The translations under genes and the position numbers were made by a program. Shown piece after piece: positions 1 to 64,000 of a DNA stretch of 64,000 bases (positions are counted from its first letter, which is position 1; every line of letters starts with the position of its first letter). The stretch is taken from NCBI GenBank assembly GCA_963969365.1, contig OZ017755.1, positions 2,170,001-2,234,000 of the forward strand, given 5' to 3'. Under the pieces are notes generated by a model, which did no database searches, was not told the origin of the DNA, and was given only the letters and a program-made list of their open reading frames with translations. The stretch is from Asterochloris sp. CNOR1 (Eukaryota; Chlorophyta; Trebouxiophyceae; Trebouxiales; Trebouxiaceae).

Positions 1-473
1 TCCAGTGCTGTCAGCTTGTCATCGTGCACCCGGATGCCACCAATCAGCCTGCACAGCATACATGTACGCTAGAAGCTGCGCCATGCATCCCCTGCTGTTG
101 GTGGAGCAGGCTGCCAAAGCTGGCGGCTCGCCGTCAACCCTGCTTGTCAGCTTACAGACCAGACCCATGCTCGAGGCTGTGGCACACAGCCGCTGATGTC
201 AAAGCTGTCATCCGCACATATCAGCGTGCCGCTTCAGCCCACAGACCATGCCCATTAGCCCACACAGCACGCATGCTTGAGGCTGTGACTGCCTCATCTG
301 CCGCTCCTTTTGCTATCTCCAGCATCCAGGCAGCTTGAGCCACCGCAACAGCATGTCTGCCTGTTCCGCCCTGAGGCGCAGCAGCTGGCGCGCTGCTCAA
401 GTCCCTCTTGGCTTCCAGGACTGAGACATGTACAGTGGAGGCCCACCAGAGCTGCTAACCCCTAAACCCTCAC

Positions 474-3400
474 CCAGGGCGTGGGCGGGTGTGCATGGCG
501 CCACTGCTGCCAGCCGGCGATGCAGCCCTCATGCGGATCGGGCTCAGCATGGAGCCGCCGGGCGTGCTGCCTGCAGGCTCACGCTTGTGGCCGGCTGCCT
601 GCACAGCGGGTGCGCCCTCGCACAGCTGCACCCCTAGACGCTCTGCAGGTGCAACAGCCATGTTATCAGCATGCACAGGAAGAGGTAGCCGCAGGGACAA
701 AGCATATGCTTGCAGCTCGATGACAGGCCGAGGCAGGCAGGGGGTGCCAGGCACGGCAGAATCCTAGCAGAGGCAACAGAGACCATCAAGGCAAAGCGCC
801 AGGGGCATAATTTTTGGCATTGTGCCTGGAGAAATTGTACCGATGTTCATTGCTGAAGTGGGCAAAGGACAGCTCCAAATGGCCAGAAGTTGTCTCATGC
901 TGTTTGTAGTGCCCACCGATAAGATCTCTCATGCCTCGCCCGCAGATGCATCCACTTTACAGCTGGAACTCAGCCTCACTGTGAGCAGCCACATTGCTGT
1001 GCATCCCCTCTCAGACGCACAAAACGCTTGGTTGCCCAGCCCACTGTATGAGCACAGCCTGCTGCCATTTGATGGCAACCCTTGTCCCCGTGCAGCCATG
1101 TTCACCAGCATGCACTCACCTGTGTACATGTCCCCCTCACAACTGGAGCCCCGGAGTGCATCTGCAAGTGCATCCTGCAGTGCATGCTCCTGCAGGTCGC
1201 CTCCCTCGGCCGTGTGCCGGCACAGGCCCTCAGTGAGGGCGCCTGCCCAATCGCCCGCTTCCATGAAAAAGTAGCGCCGCAGGGCGCCCAACAGGTCCAG
1301 CAGCCGGAGCTCCTTCAGGAGCAGCCTGCATATGCACCGGGTTAGAAGCTGCTTGAGGAAAGAACATGATTGCCAAAGCAACCTTCGGGCGCCAGGAACA
1401 CCAGTCCCAAAAGCTCCCCAGCGCAGAGCTCCATCTGGAGCAGCCTGCAAGCACCAGTGGGTGCCAGAGTATATCAACAACGCATCTCAGGGCTAGATGC
1501 ATCGACTGGCAGGAGAAGGTTCTACGCAGCCAGGCCCCTGCAGACGCCATGCATTGCAACACAAGCCTGCAGTGAGCGGCTCCTCTGGTGCAGCATGAGC
1601 ATATCGGAGGCAAGCTGGCAAGCAAGCTGGTGGGGTGTCATAGAGAGCTGGCAGCTGCACCATGCCAGTCGCCCCTGACCATACATATGGTTCACACAGC
1701 TTACCCTAAGCTTGATCCTGCCACACGTCAGTGCAGCGGCGCTCACCCTGCGCACACGCAACCATGTGCCGGCAGTACAAATCATTCCTTCAGTCTGCCC
1801 CGTGCTCACCCCATGCAGGCCCGGCTGATGCAGCGATACTGGTCCAGCAGGCTGCTGATGATGCAAGCATCCAGCACCACTGGCAGCGGCTCCAAGGCCT
1901 CTTCTGTGCCCTCATCCTCAGCTTGCATTGCCATTCCTGCAGGCAGCAGTAACAGCGTGGTCATTGCCGGCACTGAAGGGAATGCACGAGTGCTGGGCCC
2001 TTGGCCTGAGTTGCAGGGCCCGCCAGCAACGTTGGTGCTGTCGTCACAGAACATGGACAGGGAGGCCCACAGGCTGCGGCACCTGCCCAGCAGGTGCATA
2101 GTGCCTGGGACTGGGGATGGGACTCAGCAGGCCGACAATGCATACAGGCTCATCAGATCAACATGGGCAGGTCAGGGCAGGTGCAGCAGCATGCCATGAA
2201 GGGAAGTGCCTGTGTGGAACAGCGAGAAAGCCACTGCTTGCTGGGACACCAGGCAGCAAGTCCCCACGCAGCTTGACAATGGAATGCTGCAGGTGAAGCA
2301 GGCAACTGCTGTCCTTGTGCTACATTGATGTCATATTGCAGGCTTACATGTCATGCATTGCACCACAAAGAGTTGATGCAGGTTCTGCGTCACAGCTGCT
2401 GGCATGGCACCTAGCCAGAGCATCACAGCGGCAGGCGGCTGACTGTACCTGTGTGAGGCAAGTCCTTTGCACTGGGCTCCAGCTCCCAATGGGCTCTTGC
2501 GTGGTGCACAAGAGCCTCAGCAGTCCCAGCTTGAACAGGTGGGCTGCAACCAGGTGCACTTCAAGTTTTGCCAGTGAGAAAACTGGATGAACAGCCATCA
2601 ATCAAGTATACTCGAGAGCAGTTGCTGGCCTTGACACAGTGAGACCAAGGTAGTTGGGGATTGTGGCACCCAGCAGCCCCCACGCTTGGCCCTGTGTTCA
2701 TCCCACTGCTGCCAGGCATCACACAGCGCACGATCCAGTTTGCAGCCCAGTGGGTACGAGACTTGGTCCGGCTCGGCACACCTGTCAGATTGAACGCTCT
2801 GTAGCTGTGCCCTGGGCCATGCAGTGTCCTGCCCGCTTGGCTGTGCCTCCTGCTGAGCGGCTTGCCCAGCAGCGCCAAAGGGCTGCTGCACTGGGCCCCA
2901 CCTTGCCACCCGCAGGCCTGCGGCAGGCCTGCCTTCAGCACCAGGGTGCGATCCCCCTGACTGTGCTGCTGCAGCTTCAATGGAGCTGGCGCCAGCAGGC
3001 TGGGCAAGCCCAGTCCCTGCCTGTGTTGCTGAATGCTCCAGTGGACCGCATGCAGCTGCCTGCTGGCCCAGCTCTGGGCTGGTGGGCGGTGCAGCAGCCT
3101 GGCTGTCACCTGTAGACTGGCGCTGCTCAGGTGCCCAAGCCACCGGCCTGTACTGGCCAGCTGCCGGCTGGTCTGCTGCATCCGCTTGGGCCCTGCCAAG
3201 GCCAGCAGCGCCTTCCCTGGCAGAGCTGGGGCCTGCACCCTGATTTCTCACACCTGCCTCCTCCTGAGGCGTGAGGCTGCCATCGCTTCCACCACGTGTT
3301 GCGCCAGTGCCCTCCGATCCAGCAGCCCTAGCTGCAGCAGCAGAGGGTGCATCCCCGCTGTTTCCCCCAGATGGCCTCTGGCGTGTCTGCCCGGCCGCAG

Positions 3401-6400
3401 CAAAGGGCTGCTGCACAGGGCCCCATGCTACTGCCCTGTAGGCCCCTGCTGCAGGTAGCATAGCTGGGTCGACAGGAGGTGTGGCAGCCTGGCCCCTACC
3501 ACCAGCTCTGAATGAGTCGGCCTGGAGTCCCTGTGCCAGCTCTGGCGTCAGCTGCTGCTCAGTGTCCTGGGCGCTGTCCCTTGAGACATCAGGGTCCACT
3601 TGAGCTGCCACAACCTGCTGGTCTTTGCTGGGCCCGGAGGAGGAGCTTTGCAGCCCCCACGCCACAGGCCGGTAGGCACCTGCTGCGGGCACCTCAGCAG
3701 GGCCCACATGAGCAGCCGCGCCCTGCAGGCCCTCTTCAGCTCCTGCTGAGGCAGACGGCAGGCCCTGCTCCGCCTCAGGCGCCAGCTGCTCCCCCGCATC
3801 TTGCCATGACTCGGCGCTGTCGGTGCTGTCGGAGCGGGCGTCGACAAAGAAGGACGCCAGAGCAGCCCGGTCAGGCTGCGCCTCTTGTGGTGCTTGGAGC
3901 CCAGCCTGCCCTAGCGGCAGCTCCAGAGCATCAGCATTTGCTGGAGCCGCGTCAGAGCTGCAGCTGCCTACTGTCCTTTCAGCTCTGCAGGTGGCAAGGG
4001 CAGCATGCAGCTCTGCCCCTGCAGGCCGCCCCTCCTGCAGGCCCAGAGCGGTGGCTTTGGCAGGTGCCTCCTCTGGCCTGCTGTTGTAAGGTGCCGCAGG
4101 CAGCTCAGCCACACCACCTTTAAACAGCTGAAGCTGGATGTCATCGACGGCCACCTCAGTAGGTGGGATCTGGGCGGCACCTGGTGCAGCCACAGCTGCA
4201 TGGGGCAGGCCTGAGTCAGGCCTGAGCTCTGGTGCTGGGCGGGCTGCTGCCTGAGGCGGCAGCTGCCGGGTGCTGGCCGGTGCTGCCTCTGGGGCCCCTG
4301 CGCCGTCTGCCTCTGGCGGCAAGGTGCTGCTGGGAGTGACACCTGCTTCGTTCGCTTGGTCTTGGGCCGAAGTGACTTCATCTGCTTGCTCCAAGGCAGG
4401 CGTCTGAGGGGTAGTGTCAGCATGTGCCTGCTGAGAGGTCTTGGCCAAGGCTGTCAGCTCTGCCCTGTCTGCTGCCTCTTGTGCCTGTGCAGAATGGAGC
4501 ACTTTCATCAAGACGCTACACAAAGATGGCCAGCAGAAGGCAGCTGCGGGCCCAGCTTGTCGGTACAAAGTATGGCATTTTGTTTTCCATGGACACGTTT
4601 TTGCAGTCAATCTGGGAGCATCCTTGGCGGGCAAAACTGTCTGCTCAGTCAAGCTCTGCAGAATGTGAGATCAACTGGACAGCAACCTACATCAAGCAAC
4701 AACAGCTGCCCCGCCATACCTGCAAAGTCCTGCGCCGCGCCCCAGCCAGCTCCCACCTCTCTGCTCGCCAGGCGACATGAGCAGCCTGCTTTTGAAGGTC
4801 TGCAACCTCCTGCCTGGAATTGTGCATGGCTGCTTGCACAGCCGACATAGCAGCTGCATGCTCCACTTGAGCTTCAGCATGAAGGGTGTCTTGCTCAGCC
4901 CTGCACCGCAACTAAAGATGGTTGGAGCATGTGCACCCCTGCCCAGCTCACACAAGCTCGAGGTAACGCTTGCAGGAGGCTCATCACAACATGTAAGGCA
5001 CCACAAGCCCTCACCACCGGCAATCAGGCAAGACCCACCCTCAGAGACCCCTTCAGACACAAGGAGAGGACACAAGCATGCTGGGAAGACCATCCTTGAG
5101 GCTGCTGTGAGTCATCACAGTATGTAAACAGCTTTGCCTCTCTGATCCACTGCACACCCTGAGCGTCGTCAAGCTAAGCAGTAAGAGCTATCCCTTCAGA
5201 CCAAGTAATACCAGTAGTCCACCTTCCTGGCTGTTGTGGTCAGCACTCATCAGGTGTGAGGGAGCCACAGGGGGCACAGATGGTGAGGCCACGCAGCAGC
5301 TCTTCGCTGACAAGTCAGCTTCCATGTCAGATTGTAGCCTGCAGCTGCCCTGCTGTGCTGGCAGGGCGGTCTGAGCCGCACACAAGCTCATGCTCTGCTG
5401 TACCGCAGAGGTGTGTATGATCACACAACCGTGTGCCTCCCTGTTGCACATGGACAGCCCTGCCCACCTGATTCTCTGCAGCCGCTTGGTCTCCCTGGCA
5501 GCGTCAGCTGCGCCCATGGCTGCCTTCTGCTCCTGCAGCAGTGCTTCACGCTGCTGCCGCTTGGACGCAGCGTCCCCCTCCTTCTGCAGGCGCTCCGCTT
5601 CCCTGCATCAAATGCTATGAGATGCAGTGTACCAACCGCTTGCATCAGGCAGCTGCCTCCTTTGGCAGATGCTCAGCTGTCCTTCTGCACACCATGTAAG
5701 AGCTGTGGCCTGCAATTTGAGCTGAGATGTATACTGCTTTGCCAGGAAAGTAGTCAATGCTGCAGGAGGCCTGTCCAACCTCGTACCTCTTCTGTTGAGT
5801 GGCCACAGCTACAGCCTCTCTGCAATCTGCAGCATTGGCCTCCTGCTGAGCCCTCTGCTGCTGCCAGCTGTCCAGCAAGCGCTGCACCTTCACTGCCCTC
5901 TCGGCACAGGTTCTGCGCTGCACATGGCGAATCTGCAGGCATGCATGCCATGATGCTGCGCTCTTGCCCGACCGAGCTGGAACAGTGCAGGATCCGGAAG
6001 CACTAGGTTGATGATCCTAAAGAAATAGGAATACTCAAGCAAAGCAGCACCTTCCCTGGTGTATGCTGGCCCTCAGTTGTTTCATGCGAACAGTTGTTGG
6101 CTCATGCAGGCATGATGACCATCAGCTGTCCTGAGCATACCAGTAGAGATGGCATTGAGCTGACCTGCTCAAGGGCGCTGCTCTTGAACGCCAGCACATA
6201 GCCAGGGTCTGCTTGTGCCCCGCACCATTGCCATGTCGGCTGCCCTGCAAGGCTGGCTGTGACCTGCTCCTCAGATCCCAGCCCAGCCTCTGCAGGCATA
6301 GAGATCAGATGTTGGGCACCCAGTGAGCACCTCAAGCATGCTTTACAAGAAGCCTGATTCAGGACAGTCCTCACTGTGCTCTTGTTCAAGGACAGACCCA

Positions 6401-9400
6401 GCTGGTGCTAAGACAGCCTGCGTATGCAGTGACCCATGACACACCAGGTCCTGAGCGCTTGGATGGCGCAAGCATGGTGCAGTTTGGGCTGCAGCACGTG
6501 ACCAGGCTCAGATAGGGTCAGCCAAAGGACAACACCAGCTGGGCACCAACCCCACACTGCACCATTGCCCTAAACATCACCAGCCGCCACCCTGCACCTG
6601 TGTCCTGAGCAGTACCAGCCACCAGCCTGCAGTTGGTGCCATCAACACTGCACTGCTGTGGGCACACCTGCCCAGTCATCGCCTGCAGCCCTGGCAGCTG
6701 CCCGGGCCTCAGCTGCCTCTGTGGCTGCCAGGGTGGCCATGCGCTGCACCAGGGCGCGGGCGCTGCTGTGGTGGTCCAGTATGCGCAGCTGCTGCCCTGC
6801 CAGCAGGAACTGACGGTGCACAGGTGCCAGGAAGGCTGGGGGTACGCCAGGCTGGGCCTGCAGCAGAGCAAGGGTCTGTTGTCATTCAAATGCCAATTGC
6901 TTTTGCCATGTTGGGGGGTTGGAGCCTGGGAATTTTCTGAAGCAGTCTGGCTGGCAGTCACTGCCTGCAGGCTGGCAAGGCTCGCCTGTCATGGCTGTCA
7001 ACATGATGCCCTGAGAATGACATTGCTGACCAGTGATGCAGGACCTCTACATGTCATGCATGGCCATAAATACATGCGAACGTCAAAGCGCAACGGAATG
7101 CACCCAGTGAGTGTTGGCGCATCTGGTTAGGATGCAGTCAAGCCAGGCCACACCTGCTTGTACTGCACAGCTGCATGGGAGAGCTTGGAACAAAGCGCTG
7201 CCAGGAGCACACCAAGGAGTCCACCTCAAGCAAAGTTGGGCAGTCCGCAATGGCAGTCTCAGGGTAGTGACTATTGCGGGATGTGCAGGACAAGGCGCAG
7301 CCCTGTAGGAATCCCCTGCTGCTGCTCCTTGGACATGGCCTCACCTGCTCCTCAAAGTCATCTGTGCGGGAGACCTCAGCACGAGATACTGCCTGGAGCC
7401 CTGTGGCTGGCATGGCAGCGAAACCACTTTGCACAGGGGTGGTGCTCTGTAGCCAGCTGCGCATGTGCCCCAGGTAGGGCTGCACAGTGGCCAGCAGCAG
7501 GAAGCGCAGGATGGGGGCAGCCTCTGTATCTGCATCCTGCAGCTGGGCATGCAGGTGCGACAGGAGATCTGCACCGCGAAGGAAACCCTCCTGCACCCAC
7601 CTGCATAAGACAGAGCTGAACGATGTGGAGGAGGCAGCTGTGCTGGCGCAGCAGCAGTCCTGCAAACACGCCCTGGTCAACAGTGCTGCAAGGGACTGGC
7701 ACAGTGGGGCATGGATATAGTGGGTGGGGCAGCTACCAGGTGGCTGCCAGACTGCTGCTGAGGGCAGTGCATGCATGGCCTGACACAAAGGCAGGTCATA
7801 CAGTGAGACCCATGAGGAGCGAAAGGTAGATCGATGGCGCCATCGCACCTGCAGCCTGCCATCTCCAGCCCAGCATCCGCTGACTCATGGGTGGACTCCC
7901 ACAGCTTGGAGGCAGCAGATGAACTATTGGTAGTGCACCAGCAGATGCTGCACAGCAGCTGCAGCTGCTCCTGTGACAGCACAAAACAAATTTCAGGCCT
8001 GGTTGTGTCACAAGATGGGCCAGATATTGCCAGACCTACAGTGTTGAGGCAGTGAATCGGTGCTCAGGACTCACCTGCAGGTGCTGGGTGTGCGCCACAA
8101 CCTCCAGGGCTGTCATGGGCGTTTGACCTGCACTGGGACATGTCTGGGCCCCCACACTGCCAAGGAAGCGGCTCAAGCTGGAGTCTGCCTCTGCCTCCCG
8201 CCTTGCAGCCACTGAGCCTGGCAGCTCCTGCAGGGCCCGGCTGTGCCTGCGCAGGATCTGCTGCACTGCCTCTGCGAAGGCCTGCGCAAGCAGAAGCTGT
8301 CTGAGGCTGCTAGCATCCTTCACATAAAGCTCGACAGCACTTGAACGGCTGCGAGGGCAGACTAACCATGCTGGAATACAAAACGGCCATAAGCAGGCCT
8401 CTGATTGTTTTGCAGGTGCGCATGGGCAGCTGCTTGGTGACTCTGGGTTCAGCAGCTGCAGGCAGCTGACACTGCCGGCAGCTGACACTAACTCAGGGCA
8501 TCTCACCTGCAAGGTCGGGTCCTGGTGTTCATGGCCCACTGAGTCTGCCCCGCAGCGGACGCCAAAAGCAGCCATGAAAGCCTCGAGCAGCTGTCGTCGC
8601 TTGCCTGCAGCAGGACACCCTACTTGGGCTGGACCTAATCACAGCATCTTCTCTGATGCAGAACATTCAGCGTCCTTGGGAATGCTTTGGAGGAGGGGGG
8701 AGAGGCACAGCGTGCTCTTCCATGTCAAAAGAGCCACACCTGCCACCACAACTCCCCTCAGCAGGCTGCGCAGGCATGTGGCCCCCATGGTTGGTGTCGA
8801 CACTCGGCCTGACTGCAGCAGGGTCATGGCTGGGCCAACACCCTGCACACCACAAACCATCAGGGTCAGCAGGGGCTCAGGTAAAGCACTGCGGCTGGAG
8901 CTGCAGCAGGAACAAAGTCACAGCGCTTATCTTAAAGCATGGACAAGACTACCAATGCCGCCTGTCAAGTAATGGGTGCACCTAAACCACCTGAGCGCAT
9001 GGGTGTTGCGCAGGCAACTTGTGGCAGGCTGCTGCAATCACACCAGGACGCAGCGGCCAGCAGTGCCCCCGGCCAGAAGACGCCCACTTGCCTGCAGGGC
9101 GTAGACAGCCTCAAGTGCCAGTTGCTCATCACTGAGCAGCTCCAGGCCTGGCACTCTGCTGCCCTGTTTCTGAGCATCAGGCTGCTGCTGCTGCGGCAGG
9201 ACCTGCTGGTTCTCCTTGTCAGCTGGAAACTCCTCAGAGCTGCGCAGGCTGTTGGCTTGGTGGCCCTGCAGGCTGGCGGGGGCTCTTGGCATGCAGCTGC
9301 TCGCATGACCTGCTGAAGGCACCACCTCAGAAGGCAGCTGCAATGACAGGGCATGCGTGCAGGCAGCATGCCCAAGCTCACATGACCAGCTTGCAGCACA

Positions 9401-10204
9401 AACTCTAGGGTGCAGCCACAGAGGGCAGGGCTCGTCACTGGCAGGGTCAGACCGGCAGCAAAGGGATCTATTGCCGGTGGGAGCGGAGGCCAGGCAGATG
9501 AGCAGCACTGCGGTGTCCGGCTGGGCAGAGGGCATCTGCTGCTCCATGCTATGGAAGACCATGTGGCCTGGCTGAAAGTTGCTGGACTTGCAGGCAGCCT
9601 GCAGGTCATGCAGACTGTACCTGGGCACCGTAGCCTGAGGTCGCCAGGGAGTAGGTGCTTCCATCGGCCAGGCTCTCACTGTCATCCTGCCCCAGCAAGG
9701 GCATCCTGAGGCTGAGCATGTTGAGCTCATCCATGGACGGCTCTGCGCGCACCTGGGTTGGCTGTGCCTGCCGACGTGTGGTACCTACAAATAGACAGGG
9801 AGGCTGCACCAGCCTGTGCTGCAGGTTTGAAGCTCAGGAGGCAGGCAAGAGGGGTGCAGAGGTCCAGACCCTGAGACTGGACATGCAGGTCGGCGCCGCC
9901 TTGCTGCCTGTACTGCCTGGGCACAGGGGGCTCACACTCTTACCGCTCAGCCATGGGCCACCTGTCTAGAATTTGTCCGTCACCAAGACTCTGTGAATGT
10001 GCACTCTGCAGGCCTGGCATGGCCTGCAGCTGGTGGCCTGCAGCTGCTGGATGACAGCAGTGTCATCATGCCTTCCCTACAATGTGCCGGGGATGCCTGC
10101 TCACCTGCATTCTCCGGTGCAAACAGCACTGAGTCTTGGAGGCCCTCGAGCCGCTCTTGGAGCAGGAGAGCCTGCTCTGCCAGACCATCTGGGACGCCAG
10201 ACAT
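474..10204 (-). CDS. Gamma-tubulin complex component 6-like (Spc97/Spc98 family), C-terminus not resolved
   Basis: Predicted subunit of the gamma-tubulin ring complex, which nucleates microtubules. Eighteen phase-compatible exons: 10204-10105, 9784-9621, exon 3 ending 9092 (start 9598 or 9337), 8842-8740, 8604-8507, 8281-8075, 7970-7849, 7600-7345, 6857-6668, 6289-6165, 5932-5787, 5602-5468, 4900-4757, 4515-2782, 2543-2449, 1936-1810, 1325-1141, 570-474, about 1,420 aa. GRIP1-like signatures: LALEAVYALQ (exon 3), ALEVVAHTQHLQ (exon 6), ILRFLLLATVQPYLGHMRSW (exon 8), FLAPVHRQFLLAGQQLRIL (exon 9). Exons 11-13 are coiled coil, and exon 14 is one 577-codon low-complexity exon. The second domain resumes with EPLPVVLDACI (exon 16) and LLGALRRYFFMEAGDW (exon 17). 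Two conserved halves split by a long coiled-coil/repeat insertion is the GCP6 layout known in animals; GCP4/5 lack it. Intron 3 starts GCAAGT. The reading frame is still open at 474, so the stop is nearer the left edge or outside. The family call is firm, the GCP6 subtype likely. Confidence 0.82.
2860..3700 (-). repeat. Four-copy protein repeat in the GCP6-like insertion
   Basis: Inside the 577-codon exon a motif of the form AAGxYRxVAWGPxQQ recurs four times at intervals of roughly 230-300 bp, near 3660-3695, 3400-3460, 3111-3172 and 2868-2930 on the plus strand (AAGAYRPVAWG, AAGAYRAVAWGPVQQPF, AAGQYRPVAWAPEQ, AAGLRVARWGPVQQPF). The sequence between copies is Ala/Gln/Glu/Pro-rich and looks disordered. 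The conserved Tyr-Arg-x-Val-Ala-Trp core suggests a short linear binding motif. Animal GCP6 is known to carry tandem repeats in the same insertion; whether the two are homologous is not known. Confidence 0.75.
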
Positions 10205-10412
10205 ATTGCCGCCTGCCTGTGGCGGGGTGCCGTCATCCTTGCCTTCCCCTGTAAGCAGAAGCTGTGGTCACCCCTTGTCAAGGCCAGCACCTCTTTGTGG
10301 GGGCGTCATCAAAGCCATAGTATACATTTAATATGAGCCAATTACATTCAAGACAGCCTTGCCACTTCGTGCCTGACATCTGGGTGGCAACAAGGTGGGA
10401 AGATAAACATCA

Positions 10413-11873
10413 TCACCCTAAAGCCTTGCCTGAGAGGGTCCAGGCTGGCTCTGCATCCATGCCCACCAGCATGTCTTTGAATGACGCTGGCAGGCCAGAA
10501 GGAGCTGGCCCCTCTCCTTCCACACCTGCAACCACAGTCCTGCAAAGGTATGCTGGCTGGGACAGCTTGATGACAGCCCTGTCAATGCTGTGGTCCCTCA
10601 CAATTTGAACTTTCCACCTTACAGCATGCAGTGTTCAGGTGTCTGCACAGACAAGCTGTTGCAGTTCTGCTGAGCAGTCAGGGTTGGTGCTGAAGGATGC
10701 CTGACTGTGCTTTGCAGGCGCCCTAAAACACAGTTTGGCATGACAGTCAGACATCTGACCTGGCTGCAGTTCGTCCTGGGGCTGCCCACGACCTGCGAGT
10801 GCCCAGGGCTGAGGTGGCTGCTCAAAGGGAGGGGCCTGCAGCATCTGGGGGATGGACACTGCCGGCTGGGCATCTGACTGGGACAGGCAGCCAAAGAACA
10901 GCGCATTGCCATGGTGGCTGGGTGGCAGGAGGACCGGATCCACACCAAGTTGCAGGGGCAGCGGCAGCCTGGCTACATGGTGCGGAGCCAGCGGCCGCGG
11001 TACTGAGCCCTGCAGACGACGATATGGCCGTGGAACAGTCAGGCTCAAGCAGAGCCTGCCGGCAGCCCACAGGCTGTGCTGCTTCTCTCATGATGTGACA
11101 TCATCCCCCAGACTCAGCATGGTGGCTTCAGCAGGTGCCCATTGGCTCACCCTTAGGTGGAGCAGCAGGGATAGCACAGCCTGTTGCTCTGTGAATGTCT
11201 CAGAAGAGGAGCCCGCATCAGGCCGTGCAGGACCAGACCTGGTGCATCTGAAGACAGAGAGCAGATCTGAGAGAGCAAGAAGGCTTGGTTATTCAGCAGA
11301 GCAGCTGCAGCTTGTGGCACCTGCCGAACTCTGCAAACAAGTCACGGAGCTGCTGTGACTCCTTCTCCCAGCCCTTTTGCTTCAAGCCAAACAATGCCTG
11401 CAGGTGTTCAGGTTGTTGAGCCCTGATTGATGGCACAGCATAGCAGCAGAGGTCCGCACCTCTTGAATCCACCCTGCATTCAAATGCTGCCTATCTGTGT
11501 CTTCCACTTCATCCCAATCAACCTGCAGCAAGAGGCTCCAAGCTTGCTGATGCTGACTAGTCTTGGAAAACAGCACTCGGTTCCTGCAGACCTCATGCAG
11601 CCCAAGGAGGATACGATAGCAGGTTCCTCGATGTTCTTGCTGCAACGAGGGCTGCTGTGAGACACTGTTGCAGAGCTGCAGCAGGAGATCAGGAATGCTC
11701 ATATCACATGCTAGGAAAAGATCAGACCAGCTAGTGACCACGGGACAATGTCTCGAGGCCAAAGTCAACGGTTGCCTGTCATGTAGGCTTTGGAGGTTGA
11801 GGATCACAGGTTGACATTTTCTCAGGCAGCATTCAAGCAAATAATCAACAGTCTCTTTAGGAAGTGGGCACAT
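10413..11873 (-). CDS. Five-exon gene of unknown function, 295 aa
   Basis: Not recognised. Five exons join with matching phases: 11873-11523, 11397-11321, 11247-11151, 11009-10760, 10525-10413 (TGA), giving 295 aa from the ATG at 11873. The first 117 residues are Leu/Cys-rich and probably helical (TVDYLLECCLRKCQPVI, DMSIPDLLLQLCNSV). Then come an amphipathic segment ending LRDLFAEFGR, a Ser/Thr linker, a Pro-rich region (IPQMLQAPPFEQPPQPW) and a tail containing LPASFKDMLVGMD. There is no signal peptide or membrane segment. It sits 208 bp upstream of the GCP6-like start and 158 bp downstream of the PP2C stop, all on one strand. Splice motifs are standard. A helical-repeat adaptor is possible, but nothing supports a specific role. 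Confidence 0.6.
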
Positions 11874-12031
11874 TGCACGGGTGAGGACAATGCATTAAGC
11901 AATTGCTCAAGCAGGGGCCGGGTCACTAGCTAGCTTTGCAGGCTGGATGGGGCAGATGGACTTGAGAGGGACTTGAATTGTTGCCAAGCATTGGCAATAA
12001 ACCAGTTATACGGGAGGTGGACCGGTGAGCA

Positions 12032-14692
12032 CTACTCAAGGGCACTGCTGAGGGCTGTGCTCAGTGTTCCTAAACCCTGCTGACTCAAGCTCCGCCCAGG
12101 CATGCCATGTGGCCGTCCTCCGAAAGTTCGCCTTGGCGGGGGCTCGTCCCCAAAGCAGATGGTGATGACGCTGATGTTATCTGCAGTGTGCAGCCGCAGG
12201 GCCTCCTCCACCTGCAGGGGGGGGACCCACAATCTGAATGCAACTGTTGCATCAGCAGTCATCACAGCTGGCCTGACCAGCAGTTTGCAGCATGTTCTGC
12301 CCTTGGAGCAGCAGCTTCCCCAAGCATCACAGGTCTACACCTGGGCACCTTTCTGCTCAGGCAGCAAAACAGCGCCCCCTCACGCCCACCCCCCAATCTA
12401 GTCTCACCAGCTTCTGGGCGCATTGCTGGGGGTTATTGTGCTCTCGCAGACGCTGTCGAGCAAACTCAATGGCTCGTTGGCTGGGCAGCACGTCCCACAG
12501 GCCGTCACATGCTAGCTGCATGTGGGGCAAACTCAGCGATTTAAGCCAAGGAGGCTGAAACAGAGTCCAGCTCAGCTGCTGAGTAGGCCGGCTGCAGCCC
12601 GGACAGATGAGCCTTGTGAAGTGGGTGACAGGCAGTCTTGAAGCCATAACATAGATTGAGCAATGAGGGGTTCCGACCTCCAACAACAGGAGCAGGCCAA
12701 GCTGAAACTTGAGACCCCCTGACTCCCCGATGTGCAGTGCGAACATACACAACACAAAACGCCTTACAGAAGGCTGATGGGTCTCACACAGCTGGCAGTG
12801 ATGGTGGCAGCGTTTCTCACCAGCATGAATTCGTCCTCAGCAAGGATGTCATGAACAGTCACGTCCGGCTCAGCTGTCAAGGGGCCCAGCTGAATGCCGT
12901 TGCTGTCAGCGGGCTGCTTGAGGTCTGTGAAGGTGTGGTTGCCAAAGGCACGCGACACCCCCAGCTGCCCATTGAGCATGCCCTCAGGGCATACATAACC
13001 GCCAGCTGCTGCTATGCGCTCTGCCTGTGGCAGCAGGAGAGCCGTCAGGAGGCTGCCACACAAAAACACGCCAGGGCCTCAACAGCACATGCATGCAGCT
13101 CTCCAGCCACTCCCATGGTGTGAGGCATACTGACCGCCTTGCAGCTGACATCTCAGCTTCACGCATTGTGTGCAATGATTGCTTGCCCTTTTGAAGGGTC
13201 TGCAGGCATGGCCACAGCAAGCAATCAGGCCCACAGCAACCCCATGGTCTGCCCTGCAATTTTCAGGGAGCCCCAGTGCAGCCTGTCCGCCAAGCAGCTG
13301 CACTCTCACAAGGCCTGCTCAGCAGCTGCAGTGCCCCTGGGGTCAGCAGCGGCTGGCCTTCGGGCAGGCAGCCATGCTCACCTCCCCAGGGGCATCAGGC
13401 TTGTGGTCAACACTGAGGTCAATGGCCTTTCCATGCCGGCACAGCACGGCGCGGCTGTCGCCTGCGTTGGCCACGGTGATCTGCTGGTTCCAGATGACAG
13501 CCGCCAGCGCTGTCGTGCCAGACTCCTCTGCCAAGCGCCCGCTGGCTGACACGTCCCCGTCACAGGCCTCCCGGAGGTGTTGATCTGTCTGGAGGAAGGC
13601 TTGGCGCTGCAACAATATGAACAGCATGCATCATCTGCAAAATACACATGCGCAGATGGCGTGCGCTGCACCAGCACAGGCACCTGGTGGCTGGAAGACA
13701 CAAAGCTGGAGATGCAGGAAGTGGCTGGCGCTACAGCATGGCAGGCAGGGTCCTGCAACAAAGCAGGCCATGCCTGACTGCAGGCTTTTGCACAGGTCAA
13801 CATCATAGGAAGGGCCTCTCAGCGGGCACAGGGTTGCGTCTCTGCACATGAGCAGGCTTGTGATGGGTCACATTGCTGCCTTCAAGTGATCACTGGATGA
13901 TAGCCATGGCAGCATCAAATATGCTTTGGTTCTCCAAGCTTACCAGCGCTCCACCCAAATCGTCTGGGAACCCCCCGTCAGACGTCACAAAGGAGACTAT
14001 GTGCTTGCTGGCAAACTGTGCAGCCGCGACGCCGCCATGCCCATCAAACACCTGCAGTGGAGCTTGCATGCTGACAACGATGCAGCACATGCAGGCAGCT
14101 ACAAGGGCATGCTGCAGGCGGGGCAACACAGGCATCCTCTTCTGCTCAAGCGCGACAAATGCCAACTGGTGTGTCAGACATGCAACGCATCCCAAGAGAG
14201 CAGTGCATTTGTGCAGACTCACAGCAAAGAAGCCTTGACAGGGCTCGTCCAGAGTCAGCTGTGCTCCAGGCTTGGCTGCTTGTTGCAGGTCAGCATCCCA
14301 GAACGGGCTCACAGCGATGTGAGCATCTTCCATGGTGCGCCTGGGGCCACGGTCAGCAGCCGCCCCATAGCGCAGCTGCCGCGGCTTGCCCCGGCTGCCT
14401 GTTGAGGAGGTGCTGCTGGCGCGAGCAGGAGTGTCAAAGTCAGCTGTGCGCTCTGAGTCGGATGAGAGTAGCTCCCCCTGCACAGCATGTACTCATGGTG
14501 TGCCCCATCACGTCAAACCACTCCAGGCACAGCCTGGTGTTGCAAAGGGGCGTAAAGTCGCCTGAGCCTGGTAGGTGTGCTCACCTTTTGCTCAGCTGAG
14601 TTTTCGAAGGCTGAAGGAGTGAGGTTGACGGCCTCCTGTATGGACTGGAGTTGGCCAGGCTGCAGACAACTGCTGAGGGAAGAATTTTGCAT
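12032..14692 (-). CDS. Protein phosphatase 2C (PPM family), 395 aa, complete
   Basis: Mg/Mn-dependent Ser/Thr protein phosphatase. Seven exons, all introns phase 0: 14692-14585, 14477-14223, 14051-13944, 13606-13382, 13024-12821, 12515-12408, 12211-12032. All landmark motifs are intact: [19 protein letters not shown] (phosphate-binding Arg and ED pair), VFDGHGG (metal Asp and Gly), [47 protein letters not shown] (metal Asp) and [10 protein letters not shown] (metal Asp). The core starts near residue 70 after a Ser/Thr-rich N-terminus without an obvious targeting signal, so cytosol or nucleus is likely. A short basic tail ([11 protein letters not shown]) follows the catalytic core. Exons 1, 3 and 6 are each exactly 108 bp. 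The start is the first ATG of an exon whose donor fits exon 2 in phase. The substrate cannot be inferred. Confidence 0.93.
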
Positions 14693-14981
14693 ACAACACA
14701 GCAATTTGGTGCGATGCGAGGGTGAGAAGCACTGTGATCCGAACACAGTGAAAGAGCACTGCAGGGGAGAATGGAATCGCAAGGAAAATGAAATTGGAAA
14801 GCCAGGCATGACAAGCTCATGAGGTCAAGTGGCGATCCGATTTACAGACAGACTGACAACGCCGTCGTCTGTGCCAGCAATGCGACATCAGTGTTCAAAT
14901 ACAGAGCTCAAATGTGCATGAGACTGTTCACATGCCATGTCCATAGCATCCCTGCGTTGTTGTGAAACTAATTAGGAGGCA
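14693..14981. promoter_or_regulatory. Shared spacer between divergent PP2C and nucleoside hydrolase genes
   Basis: 289 bp separate the two start codons, so both 5' UTRs and promoters must lie here or overlap the neighbouring gene. No TATA box or repeated motif stands out. The bidirectional arrangement is inferred from gene layout only. Confidence 0.45.
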
Positions 14982-17634
14982 ATGTCTGCTACCTCCCCCA
15001 GACCAAGCAGTATTGCCAGTACTTCTGATCCTGCTGACACCCGCATCCCTTGTTGGCTAGACTGTGATCCTGGGCATGATGATTGTTTTGCCATATTGTT
15101 GGCAGGTGAGCCCTTGGCAATCGCCGTTAATGTGATGAATAGTGCACTTCTGCAGGCAGCTCAAAGCACAGCACAGTTGCTTAACACCCTTGGCCCAGCA
15201 CTGTTTGTCTGACACATTGCAGGGCATCACCCAAAGCTGAGGCTTCTGGGCATCAGCACTGTGGCTGGCAATCAGACCGTGGAGAAGACCACCGCCAACG
15301 CGGTCAGCATGGCAGCAGCAGCCGGCCTCGAAATAGGTGAGAGGTGGGTGGCAGCCCGCATGGCACAATCTATGTTGGCACCCTGCCATACAGGCTTTGC
15401 CAAGCCTGCCTTTGACATGCAACTGGGCATGTAGTACCTGTGCCTGTGGGCTGAGCAAGGGGTCGCGCGACCGCTGCATGAAGTGGCTCCGCACTTCTGC
15501 AGGGGTGTTCAGAGGGCAGGGGAAACCGCTGATGAGGAAGGTGAGGCACATTGCCCCCAAGTCTGGGTCTCATGGTCGCTGCAGAAGGCCACACATCTGT
15601 GCATGGCGTATCGTAGCCGACAGAGCACTAATGGCAGGCCTTGCCGCCTCATCACGCAGCACCCTCTTGCTCTGAAGGGCGCTGAGCAGGTCTGAGCCTG
15701 GCTGCAGGCCAAGACGTGCCCAGAGATCCATGGCAGCAGTGGTCTGGATCTGCCCCCTCAGGCCCAGGTGCAGATGCCTCCCACCAACAAAACAATGCAG
15801 CACGGCAAAGCCGTGCTCCACATGTACAGCCGCATCATGGAGGCTTATCGCCAGGGGTGGGTGCTGCCTGGCACCAGTCTGGCCTGCACTGCCTTGCCCT
15901 GCAGCACTGCAGAGGGCTCAGAACAGCCATCTGCCTGGTGAGGTTGATGCATCGCACAGCGGCAGCCGTAACCCTTACTTCGAGGCGTGTCATCCAGAGT
16001 CTCAGCATCAAGCCAGGCCCCACCTGCAGGGATGACATGCTCTTCCTGCAGCGTCTCAGCAAGCCAGGCTAGGCCATGCCGGCAGGGCCCCACATGAGCA
16101 TGCTGCGTCAAGGAGCAGCACTGCTCCCCTCCAGCCACAACCACATGTCCGTTCAGAGCCGCGCGATGGAACTGCTGCCCATGCCATGCCTGCAGGGGCC
16201 GCCTGCAGCGGGTGCGTGTCATCTGCACTGCCGCCCTCACCAACATAGCCTTGCTGGTCATCCTGTACCCAGAGGTCTTGGATCGGCTGGAGGTGGTGCT
16301 CATGGGGGGCTGCATGGGCACTGGCAACACCGGCCCAGTGCAGGAGTTCAACATTCAGGTGAGCTGCTGCAGCACTGGCATGGCTGGCGGGCTGGGCTGC
16401 AGGCATGCTGTCTGCAGGTGAACACTGGGACGAGCCCAGCCACTCAGGCTGCTCCTGCTGGGCTGTATGGGCAAGGTCAACACTGACTTGGTGCAGTTGT
16501 GCACAGCTTAGTCTAGCAGCAAGAGCTGCTGCCATTGCACGCACAGCTGCGAGCACATGGCTCCATGCAGGCAAGTGACTGGGACAAGCATGGCCGCCTG
16601 GGCTGATGTTACCAGGCACCCATGGTGCTGTGTGGGGCCAGCATAACCCAGTGTAGGTTGATGGTGGCCAGTGTAGCCACCTGATGTGAGCATACATCCC
16701 TGCTGTTCTGCAGGGCCAGCACAGTATGTGACTCCAGCGCCTTTGCTGTGCAGGGTGACCCAGAGGCGGCAAAGGTGGTCTTCGAGTCTGAAGTGAAAGT
16801 GGTGGGTCTGGCATGTTGAGCCACTGCTCTTGCAACAGATCTGCGAAAAGATGCGCCGCCCTCGGTGCCGGGAGCTCCAAAGTGCTGTGGCTCTCTGGCA
16901 GCTGCTTGGCACGCGCCCTGCAACCTAGTGCTGGGCACGCGGTGTACTTCTGCCCCAAACGCCGCTGCTGCGATGCAGACCATGATCCCTTTGGAGGTCA
17001 CCCACCAGCTGCTGGTCACACCCGCTGTTCTGAAGCGCTTGTGTGGCAGCAATGGCGGGCCCACAGCCTTCCATGACCTGCTGCGGGAGCTGCTCACCTT
17101 CTTTGCTGGAACATATCGGGAGGTCTTCAGATTTGAGCATCCTCCACTCCACGACCCAGCAGCTGTGGCCTATGTGGCTGACCCAGACCTGTTCACAGTG
17201 AGTGGACAGCACCATTTCAGAGTGGGTCTGCAAGTGCAGGAGCCAGTTCTTGCTGCTGTGCTTTGGATGTGAGTCCGCACATATCTGACGCGCAGGTGCA
17301 GACGATGCATGTTGCTGTGGAGACAAAGAGTGAGCTCAGTGCTGGGCAGACAGTGTGTGACGTCTGGCACCGCAGCAATGAGGTGTGTGGAGACTCTTTT
17401 GTGCATCACTGAGGTCCTTTCGCCCAGCTGCTCTCAGACTGCTCCTGTCTGTTCATTGCAGGAAGCAAATGCTGATGTTGCAATGGTGAGTGCAACCCCT
17501 TAAGTGATGTGCATTGAGCCAGGGCTTACTGCCAGCAATGAGTGGTTTGAGTACAGGCTGTCAATGTTGAGGGCTTCTGGGACATGCTTGTGGCAGCAGT
17601 GGAGAGGGCGGCAGCACAATCAAAATTTGAATGA
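14982..17634 (+). CDS. Inosine-uridine preferring nucleoside hydrolase (uridine nucleosidase type), 347 aa
   Basis: Hydrolyses the N-glycosidic bond of ribonucleosides (typically uridine, inosine) to base plus ribose in pyrimidine/purine salvage. Ten exons close in frame: 14982-15105, 15223-15336, 15503-15540, 15708-15856, 16196-16358, 16754-16801, 16979-17197, 17296-17382, 17462-17485, 17557-17634. The N-terminal Ca-binding/catalytic Asp cluster reads LDCDPGHDDCFAILLAG (family DTDPGxDD). Downstream come GISTVAGNQTVEKTTANA, CPEIHGSSGLD, TAALTNIALLVILYPEV, VVLMGGCMGTGNTGPVQEFN, DPEAAKVVF and IPLEVTHQLLVTP, all in family order. There is no transit or signal peptide, so it is probably cytosolic like plant URH1. 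Length fits the family. Exon 3 is only 38 bp. The stop lies 93 bp from the stop of the convergent next gene. Confidence 0.93.
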
Positions 17635-17727
17635 AATGCAGAGACAAAAGCAGGGTGAAGAGTGAATCGTAGACTGCCTAATTAGTATTTGCAGAAATCA
17701 AGCAGCTGCAGCCTGTACATGACTATT

Positions 17728-20700
17728 TCATTCCGGGCGTGCTTGCTCCTTCTGGTCATCTGGCTTGAGTCGCTCTGCCAGTTTTGAAGCCTTGTCATGG
17801 TCACCAGTACGATATGCAATCTGCATCTGCATGCGCAGCATGTCCTGCTCCCGCATGTCTTGCACCTGCACGCACACGGGCATGGTGAAGGGGCACTCCT
17901 GCATGTGACCTGACACAGAGCTTGAAAGCCTGCAGTGTGAGTGACTTCACAAAGCATGCAGACCCTCTGCTGGCAGCAGCCAGACTCTGAGCTGGCCGCA
18001 AGATTCATCACAGGGGTCCTAATTTGGCAACGCAGTTGCACACAGGCTGCAGAAGCCTGACCTTGTCCTGTGCAGTGTATTTGAGCTGGTTGTAGGCATC
18101 TCGCAGCCTCTCGGCCTGCTCATCAGCACGCTCTCTGTGCAGCTCACGGCGCCTCTCAGCCTCATCGTCAAACTGGGTCTTCTCAGAATCCTGCCAGGCA
18201 GCGAATGGAGACTTCTGAGGTGCTGTCAGCGCATGTTGCAAGCAAGATGAGCCTGCGGTGCTGCAAATGTATGCGGCAGGCAATGTGAACCTGCTCTGGA
18301 GCTGACATCTTGTGGGGCAGGCGGTGGCACTTAGCACTTGCTTGGGTGTTGCCTGCGTCTGTCAAAGGGCACCTGACACCTGGGGCTGCATGTTGTTGCT
18401 GAATACAAGGCCGCCTGACGACAACTCACAGCACAAGGCTAGTCGTTTCAGCCCCAGCAAAGCACAGCTGGGACAGCAAGCTTGACATTTTGCCACAGCA
18501 GAGACGAGTCACAGCACAGGACAAGTCTGGCTGATACCACCAATGCACTGCTGGGACTAGAGGGAGACATTTGGCCACGACAGGGCCTGACCCCTCTTGA
18601 CCCGACCATGGGGGCTGGCAGCTCACGCTCACCCCCAGTGCCTGCACCCCTGCTGTTGCAGTGATGAGGGCTGACTGCCCATGATCACCCCTGTCCCGGC
18701 GACCTGCTTGCCCACAAACACAGATGGCTTGCAATCAAATCACTCCTATGCAGGCTTGCCCTGATGAAAGCAGACACATCCGCACCCAGAATGGGAACAC
18801 ACGCTCAGCACCCCTGCACCCAGCCTGTCCAGCCACCACGCATCCCACATACTGCTTGACAACCATGCAGCCCCGCTGGCAGACCCCAGCTCACCCCTGT
18901 GCCTGCCCCCCGCTTGGCTGCCCTCATCGCCCGCTCACGCTCGTACACCTCCAGGTTGTAGTACTTCTTGTGGGGCAGGGTGGCTGTGTTGAACTCCTCC
19001 ATGAACTCTGCCAGCAGCTCCTCCTCCTCCCACTTGGGCAAGGCCTCCACATTGGCCTTCTTGACCTGTGAGGCAACCAAGGCAATTCTTTGCATTTTGG
19101 TATATGGTGCACAGCTCGGGGGCGGCGGGGGGGGGGGGGGGGCGCGCAACAACTTCTCTGGCCTCAAACCAACGCCCAGCAGTGACGCCAGGCAGAGGCC
19201 TAGGCCCCATCCAAGCAACTGCGCACACGCTGACTGGCATGCATGGCAGGTGCATCACACATAAGCAGCTCTGGTGGCTGCTGCTGCAGCCTTTGCAGGC
19301 AACTAACCTCAATGGCCCAGGCCTGGAATTCGCTGTGTTTGTTGGCCAGGTCTGACTTGCGCAGGATGCCGTACTTGCCAAATTGGGACTCTGAGATGGC
19401 TCCGGTCTGCATGCACAGGACTGCAGTTACATAGATGCAGGGTGCCAGCTTGCGAGTTCGGCCTTTGCGTGGCTTCAGTCTGCACATCCAAGGCCACATG
19501 AAGTCTTGGGTGGCTTGACTACTTGTCTTGGACAGGATCCTGAGATGGCTCCAGTCTTTCACTTACTTGCAATGGGCAGCAACTATCATAAATAGCTTCA
19601 GAGAAGTGCATGCTTGGCCACCTCCCTGGCTCAGGTGCTGGTAAGCCGAAGGATGCTGGCATGCTGTGGCCGTTTGTCCCCAGGACATGTTGCAGAGGAC
19701 TGGTGCCTCCAGGTATTGCCAATGCCTGGCCACGCAGCCAGCTGCAAGGCGCTGTAGCGGCTGCCTGCCAGCACAGCTCCCCACGACCTTCCTTCCCCAG
19801 CACAGGCTGGTTCTCCAGGTGGGAACCCCAAAGCCAGTACTGGAGGCCCTCCGAGCCATGCACCCCAAATCCTGAACAGGGATGCTTGGACAGCAGAAGT
19901 GGTGTCAGCAGCTTGCAACGGTCAACAGGTCCCTTGCTTCTAGGCCTGGCAGGAAACGCTCATTCAACTGTCAATGCACAGCCCCATGGCTGCTGCACAT
20001 AGCAGGCTGTGTGGGCATGTTTCTTTCGTGCGGCACCCACCCCGCGAGAGCTGTGCTCACACATTGATGACAGTCTCTTGCTGCCCACCTCGCTTTCCTC
20101 AAGGGGATGCTCTTGTTTCTCATGCAATCCTCCAGGACTGTTGCTGACAGGCCAAAAAGGGGCCCTCCCTTGCAGGCACAGTGGTGGCAGCACTGCTGCA
20201 CAACCTGCAGTTCTAGCAGGCTTGGCCTTCTGGGCTCAGGAAGCCGAGCAACAACAGAGCGCTTTCAGCGCATGTGCCACCATAGTAGGCAGAGTGGTCC
20301 CTGCACCAGCTGTGCTGCGGCTCACTTTGGCGGCCTGTGTCCGCTTGCCTTCCTGACTCAAGTCTTGCAGCGGCCTCTTGGACGTCTTGCTGCACACCTG
20401 CTAACCCCCGGTGTGTGGGCCGCCGATTCCCTTCCAGCACTGATGCCTGCAGCCGCTGCTCACCTTGCCATCATGAGTGGGCTTGGCCTTTTTGGACGTC
20501 CGATCCCTCTCCCGCTCCCTGTCCTCCCTGTCCCGTGACCTCTTCGAGCGCTTGCTGCGCCTCTCCTTCCTGCCTCTCCTGGACCTTTCCCGCTGCGATG
20601 ACTTGCGCTCCTCAGGCGACTCGCTGCCGCTGCTGAGCCCTGCCCCGCTGTGCGTCCTGGCTGCAGCCGCGCCTGGGGCGGGGGCTGCAGCTGCTCGTGC

Positions 20701-21911
20701 CACGTCAATGCGCCTCTGCAGGTGATCAGCAGCTCAGGAGGGGTCTCAAGGGCACCACAGTGGGCCTGAGCAGGGGCGATTTTCTGGTTGCTTGTGGCAC
20801 AGGAGGGCCAGCCACATTCATCAGCCTGGTGCTTTGCATCATGCAGAGTTGCTTGTCGAGATTGACGGGTTTGCAGCTCAGCTGAGCAGCACCGGGACTG
20901 CTGGCCAGGGGCTTGGTCACTGAAGCAGTCGAAGGTCCAGATGAGTGGCCTGACGAGTGCAGCAACCCAAACAGACTGCCAGGCAAAGATGATCCGACAC
21001 TGCGTCGTGTGCAGGGGTGCGCAGGACAGGAGCAGAGCTCTGGGAGCCTGCCATGCTGCCAGCAAGTTTCAATGGCAGCCCTGGGCAGAGTGATCAAGGG
21101 GCAAGGTAACTGGCCTGACTAGTGAATATACCAGCCGCGGCAACATGCGACCCGCCAGGATGCAGAGTTGCTTCAGCCATTTGCCCCTACAGTGCGCTCC
21201 AGCAAAGCGACTACACTCGAGGAACCCACAGTCGTCTTCTTTGCCAGATAGGTGCCCTGCTGTGACGGCGGTCCAGGTGCATTGCAGACAGCAGACCTGG
21301 TTTCACCTGTTGCAATGCCTTCAACTTGTCTGCATTGGCAGCCTCAAAGCGCCTGCAGGCAGGGAACAACAGCAGGCGTGTACAGACTTGGCTGGTCACA
21401 GCCAGATGCACGCATCGCCGCATATGATGTGGCACACCTGGTGTCAGCAAGGAAAGGCCACATGCTTACCCTCCAGCTCAAGCAGCTCTGCTGGCTCAGG
21501 TCGCATTTGCACGCTGAAGCTGAGCACTCCAGCGTGCTTATGCGCCCCAAACTGTCAGGGCAGGAGGGGCTTCTTGGGGCCAGGGCAGCCTAGCACTGGT
21601 CTAGCCTGAACCATTTTGGCGCACCTGAGCAGCACTCCCGCATGTCCGGTGTCCCAGGCAGCCTCCTCAAGTGCCAGTGCACAGACTGCAGGCCCCATTT
21701 CTGGAAATGCTTTCTGCGTCGTCTCAAAAGCCTCCTTTTCCCTCGCCAAGCGCAGCTTCTCCAAATGCTTGTTGACCTGCAGAAAGCCACTGAGTTAGTG
21801 CTTGCACAGTTCAGATGAGGCCACAGCACAACAACTCACCATGCTCTGGCCCCGGGTGTCTGGGGCATCTAGGCTGCCCCTCGTGAACTCAGGAGTTGCT
21901 GCCATGGCCAT
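17728..21911 (-). CDS. Conserved basic/RS-rich nuclear protein of unrecognised family, 352 aa
   Basis: Eight exons join in phase: 21911-21840, 21776-21625, 21352-21307, 20715-20464, 19406-19308, 19065-18895, 18190-18062, 17865-17728 (TGA). The N-terminal half has a UBA/CUE-like helical stretch (FPEMGPAVCALALEEAAW, residues ~40-60), then a long Lys/Arg/Ser/Glu-rich segment (residues ~95-175) typical of nuclear RNA-processing proteins. The C-terminal half looks strongly conserved: QFGKYGILRKSDLANKHSEF, LPKWEEEELLAEFMEEFNTA, LPHKKYYNLEVYERERAM and REQDMLRMQMQIAYRTGDHD, ending in a highly charged helix. I recall proteins of this layout as uncharacterised in plants and algae but cannot name the family. 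A nuclear role linked to splicing is inferred from the RS-like segment only. Intron 2 holds a possible cassette exon, and intron 5 a poly-G run. Confidence 0.75.
19127..19142. repeat. Poly-G run of 16 (poly-C in the transcript)
   Basis: Sixteen uninterrupted G on the plus strand, lying in the intron between the exons 19406-19308 and 19065-18895 of the RS-rich gene, so the transcript carries C16 about 60 nt before the acceptor. It may act as an extended pyrimidine tract; length is probably unstable. Confidence 0.9.
21470..21551 (-). other. Candidate cassette (poison) exon in the RS-rich gene
   Basis: An 82-nt segment with a good acceptor (TGACAG) and donor (GGGTAAGC) lies between exons 2 and 3. 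Exons 2 and 3 already join in phase 2 to give LLRRFEAANADKLKALQQ, so this segment is not needed. Because 82 is not a multiple of 3, inclusion would shift the frame. Transcript data are absent, so this is a prediction. Confidence 0.35.
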
Positions 21912-22165
21912 GCCTGCTGATCTGCTGTCTGTGAGACAATTTCAGACGCCCAGCTACTTCCCTAGCAGCAGTACTGGCGCCTGCCTCAGGCGCCTTTCAA
22001 CTTTACAGTATTTTCGGGCTTTTAGTGTCCAGAAGGTTTTTACTCCATGCAATGCACCGACTTTCCACAACTCACTGCACGGCAGCTGGCATAGCTGGGC
22101 TTGGTTACATGCCAATGGGGCTTTCATGTACATGTTCATGGGCAGCAGCTGGCATTGAGGTTGTT

Positions 22166-23747
22166 TCAAGGGCGGTGGCAGCCTAAACAATGCACACCTC
22201 TGCTGAGGTGCATGCCCTGCACCCGCTGCATGTGGCTGCTCAGCCCCATGTCTGAATGCAGCTTGTCAGCCCCTCGCGTCTGCTCAGCGTCACAGGTCAA
22301 GATCCACAGCTCTGCAATTGCAGTGTTGCCACCATCTGCAACAATTGGCACAGTCAGAACTTGCATTTGCTTGCAGAGGCCGAGAAGGTGCACACATGTG
22401 CACTGTGTCAACCCCCGCCTGCCGCTCATGCCCAAGGAGCTAGGCCCTTTGCACGGCCACTCTAGATTTGCCTTTGAGGGGTACGACCTCTACATCCAAG
22501 AGGCAGCCAGCAATAAGGGCAGTACCCAGAGATGACAGTATGCATTCGCAGGCCCAGCGGCAGAGCATCGAGAAGCTCAGCTCGGACATGCAGCAGGGGG
22601 TGTGGATGCCTGAAGAGGCGCTGCCACGGGCTCCTGCGTGTACTGGCGCAGTCAGTAAGGTGCCTCTGTCTGACCCCACATGTGGGCGTGGCGCAACTTT
22701 TAGGCAGATGAGGACATTCAGAACACTGTTCTCAGGCTACCCATTCACATGCACCCTGCCCCATGTGGTACAGCCAGCGTGGGCGCCCAGCCAAAAGCCT
22801 GCAGCTGCGAGGGCAGAATCAGCTCCAGGCCCTGTGCAAGGTGCAGAACATTGCGTCACCTTCTGCGACAAGCACCTCACAATTCCCAGCTCTGCTGCCT
22901 CCTGCAAGTCTGCAGAGCATGGGGCCGCCTGGGAGCAGGCATAGAGACACCTGCAATTGGCCTCATCCAACATATCAGGAAGGCGAGCAGCATGTTCTGA
23001 GCTTACATGTCCCTGAGGCTGATCAGTGCATGGTGAACAGCCCTGGGAGCTGCCAGGCAGGTGATGCTGTGCGGTAAACGCTCTCAAAACACTGGCAATG
23101 TCAACTTCCAGAACATCAGGGTGCATACCACCAGCAAGCAGCAGCCCTGAAGCTTGCAATGTGCGCAAACGGATGACTGGAATGGGAGAGATAATTGGAT
23201 GCCAGCCCAGGATGTTGAGTGCCCAGCCTCCACCGACACAGACAGCCCCCAGACCTGGTGCCAGCAGACCTGGTGCCAGCAGACCTGCTGCAGGATCAGC
23301 ACCAGGTGTGAAAGTATGTCTTTCAAGCACTGCGGCAGCACACGCATTGCTGGGTTCCAGTTGGACTACCTCCCCCTCAAGTCAGCGTTATGCAACAGCC
23401 AATGCAGATATTGCTTCACGTCGGCTGGAAGTAGTCTCTCAGCTGGCTGAGGACATGCTCCTGGGGGCCTAGCTAGCTAACAGCCCTCTTTTCTGTGAGC
23501 TGCCATGCAGATCGGCCAGTCATGACTGGTCACCCTGACACTCAATGCAGTAGCTGCACTCAAGGGGCTTCAGTTGACTGCCTAGGAACTCATCAGATGG
23601 TATACATTGGAACTCCTGCAGTGCCCCTTCGTGATGGCTGCTCACAAGGTCCACCAGAGATCCTGCTTGTAGCTTGTCACCCTTGAAGGCCACAAAGGGC
23701 ATAGGTGGGTGTGCAGACTGTGCTGGTCTCAAGCTGGTGTAGCACAT
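22166..23747 (-). CDS. Multi-exon gene of unknown function, central junctions unresolved
   Basis: Not recognised. The best-supported pieces are: exon 1 23747-23646 from the ATG (MPFVAFKGDKLQAGSLVDL near its end); exon 2 23446-23370 (PAERLLPADVKQYLHWLLHN); a coding stretch about 23320-23060 (AVCVGGGWALNILGWHPI, GMHPDVLEVDIASVLRA); an exon about 22960-22835; one ending near 22530 (MLCRWACECILSSL); and a last exon about 22340-22166 after a clear acceptor (GGNTAIAELWILTCDAEQ) with stop at 22166. The third stretch carries an imperfect in-frame 15-bp direct duplication (GLLAPGLLAPGL). The link from exon 2 to the third stretch needs a very short intron or an exon I cannot see. Cys and Leu content is high. 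No signal peptide or known motif; the function is open. Confidence 0.4.
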
Positions 23748-24667
23748 CAGAGAAAGTCATTGTGAGTGGTGCCCACTCCAGCTGTCAACACCAGGCAGTT
23801 TGCCCTCTAGCGAGACTCATTAGAGTTGCAACGAAGTGTCTTCAATCCTGTCTGCCCAAGGTGCATTTCAAGTTGCTGCTCTGCCTGATGTCATGCTAGG
23901 ATGGTGCTGCCCTAGCAAGTGTTGCAATTTGTGTGCCGGGGGGGGGACGATTAGTCAGTGCCTGTTGCAAACGTGGCTGAAGCGAAGGCCGGCAGAGCAG
24001 GCCAGGGCTGACCTTTGACGTGCAGATACGGCTGGTGAGCTGCTCTGTGGGGGTGTTGGCCCTGCGCCGTGCTTTCCATGTTTAGATGGCGGCTACTGCA
24101 TCTGATGGTGGCTTGAGCTGCGCAGCATGTATCATCTCTGGTTCTGAAATGAATAAGGGCCCCAGGTGGTTTACTATTACAGCAGAGACGATGGTGCTAG
24201 GGTTCCAGTTACCCTTATTTCGTTGGCGTCCAACAGGGCGTTTCTCGGCCAGGTTGTCCTTCAGCTGGAGGTGGTTGACGTCTGGATCCGCCTGCAGACG
24301 CAGCTTGGTCACGTTCAAGTCTGAAAACTGTGTCAGGCTGCTGGGCGGGCTGCGCAGGTGAGGATTGCAATTGCCGCCCGTGGGCGGGGTGCAGGCCAGG
24401 CCGTGTCATACGCGCTGCTGTCTTTGACGGTCAACCAGGCGCCCGCTTGCATATCCGATCCTGCAGCTTGCAGGACTCCCACAACTACGTGACGGCCTGG
24501 GTGTGTGTGTCTGTGCAGCGGAGCCTCAGGGGGTCCGAACTGCAACTTCTACAGGTCTCAGGTTGCCCGGGGCGCCCAGGGGCATGCTGTGAAGCTACCT
24601 GCTGACACACATGACCTTCTGTTGAAGTGTTGTGTATCACAGCAGCGCTCAGGCTCTGGTGTGTTGG
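23748..24667. other. Spacer between a minus-strand unknown gene and the plus-strand RRM gene
   Basis: 920 bp without a supported gene. Short open frames exist on the minus strand (e.g. 24409-24215, and a stretch containing DLNVTKLRLQADPDVNHL near 24370-24230) but no start, stop and splice set makes them a gene. The region should contain two promoters and 5' UTRs. A G-run lies near 23940. Confidence 0.5.
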
Positions 24668-27600
24668 ATGCCTGGCAAACACCGCCTCTACCTTCATTGC
24701 CCAGGTGAGGCCTGTCTGTGTGCAGCCACAAGCAGCCCACCATGCTGGCTTGCTTGTGCACGATGCCAAGGAATGGCAGCGCCAAGGACCAAAGGCACCA
24801 CTTCTTGCAACATCATATTTCAGCACCTCCCGAAAGCGCATAGCGCTGCTGCTGGAGCTGCTGACAGCGCTGCCCTGCCTGAGCTGCAGGGCTGCTTGAG
24901 GAGCAGATTGAGGCGCACTTTGCTCAATTTGGCAAGGTCACTGACGTCTACCTCCCTAAGGGCTTGTGAGTGGTTTTCCGACCTCCCCACAGTCCTACCA
25001 GCTTGCGCTCACAGCTGCAGTCTACCCTGCATTGCCATGTCTGTACATTGTTGTGCAGAGCTCACTGCGTCCTATGCTTTGCAGGGACGGCTACCGCAAG
25101 GGCTATGGGTTTGTGAGTTTCGAAGCAGCGGAGACGCTGACTGCAGCGGTGAGCTTGGCAGCCGTGCTCAGTGGAGGCATCAGGGCAGCCCCCAGGGCAA
25201 CCGGGCAGCCACGCAATGGCACCTCATGGCTCACTGTCTCCCTGGCAGCTTCTATGCACAACTGACGCCATGAGACATACTGGAGCTGTACTGGAGTGTC
25301 TATTGCTGCAGGTGCAGAGCCCTCTGCAGTCTGCAGCTGCAGGGATCTGCAGCATCAAATGTTGCCCTAATGGAGTTGCATCCTGTGCCACTGCAGCTCG
25401 CTGTTGGAGAGGAGCACCTGATTGGCGGAAAATCGGTGCGCATAAACAGAGCCGGGCCCCGCCCAGCAGCCCACGTTGGGAGGGGACCGCCACCCCCTCA
25501 GATACGGCAGCAGTCGGCGCCCAATCTGGGGGATGCACCATCTGTTGGGGAGCGAGGGGATAGTGTAGCCTCAGCCCCTCCCGGTGGCTTGCTGGGCTTG
25601 ACACATGGCAGCTCAGCAGGTGAGCACACCAAGGGCAGGGCTGCCACTGCTTGGCATCGACCTGCAGGGTTCTGAGCCTTGAGGCCTGTCACAGGCATGG
25701 CGGCAACATGCTTCACTGATCTTTTAGTGATGTCTGCACTGCCTGACGTCATTTTTACCCAAGCAAGATATCAAGCCATCCGCTTATGACAAGCAGCTCG
25801 CAGATAGTCTTGGAAGATTTCTTTGGCACCCGCTTGATCCCGTCTGGCTTCCTCTGGCCAAGCATGTCTGGTACGACTACGGCAGGGCTGCCTGGCATCC
25901 TGGCATTTTCATCAAGGCAGAAACTTTCCATGTCTTGTGTGTGGCCCCTCCAGGCCTGCTTGCACCCTTGCTGCAGGCTCTCAGATACTGGACAGCGTGG
26001 GCATCGAAGGTACTAGCACCTCAGCCTCTGCAACTGCTGCCAGCTCCATCCCCAAGGGGGCTGGCCCTCGGATCTATGTCGGCGGCATTCCCAATGCCGT
26101 CTCGGAGACCATGGTCAGAAACTACTTCAGCAATTGGGGCAAGGTGCGCTGTGCGGCAGCAATGGCAGTCATGGAACGCTGCTGACGTTAGCCATGCAGT
26201 GGCTGGCGAGGGTTTACATGCAGCATCACTCATGCGGCCAGGGTGTCCAGACCGACAGGTGGTGCCATTTCGGGTGTTGCATTTGCAGAGAGCATTCACA
26301 GAGAGCTTGCGGTTTCCAGGGTGGATGTGGCACAAAACCCTGTTCAGGTGAGCGCGGCCAGGGCCCAGACAGGGTCCTCTGGTGAGGAAGCCATTTGCAT
26401 TTTGGTCACAAACAAGCATGCCCAATCATTGCCCTGCTCTGCTCACTGAGCCTGCAGGCCTGACTCAAATCGAGCTTTGAGTCATGCAGATCATCTCCAT
26501 ACCACCCTGCTGGTACGTTTCACATGAAATTGTCCTTGTGCTGTCAGGTGGAAGATGTCTACTTCCCTAAGGAGCGGGGCACTGGGCGCCGCCGGCCCTT
26601 TTGTTTTGTCACCTTCACATCTTTGAAGGTGTGCAATAATGGATATTTTGGTGGTGGGCAAAAAATCTCAGCGGCTGCTTCAGAAGCTGTCGGCCTGTCA
26701 GTGTTGACTGATGATGTCTGCCCACATTGGTGTGCACCTGGGCAGCGATGGCTGGCAGCGATGGCTGAGCTGAAGCCCGCAGCCCACCAGCCAATGCTGC
26801 TTGCGCTGTTTCAGATGTGTTGGGAGCAGCAAGTGCCTGGCTTGCAGAGGGCACTGCTGCTCTGCTTGACTGCTGTGCTGTGGGCAGCTGCTGCTGCTTG
26901 CGCAAGTTCTGGGCGCCACAGAGCTGCAACAGTCCAGCAGATGATTGCCCTGGAGCAGCTCATCAGTGCTTATGGGCAGCAGGGGCCCTGAACTGCAACA
27001 GCGTCATCCTGCCCGCAAGCAGTGCATTCAGGCATCTTGATTGCACTCCTTCTCTTCCTGCTGCAGGCTGCTGAAAAGGCTGTTGCCCAGAGCAATCGGG
27101 AAATAAGCGGGTACCAGGTGGCCTCCATCACTCTTACTGAGGACCGGTCCTCACACTACCAGCAGAAGGGGGCGGCTGCAGCAGGCTCAGGCAGTGAGGA
27201 GCAGCCAGGAGCGCTGGAGGGTGGGCAGCAGCACCAGCAGGCCTATAACCTGCCGCCACTAGGGATGCTGGGCGGAGTGCCCAATCTCGGGGCAACGCTG
27301 GCTCTGCAGCAGCACCTGGTGAGCCTGCCGCTTGACACAGTCGGCATGCATTTAAAGGGCTGAGGGCTCTGTTAGGGAGCTGGGGCACGGCGGGTGGCAT
27401 ACCAATGTTGCATACAAGCGACCAGTGATAAATGGGGTTGACGCAGGCAGCCTGACGTGCACTCGAGGGGTGGGGCTTGTGTTGGGGGCAGGGCCATTTT
27501 GAATGGCTTCGAGCCGTTGCTGAGGCTGTGCAGCACCTGAAACCTGACCACCAGAGAGTGGGTCCTTGAGGAACAGGCCTGATGTACATGCAAGGGCTGA

Positions 27601-29147
27601 GTGGGGTCATGCTGGACCGCATGTCTAGGTGTGGAGCCAATGCTGAGTGTGTAGCAGCACCTGTGGATACAACCAGCAAGGACTGAAAGTCATGGAGAGC
27701 AGGCGAAGTGCACTCGTGAGGTGAGCAGGGTCATGCTGCATGGCACAGCAAGGTGTGAAACTGATTTTGGGCCTCCACCAGCACCCTGGGCTGCGATCAG
27801 CAAAGACTGGTGCTGGTGCAAGCCCCACACTAGCTCCAGTTCAGTCAAACAGGGGCCTGGGGTGTTTGCCCCGAGCCACTCAGGTAAAGGAGCATAGATG
27901 GCCCCTTCCTGCTGATGTAATGCTTGCGGAGCCCTGCTCAGCCCGTGAACTGCCTAGACTCAGTGCCAGCAGGTGCTGCTCTGAGTAAGCAGTCAGCCTG
28001 GTCCATCTGTGGGCTGTCTGTCAAGGGATGCTGGCCCTGCAGGGACCGAGCAACATCATAAGCAGCTCTATTCACTGTCCTGCTCTGAATACATGCTGCC
28101 TGCGTACCCTGTGTTTGACAGGCAGTAGTGCAAGGCCGGCCCCCCTCCCTGCTCTCCTGTGGGCGGCTACAGCCTCACATCCCTGCTTCTGGGAAGGGCA
28201 GGCTTCACAGCTTTCAATTTACGTACAAGGGTGCTGAGACCTGCTCTGCCCCGTCTGACACCGCCTGGCAGCAGCGGCAGCTCCAAGTGGCCCATCCTCC
28301 GTGTCTGCAGGCGCTGCTGCAGGCCGGACTCCCCCAGGGGGGCGGTTACCAGAGCCAGCAGCCCCAGCAGATGCCCTCCTCCGAGCAGCTGGCGGCCCTC
28401 CAGCAGAGCCTGCTCCTGCAGGGCCAGCAGCGTCAGGGGATGCTGCAGCTGCAGTCGGGGTTCACCCCGGCACTGGGGCAGATGCCGCCCAGCGGCGTCC
28501 CGGGGCAGGGGCAGGCGCAGCCCCACACCCAGCAGGCTGGGCTGGAGGCCCAGCGCCAGCAGCAGCAGCTGGACGCCAACATCCTGGGGCTGGCCCAGAT
28601 GGGTCTGCTGCCCCCAGAGCTGATGGGTCCGGGGGGTCTGGGGGGACTGGGGCAAAGCATTCCTGGAGCCAACCCCTTTGGCCTGGGGCAGGCTGGGCAC
28701 CAGCAGCAGCAGCTGGGCGCGCCCCCCCCGCTGCAGGGCGCAGGCCAGCAGCCGCCGCACCATCACCAGCAGCAGCAGCACCAGGCAGGTACCTACCTGG
28801 GGGACCCAAGTGCTGCTGCTGCAGTCGCCGTGCGGCTGCAGGCGGCCCACCCATTCAATCCTGCGGGAGGAGACCTGCCGGCCGGCAGCATCCCCCTCCA
28901 GGGCCAGCAGCAGGCGCCCGGCCCCGCTGGCCTCTCCATGGCTGGCCAGCAGCACCAGAGCCCAGCTGCAGGGCTGCCTCTGCAGGGGCAGCAGCAAGGG
29001 ACGGGCCCTGCCCAGCACCCACACCAACACCTCCTGCAGCAGCAACAGGCACCCCAGGAAGGGTTTTGGACCTACGATCAACCAGTCCCGCGGGCTCAGC
29101 ATGACCTCCAAGCTCTGGGTCCCGCAGCCAGTGAATCCCAACAGTAA
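24668..29147 (+). CDS. Two-RRM RNA-binding protein with Gln/Pro/Gly-rich C-terminus (hnRNP-like), 596 aa
   Basis: Predicted nuclear/cytoplasmic RNA-binding protein. Eight exons close in frame: 24668-24704, 24890-24965, 25085-25148, 25343-25619, 25977-26143, 26548-26628, 27067-27318, 28311-29147 (TAA). RRM1 begins at once: RNP2-like RLYLHCP, then EEQIEAHFAQFGKVTDVYLP, RNP1 KGYGFVSF, ending near GGKSVRINRAGPRP. RRM2 (about residues 185-265) has RNP2 RIYVGGI, NYFSNWGKVEDVYFPKERG and a degenerate RNP1 (RPFCFVTF). The last 280 residues are one exon, rich in Gln, Gly, Pro and Leu with poly-Gln stretches, a prion-like composition that often drives condensation. The start was chosen because the 37-nt first exon supplies RNP2 in the right phase. 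It resembles algal hnRNP/DAZAP1-type proteins; the RNA target is unknown. The CAG-rich last exon may vary in length. Confidence 0.88.
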
Positions 29148-29991
29148 CACAAAGCAACACGCAGGACACACACACACACTGACCCTGAATGTGTCCGGGC
29201 GCACAAGTGCAAAGCTTAACCACACTGACTGGGGCGGCGACCTGAGGCTGCTACACGACCAGGAGGCTGGAGTGCTGTGCCGCTCACCACCACCCACTTA
29301 TGGCCCCTATGAGACAGCACTGTGTAGACGTGTTCATCATTCCCACTCCTGGTCTGGTCCACATCACACCACTTCTGCTAGGCAGGAAACATCTTTTCTC
29401 ATTCCTGAAAGCTTGCTTCTCCTCACCCCTGCAAACTCGTCTGTCACGGTCGTCATGGTAGATAGATGTTTGTGTCTGTACATGTCCAACCCAAGTCCCA
29501 TCCAGAGCTCGGCCTCTGCTGCTTGTGACTGTGTGAGTCATGTGCAGCGTGTCATCATGTGTGTTCAAGCCCCTGCTCACGTTCCCGATGCTGCATACAC
29601 ACTGATGACATAGCCGGCAGCATTGCTGCATGGATGCCAGGACTCCTCCGCCAAATCATGGTTGCAGAGGGTTACGTGCCCCACCAGAAATACTTTCATA
29701 CACTGGACTGGCCTGTCAGGGGTTTGTTGACGCTTTGTAAGAGTCTTGAGGTCTCATGAAGTGCAAGCTTCTTAGTGCATGCTGTCCGCTGATTGGAACT
29801 GCAAAATAATGGCTTGGCTGGGTCGGTGGACTATCTCAAATTTATTTGCGTTTGTTCATGTCCTCCCTCGTGAAGATTCTGCAGCATGCATGGCAGAGTA
29901 CGGCTTAACAGCAACACCAGCTGATGTGATCTGCTGAAGAAGCCTTGCATGCCAGTGCATTCTGTGGCTGGTCCCAAATAGTGAACACTGC
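29148..29991. other. Convergent 3' regions of the RRM and EDR2-like genes
   Basis: 843 bp between two stop codons on opposite strands. It includes a CA dinucleotide tract at about 29165-29180 just after the RRM stop and no convincing coding sequence. It must hold both 3' UTRs. Confidence 0.6.
29736..29740 (+). terminator. Possible polyadenylation signal TGTAA for the RRM gene
   Basis: TGTAA, the usual polyadenylation signal in green algae, occurs 589 bp after the RRM stop and is the first copy I noticed on that strand. It implies a 3' UTR of about 600 bases. Confidence 0.4.
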
Positions 29992-32900
29992 TCAAGCCAC
30001 AATCAGGCAGACAATGATGGCTCGCCTCTGTTGGTCCTTTTCAAGGTAGGCGGCGGAGGTGAGGTCCAAACGGTCAAATCGCACTGTACCCAGCAGCCGT
30101 TCCGGCAGCTCCTCATCAGAGTGGCCCTCCAACAGGATGGCCATGTCTATGCACAGGCTGGTGGTGGCGCCCCGCACCAGCCCCACTGCACTGGCGGCAG
30201 CCCGGCTGCTGCCCACATCCACATCCACCTCAAAGTACCCAGGGCCTCTGCAGGGGAGAAGACTGGTCAGCCCTGCAGCTCTGCAGCAGCATGGCTCCCA
30301 GCGGAACACTCTACGCTGCTGACCAGCTGACCATCAAGCTGGCTGGGAGGGCTGGACAATTTCAATGCTGCCAGCCCAAGCCAGCAGACAACAGGCTAGA
30401 GGTGCCCCAGTGTAATAGCATGCATGGCATCTGCTGTAGGTCTCCTGCGCTGCTTGGCGACGGCTGGATTGCTGGCATTGAGCTGCTGGCTGCAGCTCTG
30501 GGGCCACAGGGGCAGTTGCAGGGCTGTTGGACTACATCACGACAGCACAGGCCTGCATATACAGGCTGCAAGGTGCAGGGTGCTGGAGCAGCTGAGCAGT
30601 TCCATCCGGACCAGCGCACACGGCACAGTAAGTGCAGGCAGCAGATTTTTCTGCCTTGATTTACGCTGTCTTGAACCAGAGCATAACTTTCTTCTGCTGT
30701 GCAAGCAGGCTGTGTGAGCTCTGCTGCTGGTGCCTCACCCACAGCTTTTCAGGCGCCTTTGTGACCATCCCCACTCCTGCATTGCTGCTGTTTGGAGACA
30801 CCCACCTGAAGTACTTGGTGGTTAGCTTTTTGCCCAGCATGACAGGCGTGTTACCCACGCTCTGCTTGATGACCCAGCTGCCGTGCACCACACTGGGGAT
30901 GAGCTTGAAGGAGCGGTGGCGGCGCTGCTCAGCTTCCCGATCATCCCCAGCCAGAAATCTGCACACCAGCCATCACAGGTGAAATGGGACAAGCAGAGTG
31001 CTGCAGGGCCATTGCGGTCACATCACAGGCGGCGGCTGCTGCTGTGATGCTCCTCAGCTTTGCGGTCATTGCTCATCAGGAGTGCACATTGGCATCACAG
31101 GAATGGGATGCTGCTCGGTATCGCGATGCCACTCAGGGCTCATAATGAGCCAGGTTCCTACACACTGTCTGTGGCTCAGACAGTATGAAGAAGCAAGTGA
31201 TACTCAGTATCCTGGTCGCTGCCAGTCAGAGATTACACACCTGCAAGGCAGAGAAAGAACACGCAGGCACTGCTCAGCCTCCTGGTCCCTGCCAGCCAAA
31301 GATCTGCACACCAGCCCTGAGGGCTGAATGTCAGGGATTGGGACTCTAGTGCTGCTCAGCATTGCAATGCTGCTCAGCAGTGCAGTCATTGCCAGCCGGG
31401 AATCTGCACAACACCAGCATGATGACCTACACATCGAGACCGAAAGAGCGCATGCTGTTTCAGCAGATACGGTTGGCCTGCAGGCAGTCAGTGTCCTCAC
31501 TGCCAATGCAGACTGCCCACATCAACACCTCCAAACCTGTGACAATGGCGCGCCTGGCCAAACACAGATGAGCAGAGCAAGCCCTGATGGGACATCGCCT
31601 GACCAACATAGGTCTGGCTGGCAAGCTGTCGTCCAACTGCACATAGCCAAGCGCGGGCCAAAAGGCAAGCCAAGCCGGGGCATTGCCTCGCCAGGCACAG
31701 GTCTGTATGGCGAGGTGTGGCGCCACAGCAGCTGACTCATCACAGCCCACCTGGCAAGCCGTGATGGGGGCCTTGCCTCGTCAGAAACTGCTTGCATGGC
31801 AAGCTGTGAGCAGTCGCAACTGGCCGAATCACACCAAAGGGCAAGCTGCGATGGGCTCGCCTCGCCAAGCTCGTACTGACATGTCAGGCCGTGACGCAAG
31901 TGCACCTGGCCAGGCAGAGGTCGAAGGGTGACTGCGTCAGCTCCGAGTCGGACTCCCCGTCAGGCCCCTCTGGGGACTTGGGGGTACCAGCGTCATTCAG
32001 GGCAGCCGAGGGGTCGTACTCGGCTGCCCAAGCCATGGTCAGGGACAGGTAGGGTGGGCCAGGCACCATCAGCTGCAGAACAAAGGTGAAGGGCGCCTTG
32101 CTGTTCCTGCACAGCAGGTACAGTCAGGGAAGTCACAGCTCGAACTGGTGGGGACAGGCCATAGGATACGTGGCTGCCATGTCACATGTCACACCATGAG
32201 GTTGCTGCTGGCCTGGAGCAGCAGCAGCCAGCTTGCTGAGAATGTGTGGCTGCTAGCTGCAGGGTGCAGGCCTGTGACGACAGGTAAACGATAGTGCCTT
32301 GCCAAGGCCGGCAGGCACAGGCCACATGCAGAATTGTCTCAGTTTGTAGCAGGTCAGAGCAGCAGGAAAAGCCAGATCTTATTTGGATGGAGCGCAGGTG
32401 CTGCACCACATGCAGTGTTGGGGGCCAACCTGCACAACAGGCCCTTGCCACAGTGCAGCGCGGCTGTGGTACCAACATGGGGCAGCGCTTGCCTGATGGA
32501 GAGGGGAAGCTGTGCCATGTGCAGCCTTCACACTGTGCCTGCCTGACCTGCGGGACACTCAGCGGCCAGCATCCAGCGGGGCTCACTTGAGATTGACTGA
32601 GGGCTCGCCTCCACCTGCTTGCTTTCTGAGCACCAAGGGCATGCCACAAACCCTGGTACCGGGCCGAACACATGTCAGGACTCACTTGATGGACGGCAGG
32701 TGCTGCGCCACATGCAGGGTGGGGGCATCCAGCTCCACCAGATCCACACTGACCAGCCCGAACACAGGCTCCTCAGCCATCACCTTCTTCTTGTCCTGCA
32801 CAGAAGTGATGGGACTCCTGGTGAAGGGCTGCAACGTGGGCATTCATCAAAAACAACTCAGGCTCCTCAGAGAATGCCTGGCTCTGATCCTTGGCAGGGG

Positions 32901-35900
32901 TGTGCCAGTCCCTGCCTTGTGGTACCGCCATCTGCTTGTGTGGACTGGGGCTGGCATGCTGGGGTTGCTGCTGCATAGTATGCAGGTGTCGTTGACTGCC
33001 CACAGCAGGAGGCAGGCCAAGCTGGGCGTACTGCGGCTTGGTGAGGTGTAGTGGCCTCAGTTGGCATAAGCTCAGGTGTACACAGCTGCAGAGCCCCACC
33101 TGCACAGGGTGGCCCAACCTGTCCTGCTTGGATGCTGCTGACACAATGCCAAGCTACTATATGCTCTGCTGGTACACTGTTCTGGCAGTCCATGAGGCAG
33201 CTGCAGCATCTGGACGTGACAAGTGTTCAACTCAAAAAGGCCACACCTGCATGCATGGCACTCTCCTCAACAGAAGGGACACCCAGAAGGACATCCTGAG
33301 CTGCAGTCGCATGCACAGACGCACCCGCAGGTATGTTGGGCCCCGAATCTTGTACCCTGCTGCCCCTGGGCAGCTCCAGTATCGCTGGGCACACGTCCCG
33401 CGGGGCCACAGATTCTCAGCACCGCCTGCTGGCGCGGGGCCAGCGCTGGGCGTCCCCCCTGCAGGCTTCAGAGCAGCACCCTCAGCGGCAGTGCCGCCGG
33501 CTGGGGCTGCCGGGCTGGCAGTGCCAGCTGTCGCACGCACACTGATCCCCGCAGGGGCTGGGTGCCCCTTGCCCGCCTCAGTGGATGACCTGCGGGGCAG
33601 CAAGGGCTCATCGCACCACACAGATGCGTGGTGGTGCCCCTTGCCTGCCTCTGTGGCACTACAGCAGCGCATGCAGTGCTGCCTTGCACATACAGGGGAA
33701 GACCTGCCCTGGGGCCCGCCTACCCAAAGTTCTGCGGGGCGGCCAGTCTGGCTTCGTGACGCAGGCAGCGATGCAGGCACAGTAAAACAGGTTAAACTGC
33801 AGAGTACAATGTGAACCTGCCTCCTAGCACAGATCAGCACGCAAAATGCAGCGTGCAGCATGCGCAGCAGGTGAGACAGCAGGCAGTATCCTCTGCACTG
33901 TGAGACACATCTGGCAAGAACGAGATGGGAAGGTGAGCTCTGCCGAAGCCCTTGAAGGGTAAACTTCTCTGCCGAAGCTTTCTTGAAAGGGGCGCCATGG
34001 GGCACTACCCAACAGGAGGCTCACCTGGCCTGCACGAACATGGAGGGCGAGCGCACGAGCCCTGAGCCGGCGGCTCCCGTGCCTGATTTCTGGCGGCCGA
34101 GGAAGTCTGCACTGCGCTCATAGGCGGCAGGGTCACTCTGCTGCCCCAGGTTGAAGGGCTTGACTACGAATCGCTCCTGCTCCACCTGCGGCAGGCAAGA
34201 CGCAGCTTGGGCATAGCTGCTGACCGCAATGCTGGACATCTGCGATTTGAAGGGCCCTGTGGCTGTTCTGGCAGACTCCCAAGGGCTGGGGACAGAGAGA
34301 TTCCTGCTCCACCCTGCAACAGGTACAAGACAGAAAGCTTCAGGAATGCCCAGGGTCATCCCTGATGGCAGCTGACCGTCAGAAGCACGGCTGCTGCCCC
34401 CTTCTGCTGCTCCTTGGTGAGGGGCTTGATCACAACTTACTCTTGCCCCAACTGCAGCAGGAGAACCTCCAGGTCTGGAGCCGTGACTGGCTGTTGAGTC
34501 CTAAGGAGCTGCATGCCTCACTTGCTCCTGAATCCTGGTCTTGCTGCTCACAGCAGGCACACCAAGGAGGTGTACACAGTCTGCCCTGGGCCCTAGTGTC
34601 CAATACGGGTCCTCACAGGGCACAGCTCCGCTTCAAAGCTTTCTCATGTTGTTGCCTCACATCAGGCTGGCTGTTCATGCCTTCTGCCTTGCAGTTAACA
34701 ATTGACGGGTACCGGTGCTACTACGCCTGTAGGGCCCATGATGCAGGGCCAACCCTACCTGAGGCCTTCAGATGTCCAGCAGACATGAGTAGCTGCTTTT
34801 CAAAGTTGGTGCACATGTCATGAATAGCACTGCTCCCAGATCATGCAACGCTCCCAACTCATACACTAATTGGCACAATGGCCATCTGCCTCCCATCATT
34901 ATCGATAATATCATTGACACAAGCAGCTGCTCCCTGATGTTGGATTTCAGTTGCAGCGTAGTGGGCAGACTGCCGCTGCAAGCGCATGCAGTAACCAACA
35001 TGTTTTAACATGCTGACTAAGCAGCAGCCCTTGCCAGCTTCTCCCCCAGAGGTATCACAGAGCAGCAGCCCCTGGGTGCTGCAAGTTTGGTAAGATGGCA
35101 CACTGCCATGGAAGGCAACACCATCATGCGAACCCTTGGACACAAGCAGCAGTGGCCTTTCCCTGGCACACTTGCGACACGATCAGTTGCTACCTGGATG
35201 GAGCATTCAGGCGCCGTGTGATGGGTGCCAGCGTCCAAGCCATACGTTTGGGGAACCCCCTTGAACAGCAGTTACCAGCCAGCCCCTCACCTTGTCCCTC
35301 AAGAAGACCACCGACATGAGCAGCTGCTCCACAAAGTTGGCGTTCAAGCGCTGCGTGATGGGTGCGAGCGCCCAGGCCATGCGGCTGTGGTCCCCGAGCC
35401 ACCCTCCCAGGTCCAGCTTGAGCACGAGAGTGACCAGGCACTCCTGAGATTCCCCGTTGACTGTGTAGCGTTGCTGCAGGGGGCAAATGGTGTACCCAGC
35501 TGCGGCAATCTGCAGGGCAGCAGGGGTATACATCAGCTGCCAAGGAGCGATGCTATTGCTGATGGGCAAGCATATGCCTGGCCGCAGCAATCTGCAGGGT
35601 AGCAGGGGTTGCACAACTGCTGTATAGCGCAGCGCAGCTGCAGCGATGCAATGGGGCTCCAATCTGCAGGGTATCACGGGCTTGCATGCGCTGCAGGAGC
35701 ACTGCACTTAGTCTCTGTGTGTTTACTGTGCAGGGGGGGAATGGTGTACCCATGGGATGGGACAGGGACCAGCTCAAGGGCGCAAATATGGTGCAGTGCT
35801 GCTGTCAGGCCCCTACCTGGCCCCTTGTAATTGCAGGGTGTGGCCAGCGTTCAGCTGTGCACAGTCACAGTGCGTATGCATCTGAGGGGCATCATGGGTC

Positions 35901-38900
35901 CTTTCGGCTGGCTGCGCATGTGCAGTTTGAGGCGGGCTTAGGCAGGCGGCTGCAGCAACATGCACGGCGCCAAAACATCAACGACGTCATTTACCTGTGC
36001 CCGGACTGGCTGCCACCAGCTGCCAAACCAGGTGCGGGGCGCCTCGCGGGCGTAGCGGTGGCGTGTCGTGTGGAACAGCACTATGACAGTGCCATCCTCC
36101 TCCTCCCGCCAGGTCTGCTCCACAACCATCTCACGCGGGGCACACACCTGCACAGCAACTAGCCAAGTGGGTGTGTGCACACAGGCAGTGCCTGGGCTCC
36201 ACCATGGTTTCAAGGGGGTCCACAAACCTGCAAAGCTTCCAGTCAGCTGCGCAGGTTCGTGACAAGAGCAGTGTCTGGGCTGGCTGCACCATGCTGTCAC
36301 CGGAAGGGGCTGCACCATGATGTCATGTGGGTTGCACCCCTGCAATGTGGAGCAAGCGAAGGGCAACAGTGCCTGGTTGAGCATGTTCTGGGGGCTACAC
36401 ACACCTGAAAATCGAGCAGCTGCAGGAGTCAACGCAAGTTTTGCAGAGGGGAGATGACTTGGCCGCTTGCTGCCATGCCTTGCTGCCTGATGATGCTGCC
36501 TGATGCAGGCTGGCTGTGCACGGAAAGATTGTACTTTCTGCAGCAAGTCTGCTGCCTGACGCTATCACTTCACTGCCAGCCGGCTGTGCAGCAGATGCGA
36601 GCTCATGCTTGAAGGCAGCCGCCTCCCCAACAGCAATCAGCTTTGCTCAACGGCCTGGTGGCAGACGCCCAGCCTGCAGTCGCACCTTCCCTGCAAGGCC
36701 TCCAGAGGGGAACATGGCGCCCATGACCACCCTGCACTGGGCGTCGAGGTTCTCCAAAACCTGCATGTTGGCTGCAGATGGCGCCTCCTCATCTGCAGTA
36801 TCAGTGCTGAGCAGAGCCTGCAGAAGCAGGGCAATGGAGATCACTTTGCTGCTGTCAACCTGTTGCCTGCCAAGCTTCGGGCACTCGCATGGGGAAGTGC
36901 CTGCAGCACCCTGACCTGGGGACTGCAGCATGCACCACGTTGCAGCCAAGTCGCAAGCTCGGCAGAGGGTGGTCCAGAAATAGGCCTGTGCATGTCAGCC
37001 AAAAAGAAGTTGTCAAGGGGACTTGGCTGGCCAGGGCTGAACTGTCACACACCTTGGCGCTGGCGCAGACAGCAATTGCAAGAGCTGTGAAGGCCCCTCC
37101 CTACCTCAAGGGTGATCCCACAGCACCATCTCTTAGGCCCACAGCCTTCACCAACGTGCAGCCAAGCCTGACATAAGCTCTGAGTGTGCAGCCCTGTGCA
37201 CCATGGCATAGGCCTGCAAAATGGACTCTAGGGCAGTCCTGGGCCTGTGGCCTGGGACTGCCAGACGTTGCAATGTGCCTCCTTGCAATGCCATTTGGTG
37301 TGCTCCCCCTGACAGAGATCACAAGAGCCAGCATTCAGGACAATGGCACAGCCCAGCGCACCTTGGCGCAGGCCCGTGGCGTGGAGCGCACGACAGCGGA
37401 GATCATGAAAGCGCCCCCCTCCCCGTGGGGCCCGGCCTCCTCCTGGTAGACCGCCACGCCGTTCACGTGGCGCAGGGAAGCCCACTTGCGCTTGGGCTGG
37501 TGGATGGGGCCCACCTGGGGGGACTCATCTGCACGGGCAGAGTCTGCAATGGAAAAGGCTCAGGGATGGACGACAGCACGCTGACGTGTCTCATCAGCGC
37601 TGGCGGGTTGTTTGTAGCATGCTGAATCATGCAGCTAGCGCGGTGCGCAGTGCGCCAAGAAGGAGTTTCATTAGGTGAGGCGTGCAGCTAGTGGCGCTAG
37701 TAAGCATTGCTGCCGAGAAAGCAGAGATGCATCCGAGCTTTGCCACAGTATAGGACAAGAGCCAGCAAAGTGGTGGGCCCCCAGAAAGCAAGAGTCAGGT
37801 GCATCACCAACACAAATTCACATCACTTTTGGCCCTAAGCTCTGCTGCTTAGCAGCCAGAAGCAGGCATGCAGAATTGTAGGCTGACTGCCAGGCCAGTA
37901 AAGACACAGGCACATCAGCTGGTGGCCATCATGACTGCTGACCTTGCCTGGCCGGATACAGAGTGTACACAGTCTGTGCTGTGTGGCAGGCTGGACACCT
38001 GGGGCAAGAAGCCTGGTTCAGCCATAGTCTGCTACCCTTACCTTCTGTTGACTTGGTGCCTGCTAGCGAGGCACCTCTGATGCGCAGCGCTGCTGCCTGG
38101 CTGTCAGTGTTTGCCAGTGGCATGAACTGATCCTGCAGGGCCCAGGCACAGGATTCAGCACATGGGAGGCTTATGCCAGAACTTGCTCTGCAAAACTTGG
38201 ACGGGGTGTGCATGCACATGTCAGGCTGGCTGTCTCCTCTGCGACCTTGACAACATTCAGTCGCATGCACTGAGGTGCTTGACCGGGGCAGCAGAGTGCA
38301 CACAGGTCAGTTGCTGACATCTGGAGAAGGACTTCAAGGCAGAAGGTGAAAGGGCTGCAGTCAGTGGTGAGCTGCTGCTTGAGCCACTCACAGTGACCCG
38401 CGGCGTTGAGGTGATGGCTGGTGCTGGCACTGACGGCCGCGAGGCGCGAGGACTGGCGGACCCCAGGGGCGAAGAGTTGAGGGCTGAGCCTATCCCGATG
38501 CTTCCAGCTGCAGCTGCGCACAGCAGCTGAGACAACAAGGGCGCTGGCAGCCAGCAACTGTGCACAGTGTGCTAGCTGCACTTTGCAAACAGTACACACA
38601 GAGACACTCCCCAGGAAAATACCCCTTTAAGGGTTTGGCCAGCACATACAGTTTGTAAGCCAAGAGTACAGGGGTCAGGGGCATGGCACAGCTGGCACAG
38701 AGTTGGCAGGTGGTGCAACAAAGCAGAGGATCTCTACAGGCAGAAGGCACTGTGCACCAGGCGTCCGGGGCGTGGCGAAGCTGTCTGCCGGGCTGGCCAG
38801 CAGGTGGTGGGGCAGCGCAGACACGCTGGCTGTCCGCAGCCGCGATGCCTCGGGCATGGCGGATGGGGCGCTGCCCTCGATGCCCTCCTGGAGGTCCAGG

Positions 38901-41015
38901 ATGCCCTGCCGAATAGCCTGGCGCCACCTGCAGAGGCAGGGGTGCAGTGAAACATGCTGCAGGCCATGAGTTGGCTTCAGCGCCACCACTGAAGGGCCTA
39001 CCAATTCTAATGATGATGGCCTGATGCCCCCAGCAGGGCAGAAGTGTTGATGCACAGCAATTGTTGCTGACAAGCCATGTGGCTGTCCCCATCTTTACTG
39101 TCACGAGAACTGAGTAGAGCTGCAGATATCCTGCGGGTAGCACATGGCCTGTCAGTCAGCCTTCTTGCCACCGACGAGCTACGCAATGTCCTGCGGCCGC
39201 CCTGCTGCAGGCAAAATGTTTGGCAGTCTTCGCAACATGGGTGCAAAGCCTGCCCATCCGCATTATCCTTGTGGAGACACTGATGAGCCGCAACTTTCCC
39301 ATTGCAGGAGTAGGCACCTGGCAGCCCCCACAGCATGGCTTCAAGGCGTCTGATGCTCACCCTAGCCCATGATGCACAGGGCTTCAAGTCAGATGCAGGC
39401 CCTGCACAAACCATGTCTTGGTGGCATGCCTGGCAGCATCCTCTTCACAGAGAACTTGGTGGACCTGAAGCCCAAGGCAGCTCCCCAACATGGCTAAAGG
39501 CCTAACCACAACAGAACACCTAGTCCACTGCAGGTCAGGCACCATGCAATCCACACAACAAGCACTGAGAACTTGCCTGTCAGCCTCCTCCTGCTCGTCA
39601 AAGCACAGCTTGAGGTCGTCCTTGCTGAAAAAGTGGTAGCTTGGCCACTTGATGGTGAAGCACCACTGCAGCAGCAGGGCGAGAAGCTGTCAGCTGTGCT
39701 GCTGGCAGCCTGCAAAGCTACAACCGTGCCAGCCAAGCAGGTGGTGCACTGCGCTTCCACTGTCAGTACATCATGACCTCAAAGTTGAAGTGTGCCTTGT
39801 CACTGCCTGGCGTTTGCAGGGATCGCCAGGGGCATGTCAGCTGAGCACAAGTGCATGACTATGGCTCAGGTGGCAACAAGCCTCACATGCTGAGCGACAT
39901 GTGGGTGCTGCGCAGCCACAGACACTGCACAGCATCAGGTGCTCGCCTGCTGCTGCTGCCCACAAAGCCTATACAGCAAGGGCCCAGATGCTGCTACTGT
40001 ACAGGTGATTGCAATTTAGGGCCGCTTCACGTTCATGCATGATTTCAGAACACGCTTTAACAGCTTCTTCTCGCAGCCGTGAACGGTGTGCAGATGGCCC
40101 TGTACTGCCCCCAGGTCTCGGATGAGCAGGGCAGGCTTAAGCTCAGCAGCTGCTGCTTCTTGGAATGCTCCACGGCACGGACCCAGACGACCTATGTCCC
40201 TCAATTCATGTCTCTGCAAGCTCACCAGCTGTTTCTTCTCGTAGTGCCCCGCAGCCAGTGCCCAGATGGTGGACGTGTGCCGGTTGCGAATCATGACCTC
40301 CTTCCGCTCCACCGAGCTCAACTTGCAGTGCCCGTGGAGCGGCCACACCTTGGAGGGCTCGCGGGAACCCTCCTTGCGGAAGGTGACAAAGCTGTGGCTG
40401 AAGAGGGAGCCCCATCGCCGATTGCTGATGCCGGAGACCACCCCGGACTCTCGATACACCCACCCGCTGAGCAGGGCCAGCTGGGGCTGAAAGTCCGCTG
40501 AGCTGCGGCTGTCGCTCCTGCATGCACGGGGGAAGGGGGTGGGGTGTCACGCAGCCTAGCTGCAGACGGGCCCTTCTGGGTCCGGCAGCATGTGGGGATG
40601 CGCACTGAGCATATGTCATGCGCACAACACCGTGCGGCTGCGCAGACTGACAACAGAATGCAGTAGCATGCCACAGCTGGCCCTGTGCTGCAGCAGTAGA
40701 TTGCAGGTGTGTCCTGCAGACTGCTGCACATATGAGCAAAACAGGTGGTGTTAGCATTGCGCATTGTGCTGCCAGGAACCATACTGAGGTATGGTCTGCT
40801 GACCTGAGCATTGCCGCAGAGCTGCAAGCATATCAGAGAGGTACAAGGTGACACCTCATGCAGCACATCACTTCTGGCAATGATCGTGCGATGCCTTCAG
40901 GACCGGTCCCGAGTATGGCAAGCCCGGTCAGCATGTCCCGGAGCTCCACCGGGACCCACCTAGACTGCACTCTGGGCGAATCCATCTTCTCCAACCGTGC
41001 ATTGTCTCTCGACAT
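29992..41015 (-). CDS. EDR2-like protein: PH + START + DUF1336, 872 aa, complete
   Basis: Lipid-binding regulator of the plant ENHANCED DISEASE RESISTANCE 2 type. Sixteen exons join in phase: 41015-40960, 40517-40226, 39665-39577, 38927-38758, 38507-38392, 38132-38042, 37543-37362, 36817-36686, 36147-35995, 35509-35291, 34185-34025, 33589-33325, 32795-32686, 32106-31933, 30958-30806, 30247-29992. The PH domain (about 30-158) begins GWVYRESGVVSG and closes with FTIKWPSYHFFS and a WRQAIRQGILDL helix. START (about 275-500) runs from WASLRHVNGVAVYQEEAG through VEQTWREEEDGTVIVLF to SLVTL-like CLVTLVLKLDLGGWL. DUF1336 (about 630-860) has YKIRGPTYLR, FTFVLQLMVPGPPYLSL, FKLIPSVVHGSWVIKQSVG, PGYFEVDVDVGSS and HSDEELPERLLGTVRFDRL. 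Arabidopsis EDR2 dampens salicylate defence and binds PI4P; an alga may use it in membrane-lipid signalling. Intron 3 begins GCAAGT. Several introns carry diverged copies of neighbouring exon edges. Confidence 0.92.
30925..31418 (-). repeat. Exon echoes: diverged copies of the exon-15 acceptor region in intron 14 of the EDR2-like gene
   Basis: The authentic exon-15 5' edge lies in plus-strand 30925-30972. Copies sit upstream in the intron at 31270-31317 (about 80% identical by eye), 31370-31418 and, weaker, 31202-31243; a trace occurs near 31111-31137. Shared cores include CTGCTCAGC and ATCTGCACA. A translated copy still resembles the exon (LAGRDQEAEQ against LAGDDREAEQ). Confidence 0.8.
31545..31930. 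repeat. Degenerate tandem repeat beside exon 14 of the EDR2-like gene
   Basis: Diverged units containing GGCAAGC(T/C)GTGATGGG and TTGCCTCGCCAG recur about four times between 31545 and 31910, next to the exon-14 donor at 31933. A relation to the exon-14 edge (CTGGCCAGGCAGAGGTC) is suggested but weak. Confidence 0.5.
32383..32427 (-). repeat. Exon echo of the exon-13 donor edge in intron 13 of the EDR2-like gene
   Basis: Plus-strand 32383-32427 matches 32686-32730 (exon 13 3' edge) over about 45 bp with few mismatches; a core shared by both is GCAGGTGCTGC. Confidence 0.75.
33632..33658 (-). repeat. Exon echo of the exon-12 acceptor edge (EDR2-like)
   Basis: About 26 bp at 33632-33658 repeat 33559-33584 at the start of exon 12 (GTGCCCCTTGCC then GCCTC/CTGTGG). 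Short, so less certain than the others. Confidence 0.5.
34416..34461 (-). repeat. Exon echo of the exon-11 acceptor edge (EDR2-like)
   Basis: 34416-34461 resembles the exon-11 start at about 34148-34195 (GGGCTTGA..ACNA..TC..GC then ACCTGC/ACTGCAGCAGG). A second, weaker copy may lie at 34290-34330. Confidence 0.55.
34782..35752 (-). repeat. Exon echoes on both sides of exon 10 (EDR2-like)
   Basis: Downstream intron: 35206-35253 copies exon interior 35343-35390 (TTCAAGCGC..GTGATGGGTG). 34782-34815 copies the region of the exon 3' edge (GACATGAGTAGCTGCT; exon GACATGAGCAGCTGCT), and 34916-34945 is a weaker copy. Upstream intron: 35577-35603 copies the acceptor edge (CAATCTGCAGGG), and 35726-35752 copies 35470-35498 (AATGGTGTACCCA). 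The authentic exon occupies 35291-35509. Confidence 0.7.
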
Positions 41016-42128
41016 GGCCCCTTATTTCTGATAGAAGATGGAAGCCCCCTCCCTGGGCTCGGGCCACCTGACTTCACCTGCCACGAAAATCTGACCTAAG
41101 ATATGAAGAGAAGCCTTGGTTGATGTTGCTGACTTCCCTTCAATCTGTCTGGCGGTACTCCTGTCACCTGGTGACCATGCTGTACCGCCGGCCCTGTCTT
41201 GCAATAGTTCGTGAGCAGGGAGGGCATGTCATGGCACACATGAGTCAGTGCATGCGTCTGCGAGGATCATCAACAGTCCCTGACAGCAACCACTCGCGAA
41301 GTGGAAAGTTTGAGGGGCATGGCTGGAGTCCAGTTCAGTGCAACTAAGGTCTTGAAGGCTTGTGACTCATGGGACATGGGCATGCTGCATCACTCAAGGC
41401 ATTGCTGCATGTTGATGTGGACTAGGGGAATAGGCGGCGCTTCAAGATCTGAAGCTCTTGGAGATCATTGACTGAAAACATATCAGCAAATCCAGTTGGG
41501 CCCCCATACATTGCTCCACCCTGTCCCTCCGCACCATGCTCTGAGGCGTGCCAGTCATTGATGACATTGGGCCTCGACTCAATGTGCGCCATGCATGCCA
41601 TATGGCTGGAGTAAGAGGGCCAGCTGCCTTCTGCTCTTCCATTTTTCCGGCCACAATTTCATATGGCCTCATCCGCCAAAATCAGCGCCAGTGCTGTTGC
41701 ATCATCCAGCCGGTAACAAGTCAACTCCTTGTTGCCAGCTCTGGTTGATTCAAGTATTCGTCATGCAGCTAAGTCCATCACAAGTCACCAAGCAGACGAC
41801 TTTTAAAGCTCCACATGTGCATCCCAGTTTACCCCTGAAAGGCATGTATTCAGGACTCTGGACCGTGTTGCAAGACATGGAAAAGAGGCAAAGCTTCATG
41901 CTTCTCAATGCTGTCAACAAGTCGAGTGTTCTCAGTTGCTCATACTCTAGTCAGTGAAAGACAGCAGGACTGAGGAGGTCATGGCAGTACAGCTGGACAT
42001 GTCTTGAAAGCGGGGGTTTTATTGCAGGACGTCTCCTGGGTAGCACTGGAAGTGCTAACAGTTCCTGCTACTACAAGGTAGCTTTGACAATGGTGGTCAC
42101 ATGTACGCAGCAGGGCTAGCGCTCTGCC
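41016..42128. other. Intergenic region upstream of the EDR2-like gene with one small ORF
   Basis: 1.1 kb between the EDR2-like start and the stop of the next minus-strand gene. It should hold the EDR2-like promoter. A 76-codon ATG frame on the minus strand (41672-41442) begins MRPYEIVAGKMEEQKAAG; it resembles nothing I know and has no splice partners. Otherwise nothing is visible. Confidence 0.5.
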
Positions 42129-43853
42129 TCAGCTAGCTGCCGTTGGAGCCTTGGCCGCTTCCTCAGCTGCCACAAGTGAGAGTGGCACCAGAAGATCAAC
42201 ACCAGAGCCAGCCAGGGTTAGGACTTCTGCAAGGACTACAATGTCCTCAACCTCACAATCTGTAAGCAAACCGCTGCACAGTCAGGGGCAGATCTGCTGC
42301 AACAGCAACATCATATGCCTTGCACACGGCGCAGAGGCTTGTCGCTGCTTGCTTGAGTTGCGGCAACATACACCACGTGCGGCAAAGCACATCATGCAAC
42401 GCAAAGCGAGCCAGCCATGCTTGCCAGGGTAGGTGGCCTCGACTTCAGCAAGTAGGACAGGCTCCATAAGGGCGTCGGACACGTTGTATGAGTAGTTGAG
42501 GACTGAGGTCTCGATGCTTTCGTACTCAGCCTTGGGGATTGCGTTGGCGGCTGCCAGCACTTTGGGAGCAACCCCCTCAACCACTTGGTTCCCTGCTAAA
42601 ACTGCCTCCACCATCAAGTTGTTGAGGATGGGCGTCAGCTCAGCCAGAGGGCACCCGGAGAACGTGCTGGCAGCTGCGACGGGCAGTGGCAGGTGTAAGC
42701 AGCAGGAGTGGGAGTCAGCCATATGGCCCAGGCCCGCGCAAGGAGGCGGAGGGCTGCAGCAGACAAAGCGTCAGAGAGGTTGGTGAACGAAGACTTTGCA
42801 AGTAAGCACTGGGGTCATGCCACAGAGTTGAGCTCCAGAAGCCAGCACCCAGGCTGGGAGCAAGGCAACATATGTGCTCTGCTGGCTGGCACGGCTTGGA
42901 AGGTGCTTGGCCAGGCGCAAGGCCCTTCAGATGTCAGGAGATCATACAATGCCAGGCTCACCCGGTGCAGCCGCAGGCGGGCCTTGCGCGGCCTGCAGCA
43001 CAGGGTGGTGAGCTCAGCAGCAGTTGCCAGGCGCAGCTGCAGGAGCTGACACTTGTTCGTGACAGGGGTATTCTGCCTGGTGCCGCGGCACACATGACGG
43101 GGGCCAAGCTTAATTGAGTCATATCAGAATAAGCCTGTCAGCACCTCAGGATCAAAGACCCAGTAAGAGCAGATGCAAACACCAGCACCTCGCAGCAGAC
43201 ACCTAGCGTACTGCAATTAAAGTAAAGTGGAGGCTGACCGTAACTGCGGCAAGGGCAAGGGGCATGAGGCCTGTGATCAGTCTCTGCATGGTGCTCAGCT
43301 GGAGCTTGGTGGCTGCAATAAGCAAGGAACGAGAGATGTCAGAGGACGAGGTCATCGTCTCTGCGGCTGACAAGATTCTGAGGGGCCATCAAAACAAAAC
43401 TCACTCAGTCCCCTCAGATCCAGATCACTGCTGGGCAGTGGTACAGGGTCGCAGAGGCCCAGGTAGCGATGTGGACGGGCCTCACAGGCACAGCACTTTA
43501 AACGGTGCTAGGTGACCTAAAGAAGTCCATTGCAACTTGGTGCCGAACAAAGCTGCTGCACGCAGGAGCGGCTCCTGAGGAGCCTGTCTGACCATCAACC
43601 CAACTCTGCATGTGCGCACACTCTGCTCTCAGTGCATTGTGCTGCATGGACTATGCCTGTGAACAGCAAGGCTTTAACAATCATGCGGAGCTCTCTCGAT
43701 GCTGGTAGCTGCAGACATGATTGCTCAGCACCCAGAGGATAAGCTGTTGGGGGATGCAAAAGCGGCCTGGGATGCATAGCTGGCTGAGGTGGATCCAGCC
43801 AGATTATCGGAGGGCCGGAAGCATTGGAAGCAAGCACAGAAAGAGCTGAACAT
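42129..43853 (-). CDS. Small alpha-helical protein of unknown function, about 240 aa, N-terminal Cys cluster
   Basis: Not recognised. Supported exons: 43853-43732, 43377-43239, 43045-42962 (or extended slightly), one about 42760-42425, and 42259-42129 (TGA). Exon 1 begins MFSSFCACFQCFRPSD; the four N-terminal cysteines suggest S-acylation at a membrane. The middle is helical and Leu/Ala-rich (LATAAELTTLCC, TPILNNLMVEAVLAGNQVVE). The tail reads VVLAEVLTLAGSGVDLLVPL and ends Ala-rich. The last intron starts GCAAGC and is supported by phase (Y-P then D-C-E). The junction between exons 3 and 4 is unresolved: the strong donor after RLRLHR is phase 0, while the next exon fits phase 2 or 1. No catalytic motif; a peripheral membrane or scaffold role is only a guess. 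Confidence 0.5.
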
Positions 43854-44222
43854 CTTCTGAATGAGACTGGTGGCTGGAGGTGAGGAGCCCAAGCAGAGTG
43901 TGCGGCAGCAGGTTCCTGCTGCGAAGGCTGTTGAAGATGGGGGAGGCTGACTCGCTAGTGGGCACTTTTGCATCCACGCGACCACTCTCAACCCTGTATA
44001 ATGTCCAAGCTGACAGTGATTGCATCCTCCAGCAAGGGGCAGACACTATCAAGGTGCCAGAGGCAGCAAACAGGCAAGTCTATCAGCTACCCGTCTCACT
44101 TGGTCTGGTTCTGCACAGGCTCACAGAGGCCCAAGCTTCAGGTGGCACTTGCTCAAGGGAAAACCACCTGCAACGCCCACTAGCACACTGCCCCTACTGT
44201 GTGACATGGACGAAGGCAGGCT
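43854..44222. other. Spacer upstream of the LRR gene
   Basis: No supported exon. A plus-strand open frame (43880-44317) passes through but lacks homology or splice support; the 5' exons of the LRR gene and the promoter of the minus-strand neighbour may lie here. Confidence 0.4.
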
Positions 44223-45205
44223 ATGGTGCTGATCTGCAACAGCTCGTGTTGGAGGTTCATAGCACAGGTGCACTGCCTGGTTCAGTCAGGGTCTCTGTGT
44301 CTCAGCATCAAGCATGAGTGTAGCTCTTTCTGTGAGTGCCTACTTCATGCTGAGATGGGCTGGAGCAGTCTGGTGGGTGGCTTGCCAACGTGCGATACAT
44401 GGACGAAGTGCAATCTGGCAGCCTGTGCAGCCCTCATGCAGGCAACCCTCTGCTCAGAGCTGTCAGGCTGGACGTCCAGGGCCAGCCGGCTGCTGTCCAT
44501 GGCCAAGTGGCGGCAGCCGTGTGCACGCTGCAAGCCCTGGCAGTGCTGTGCCCGTGATATCCAGGCGAATGCAACATGGTTCTGCCAGCTGGTGCAGCTG
44601 CCTCAGCCCAGAAAGATGGTGGTGACGCTGCATGGTCTGTACAACAGCAACCTCGCTTCCAAGGCGGCAGTGCTGCTGGGAACGCCACAAGCCAGGATCA
44701 ACAATCTGCAGCTGAGCGGGGCAGCACTCCACCAGGCCTTGCCCAGCCTCCACATGCTGCCACGGCTGCTGACTCTGTCCCTGGAGGGGCCAGCGCAGTT
44801 CCCGCAGCTGCATGTGCAGTGGCCACCCTTCCCGCAGCTGCAGCGCCTTGAGCTCAGCAGGCCAGGTGACATGAGGCCACACAATGTCAGCAGCGGCTTG
44901 ACCAACGGCCAGCTGTGCAGCACCTGCAGGTCCATGTCGCAGCAGGCACAGTCAACACCATGTTGACCAGCTTCACTGAAGCCAATGGGGCGGAGCTGCT
45001 TGCTGTGGCAGGCTGCTGCTGTGCCTGTCAGGTTCAGGCCACCTCCTGTTGAACACAAGAGCTGTATGCATGCTGAGGAGTTTTGCAGCACAACTGCGAG
45101 CTTTCTGAGCGTTCTGAGCCCCTCATCAAACAGACTCAAGGCGCCCTGTCTCGCTTCACTGATGCGGTTGTGGCATGGCTTCTCCAGCGCAACCAGCATC
45201 CCTGA
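44223..45205 (+). CDS. Leucine-rich-repeat protein, 3' portion (F-box/LRR-like), 5' end unresolved
   Basis: Three exons join in phase at the 3' end: an exon ending 44865, then 44913-45031, then 45089-45205 (TGA). The first contains LRR-like blocks: ARINNLQLSGAALHQALPSL, LPRLLTLSLEGPAQFPQL, FPPQLQ-type FPQLQRLELSRP. The second reads VQHLQVHVAAGTVNTMLT and is Cys-rich at its end (GCCCACQ). The last ends WLLQRNQHP. Algal F-box/LRR proteins often have such Pro-containing repeats, but no F-box is visible. An open frame from the ATG at 44223 includes the first exon, yet the true start may be further upstream. An antisense frame (45394-44603) was judged a shadow. Confidence 0.5.
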
Positions 45206-45590
45206 GCTGGAGGGTGCAAGAAGGCCTCCATGCATTGCATGCAGATCCCCAGGGTTGGTGAGGGCGCAGTCAGTCTCCATGCATTCCTCATTAAGGTCCC
45301 CTCTTGAGGCTGATGAGCTGGAAGTGGGCTGCTCATTCGACTGGTCAGCTGCTGCTGCATTGCTGCTGGCAGCTCGGCGCCCCAGATGCCTCACAGCCTA
45401 GCGAATCGGACATGTCATTACCCCTTGCGTGGCAACTGGAGAGCTTGCTGTACAGCACATCGCCGTGAGGCACCGCAAGCTGCTGATAATGTCATGTGAC
45501 CTGAGATGCAGCATTCTCCTGGATGCTGGGTATGCCTGACCTACCCACGCGCTATCTGCTTCACGCAGCCAGCCCGCGCCCCTCACCAGC
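45206..45590. other. Spacer between the LRR gene and SURF2
   Basis: 385 bp between co-oriented genes; should contain the LRR 3' UTR and the SURF2 promoter. Nothing further seen. Confidence 0.5.
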
Positions 45591-47335
45591 ATGGTTGCCA
45601 TGAGCTTTGACCTGCATGCCCTCATTCAGCAGGAGGGCAGCAATCTGCAGATGCAGGGTGACAGGGTGATCTGCTGCCTGAATGGGCACAGCATGCCTGC
45701 CAAGGCTGATGCAGTGCGGGCCTTCATCAAGTGAGGGATCAAGTGTATGCAATGCCAGGCTGCCGAGCTGCTTTTGGCACTTCACCCAGCCCCTCTCCCA
45801 TGCAGCGGCAAACGCTACAAGAAGCTGGCCTGGCAGAAGGCAGAGGAGGAGGCTTTGAGCAGTTATGAGCCCTTTCTGGTGCAATCAAAGAACTTCCCGT
45901 GAGTTGAAGGCGGCTATGGCGAGTCTACAAGAGCTCCTGTAGGCTTTAATGCATCGGGGTGCTTGCTGACACTGCAGCGGTCCTGAAGCATGCGCTCTGC
46001 CGGCTGCAGGGACAAGCTGTTCTGCTCCCTGACGTGCCAGGTAATGAACAAGACGGTGGACAACGTTCGTAAGCACATGAAGGGGCGAAGGTTCATTCAG
46101 GCCAAGGGTGAGCAGCTGTGGCTGTGAATGGCTCAGTAGACTCTGGATGCATGCTTGTGCCTGCAAAGATCTAATTGTGGCTGCCAGCATGCTCGTCTGG
46201 CACCCACCTGCCGCCTGCACTGGCTTGCTCCAGGGGCAGCTTGTCACACGATCAAGACTTGTTCCCTTGAGCCTCAGAGTGCTGTCTGTGCTGGGCAGCA
46301 TGTCCCTGCAAGCCGCTCCTCCATGTTGGTACCTACCGCGCGCTGCGGCCGTGGCAGGCACATCAGGCCATTTCTCTGGCTGCAGAGGAGTTTGAGCAGG
46401 ACAAGCGAGAGCTGCTGGAGGAGCCAGAGCTGGAAGCAAGCGAGGTGTGCAGCACAGCTGTGTACATGTGGGAATGCTGCCGCAATGCTTGCTGCCCCCA
46501 GGCACGATAAGTCCTGCTCCTGCCAGCTTCTTGGGGCTGTCAGCCGGCAGGGGCTGCACACATGGCACACCGCTCAGCACTCAGATTCCCGCCTGCAGTC
46601 CCTCACCTGGGATGCAGCAGAGAGACACTCGTCCTCTGCTGCTTAGGCATGAAGCCACCGCCCTGCAGGTGCACCTCAGGCATGGCAATGCCGGCTGCCT
46701 GGCTTAACCCCCCTGCTCTGTGGCATCACGAGCCCTGCCTCCCCTGCCCGCAGGGGTCCGGCGGCTCCATAGACAGCCAGCCACCAGATGAGGCAGTGGA
46801 GGTGCTTGGGGAGGCTGATGCCCTTGAGGCACTGGAGGCAGTCAGCATGGGCGAGGAGCAGGACACTGATACAGCACAGCCTCAGCCACAGGAGGAGCGC
46901 CAAGCAAAGCAGCCAGCTGAGGCCAAGCAGCAGAGACCCAAGAACAAGCAGCAGACAGGGCAGCCCAGTGGCAACAAGCCCAAGAAGCCGCCCAGGGCTG
47001 GGGCAGGAGAGGCCGTTCCTCACAGCTTTGGTGCTGCAACGGCTGCTGCTGACGGCTCAGGTGCTGCAAAGGGGCCCCAGGCTGGCAGGCCGAGACATGC
47101 GCCCAAGACGCCAGCCCTGATGGGCCAGAAACGCCCAGTTGAAAAGTGAGTGATCTGGGAGGACGGGACACTTTTTGTCCATGTCTTTCCTCTGTGTGCT
47201 GCTGCTTATGGTGAAGCATGACTTGGGATTGGATTGGGAGCTACCCACAGCTGACCTTTGTCTCGTGTTACTTGCAGGATGGTCAAGAAAGACACCAACA
47301 GACGCAAGAAGCAGCGAACATCTGGAATACCATGA
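45591..47335 (+). CDS. SURF2: Surfeit locus protein 2 (SURF2) homologue, 279 aa
   Basis: Six exons close in frame: 45591-45730, 45806-45898, 46010-46107, 46386-46444, 46754-47145, 47278-47335 (TGA). The SURF2 domain spans the first three exons (residues ~1-110): CCLNGHSMPAKADAVRAFI, NGKRYKKLAW, SSYEPFLVQSKNFPDKLFCS and NKTVDNVRKHMKGRRF, matching the family order of a Cys/His-containing N-terminus, GKKYKKL and a HxxGRRF end. The rest is acidic then Gln/Lys-rich, with a basic tail (KKDTNRRKKQR) that could be a nuclear or nucleolar signal. SURF2 proteins are poorly characterised and reported as nucleolar in animals. A second in-frame ATG at 45600 (MSFDL) is an equally possible start. Confidence 0.88.
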
Positions 47336-47417
47336 ATTTTGAACTCCATGAAATCAATCAGCCAGCATATCTGACGTTCTGGCACGCACGTCTGAGCTGT
47401 CAGTTCCAGCAAGGGCG

Positions 47418-48560
47418 TCAGACACGACCTCTGCCGCCATTCTCACGCATTCTTTCAATGATTAGAGGCAGATTTGCTCTGAATTCCGTCCAGCCAAGCC
47501 GGCTGCCCTCAAGCCTGGGGTCCCAGGAGGCTGACAGGATGCCGTATGAGATGCCAAAGAGCCCGCCGCCAAAGGTCAAGAACTGCACTCCATACACTGC
47601 TGCCATCGGCAGGTCCACATGACGTGTTACCTGCAAGAGTTTGGTCAGCCTTGCTGAATTTACAGGGAGACACCTTTGACTGCCTACTGTCGCTGCATGC
47701 CGAAGTTGTTTCAGCACATTTTAGTGCACGCTGCATCCTGTCCAAGCAGCCACTTCATCATGCTGTTGGACCCGCTGCAAATTAAGCTCCCCTGCAGAGA
47801 ATGTCACACACCCTTATGGTAATGCTGTCTGGCCCGCTGCAGCAGCGTACCTTAAGGTAATAGAAAAAGGGAAAGAGCAGCATGCCCACGAAGACTGGTA
47901 CGCCTGTGAAGGTCAGAATGCGTGCCAGGATTCTGGAATACACTTGCTCTGGCACTTCCTCTGCATCCTCTTCTGCTTCTGGATTGCCAACAGCTGGTTG
48001 CTGGGCCTGACTGAGTTGCTGCTGCTGTTGCTGCGGCTTCTGTGGTACGTCCGACACCTTCTGCAAGGCAGCCAGGAGAAGTGTTGTTACAATGAGCTTG
48101 GCATTGCTCCTGCAGAGCTTTGCCAGGGAGGAACTACAGCATGCGTCTGTCACACTGCTGCCAGTGCGCATGCAGATAGATGCGCAGCAAAGCAGCAGAA
48201 AGATGGCAGTGTCATTTGGCTGAAGCTCCTGCTTGCTCCTGCTTGCCTTGCGCTTTGCTAGAGTTCCAATCTGTCGACGCTGTGAGCCCTCATGCCGAGC
48301 TAGTGACGCTACACAGCACCATGCCTGCGGAACAAAGACCTTGCTTTGGACAGGGAGTTGATTTCGTCGGTCAGAGATGTTCTGTGCACACCTGTGAGTG
48401 ACAGAGACTGTTCGGACACGGCCTTGACTGCAGGAGGCAATCCATATGGGAACCAAGTTGTTTCAGTCTTAAAGGAGAAGGGAGTGCAGGGGATTAAGCC
48501 AAGTCCTGCTGTGACATGTTGGCGATCTGATGAAAGGTGACCTATTGGCACCTGTGACAT
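47418..48560 (-). CDS. PAM68-like photosystem assembly protein (DUF3464), 5' exons unresolved
   Basis: Plastid thylakoid protein of the PAM68 family, which in Arabidopsis assists photosystem II assembly. The last two exons are certain and join in phase 0: 48060-47851 and 47630-47418. They give a Gln-rich stretch, an acidic EAEEDAEEVPEQ segment, a first membrane helix (ILTFTGVPVFVGMLLFPFFY), a second (AAVYGVQFLTFGGGLFGISY) and the family signature GILSASWDP with EGSRLGWTEFRANL. A chloroplast transit peptide is expected upstream. The ATG at 48560 opens a Ser/Thr-rich frame with a possible donor near 48346, and the ATG at 48445 is an alternative, but no junction to 48060 could be proved. It converges with SURF2: the stops are 82 bp apart. 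Confidence 0.82.
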
Positions 48561-48754
48561 GACTTACTTAGGATGCCAACAGACTTACAAACAGTACAAC
48601 GTGCTGGGGAGAGGCCAGCAAGGGCAATGGTGGCCTCAGCAAAGAATTGATGTCATGGTATTGCAATGCCATGAGAACAGCAGATGGCATGTGACGCAAG
48701 CAAGTATGCCTTGCAGCAGGAGGGCTGGAGCTGAGGAGAAAGACGATGCTGACT

Positions 48755-50842
48755 TCAGACCTGCTCTAGATTGCTTTGGGACTCAGAATGGGCGCTATCC
48801 TCAAAGCCAGAGTGTTTCTGAAGGTTGTCTGAATGCTGCATTCCCTTCTGAGACTGTGCTGCTGAGTTGGTCGACCTACTGCTGGAACTGCTCCGGCTGA
48901 CCCTGGGCCAACCCTGTGTGGCCTTGACGTATGCCAGCGGCCAGCACACCAGGCAGAGTTCCAGCAACTCTGGCAGGGTGTTGAGGGGATACCTGCAGTA
49001 CATGCCTGAGCAAATAATGCCACTGTCGACCATGCACATGACTGCTGCTGTGCAACTGTGGTCGATGTTGGCAGCTAAGGTTACAATGAGACAGCAGTCT
49101 TGAGATGCAGTCTGCCGAACAGAAATGAGGCAGTCAGCAGCCCCACCAGAGCCTGTCCTGGCGAAAAAAGTTCGGGCGATAAACCCCAACCAGATTGAAT
49201 GTGCCACGGCATTCCAACAGGAGTGCGCTGACGGTCAGCAGCCAAATCTGCAAACAGCAGTATAGGGCAGTATAGGGGTCGGCAGTGGAGCATGTGTCCA
49301 GGCCAGCCAGTGTACGAATTGCTGCGAGCTGCCAAGCAAAATCACACCAGGGTGAGCTCATGTTTGCAACGGATGGGTCGCTTGCATACCAGCTTGGGTT
49401 GGCGATTGGGGTGACCAACATCAAATTTCATTGACTCTGGCTTGGCTCTGGGCTTCCCCCAGGTGACCAGCATGCTTTCGACCACTGAAAGCACCAGTGT
49501 CACTGTGTTGACAGTCCAGAGCCCCTGCAGCACATACAGCAGGTCTGCCTGAAGGGAGCACTGCAGCGGTCTCAGTCCAGCACATGCAGCAGGTTTGCCA
49601 AGTGGGGGCACTGCATCGGTCTCAGTCCAGCACCAAAACCAGGTCTGCCAAAGGGAGCACTGCACTGGTCTCAGCAGAGTGACAAGGCAAAGCACATTGC
49701 CCAGGCCTCCGCTAGCCCAGGGAAGACCTTCCAGCCGCGGTGGCTGCTGGCCAACAGCTGCAAGCATGCAACGAGCAAACTCACCCATGATGTCGCCACT
49801 CTGCAGCGGACGCCGGCCTGCCATGACCCCACACAGCAGTCATATGCTCCATACATCAGGCCAGCCGCCACCACCCCACAGAAGGGCCCAAAGGCCACAA
49901 GTGGGATGATGCAGCAGAAGTGGAAGGTGCGCAGCGCCGTGTGCAGGCGCGGCGGCATGTACAGCATGTCAGAGCGCACCATCCTGCAGGCAGCAGGCAC
50001 TGCTGCTGTGGGACAGCACCCTGCAACACGCTGCCCAGCCACCGTGCACTTGTGACACGAGACCTCCTGGAGGAGTGGCTCCAGCACCGATGCTGTGTGG
50101 TGACAAAGAGAGCAACTGGCCATGTGCAGGAGCATGTCACGTCATAGCATCCCCATTCTCACCAAGAGCCCTGAGCAACCACTAGCGCCGCCACACTCGC
50201 TCCGTAGCCTGCAGCCAAGTGGTGCAGCAGCTCTCGCAACTGGACCAGGCTGCAATGGGCTCTAGCCATTATGCCAGTAGCACAGGTGACCCAATGCTTG
50301 TAGTGCCCATTACCCACCTCCATTGCCAAATGCCAGAAATACCCCCTGCAGTGCTGGTGAGTACTGTTGCAGGTATGCTGCCCGCGCTGCATAGGCGATC
50401 GCTCTGAATAATATGCTAGCCACAATGAAATCATAGTAACCATACCTGCATTGCACAAGGGCCTGAGGCGTCAGATGCATGGGCAGCAATTGGCCACAGC
50501 AACATGCCCATGTGACATGAGAGCTTGGCAGCTCAGCCTCTCAGGAGGCTGCCAGGAACACAGAGGCTGCAGGTCGTGCCCCTACTTGGAAATGCAAACG
50601 CTCCTGCAGGCATGGAGCGTCAGGCCTTGGCAGTTGGATTGGCAGCAACATCCTGGGCAACCATTGGGCTGACCCAGATGCCAGCAATACAACGCTGGAA
50701 CCACTTACGGAGCAGTGGGCACCATGAAGAGGAAGAATAGGCATGATGTGACAATGGCTGCAGCTGTGGACTGGCCTGCCGCTGTGTTCGCGAATTTGTA
50801 TGCAAATTCGGCATCTGTCAAGCCTGGCTGGCTTGTGCTCAT
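48755..50842 (-). CDS. Seven-helix integral membrane protein, 334 aa, RTA1-like in its C-terminus
   Basis: Seven exons join in phase: 50842-50709, 50445-50318, 50208-50163, 49983-49785, 49548-49390, 49247-49147, 48992-48755. The ATG at 50842 gives a short soluble N-terminus, then helices around AAAIVTSCLFFLFMV, FIVASILFRAIAYAARAAYL, FLAFGNG/YGASVAALVVA, FHFCCIIPLVAFGPFCGVVA, TVNTVTLVLSVVESMLV, IWLLTVSALLLECR and PELLELCLVCWPLAYV. The tail is Ser-rich and acidic, probably cytosolic. The segment ECRGTFNLVGVYRPNFF followed by LWYPLNTLPELL recalls the last loop and helix of fungal RTA1-like transporters/receptors, but I cannot confirm homology. No signal peptide. The gene lies just upstream of the LINE. 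The function is unknown. Confidence 0.7.
49528..49660 (-). repeat. Three tandem 50-bp units, the first overlapping an exon acceptor of the seven-helix gene
   Basis: Units begin at 49528, 49578 and 49628, exactly 50 bp apart, with cores CAGCACATACAGCAGGTCTG, CAGCACATGCAGCAGGTTTG and CAGCACCAAAACCAGGTCTG. Unit 1 covers the true exon edge (exon starts at 49548). In units 2 and 3 the AG of the acceptor is replaced. Confidence 0.9.
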
Positions 50843-51604
50843 GGCTGAGATGAGAACTGGCTGTGACTTTTGAGCTGGTCTAAGTGAACTCACCAACTGC
50901 CAGTACAAACTGCCAGAGTGGGGGCGCCAAACAAATGTCCCTTGGCGGCGACCTGCAGTGTGACTCAGGCCTGACACCTCTGACTTAGTCAAGTGTGATG
51001 CTCTTAAAGAGGTGCTGGAGCTCTCTCTCAATCAGGGTGCATATGCCATGATGGCTGTGTAGGGGCAACACAACCCACAATCAAGCAAGGCGTCTTGGAG
51101 TGTCAGATTCCAAGGCATCAATGCAGGACAGGCCGTTCAGGAGACCGAAGGCCCAGAGCAAACTGCAAACCTGAGGCGCCCAAATCAAAGCCTCCGTTTC
51201 CCAAGCCGTCTGTAGATCACGGTTACATTAACGTCCACGTCGCATCAAGCCGGATACTGGTGCTGCATGGGTTTGCAAACCATTCAGATGCTTGAAGACC
51301 AGTATCATTCAGAGGAGGCTTTGAGTCCTGTTGACGACTTCGAAGTCAAAAGACCTACAGCCAAGAAGACACAAGCCACATGGTGCTTACTTGGTCTTGA
51401 GCGCGTGCCGGCACTCCAGGGTAAAGCCAACCCAGCCCCGCAGGCTGGCGGTCGTGGCCAGCCGTGAAAGCAATTCAAGCAGTTCAAACATGGACTGAGA
51501 TCACGCATGGCACGGCTTTGAGCACACGGCAGCCCCTGCAGCAGCGCCCGTATCAGCGTAGCGCTGCAGGCAGCTGCAGAGAAGCCGGCCTGGCTCAGAG
51601 CGAC
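50843..51604. other. Spacer plus probable 5' UTR of the LINE
   Basis: No gene seen. The left edge of the LINE must lie in or before this stretch. The ORF1 frame is open from 51464, where the codon is GTG, but the first ATG is at 51605. No target-site duplication could be identified by eye. Confidence 0.4.
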
Positions 51605-53023
51605 ATGTTCACCCGCGGCTCTCGCACCTCGTCCAGAGTTAGCGGGGGCACCTCCGAGGGCGCCCCTGCAGCGATGCCGCCTCGAGCAGGCCGCAAGGCC
51701 GCGCCAGAGGCGTTGACCATGCCTCGAGAGCATAGGCCACGAGCGTCGAAAACGGCTGCCCCCACAGCGTCCGAGCAACTCAACCCCCCTGAGCTAAGTA
51801 CCATTGATGAAAACGCTGTCAGTCAGGCTGCACCTAGCATGGCAGTAGTGCATGATGTTGCAGAAGGGAGCACTGTAGATGTGGAGACTGTAGTTGAGGC
51901 TGCAGCGGGGAGCATTGTGCCTGTGGAGGCCGCAGTTGAGGAAGCAGGCGCCAGTGTGGTTGAGGAAGGTGAATGGCCTGCTCCCAACTCCACCCAGAGC
52001 AGCCCTGCTGCACCAGCTGATGATGCTGCTGCAGAACTTTCAACACCAACAACAACACCGAGCGATGACCGAGGGGAGATCAGCAGCCTGCAGCTGCTGG
52101 TCACCCAGCTGCTGCAGCAGAACAACCAGCTGCTGCAGCAGAGCAACCAGCAGCAGCAGCAGATCAACCAGCTTGTCGCCCAGCGGCAGGCTGACAAGCA
52201 GCAGCAGGGTGCTGAGATCCAGCTGCTGAAGCAGCAGCAGACTGCTGAGATCCAGATGCTGAAGCATGAGGTCGCCAGGCTACGCGACGATGTGGGCAAA
52301 CGGAGCAGCCACCAGGACCAGGCTGCCAGCTTGGAGAGGGCAAACACACAGCTGGCCGCTCTGGGCCGGGACGTTGAACAGCTGCAGAGGCAGCAGCCAA
52401 AGCAGGCTCAGCGGACTGGGGCGGAGACCCACACAGCCATACCTGGGCAGCAGGCCCGCCGAGGCAGCCCAGGCGTGGCTGATGATGCTCATGGAAGTAT
52501 TGCGCATGAGCGTGCCCATAACTTCCTGCTGCACAGATTTCCTGAGGGTGCAGAGAACGAGCAATGCTTAATGCAGCTTGTGGAGGGTGTTGTGCATGGC
52601 GATCTGGGGGTGAAGGGAGTGGACATATTAAGTACCAAGAGGGTCAATGGCCAGAATCCAGCCTCCCCGGTGCTTGTGCAGGTTGGTGACGCCGCCCAGT
52701 GCATCAAGGTGCTGCGAGCTGCCAGTCAGCTGCGACACAGCACACGCTACAAAGGAGTGGGCCTCACGCCAGACCTCACAAAGCAGCAACGCGAGCACAA
52801 GCAGAAGCAGTGGGGGACGTACCTGTCTCTCAAAAAGCAGGGCTACACAGTGTGCTTCCACGGGGACGCCCTGGTGATGTGGAACAACAAGCAGTGGATG
52901 CCTATCCAGCCCCCCACTGGCCCGCCGCCACCGCCGGCGGGGCCACCGGCGCAGCCTCCAACCCAGACATCACCTGTGCCACAAGCACAAGTGCCTGGGC
53001 CACCCTCTGAGAGGGCGGCCTAG
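51605..53023 (+). CDS. LINE ORF1 protein, 472 aa from the first ATG
   Basis: Predicted RNA-binding chaperone that packages the element's RNA. The start is the first ATG (MFTRGSRTSSR, basic). Residues ~1-60 are Arg/Ala-rich, ~60-155 acidic and low complexity. Residues ~160-270 form a long coiled coil of Gln/Leu heptads (LQLLVTQLLQQNNQLLQQ) that should trimerise as in L1 ORF1p. Residues ~300-410 are a folded domain with HNFLLHRFPEG, GVKGVDILSTKRVNG, VLVQVGDAAQCIKVLRAA and GVGLTPDLTKQQREHK, comparable to the RRM-like/C-terminal domains of plant and algal L1 ORF1 proteins. The tail is Pro-rich. It ends in a single UAG, and ORF2 continues in the same frame. Confidence 0.85.
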   Translation: MFTRGSRTSSRVSGGTSEGAPAAMPPRAGRKAAPEALTMPREHRPRASKTAAPTASEQLNPPELSTIDENAVSQAAPSMAVVHDVAEGSTVDVETVVEAAAGSIVPVEAAVEEAGASVVEEGEWPAPNSTQSSPAAPADDAAAELSTPTTTPSDDRGEISSLQLLVTQLLQQNNQLLQQSNQQQQQINQLVAQRQADKQQQGAEIQLLKQQQTAEIQMLKHEVARLRDDVGKRSSHQDQAASLERANTQLAALGRDVEQLQRQQPKQAQRTGAETHTAIPGQQARRGSPGVADDAHGSIAHERAHNFLLHRFPEGAENEQCLMQLVEGVVHGDLGVKGVDILSTKRVNGQNPASPVLVQVGDAAQCIKVLRAASQLRHSTRYKGVGLTPDLTKQQREHKQKQWGTYLSLKKQGYTVCFHGDALVMWNNKQWMPIQPPTGPPPPPAGPPAQPPTQTSPVPQAQVPGPPSERAA

Positions 53024-53068
53024 GAAGAGGGGGGTCACTGCGTTGAGCTCTCATGTGTTCTCTGGAAC

Positions 53069-56000
53069 ATGCATGGCGGGCTCAACCATGCTTATAACAA
53101 GGCTGATGCTTTGAATGACCTGCATACTTTGGACTGCACATTTATTTGTTTGACTGAGACCTGGACTGCGCCTGGGGATGCTGTGTATGACTTGCCAGGC
53201 TATGTCTGTCATGAAGTGCACCGCCCCCAGCACCTGCAGAACCGCAATGGCCCCAGGGGTGGCATTGCTGTGTACATGAAGCAATGCGTTGCTGACCATG
53301 TTAAATTTTGGAAAGCTGCAGATGACGGGACATACATTTGGCTGCACATTGAGCCGCATGGCGGTTGTACAGAGCATATTGCCTTTGCCACTTGCTACAT
53401 GCCTCCTTACTACGCTAACAAAACACTGGACACTTTCCGCAGATTGACTGCAGACATGGACAACTTTGCCAGCAGGGTGCCTGCCGGCAAGCAGCCGCAC
53501 TACTGGGTGTGTGGGGACACCAATGCACACACTGGCACAGCACCAGACTTTATCAGACTCATTGGACATGGTATCTCTTCTGAAGTGCAGGCCCTTGACC
53601 AGCTTCCAGCTGACCTGAAGACGCGCGCAAACCTCTGCACCCACAAGGTTGATGTCCGTGGCAAGCAACAGCTGGACTTCTGCAAAGACAACGAGCTGCT
53701 CATTCTCAATGGCAGGGCACCTGGCGACCCATCTGGTAAGGTCTCGTTTGTGGGGAGGGGCGCAGGCACCCTCATTGACTACCACATGGCCTCTGCGTGG
53801 CTGGCCAGCTGCTGCATGCAGCTGGCGGTGCTGGACATGGCCAGCGGGGCGTGCCGGGTGTGCTCAGATCACCTGCCGGTTCAGGTCTGCTTCCAGCTGC
53901 CCACCACAGATGGGGAACCACCAGCAGCATCAGCACAGCAGCAGCCAGCTGCAGTCCCGCGCGTACCAGACATCAGACTTGACCCAAGTCAAACAGAGGT
54001 CTGGCACCAGAACTTTGCAGCGGTTGCAGAGCGGTTGCGGTTACAAGTTGCGGTGACAGATCCAGAAGCAGGGGTCAGAGCCTTCACAGAGTGCATTTCA
54101 GAAGCGGCCGCAGACACCTTCCAGCTCAGACGACGGCAGCCTTTGAAAATTATGCAACGCCCACCCTGGTTTGATGAGGAGTGCCGGTATGCTTGGAGGG
54201 AATGGAAGGATGCTGAGCGCTCCCCCATTATTGTTCCTTTTGCTGCTTTGAAGCTTCGCAACATGTACAGGGCAGTGCGCCGCAGGAAGCAGCGACGGTT
54301 CATGCACCAAAGGATGGCTGACATCGATAAGCTTGCATCGAAAAACATGGCACATTTATACCGCGTGTTTGGCTGGCGCAGGCACTCAGCTTGCCCCAGG
54401 GCGCTGCACAGTCAGCATGCACACTGGCAAAGCAAGCTGGGTGGCCGCCCAGAGCCACGAGGAATCCCTGAGCTGTTGACAGAGGACTGTCCCGGTGGGC
54501 CTGTTCCATCTGCTGCTGCCTTGAATGCACCTATCACCACCCGTGAGGTTTATGACAGCTTGCAGAAACTGAAGGGGGGCAAAGCAGCAGGGCTTGATGG
54601 CATGCCTGCAGAACTGCTCAAGAGTGGCCCCTTCAGCATGATGGAGTGCCTCGCGAGTCTCTTCACTGCAATCCTGCATGGAAGATATCCAGAGCAGCTG
54701 AGCACTGGCCTGATTACTGCAGTTCACAAAAAGGGAGACAAGGCAGACCTCAATAACTACCGCCCCATCACAGTCATCCCGGTTCTGGCCAAGCTATTCG
54801 CCTCTGTGCTCACGCGCAGACTGGCAGACTGGACTGAGAGGAACAATCTCAGGGCGCCCACGCAAGCGGGCTTCCGGGCCAATCGCGGCACATCAGATCA
54901 ACTGAGTATCTTGAATTACATAGTCAAGAAATGCCTGTCACAGGGGAAGAAATTGTACTGCTGCTTTGTGGATTCTGAGAAAGCGTTTGACACAGTGGAC
55001 AGGGAAGTGCTTTGGGCTGTCCTGGCCAACATTGGAGTGCGGGGGCAGTTCCTGAAGTGTCTGCAGAGCCTCTATGGTGTTGACTCTGCTGCAGTGAGAA
55101 CTGCACAGGGCACCTCTGGGGCTTTCAGGTGCTTTCAGGGGGTACAGCAGGGGAGTCCCCTCAGCCCCCTGCTGTTCGGGCTGCTGCTTGACTGCTTGCA
55201 CAAGGTCCTGAAAGCTGTGCCAGGCAATGGCGCTCCAAGCCTTGCCGATTACTGGTTCACAGCTGCGGGCCGCGAGTGGAAGATGCAAAAGCCTGTGCCG
55301 CTGCTGCTCTACGCAGACGACCTTGCCATACTAAGCACCAGAGCAGAGGGGCTACAGAACATGCTTGATGCATTGCAGGTCTTTAGCAAGAAGAGGCGCC
55401 TCACAGTGAACCTGGAAAAGACTGAGGTGCTGGTCTTTGAGCTGCGGCACACCCCCTGCCGGGATTTCACATACGGCGGGAGAGTGCTCACCCGCAAGGA
55501 CAGCTTCAAATATCTGGGCCTGTGGTTCCATGCCACGCAACGGGACTTCCGCCTTGCTCTGGGGAGTCTTGCAGCTTCTGCATGCAAAGCCATGCATGCC
55601 ATGCGCCGCAGATGCTTCCAGCTTGGCTATGTGCACCCCCAGCGCATGTGCAACTTGTTCAATGCATTGGTGCTGCCCATCCTCAGCTATGGCTGTGAGG
55701 TGTGGTTCTGGCACCATGATGCCAGCAGCACAGTCACCAAAGTGCTGGAAGGCGTCCACCTCCAGTTCTTACGTGGCCTGCTGGGAGTGAAACGCACCAC
55801 GCACCACTTGATTGCCCTGGCTGAGTTTGGCAGATACCCGCTTGCTGTGCATTGGCAAAAACAAGTTGACAAGTTCAGGCTGCGCATCTGCAATGTCACT
55901 CGCACTGCATCTGACAACCCACTGTTCTGGGCGATGTTTGACGGCACACCCAATGTGGAAAACCTTAGGCTCCTGCGTACCCCTGCTGGATTTGCTGCCT

Positions 56001-56470
56001 TGCAGGCCCGCGGGAGGCCTGCCAGCGCCCCCAGCACAGAGCGCCATGAGCGGCTCTTTGCGGAGAACTCAGACAGCACCGTGGCAACGTACAAGCAGAT
56101 GCGCGGCTTCAGCGCAGCGTACACCACGCAACCTTACATCCAGCAGATCAGAGGCTACAGACTGCGCAAATCAATGGCCCATATCCGCTGCAGCAGCCAC
56201 AGGCTGAGAGTTGAGACAGGCCGCTACACATCAGAAGCCAGACACGAGAGGACCTGCCGCCTCTGCATATCAGCAACCGCCATAGAAGACGAGCAACACA
56301 TCTTGCTGCACTGTCCCCAGCTCGATGACCTGCGCAACGCCCACAGCCACCTATTCAAGACGCCAGGACAGACTCTGACAGACCTCTTTGATGACCATCC
56401 CCCAATTTTGCTTGCTAAGTATGTGCGTGCAGCGCTGCTTATGCATCAATCAGTGCTGCTTTTGCCATGA
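53069..56470 (+). CDS. LINE ORF2 polyprotein: APE endonuclease, reverse transcriptase, zinc-knuckle-like end
   Basis: Nicks target DNA and reverse-transcribes the element RNA. From the ATG it is 1,133 aa. APE-type endonuclease (~1-270): LTETW, RGGIAVYM, YMPPYY, GDTNAHTG, LIDYHMAS and SDHLPV carry the acidic and His catalytic residues. Reverse transcriptase (~480-800): HKKGDKADLNNYRPI, VDSEKAFDTVDREVLW, QGVQQGSPLSPLLFGL and the catalytic LLYADDLAIL. The C-terminus has a CxxC...H...HC cluster (CRLCISATAIEDEQHILLHC), like zf-RVT modules. The conserved WN of the endonuclease lies in VLWNMHGG, whose N precedes the annotated Met. The frame is open back to the ORF1 UAG at 53021, so translation probably begins upstream of 53069. 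Confidence 0.92.
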   Translation: MHGGLNHAYNKADALNDLHTLDCTFICLTETWTAPGDAVYDLPGYVCHEVHRPQHLQNRNGPRGGIAVYMKQCVADHVKFWKAADDGTYIWLHIEPHGGCTEHIAFATCYMPPYYANKTLDTFRRLTADMDNFASRVPAGKQPHYWVCGDTNAHTGTAPDFIRLIGHGISSEVQALDQLPADLKTRANLCTHKVDVRGKQQLDFCKDNELLILNGRAPGDPSGKVSFVGRGAGTLIDYHMASAWLASCCMQLAVLDMASGACRVCSDHLPVQVCFQLPTTDGEPPAASAQQQPAAVPRVPDIRLDPSQTEVWHQNFAAVAERLRLQVAVTDPEAGVRAFTECISEAAADTFQLRRRQPLKIMQRPPWFDEECRYAWREWKDAERSPIIVPFAALKLRNMYRAVRRRKQRRFMHQRMADIDKLASKNMAHLYRVFGWRRHSACPRALHSQHAHWQSKLGGRPEPRGIPELLTEDCPGGPVPSAAALNAPITTREVYDSLQKLKGGKAAGLDGMPAELLKSGPFSMMECLASLFTAILHGRYPEQLSTGLITAVHKKGDKADLNNYRPITVIPVLAKLFASVLTRRLADWTERNNLRAPTQAGFRANRGTSDQLSILNYIVKKCLSQGKKLYCCFVDSEKAFDTVDREVLWAVLANIGVRGQFLKCLQSLYGVDSAAVRTAQGTSGAFRCFQGVQQGSPLSPLLFGLLLDCLHKVLKAVPGNGAPSLADYWFTAAGREWKMQKPVPLLLYADDLAILSTRAEGLQNMLDALQVFSKKRRLTVNLEKTEVLVFELRHTPCRDFTYGGRVLTRKDSFKYLGLWFHATQRDFRLALGSLAASACKAMHAMRRRCFQLGYVHPQRMCNLFNALVLPILSYGCEVWFWHHDASSTVTKVLEGVHLQFLRGLLGVKRTTHHLIALAEFGRYPLAVHWQKQVDKFRLRICNVTRTASDNPLFWAMFDGTPNVENLRLLRTPAGFAALQARGRPASAPSTERHERLFAENSDSTVATYKQMRGFSAAYTTQPYIQQIRGYRLRKSMAHIRCSSHRLRVETGRYTSEARHERTCRLCISATAIEDEQHILLHCPQLDDLRNAHSHLFKTPGQTLTDLFDDHPPILLAKYVRAALLMHQSVLLLP

Positions 56471-57225
56471 TCACATGAATTGTCAGTCCCATGCCCGTTC
56501 ATTGTGGCCCCCGGACTTTAAATCCATCTCTCTCACATGCCGGCAGACGACGACTGATGCTGCCCCATGATCCGACATCCACTTTCGAGCCAGCCAGCAG
56601 ATGTGAGATTGGTCAGGGGTCACACTTAGCAGCTGTCCTGCACCTCTTGCAGTCATCATATGGTCCCTTCCCTTTGCAGCCCTGTGCTGCCGAGCAGTCC
56701 TCTTTGCTTGCAGGGGACCTGAGAAGAAGTCCAAGACCAGCGGCGGCTGCTTCGCTGCAGTCCTGCTGCCCAGAGTGCTCTTCAAGGGGGTCAAGAGAGC
56801 ATTGAGTGTCCAAAAACTTGCAGGAACTCTTGGTGAGGCCACAGGGAGGACGAGGCCAGGGAACAGGGAGGCTCAAGGGTCTGTGGCACATGAAGACGAG
56901 ATGACCGCTGGAGCCTCAGGCTACGGTACATGGGCCAGTTGGGGTCAGGGCCACGGCACAGGGTCAGCAGCGGCCTGTTGGAGCACAGATCTGATTACAA
57001 GACTGGGATTGATCCAGTTGGCAGCGCAGCACAGCAGAGCAGAGCTTGGCAGGGGCTTGAGAGCTCGCAGACAGGTAGCTTCTAATGCGCTTCCTGGCAG
57101 CTGCAATGCAATGTCAGGATTTTCGCTTCGTGTGGCTACCTGTATGTTGCAATGGCTCTGAGACTGGTAAAATGGTGAGCTTGCTGCGGGAGGCCCCCAA
57201 TGTTTCAGTTGGCACAGATGGGACA
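56471..57225. other. LINE 3' region and 3' flank of the Tra2-like gene
   Basis: 755 bp. The first ~110 bp after the ORF2 stop is probably LINE 3' UTR; the rest includes the 3' UTR of the minus-strand Tra2-like gene. Open frames on both strands (e.g. 56775-57161 plus) lack support. Confidence 0.5.
56995..56999 (-). terminator. Possible TGTAA polyadenylation signal for the Tra2-like gene
   Basis: TTACA on the plus strand equals TGTAA in the transcript sense, 227 bp after the Tra2-like stop. Confidence 0.4.
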
Positions 57226-60200
57226 TCACTTGATGTTGCGAGCACGCTCCACCAGCAGGCGGCGCCCGTTCCACTCGCGCCCGTCCATGTGGCGAACGGC
57301 CTGCACCAGCGAAGCACATCATTGCCAGCCAAGCCGCTATGGTACAGCACACACGATTGGGGACGAGGACTCAGTGCAGATACAGAGGTCACAACCGCCT
57401 GCAGCAGGCAGCAGTTTGCTTGGGCCAGCCTCACTGTGCCCCCGCTGCCCTTGCTCTGCTCAGGACAGCAGCGGGGACCACCCAGGGCACAAAGCAGGTG
57501 TGAGAGTGAAGTCCAACTGTGCAGCAGGGAGCAGCAGGGTGAGAGGGACACAGGGCAGGCAGCATGCAGTTGAACAAGGACTGATTTTGGTGGCTGCTTG
57601 AGGTGCAGCACTATGCAGAGAAATTCAACAACAACAGTGCCCTCAATCCGCGCTAAGTGAGTGGCGGGCCCAGCCAGCCTGCCAGTGCATCAGCATTACA
57701 GGCTGCGTCCTGGAAAGCTCAAGCTGCCAAGGTCACCCTGTCAACATGATCATCGTGCCCCATGGCCACAGAGCCCGATCCCTTGGACACAAGCAGCCAG
57801 ACAGCACAACAGAGAGCGTATCCAGAGATGAACAGGGCTCACCCTGTCCACCTCATCATCAAGGTTGGCATCAAAGCCATATGCTTTGGACACAAGCAGC
57901 CAGACAGCATAGGGAGCGTGCTCAGTCAGTCAGTGGGGCTCAGTGAGCCCCCTCACCTCTCAAGCACAGCAGCAGCAGCACCTGAGGGTCTCTCCCGATG
58001 TGGCTGCCCTGCGCCCATCTCCACTGCGGGTTCGGCAGAGCAGGACCTGCACAGGGCAAGCCTGGGGTGGCCAGGCGGTCTCACCCTGTCCACATCATCG
58101 TCATGGTCCATGACCACAAAGCCAAAGCCCCTGGACTCGCCAGTGCGCGGATTCCTCACAATGCGCGCGTCCCGCACCTTACCATATTTGCCAAACTTAC
58201 GCTCCAAGTCCTGCAGGGCAGTGGTGGGTATGAGTGTTGCTGCCAGCAAGATGCAGAACAGCCAGACAGGGCAGACTGCTGCAGCAGAGCAGCCCATACA
58301 GGGCCTCACAACATAGACTCTGTATAGCAACTTATCATTCTTGCCGGAGAAGGACGTCTGCACATCAGCCAGGTATGTGGTGCAGAGGTGGCAGAGAGAA
58401 GTGCCAGCGGTTGCCAGCATGTTGATCTGTAGCTGCTTCCTCGCTGATGTGGTGGTCAGTGAAGCAGCACAGAGGCTCAAGGTGCATGGGCCTTCCTGTG
58501 ACAAGACCTAATGGACGACTTCCTTCCTCCAGAGGCCTGCTGATATCCCGCAAGCCGCAGCGTGGCAGCCAAGCAGGACAAGCGGATGCGCATAACAATG
58601 CCACCATGCTGCCTCGCAACACCCTGACCACAAAGTGGTCACAACAGGCAGCCTGCAACCCGACTGCATGGCCTGCTGCGCTCACCCTCTCGTTGACAAT
58701 GAAGTTGACACCAGCCACAAATAGGTGCAGCCCGGTGGCAGGGGGCGGTGGCCGGCTCCGAGGGGAGTACCGGCGTGGTGGCGGAACTGGCGACCTGCAG
58801 CCAGCACCGAGGCAGCCTCGCGAACAGGTGCAGCCCAGTTGCAGAGGCAGCAGCTGACTGCAGGAGAAACAGCAGTGCAAGGACAGGACCAGCGAGCTGC
58901 AGGCAGCACCCAGGCAGGCTCAGTGGGGCTGGGGATAGTCGAGGCATCCTTGCAGTGCATCTGCAGACTGTGCAGAGTTATGACGGCTCCTTTGGGTCGG
59001 GCGAAAGGCAGGCTCGCTTTCATGATTGTCCCCAGCAGCTGGCTGCAGAGGAAGCAATGGCATATTAGCAGGACCGGTGACCTGCAGACAGCACCCTGGC
59101 CGGATCAGCTTCAGGCCCCCAACTCCAGCTGTACATCCTTTCAGAATAGCCTGCAGGGCAGGCACGGTTTGGTGTGTGCCAAGCAGGCGCAGCTCCTGGA
59201 CAACAGCGATTCAATGAGGGATGGTTTAACTAGCCTTTCAGGCAGGCCCCATCAGGTGCAGCCCAGTAGCAGGGGCAGCAGCTGGTCATGCTACAGGCCT
59301 GGGGCAGGATTCAGGGCCAGGCAACAAGCGGCAAGCCTGATTGGAAGCAGGGAAACTTGCATGGAGCTTGGCTTCTGAGACACAGTGCGTGCAGGAAGCC
59401 AGCAGATATGCTTCTGCAAGCAGCAGCATAGCTGCAGGCTGAGGTGGTGTGCAAGAACGGACATAACCTCAGCTCAGCAGTGCATGCAGTGAGTGCAGGC
59501 AGGTCCCCTGCAGGCAATGTGCCTTGAATGCGGCTTGGCAACTAAGTGGCGCCTAGTGCTGCAGCACCACCCCCACTGGCTGAGCCGGATGGTCTCAAGA
59601 CGATTTGACTGGCTTCCCTGTATTTCAGTGCAGCACATATCTCTCAGCCATGACAAGCAACACGCACTTGACCACTCCTGCGCCGCCAATTCTCTGCTGC
59701 TGGGGCTTATGTTCCTGGCTCACAGCCAACCCTACACAGCAACAAGTGCTGTCGGCCCACCTGCTGCGCCGCCGCGCATAGCGGTCGCGATCGTAGCGGT
59801 CGGCATTGCGGTCGCGTGATCTCTCCCTGAGCGACCCCCTGCTGCGGCTGCGGCGCCTGGTGTCACCCCTCACCCTGCAGGGCAAGGAGCAGAGCTCTGG
59901 GAATCGCATGCATGAGACTTGGCATCCTGGCTCTAGGAATGCAGGCTGAGTCGAGCAAGCAGCAGCGCAATGCTGAGGGGCCATGAGACAAGAGGCAGGG
60001 GGCTGGCGGGCGCCAAAAGTCGTGCAGGGCAGGGTCGCAACAAGGAGGGCGCAGCATGCATAGCGGGTGCACGCGAGCGCGCTTCTGCCTGTGCTGTGTG
60101 CACTGCAGCCCGGCAGCTACTGGGAAGTATTATACAGGGAGCTGGCAGTACTGGACAGGCCCTCTGGGGAGTGGCCACCAGACAAATCAAAAAGCGAGCT

Positions 60201-61687
60201 GATCAATGTCTGTCCGCCCCCATCGCTACGCAATCAGGCCCTAGAAACAATACTGGCACAGCACCCCAGCTTGCAGTCTCTTAGTCTTTTGACAACAGCA
60301 ATACAATCAGAAGGGCTGCAGGAGACGGTCCCTACCAGCAAAGGCAAAGCAGCCATGTTGCGGACCCTGAGGAGCCTGCAGTGGGTTTTAGCTCAACCTC
60401 AACAACCCACCTGGAGCGTGAGCGTGAGTAGCGCCGCACCGCCCTGTCCCTGGAGCGCGATCTGTCCCGTGGGGACCGCGACCGCCTGCGGGGTGACCTG
60501 TCCCTTGGCGATCTCTCCTGTGACCTGTCGCGCAACGACTTGTCCCTGGGAGACCGGTCCCGGGGAGACCTGTCCCTTGGAGAGGCATCCCGTGGCGATG
60601 CATCCCGCGGCGACCTCTCACGAGACTTCTCCCGTGGGGACCTGCAGAGGGCAGGCAGGAAAGGGCAGGTGGGTGGCTGAAGCTCTTCTACACAGCTGTC
60701 CTATATGTTCTGCTGTGGAGCAGGCAGAGATGCATGTGGGTGCAGGCACTAGCAGGACCTGCACAGGAGGGTGGAGGCTGGGACGTGCTTGCACTGGCAG
60801 GTGTGGTGGCACCCTCATGGATGGTACACAGACCCTTGCCCCTCTCGAGGCCTTCAAGGGAGCCTGACTGGAGGCACCTGCCTGCGCGCAGACAAACACA
60901 GCTTGCCTGCGGACTCAGGAGGTGCCCACATGAGGAGGCACCCATGAGGCTCAAATCAGGGTGTGCCTGCCAATATTGGCAACCGGATGCCCAGGCTGCC
61001 TGACGAGGTGAAGTTGCTCTCAGACAAGAGCAGAGCATCCCGCAAGCGGCTCAGCGTGACAGGAAGCAGTCTGCCGCAAGCACTGACCTGCGGCTGTCCT
61101 GCGACGGGCTCCTGCCATCCCTTGACCTGGAGCGCCTGCCCTCATCTCTGCCGTTCTCCCTGTCTGTCTCCCTGCAGGCAGCAGTACCAGCATCCAGGCG
61201 TATACAGCACCCAGCAATATAGGGGTGGAAATGCAGGGCGCGCCCTCTAAGGCGAAGCCAACTGTCAAAACCATCACGGTGGCCAAGCACAAGTCGCAAG
61301 CTGCTGGCCTAGGCCTTTCTGCAGCAAACTGACACAGAAGTCAAACATGGTGTTGCGCTCATCAGTGCTGCTGTTTGCCCTGGCAATATGCCATGCAGCT
61401 TACATTGCTTCTTTTTCGCCAGGTGCAGGCGTGTCGTTCCTCTCTACCATTGGCTCTTCAGCATCCTGCAACACTGTGCAAGCTGTGTAAGCCCTCCAGG
61501 GGAAGCACTCTCTAAGTTGTGATGCAGGCGCCCTGTATGGTGCAGCTCAAACCTCAGCCTGGGAGCAGGCAGGGACCTAAGATTGCACCTTTCCGTTGGC
61601 CTCCTCTGCAAGGGGTGAGACAGGCTCCTGCTCTGCCTCTCCATTCACAGCATCGTCGCCCCTGACTTCATCCTCATTGTCTGACAT
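57226..61687 (-). CDS. Transformer-2-like SR splicing factor (RS domain + one RRM), 299 aa
   Basis: Predicted nuclear pre-mRNA splicing regulator. Eight exons join in phase: 61687-61589, 61465-61404, 61171-61088, 60641-60411, 59874-59761, 58794-58686, 58210-58085, 57300-57226 (TGA). The N-terminus is acidic (MSDNEDEVRGDDAVNGEAEQ), then an RS domain built of SPRD/SPRE and RS dipeptides (residues ~60-195), then one RRM: RNP2 LHLFVAGVNF, DLERKFGKYGKVRDARIV, RNP1 ESRGFGFVVM, ending MDGREWNGRRLLVERARNIK at the stop. Tra2 proteins usually have a second RS domain after the RRM; here it is missing, so only the N-terminal RS domain remains. The start ATG is in an exon that fits exon 2 in phase 0. The introns around exons 6 and 7 contain diverged copies of these exons' edges. 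Confidence 0.9.
57733..57890 (-). repeat. Two exon echoes of the exon-7 donor edge in the last intron of the Tra2-like gene
   Basis: Plus-strand 57733-57790 and 57839-57890 each resemble the exon-7 3' edge at 58082-58137: all begin CACCCTGTC and all share an ATCATC/ATCATCG block followed by AGCC and (C/T)TTGGACAC or CTGGACTC. The two copies also share an identical 20-mer, GGACACAAGCAGCCAGACAG. Confidence 0.75.
58721..59300 (-). repeat. Exon echoes of the exon-6 5' half in the upstream intron of the Tra2-like gene
   Basis: The exon-6 edge (58721-58800) contains AGGTGCAGCCC (RNP2 coding, complement) and GACCTGCAG at the acceptor. A ~95-bp copy at 58824-58919 has the same order (AGGTGCAGCCCAGTTGCAG ... 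GAGCTGCAGGCAGCACC). A second acceptor-side copy lies at about 59067-59105 (GACCTGCAGACAGCACC) and an RNP2-side copy at 59253-59290 (AGGTGCAGCCCAGTAGCAG). Confidence 0.8.
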
Positions 61688-61950
61688 TGGGTGCACTGAT
61701 GTCTGTAGAAGAGGCACAATTGTGAGATGCTGGAGGCAGTGGCCGGGTGGAGCTGTCAACTCCTCCCACGGCAAGCACCAGAACGCATGGGACTGCACAC
61801 TCACGTGCTCAAATAGCACCAAGTCACAGATCAGAAGTAATGGAGGGACAGCGAGCTCAGCGAGGCCCAGCTATCTGGTGCAGCCGACCCAGGGTTCAGG
61901 ACCCTTGCCAAAGTTTGACCTTGACCTGAGGCGCACAGGCATGCCCCGGC
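61688..61950. promoter_or_regulatory. Shared spacer between divergent Tra2-like and METTL4-like genes
   Basis: 263 bp between two start codons on opposite strands, so promoters and 5' UTRs are likely shared or overlapping. No core motif recognised. Confidence 0.45.
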
Positions 61951-64000
61951 ATGCAGTTCCTCAGCAAAGCAGGAGATGCTGTCTTGCTCAACGTCTTTGA
62001 CCTGATTGCTGTTAATTACTTTTATCATCTGCCACGCCTGGAGGGCCTCCAGATCAAGTCTGGAATACTCAAGGAGGCTCCAGAACTGACTGCTGAGCCA
62101 CCCCAGCAGGAAGTTGCACTGACTGACAAGCCTCAGCCGGGGAAGGAGGATGCCACTGCCGAGTCACAACAGCAGGCTGGCAATCCCGGGAAAAAGCGCA
62201 AGAGGAGCAAGCAGGAGAGGGAGAGGCCAGAGGAGTGGCAGCAGAGGCAGGCCAGGCAGGCAGAGGCAGACGAGCGCCATGCACAAGCAAGGCCAGCCCT
62301 GGAGCAGGCCCTCCAGCTGTTGAAGCAGCACCTGGCAGCGCTGCATAGAAGTAGCCTGCCAGCAGGGCAGCCTTGCCAGCAGCCGGCAGACAACCACGCA
62401 TGCCTTAGGGCTGCAACAGAGCCAGGATCTGCAGGCCTTAATGGGAGCCTGTTGGCTCCTAAAGGCCCAGATCTTGGCCTTTGGGGGCTATCTGACGCCC
62501 CTCTGCCAGCTCCAGACCTTGACCTGTTGAGCCTGGCACATATGAAGAACACACTGCACCCTGCGATCCGCTTTCCAGCCGCTGGGCCACATGACCCAGG
62601 TGCCTCAGCGCCCCTGTTTGACACGCTGGTTGCTGCCCCATCTCAACACCTGGATGAAGTTGCTTGGGCACATGAAACACCAGTAGTGCTTCCAGCTGGC
62701 AGCCGCTTCCTCATTTCAGATATCAAAGAGCTGCACTCGCTTATTCCAGGTGATCGCTACTCTTTCGTTGCATGAACCCGCGCTGCACCAGATTGAGAGC
62801 CAACATGATATGGCAGCCTGTGCTTTTGCTCTTCATGGTGTCTGCTTCCCAGCATGCTGGCATGCTTCGCAAGGCCAGCCACTGGGTGGTGTGGGGCAAT
62901 GCTGTCGCTACAGCCCTTACAGCAGCCGGGAGGGGATTCGATGCATCCCCTACTGAGTCCCCAGAGCCCGAACATTACTGAGGCGTGCCCACCTCCATGG
63001 CCCTGCTGAGTTCCCTTGTCCCCTTGTCTGCGCAGGAAGCAGCGAGCTGGGGTTCCACTGCATCCTCCTGGACCCCCCCTGGGAGAATGCCAGTGCCAGA
63101 CGGGGAGCCAAGTACCCTATGCTGCCTTCACGGAATTTGAAGGCCATTCCCATGCAGCGCCTCATGCACCAGGTGGCCTCCCTGCCTGGCTGAGGGCAGC
63201 TGCACCTGTACTGGCAGCTGCAGTGCCCCCAGCATGATATTTTGAGAGGCCAGCGGGTAGCACCGTTTCACGCTGTTTCTGGACTGACTGCCAGATCTGG
63301 TCACATATGGTGTTCCCAGGTTGATCTCCACGGTGGGCAGTGTTGCACAGGCTGCTGCAGTACCTTCTCCATGCTGCAGTGCCCTGCATCAAGCCAAATT
63401 TCTGCTGCCCGATGTGCAGCGCACAGCACTTTGTTGTCTTGTTGAGCTATCTCTGCCACTTGTGCAGGAGGGGTGCCTGGTTGCCATGTGGGTGACCAAC
63501 AGGGAGAGGCACCGCCGCTTTGTGGAGCAGGAGCTGCTCCCCTTCTGGGGCCTTCACATCGTGGCCACCTGGCACTGGCTCAAAGTGACGCCTGCAGGGG
63601 AGGCTGTGACACCGCTGGTGAGCCACACAGAGCAAGGTCTGGACCATCGTCAATTAGCTGCACAGGGGCCAAGGCCTGCCTCTCTGTGCCATCCTACTGG
63701 TCCTGCAGACTCTTGAGCTCACCAGCGACCAGCAAGTTCTTCAGCAAACTTCTCCAAAGAGGATAAATCAAAGACATTCAAAACCCCCGCTTGGCTGCTG
63801 TCCTGCAGGATGCTCCAGGCCGGCACCCATATGAGGTGCTGCTCCTGATGCAGCCTGACCTTCAAGGTAGCACGTCTGCCGGCCAGCGCAAGGTGCCAGA
63901 GAGGCTGACCCTGATGTCAGTGGCCCTGCAGCATTCACGCAAGCCTCAGCTGGCCTCATTGCTCCAGCACTGGCTGCCAGAGAGGCCCAGGTGTCTTGAG
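61951..64000 (+). CDS. METTL4-like MT-A70 family N6-adenine methyltransferase, 3' end cut by window
   Basis: SAM-dependent adenine-N6 methyltransferase; METTL4 relatives modify U2 snRNA and have been proposed to act on DNA. Exons: 61951-62749, 63036-63172, 63468-63617 and 63809 to the window end. The N-terminal ~265 residues are family-specific: AVLLNVFDLIAVNYFYHL, a Lys/Arg-rich nuclear-signal-like KKRKRSKQERERPEEW, then a long helical/Gln region. The catalytic DPPW motif is intact in FHCILLDPPWENASARR, followed by the target-strand loop, GCLVAMWVTNRERHRRFV, VATWHWLKVTPAGE and HPYEVLLLMQPDL. SRKPQLASLLQHWLP matches the family's final KPPLAxxL segment, so only a few residues should be missing at the window end. 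The start was chosen as the first ATG in frame; an upstream exon cannot be excluded. Confidence 0.88.

Follow-up and report, generated by a model that had tools for sequence, protein, structure and literature searches.

The EDR2-like gene in this stretch raises the question of whether the partial copies of exon edges that seem to lie in its introns are real and, if they are, whether they belong to this gene or to the genome as a whole. The window, that is, the whole stretch of 64,000 nucleotides that was analysed, has a GC content of 58%.

Exon-edge copies in the EDR2-like gene

The gene model and the copies assigned to it are collected in the table. The protein deduced from an earlier model that lacked exon 12 matches the Pfam domain EDR2_C with 172.6 bits; START is matched with 24.9 bits, and the match to PH (20.9 bits) is below the cut-off. 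Each exon of the 16-exon model, extended by 15 bp, was compared with each adjoining intron, giving 30 exon/intron sides, and the scores were set against 1000 dinucleotide-preserving shuffles. Eight sides (exon 2 3', exon 4 3', exon 10 5' and 3', exon 11 5', exon 12 5', exon 13 3' and exon 15 5') had a direct match that no more than 8 of the 1000 shuffles equalled or exceeded, whereas inverted matches at the 10/1000 level were found on none of the 30, the best of them being reached by 34 of 1000 shuffles. The exon-edge copies in the introns of this gene are real. The first-pass annotation had attributed such copies to exons 10, 11, 12, 13 and 15; all five are borne out, and exons 2 and 4 join them. 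Exons 1, 3, 5-9, 14 and 16 have no copy in their adjoining introns at the level of at most 8/1000 shuffles. An ungapped scan of positions 29500-41400 gave 14 direct and no inverted repeats with a score of at least 19.

The best pair belongs to exon 15. Positions 30925-30972 and 31270-31317 share 38 of 48 bases (79%, in agreement with the 80% or so estimated by eye), positions 30959-30972 being already intron, and the similarity extends to 63 bp (30921-30983 with 31266-31328). Several copies per edge had also been proposed, and in this gene up to three are found at edges of exons 10 and 15. At exons 11, 13 and 15 the lags are 266, 302 and 345 bp, and the matches there (50-90 bp) fall short of the whole period. 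Tandem Repeats Finder alone is nearly blind to these copies, returning three rows in the gene region.

Chance similarity, favoured by GC-rich sequence and shared splice motifs, was a caveat of the first-pass annotation, and acceptor motifs resembling CTGCAG are indeed frequent. However, for the copies as a group it is excluded by both controls, the shuffles and the inverted matches, and the latter contain the acceptor core too, because CTGCAG is a palindrome. Single weak pairs may still be due to chance, which is extremely improbable as an explanation of the pattern.

Table. Features of the EDR2-like gene and its introns (positions in the window; shuffle counts out of 1000)
Feature	Positions	Strand	Basis
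EDR2-like gene	29992..41015	-	16 exons, 881 aa, spliced frame without internal stop
Exon 15	30806..30958	-	frame and paralogue alignment
Exon 15 edge, further diverged copy	31182..31233	-	pairs with 31252-31303, lag 70, score 24
Candidate 63-nt in-frame cassette exon within exon-15 copy	31241..31303	-	predicted; acceptor 5.6, donor 7.6; stop-free
Exon 15 5' edge and acceptor copy	31266..31328	-	source 30921-30983, lag 345, ungapped score 33, 0 shuffles
Exon 15 edge, further copy	31369..31413	-	pairs with 30924-30968, lag 445, score 23
Purely intronic direct pair	31607..31769	.	31607-31680 and 31696-31769, lag 89, score 20
Exon 13 3' edge copy	32373..32462	-	source 32676-32760, 0 shuffles
Exon 12 5' part copy	33611..33656	-	source 33531-33584, ending 5 bp inside exon, 8 shuffles
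Exon 11 5' edge and acceptor copy	34403..34461	-	source 34137-34195, 0 shuffles
Exon 10 3' part, third copy	34782..34809	-	pairs with 35313-35340, score 20
Exon 10 3' part, second copy	34902..34965	-	pairs with 35299-35362, score 24
Exon 10 3' half copy	35156..35258	-	source 35290-35395, 0 shuffles (ungapped pair near 35203)
Exon 10 5' edge copy	35556..35606	-	source 35471-35524, 2 shuffles (ungapped pair near 35581)
Exon 10 5' edge, second copy	35660..35694	-	pairs with 35506-35540, score 19
Near exon 10 5' edge, third copy	35729..35752	-	pairs with 35475-35498, score 20
Exon 4 3' edge copy	38669..38727	-	source 38758-38821, 0 shuffles
Exon 2 3' edge and donor copy	40139..40187	-	source 40218-40266, 1 shuffle

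Local direct pairs across the sampled genome

Nineteen 10-kb stretches (190 kb) from 18 contigs were searched for pairs with a score of at least 19 and a lag of 20-800 bp. They contain 177 direct and 4 inverted pairs, distributed over 18 of the 19 stretches, one having none; at lags of 1501-3000 bp the direct excess is gone (1 direct, 4 inverted). At the same score and lag the whole window has 44 direct and 2 inverted pairs, and a 50-kb control from E. coli K-12 has none of either orientation. A similarity search of the window against E. coli gave nothing. The 14 pairs in the 11.9 kb of the EDR2-like region represent a density near that of the sample. Thus, the pattern, at first presented as a feature of the EDR2-like gene, recurs with a similar density and a direct excess across the sampled genome. 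Paralogues of the gene show it as well: the 6-kb stretch of paralogue C12 has 2 direct and no inverted pairs, and paralogue C4 carries echoes of its own, among them a set of three spaced by about 90 bp on the acceptor side of exon 9.

Apart from the EDR2-like gene, the gene models are predictions of a self-trained finder made from DNA alone; predicted genes with fewer than 450 coding bases, exons shorter than 40 or 45 bp and introns shorter than 60 bp were excluded, and the exon/intron side test covered the parts of introns up to 900 bp away from the exon. Of 460 introns, 106 contain at least part of a detectable local direct pair, and 6 of an inverted one. Over 742 exon/intron sides, none of 200 shuffles reached the match in 46 direct and 4 inverted cases, where about 3.7 would be expected. 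At a looser level (one of 200 shuffles) there are 54 direct and 12 inverted matches, the latter slightly above the 7.4 expected. The sources of these 54 lie at most 10 bp from the facing border in 44 cases (9.9 expected) and at most 2 bp from it in 28 (3.6 expected). The similarity continues significantly into the intron in 24 of the 44 border events (at most 2 of 40 shuffles; about 3 expected) and shows no significant continuation past the border in the other 20. If one end of a tandem duplication lies in an exon and the other in the intron, the exon copy is bound by geometry to sit at the border.

The idea that the copies concentrate at exon borders holds for their sources, which lie at the facing border. 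However, borders of exons are only one of the places involved, since pairs between intron sequences are frequent too (61 of 204). The 84 exon-intron pairs represent a modest excess over the 67.7 obtained under shifted annotation. The share of exon-intron pairs (among exon-intron plus intron-intron) is 0.41 at an identity of at least 90% and 0.49-0.62 below it, a trend with age that is weak and not monotonic.

The lags have their mode at 60-140 bp (48 of 112 clusters); they are below 200 bp in 77 clusters and at least 200 bp in 35. For gapped similarity, the median ratio of length to lag is 0.95, against 0.47 with shuffled flanks (173 pairs with lags of 60-600 bp and both flanks available, not all independent). 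Direct copies far outnumber inverted ones up to a lag of 800 bp and, as a group, tend to extend over the period; local direct duplication across exon-intron borders, as the first-pass annotation suggested, is therefore supported. Among ungapped pairs of at least 90% identity, however, the match covers at least 0.8 of the lag in only 7 of 33.

The latter count is compatible with templated insertion, in which break repair would insert exon fragments templated by nearby sequence instead of duplicating them in tandem. Some near-identical short pairs whose gap exceeds the match, for instance 21 bp at lag 97, also fit this explanation. Templated insertions are expected in inverted orientation too and from exon interiors. 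Against this, inverted matches are near background and the sources sit at the facing border, which renders templated insertion quite unlikely.

Decay of the copies and probable origin by tandem duplication

The copies decay like non-coding DNA. In the 54 events, mismatches are nearly even by codon position (22.4, 22.9 and 24.9%), and of 167 indels just 25 have a length divisible by three. For comparison, the paralogous pair of exon 15, which is coding, has 11, 11 and 27 mismatches at the three codon positions, of 51 each. Genuine duplicated or alternative exons missed in annotation would be suggested by the exon-15 copy, since it yields the stop-free, in-frame cassette of the table. However, mismatches are hardly enriched at third positions, unlike in the coding pair, and most indels disrupt the frame, and on these counts missed coding exons were rejected as a general account; we consider them very improbable. 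Such cassette candidates (both splice scores at least 5, 30-250 nt) number only three in the 15 introns of the EDR2-like gene, two of them with the donor of 31241-31303.

With respect to the splice sites, the first-pass annotation held that the copies include the junction, usually without a working site. The junction is indeed copied and many sites are lost, but AG or GT is kept in 15 of 36 border-exact copies of the sampled genes (acceptors 6/14, donors 9/22), and the acceptor of the exon-15 copy (score 5.6) nearly equals the real one (5.8) in strength. Identity at the two splice bases is 0.64 and 0.56, against 0.69 and 0.64 on the exon side and 0.56 and 0.58 on the intron side. Purging of splice sites was rejected, the splice bases being about as similar as their neighbours and showing no special retention either.

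The explanation that we hold to be probable is that small local tandem duplications are frequent in this genome and can be seen at exon edges owing to conservation of the exon copy. Such duplications would occur mostly with lags of 60-140 bp. A gene may remain functional after a duplication across an exon-intron border, since a complete exon with its splice site would still be usable, and what is left over would be a partial exon copy with a splice junction inside the intron. Selection would maintain the exon, whereas sequence inside the intron would be free to decay, so that pairs at exon edges would stay recognisable longer than intron-intron pairs and give the observed echoes. Repeated events, together with later insertions between the copies, could explain several copies per edge and the longer lags. 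Direct orientation, short range, period-wide extent as a group, border position, non-coding decay and occurrence in 18 of 19 sampled stretches are all observed. Every event would have begun as a tandem duplication; repair of DNA breaks or nicks is the presumed cause, the slower decay of the exon copy would account for the pattern, and the copies are probably without function. Our confidence in the explanation is slightly reduced because only the 7 of 33 ungapped pairs mentioned above are plainly adjacent. The interpretation initially proposed is partly supported: its mechanism is largely right, its claims of gene specificity and novelty are not.

Comparison with known systems

The pattern had been taken as undescribed, a claim that no longer holds after the work of Hron et al. 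2026 (PMC12954441). According to this report, in genes of chicken dot chromosomes parts of exon edges recur, together with their splice sites, as copies in the neighbouring introns, a phenomenon called sequence stuttering or exon stuttering. It affected 190 of the 5,572 dot-chromosome introns in their screen, and 190 of 236 introns with stuttering were on dot chromosomes; more than 90% of the sources lay within one base of the exon border, the median was 4 copies (up to 44), and tandem-repeat coverage was high, with length polymorphism. The alga shares with this description an intact coding exon, the lateral part of which is copied directly, splice site included, into the adjacent intron. It differs in its few, diverged copies, its low tandem-repeat coverage and its occurrence in nearly all sampled stretches. 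Its sources, too, tend to lie at the exon border, and this trend, although clear, is weaker than that reported for chicken.

Bird-like stuttering could itself operate in the alga, as an active, GC-linked instability of introns in which short blocks including exon edges are expanded many times and vary between individuals. The anatomy is the same, and an exon screen modelled on the bird one finds, at 32 bits or more, proximal direct copies in 15 of 460 introns, with 1 proximal inverted and none in one shuffled set. At the published 42.1 bits the proximal cases are 4 direct and 1 inverted, and the distal ones 2 and 3. However, algal introns are not filled with repeats: tandem-repeat coverage of the 460 introns has a median of 0 and a mean of 1.5%, whereas individual dot chromosomes have medians of 7-93% (PMC12954441). 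Any array is present in 8.9% of these introns, and Tandem Repeats Finder reports 82 arrays in 254 kb. We therefore regard bird-like stuttering as unlikely here.

Under the tandem-duplication explanation, the bird pattern of 2026 would be tied to a distant lineage and to an ordinary mutation, the small tandem duplication. Duplications too old to be recognised within introns may still be recorded at exon edges; because one copy is the conserved exon, exon-edge copies could serve as a clock, and intron growth by tandem duplication would then be measurable in one genome. Decoy splice sites and new exons are predicted. More tentatively, and with considerable doubt on our part, introns of this alga as a class might grow through successive local tandem duplication, exon stuttering being the tip of a general regime that reaches beyond bird microchromosomes, with exon edges as conserved tracers for dating and counting events and candidate cassettes (31241-31303) supplied on the way. 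Among the hits listed in a literature search of open-licence papers, none reported exon-edge copies in algae.

Introner elements (PMC9860276; Micromonas, PMC4815162) are likewise described as a genome-wide source of intron sequence, but their copies are dispersed over many genes whereas the algal ones are local. Introner-like dispersal was rejected: a single 625-bp query (30806-31430), in a search that skips very common words, had two genome matches, itself and a paralogous exon. In intron gain by tandem genomic duplication (PMC3443670, citing Gao and Lynch 2009 and Hellsten 2011), the primary mutation is the same, gene segments being duplicated in tandem. There, however, a new intron arises from an exonic segment, while in the alga existing introns receive partial exon copies.

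Exonize, applied to 20 genomes, reports matches between the exons and the introns of one gene, interpreted as degenerate exons or exons missed in annotation, to be commoner than full-exon duplications. Partial and intronic exon duplications are described there as common. It seeks duplicated exons by exon coverage, however, and the available part of its description does not deal with short edge copies, orientation or border position.

In rice (PMC7971508), tandem duplications are described as the commonest insertions, enriched at 50-200 bp and falling above 125 bp; small tandem duplications by patch repair in plants are cited there from Vaughn and Bennetzen 2014 and Schiml 2016. The direct, adjacent copies associated with patch or nick repair are found in the alga as well, though few of the youngest-looking pairs are plainly adjacent without gaps. 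The rice events are polarised between genomes, whereas the algal pairs are diverged products within one genome, with lags of at least 200 bp in nearly a third of clusters; the algal lag peak at 60-140 bp falls within the range of 50-200 bp enriched in rice.

Exon echoes in the EDR2-like gene

The window (C10:2170001-2234000) belongs to a 56.4-Mb genome in 21 contigs whose genes are rich in introns: a self-trained gene finder predicted 504 introns in 49 genes from the window and a sample of 18 stretches of 10 kb, one per large contig, plus one paralogue stretch. Apart from those of the E. coli control, all counts come from this single genome and, outside the EDR2-like gene, from predicted genes. 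The acceptor consensus of the self-trained model, TGCAG, is strong (T 0.90, G 0.94, C 0.97 over the window and the sampled stretches, 254 kb in all). Exons for light-harvesting protein have 31 matches in the contigs, and those for EDR2_C have 8, at four genomic places. Taken with the richness in introns, these matches make a green alga the likely source.

The exon model of the EDR2-like gene, obtained with the gene finder and frame checking, agrees with the exon numbering of the first-pass annotation. The protein assembled from the exon pieces matches Pfam EDR2_C (172.6 bits) and START (24.9), PH being under its cut-off. An ungapped scan of 29500-41400 detected 14 direct and no inverted repeats (the control orientation) with a match score of at least 19. 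When exons were aligned to adjoining introns against shuffled controls, direct matches were present on 8 of the 30 exon/intron sides, each equalled in no more than 8 of 1000 dinucleotide shuffles; the best inverted match was equalled in 34 of 1000. These sides belong to exons 2, 4, 10 (both sides), 11, 12, 13 and 15, thus including all five exons (10, 11, 12, 13 and 15) for which intronic copies had been noticed; exons 1, 3, 5-9, 14 and 16 showed no adjoining-intron copy at that level. The pair previously regarded as best, about 80% identical by eye, has 38 of 48 identical positions. The source touches the exon border in every matched side except exon 12, where it ends 5 bp inside, and exons 10 and 15 each have an edge with three copies.

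Features of the EDR2-like gene and repeats observed in the window and in other stretches
Feature	Coordinates	Strand	Observation
EDR2-like gene	41015 to 29992	minus	16 exons; 881-residue frame without break
End of exon 3	39577		Frame demands that the exon stop before GCAAGT, a GC donor, not GT
Tandem repeat	49528-49674		50-bp unit, three tandem copies, 80% matches
Short-period repeats	52075-52266		21-42 bp, within predicted coding region
Other predicted gene	57733-59284		Densely clustered direct repeats; exon 58085-58210 copied at lag 348
EDR2 paralogue, contig C4	L021 (stretch of C4) 1842-2086		Three copies in direct orientation, spaced by about 90 bp, exon 9 acceptor side; short echoes of own exon 10 also present
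Sampled stretch L007	C5:400001-410000		39 direct pairs at score of at least 19, highest among 19 stretches; includes 265-bp unit, two copies, 94%

Distribution of direct repeats in the genome

The pattern had been presented as that of one gene, but it is not confined to the EDR2-like gene. The same scan (score at least 19, lag between copies 20-800) found 44 direct and 2 inverted pairs in the whole window, and 177 direct and 4 inverted in the sample. Direct pairs ranged from 0 to 39 per stretch, with at least three in 18 of the 19 stretches and none in that of contig C2; a 6-kb paralogue stretch on contig C12 has 2 direct and 0 inverted. The density of the EDR2 region, 14 pairs in 11.9 kb, is close to the sample mean. 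At lags of 1501-3000 bp the direct excess vanished in the sample (1 direct, 4 inverted). A 50-kb E. coli control had no pair of either orientation at lags up to 800, and 7 direct and 3 inverted at the lower score of 15.

Position, decay and origin of the copies

A screen modelled on a published bird screen was applied to the 49 predicted genes (440 exons of at least 40 bp, 460 introns of at least 60 bp). At 32 bits or more, proximal introns gave 15 direct and 1 inverted matches and distal introns, whose search space is 6.4 times as large, 5 and 3; one shuffled set gave none. With the 42.1-bit cut-off of the published screen, the direct excess is slight (proximal, 4 direct and 1 inverted; distal, 2 and 3). 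In a more sensitive test of 742 exon/intron sides, 46 direct versus 4 inverted matches beat all 200 shuffles (3.7 expected); at the 1/200 level there were 54 and 12 (7.4 expected).

The source lies within 2 bp of the copy-facing border in 28 of these 54 events and within 10 bp in 44, while uniform placement expects 3.6 and 9.9. Since any tandem duplication that straddles an exon-intron border must place sources there, this position is forced by geometry and therefore supports tandem duplication, not border targeting. Against shifted annotation, exon-intron pairs amount to 84 of 204 (67.7 expected), intron-intron pairs to 61 (82.8) and exon-exon pairs to 36 (26.4).

Gapped similarity around 173 pairs spans a median of 0.95 of the lag, versus 0.47 with shuffled flanks, which makes it probable that entire adjoining units were duplicated, in many cases more than twice. 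One count points the other way: the match covers at least 0.8 of the lag in only 7 of the 33 most identical ungapped pairs. Similarity runs significantly on into the intron in 24 of 44 border events and does not in 20. The earlier proposal of tandem duplication across borders is favoured by the span of similarity and the sources at facing borders; the latter events and the short matches among the most identical pairs count against it. Lags of 60-140 bp are the commonest, accounting for 48 of 112 clusters. With respect to cause, the literature suggests that break repair might generate the duplications: in rice, tandem duplications are described as the commonest insertions, enriched at 50-200 bp (PMC7971508), and in human and mouse cells small ones have been linked to synthesis that fills in the ends of breaks (PMC8355091).

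Mismatches in the 54 exon-echo events are nearly even among codon positions (third, 24.9%; first and second, 22.4 and 22.9%), and the majority of indels break the frame. Taken together, therefore, these copies do not represent hidden exons. Slow change of exon synonymous sites relative to introns may lie behind the near-equal third-position value. The exon-intron share is lowest (0.41) among the most identical pairs and 0.49 to 0.62 under 90% identity; this trend, uneven and based on small numbers, fits a conserved exon copy, which would keep old duplications recognisable.

Exon stuttering and a candidate cassette exon

Although the first-pass annotation knew of no such pattern, Hron et al. 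2026 (PMC12954441) report identical anatomy for genes on chicken dot chromosomes, under the name exon stuttering, and cite gerbil genes as a further case. The algal pattern works like stuttering at low copy number. Unlike in birds, its copies are few and diverged, and it is present in 18 of 19 sampled stretches. We do not class it as stuttering because heavy tandem-repeat coverage was looked for in the introns and the median was zero, and because intron length variation is a matter beyond a single genome.

Echoes possibly yield new cassette exons, and the exon-15 copy could be a nascent one, judging from its splice signals: its acceptor scores 5.6 (5.8 for the real one), and a donor scoring 7.6 lies 63 nt away, the interval being in frame and stop-free. 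Across all 15 of the gene's introns there are only three such candidates, two of them using this same donor.
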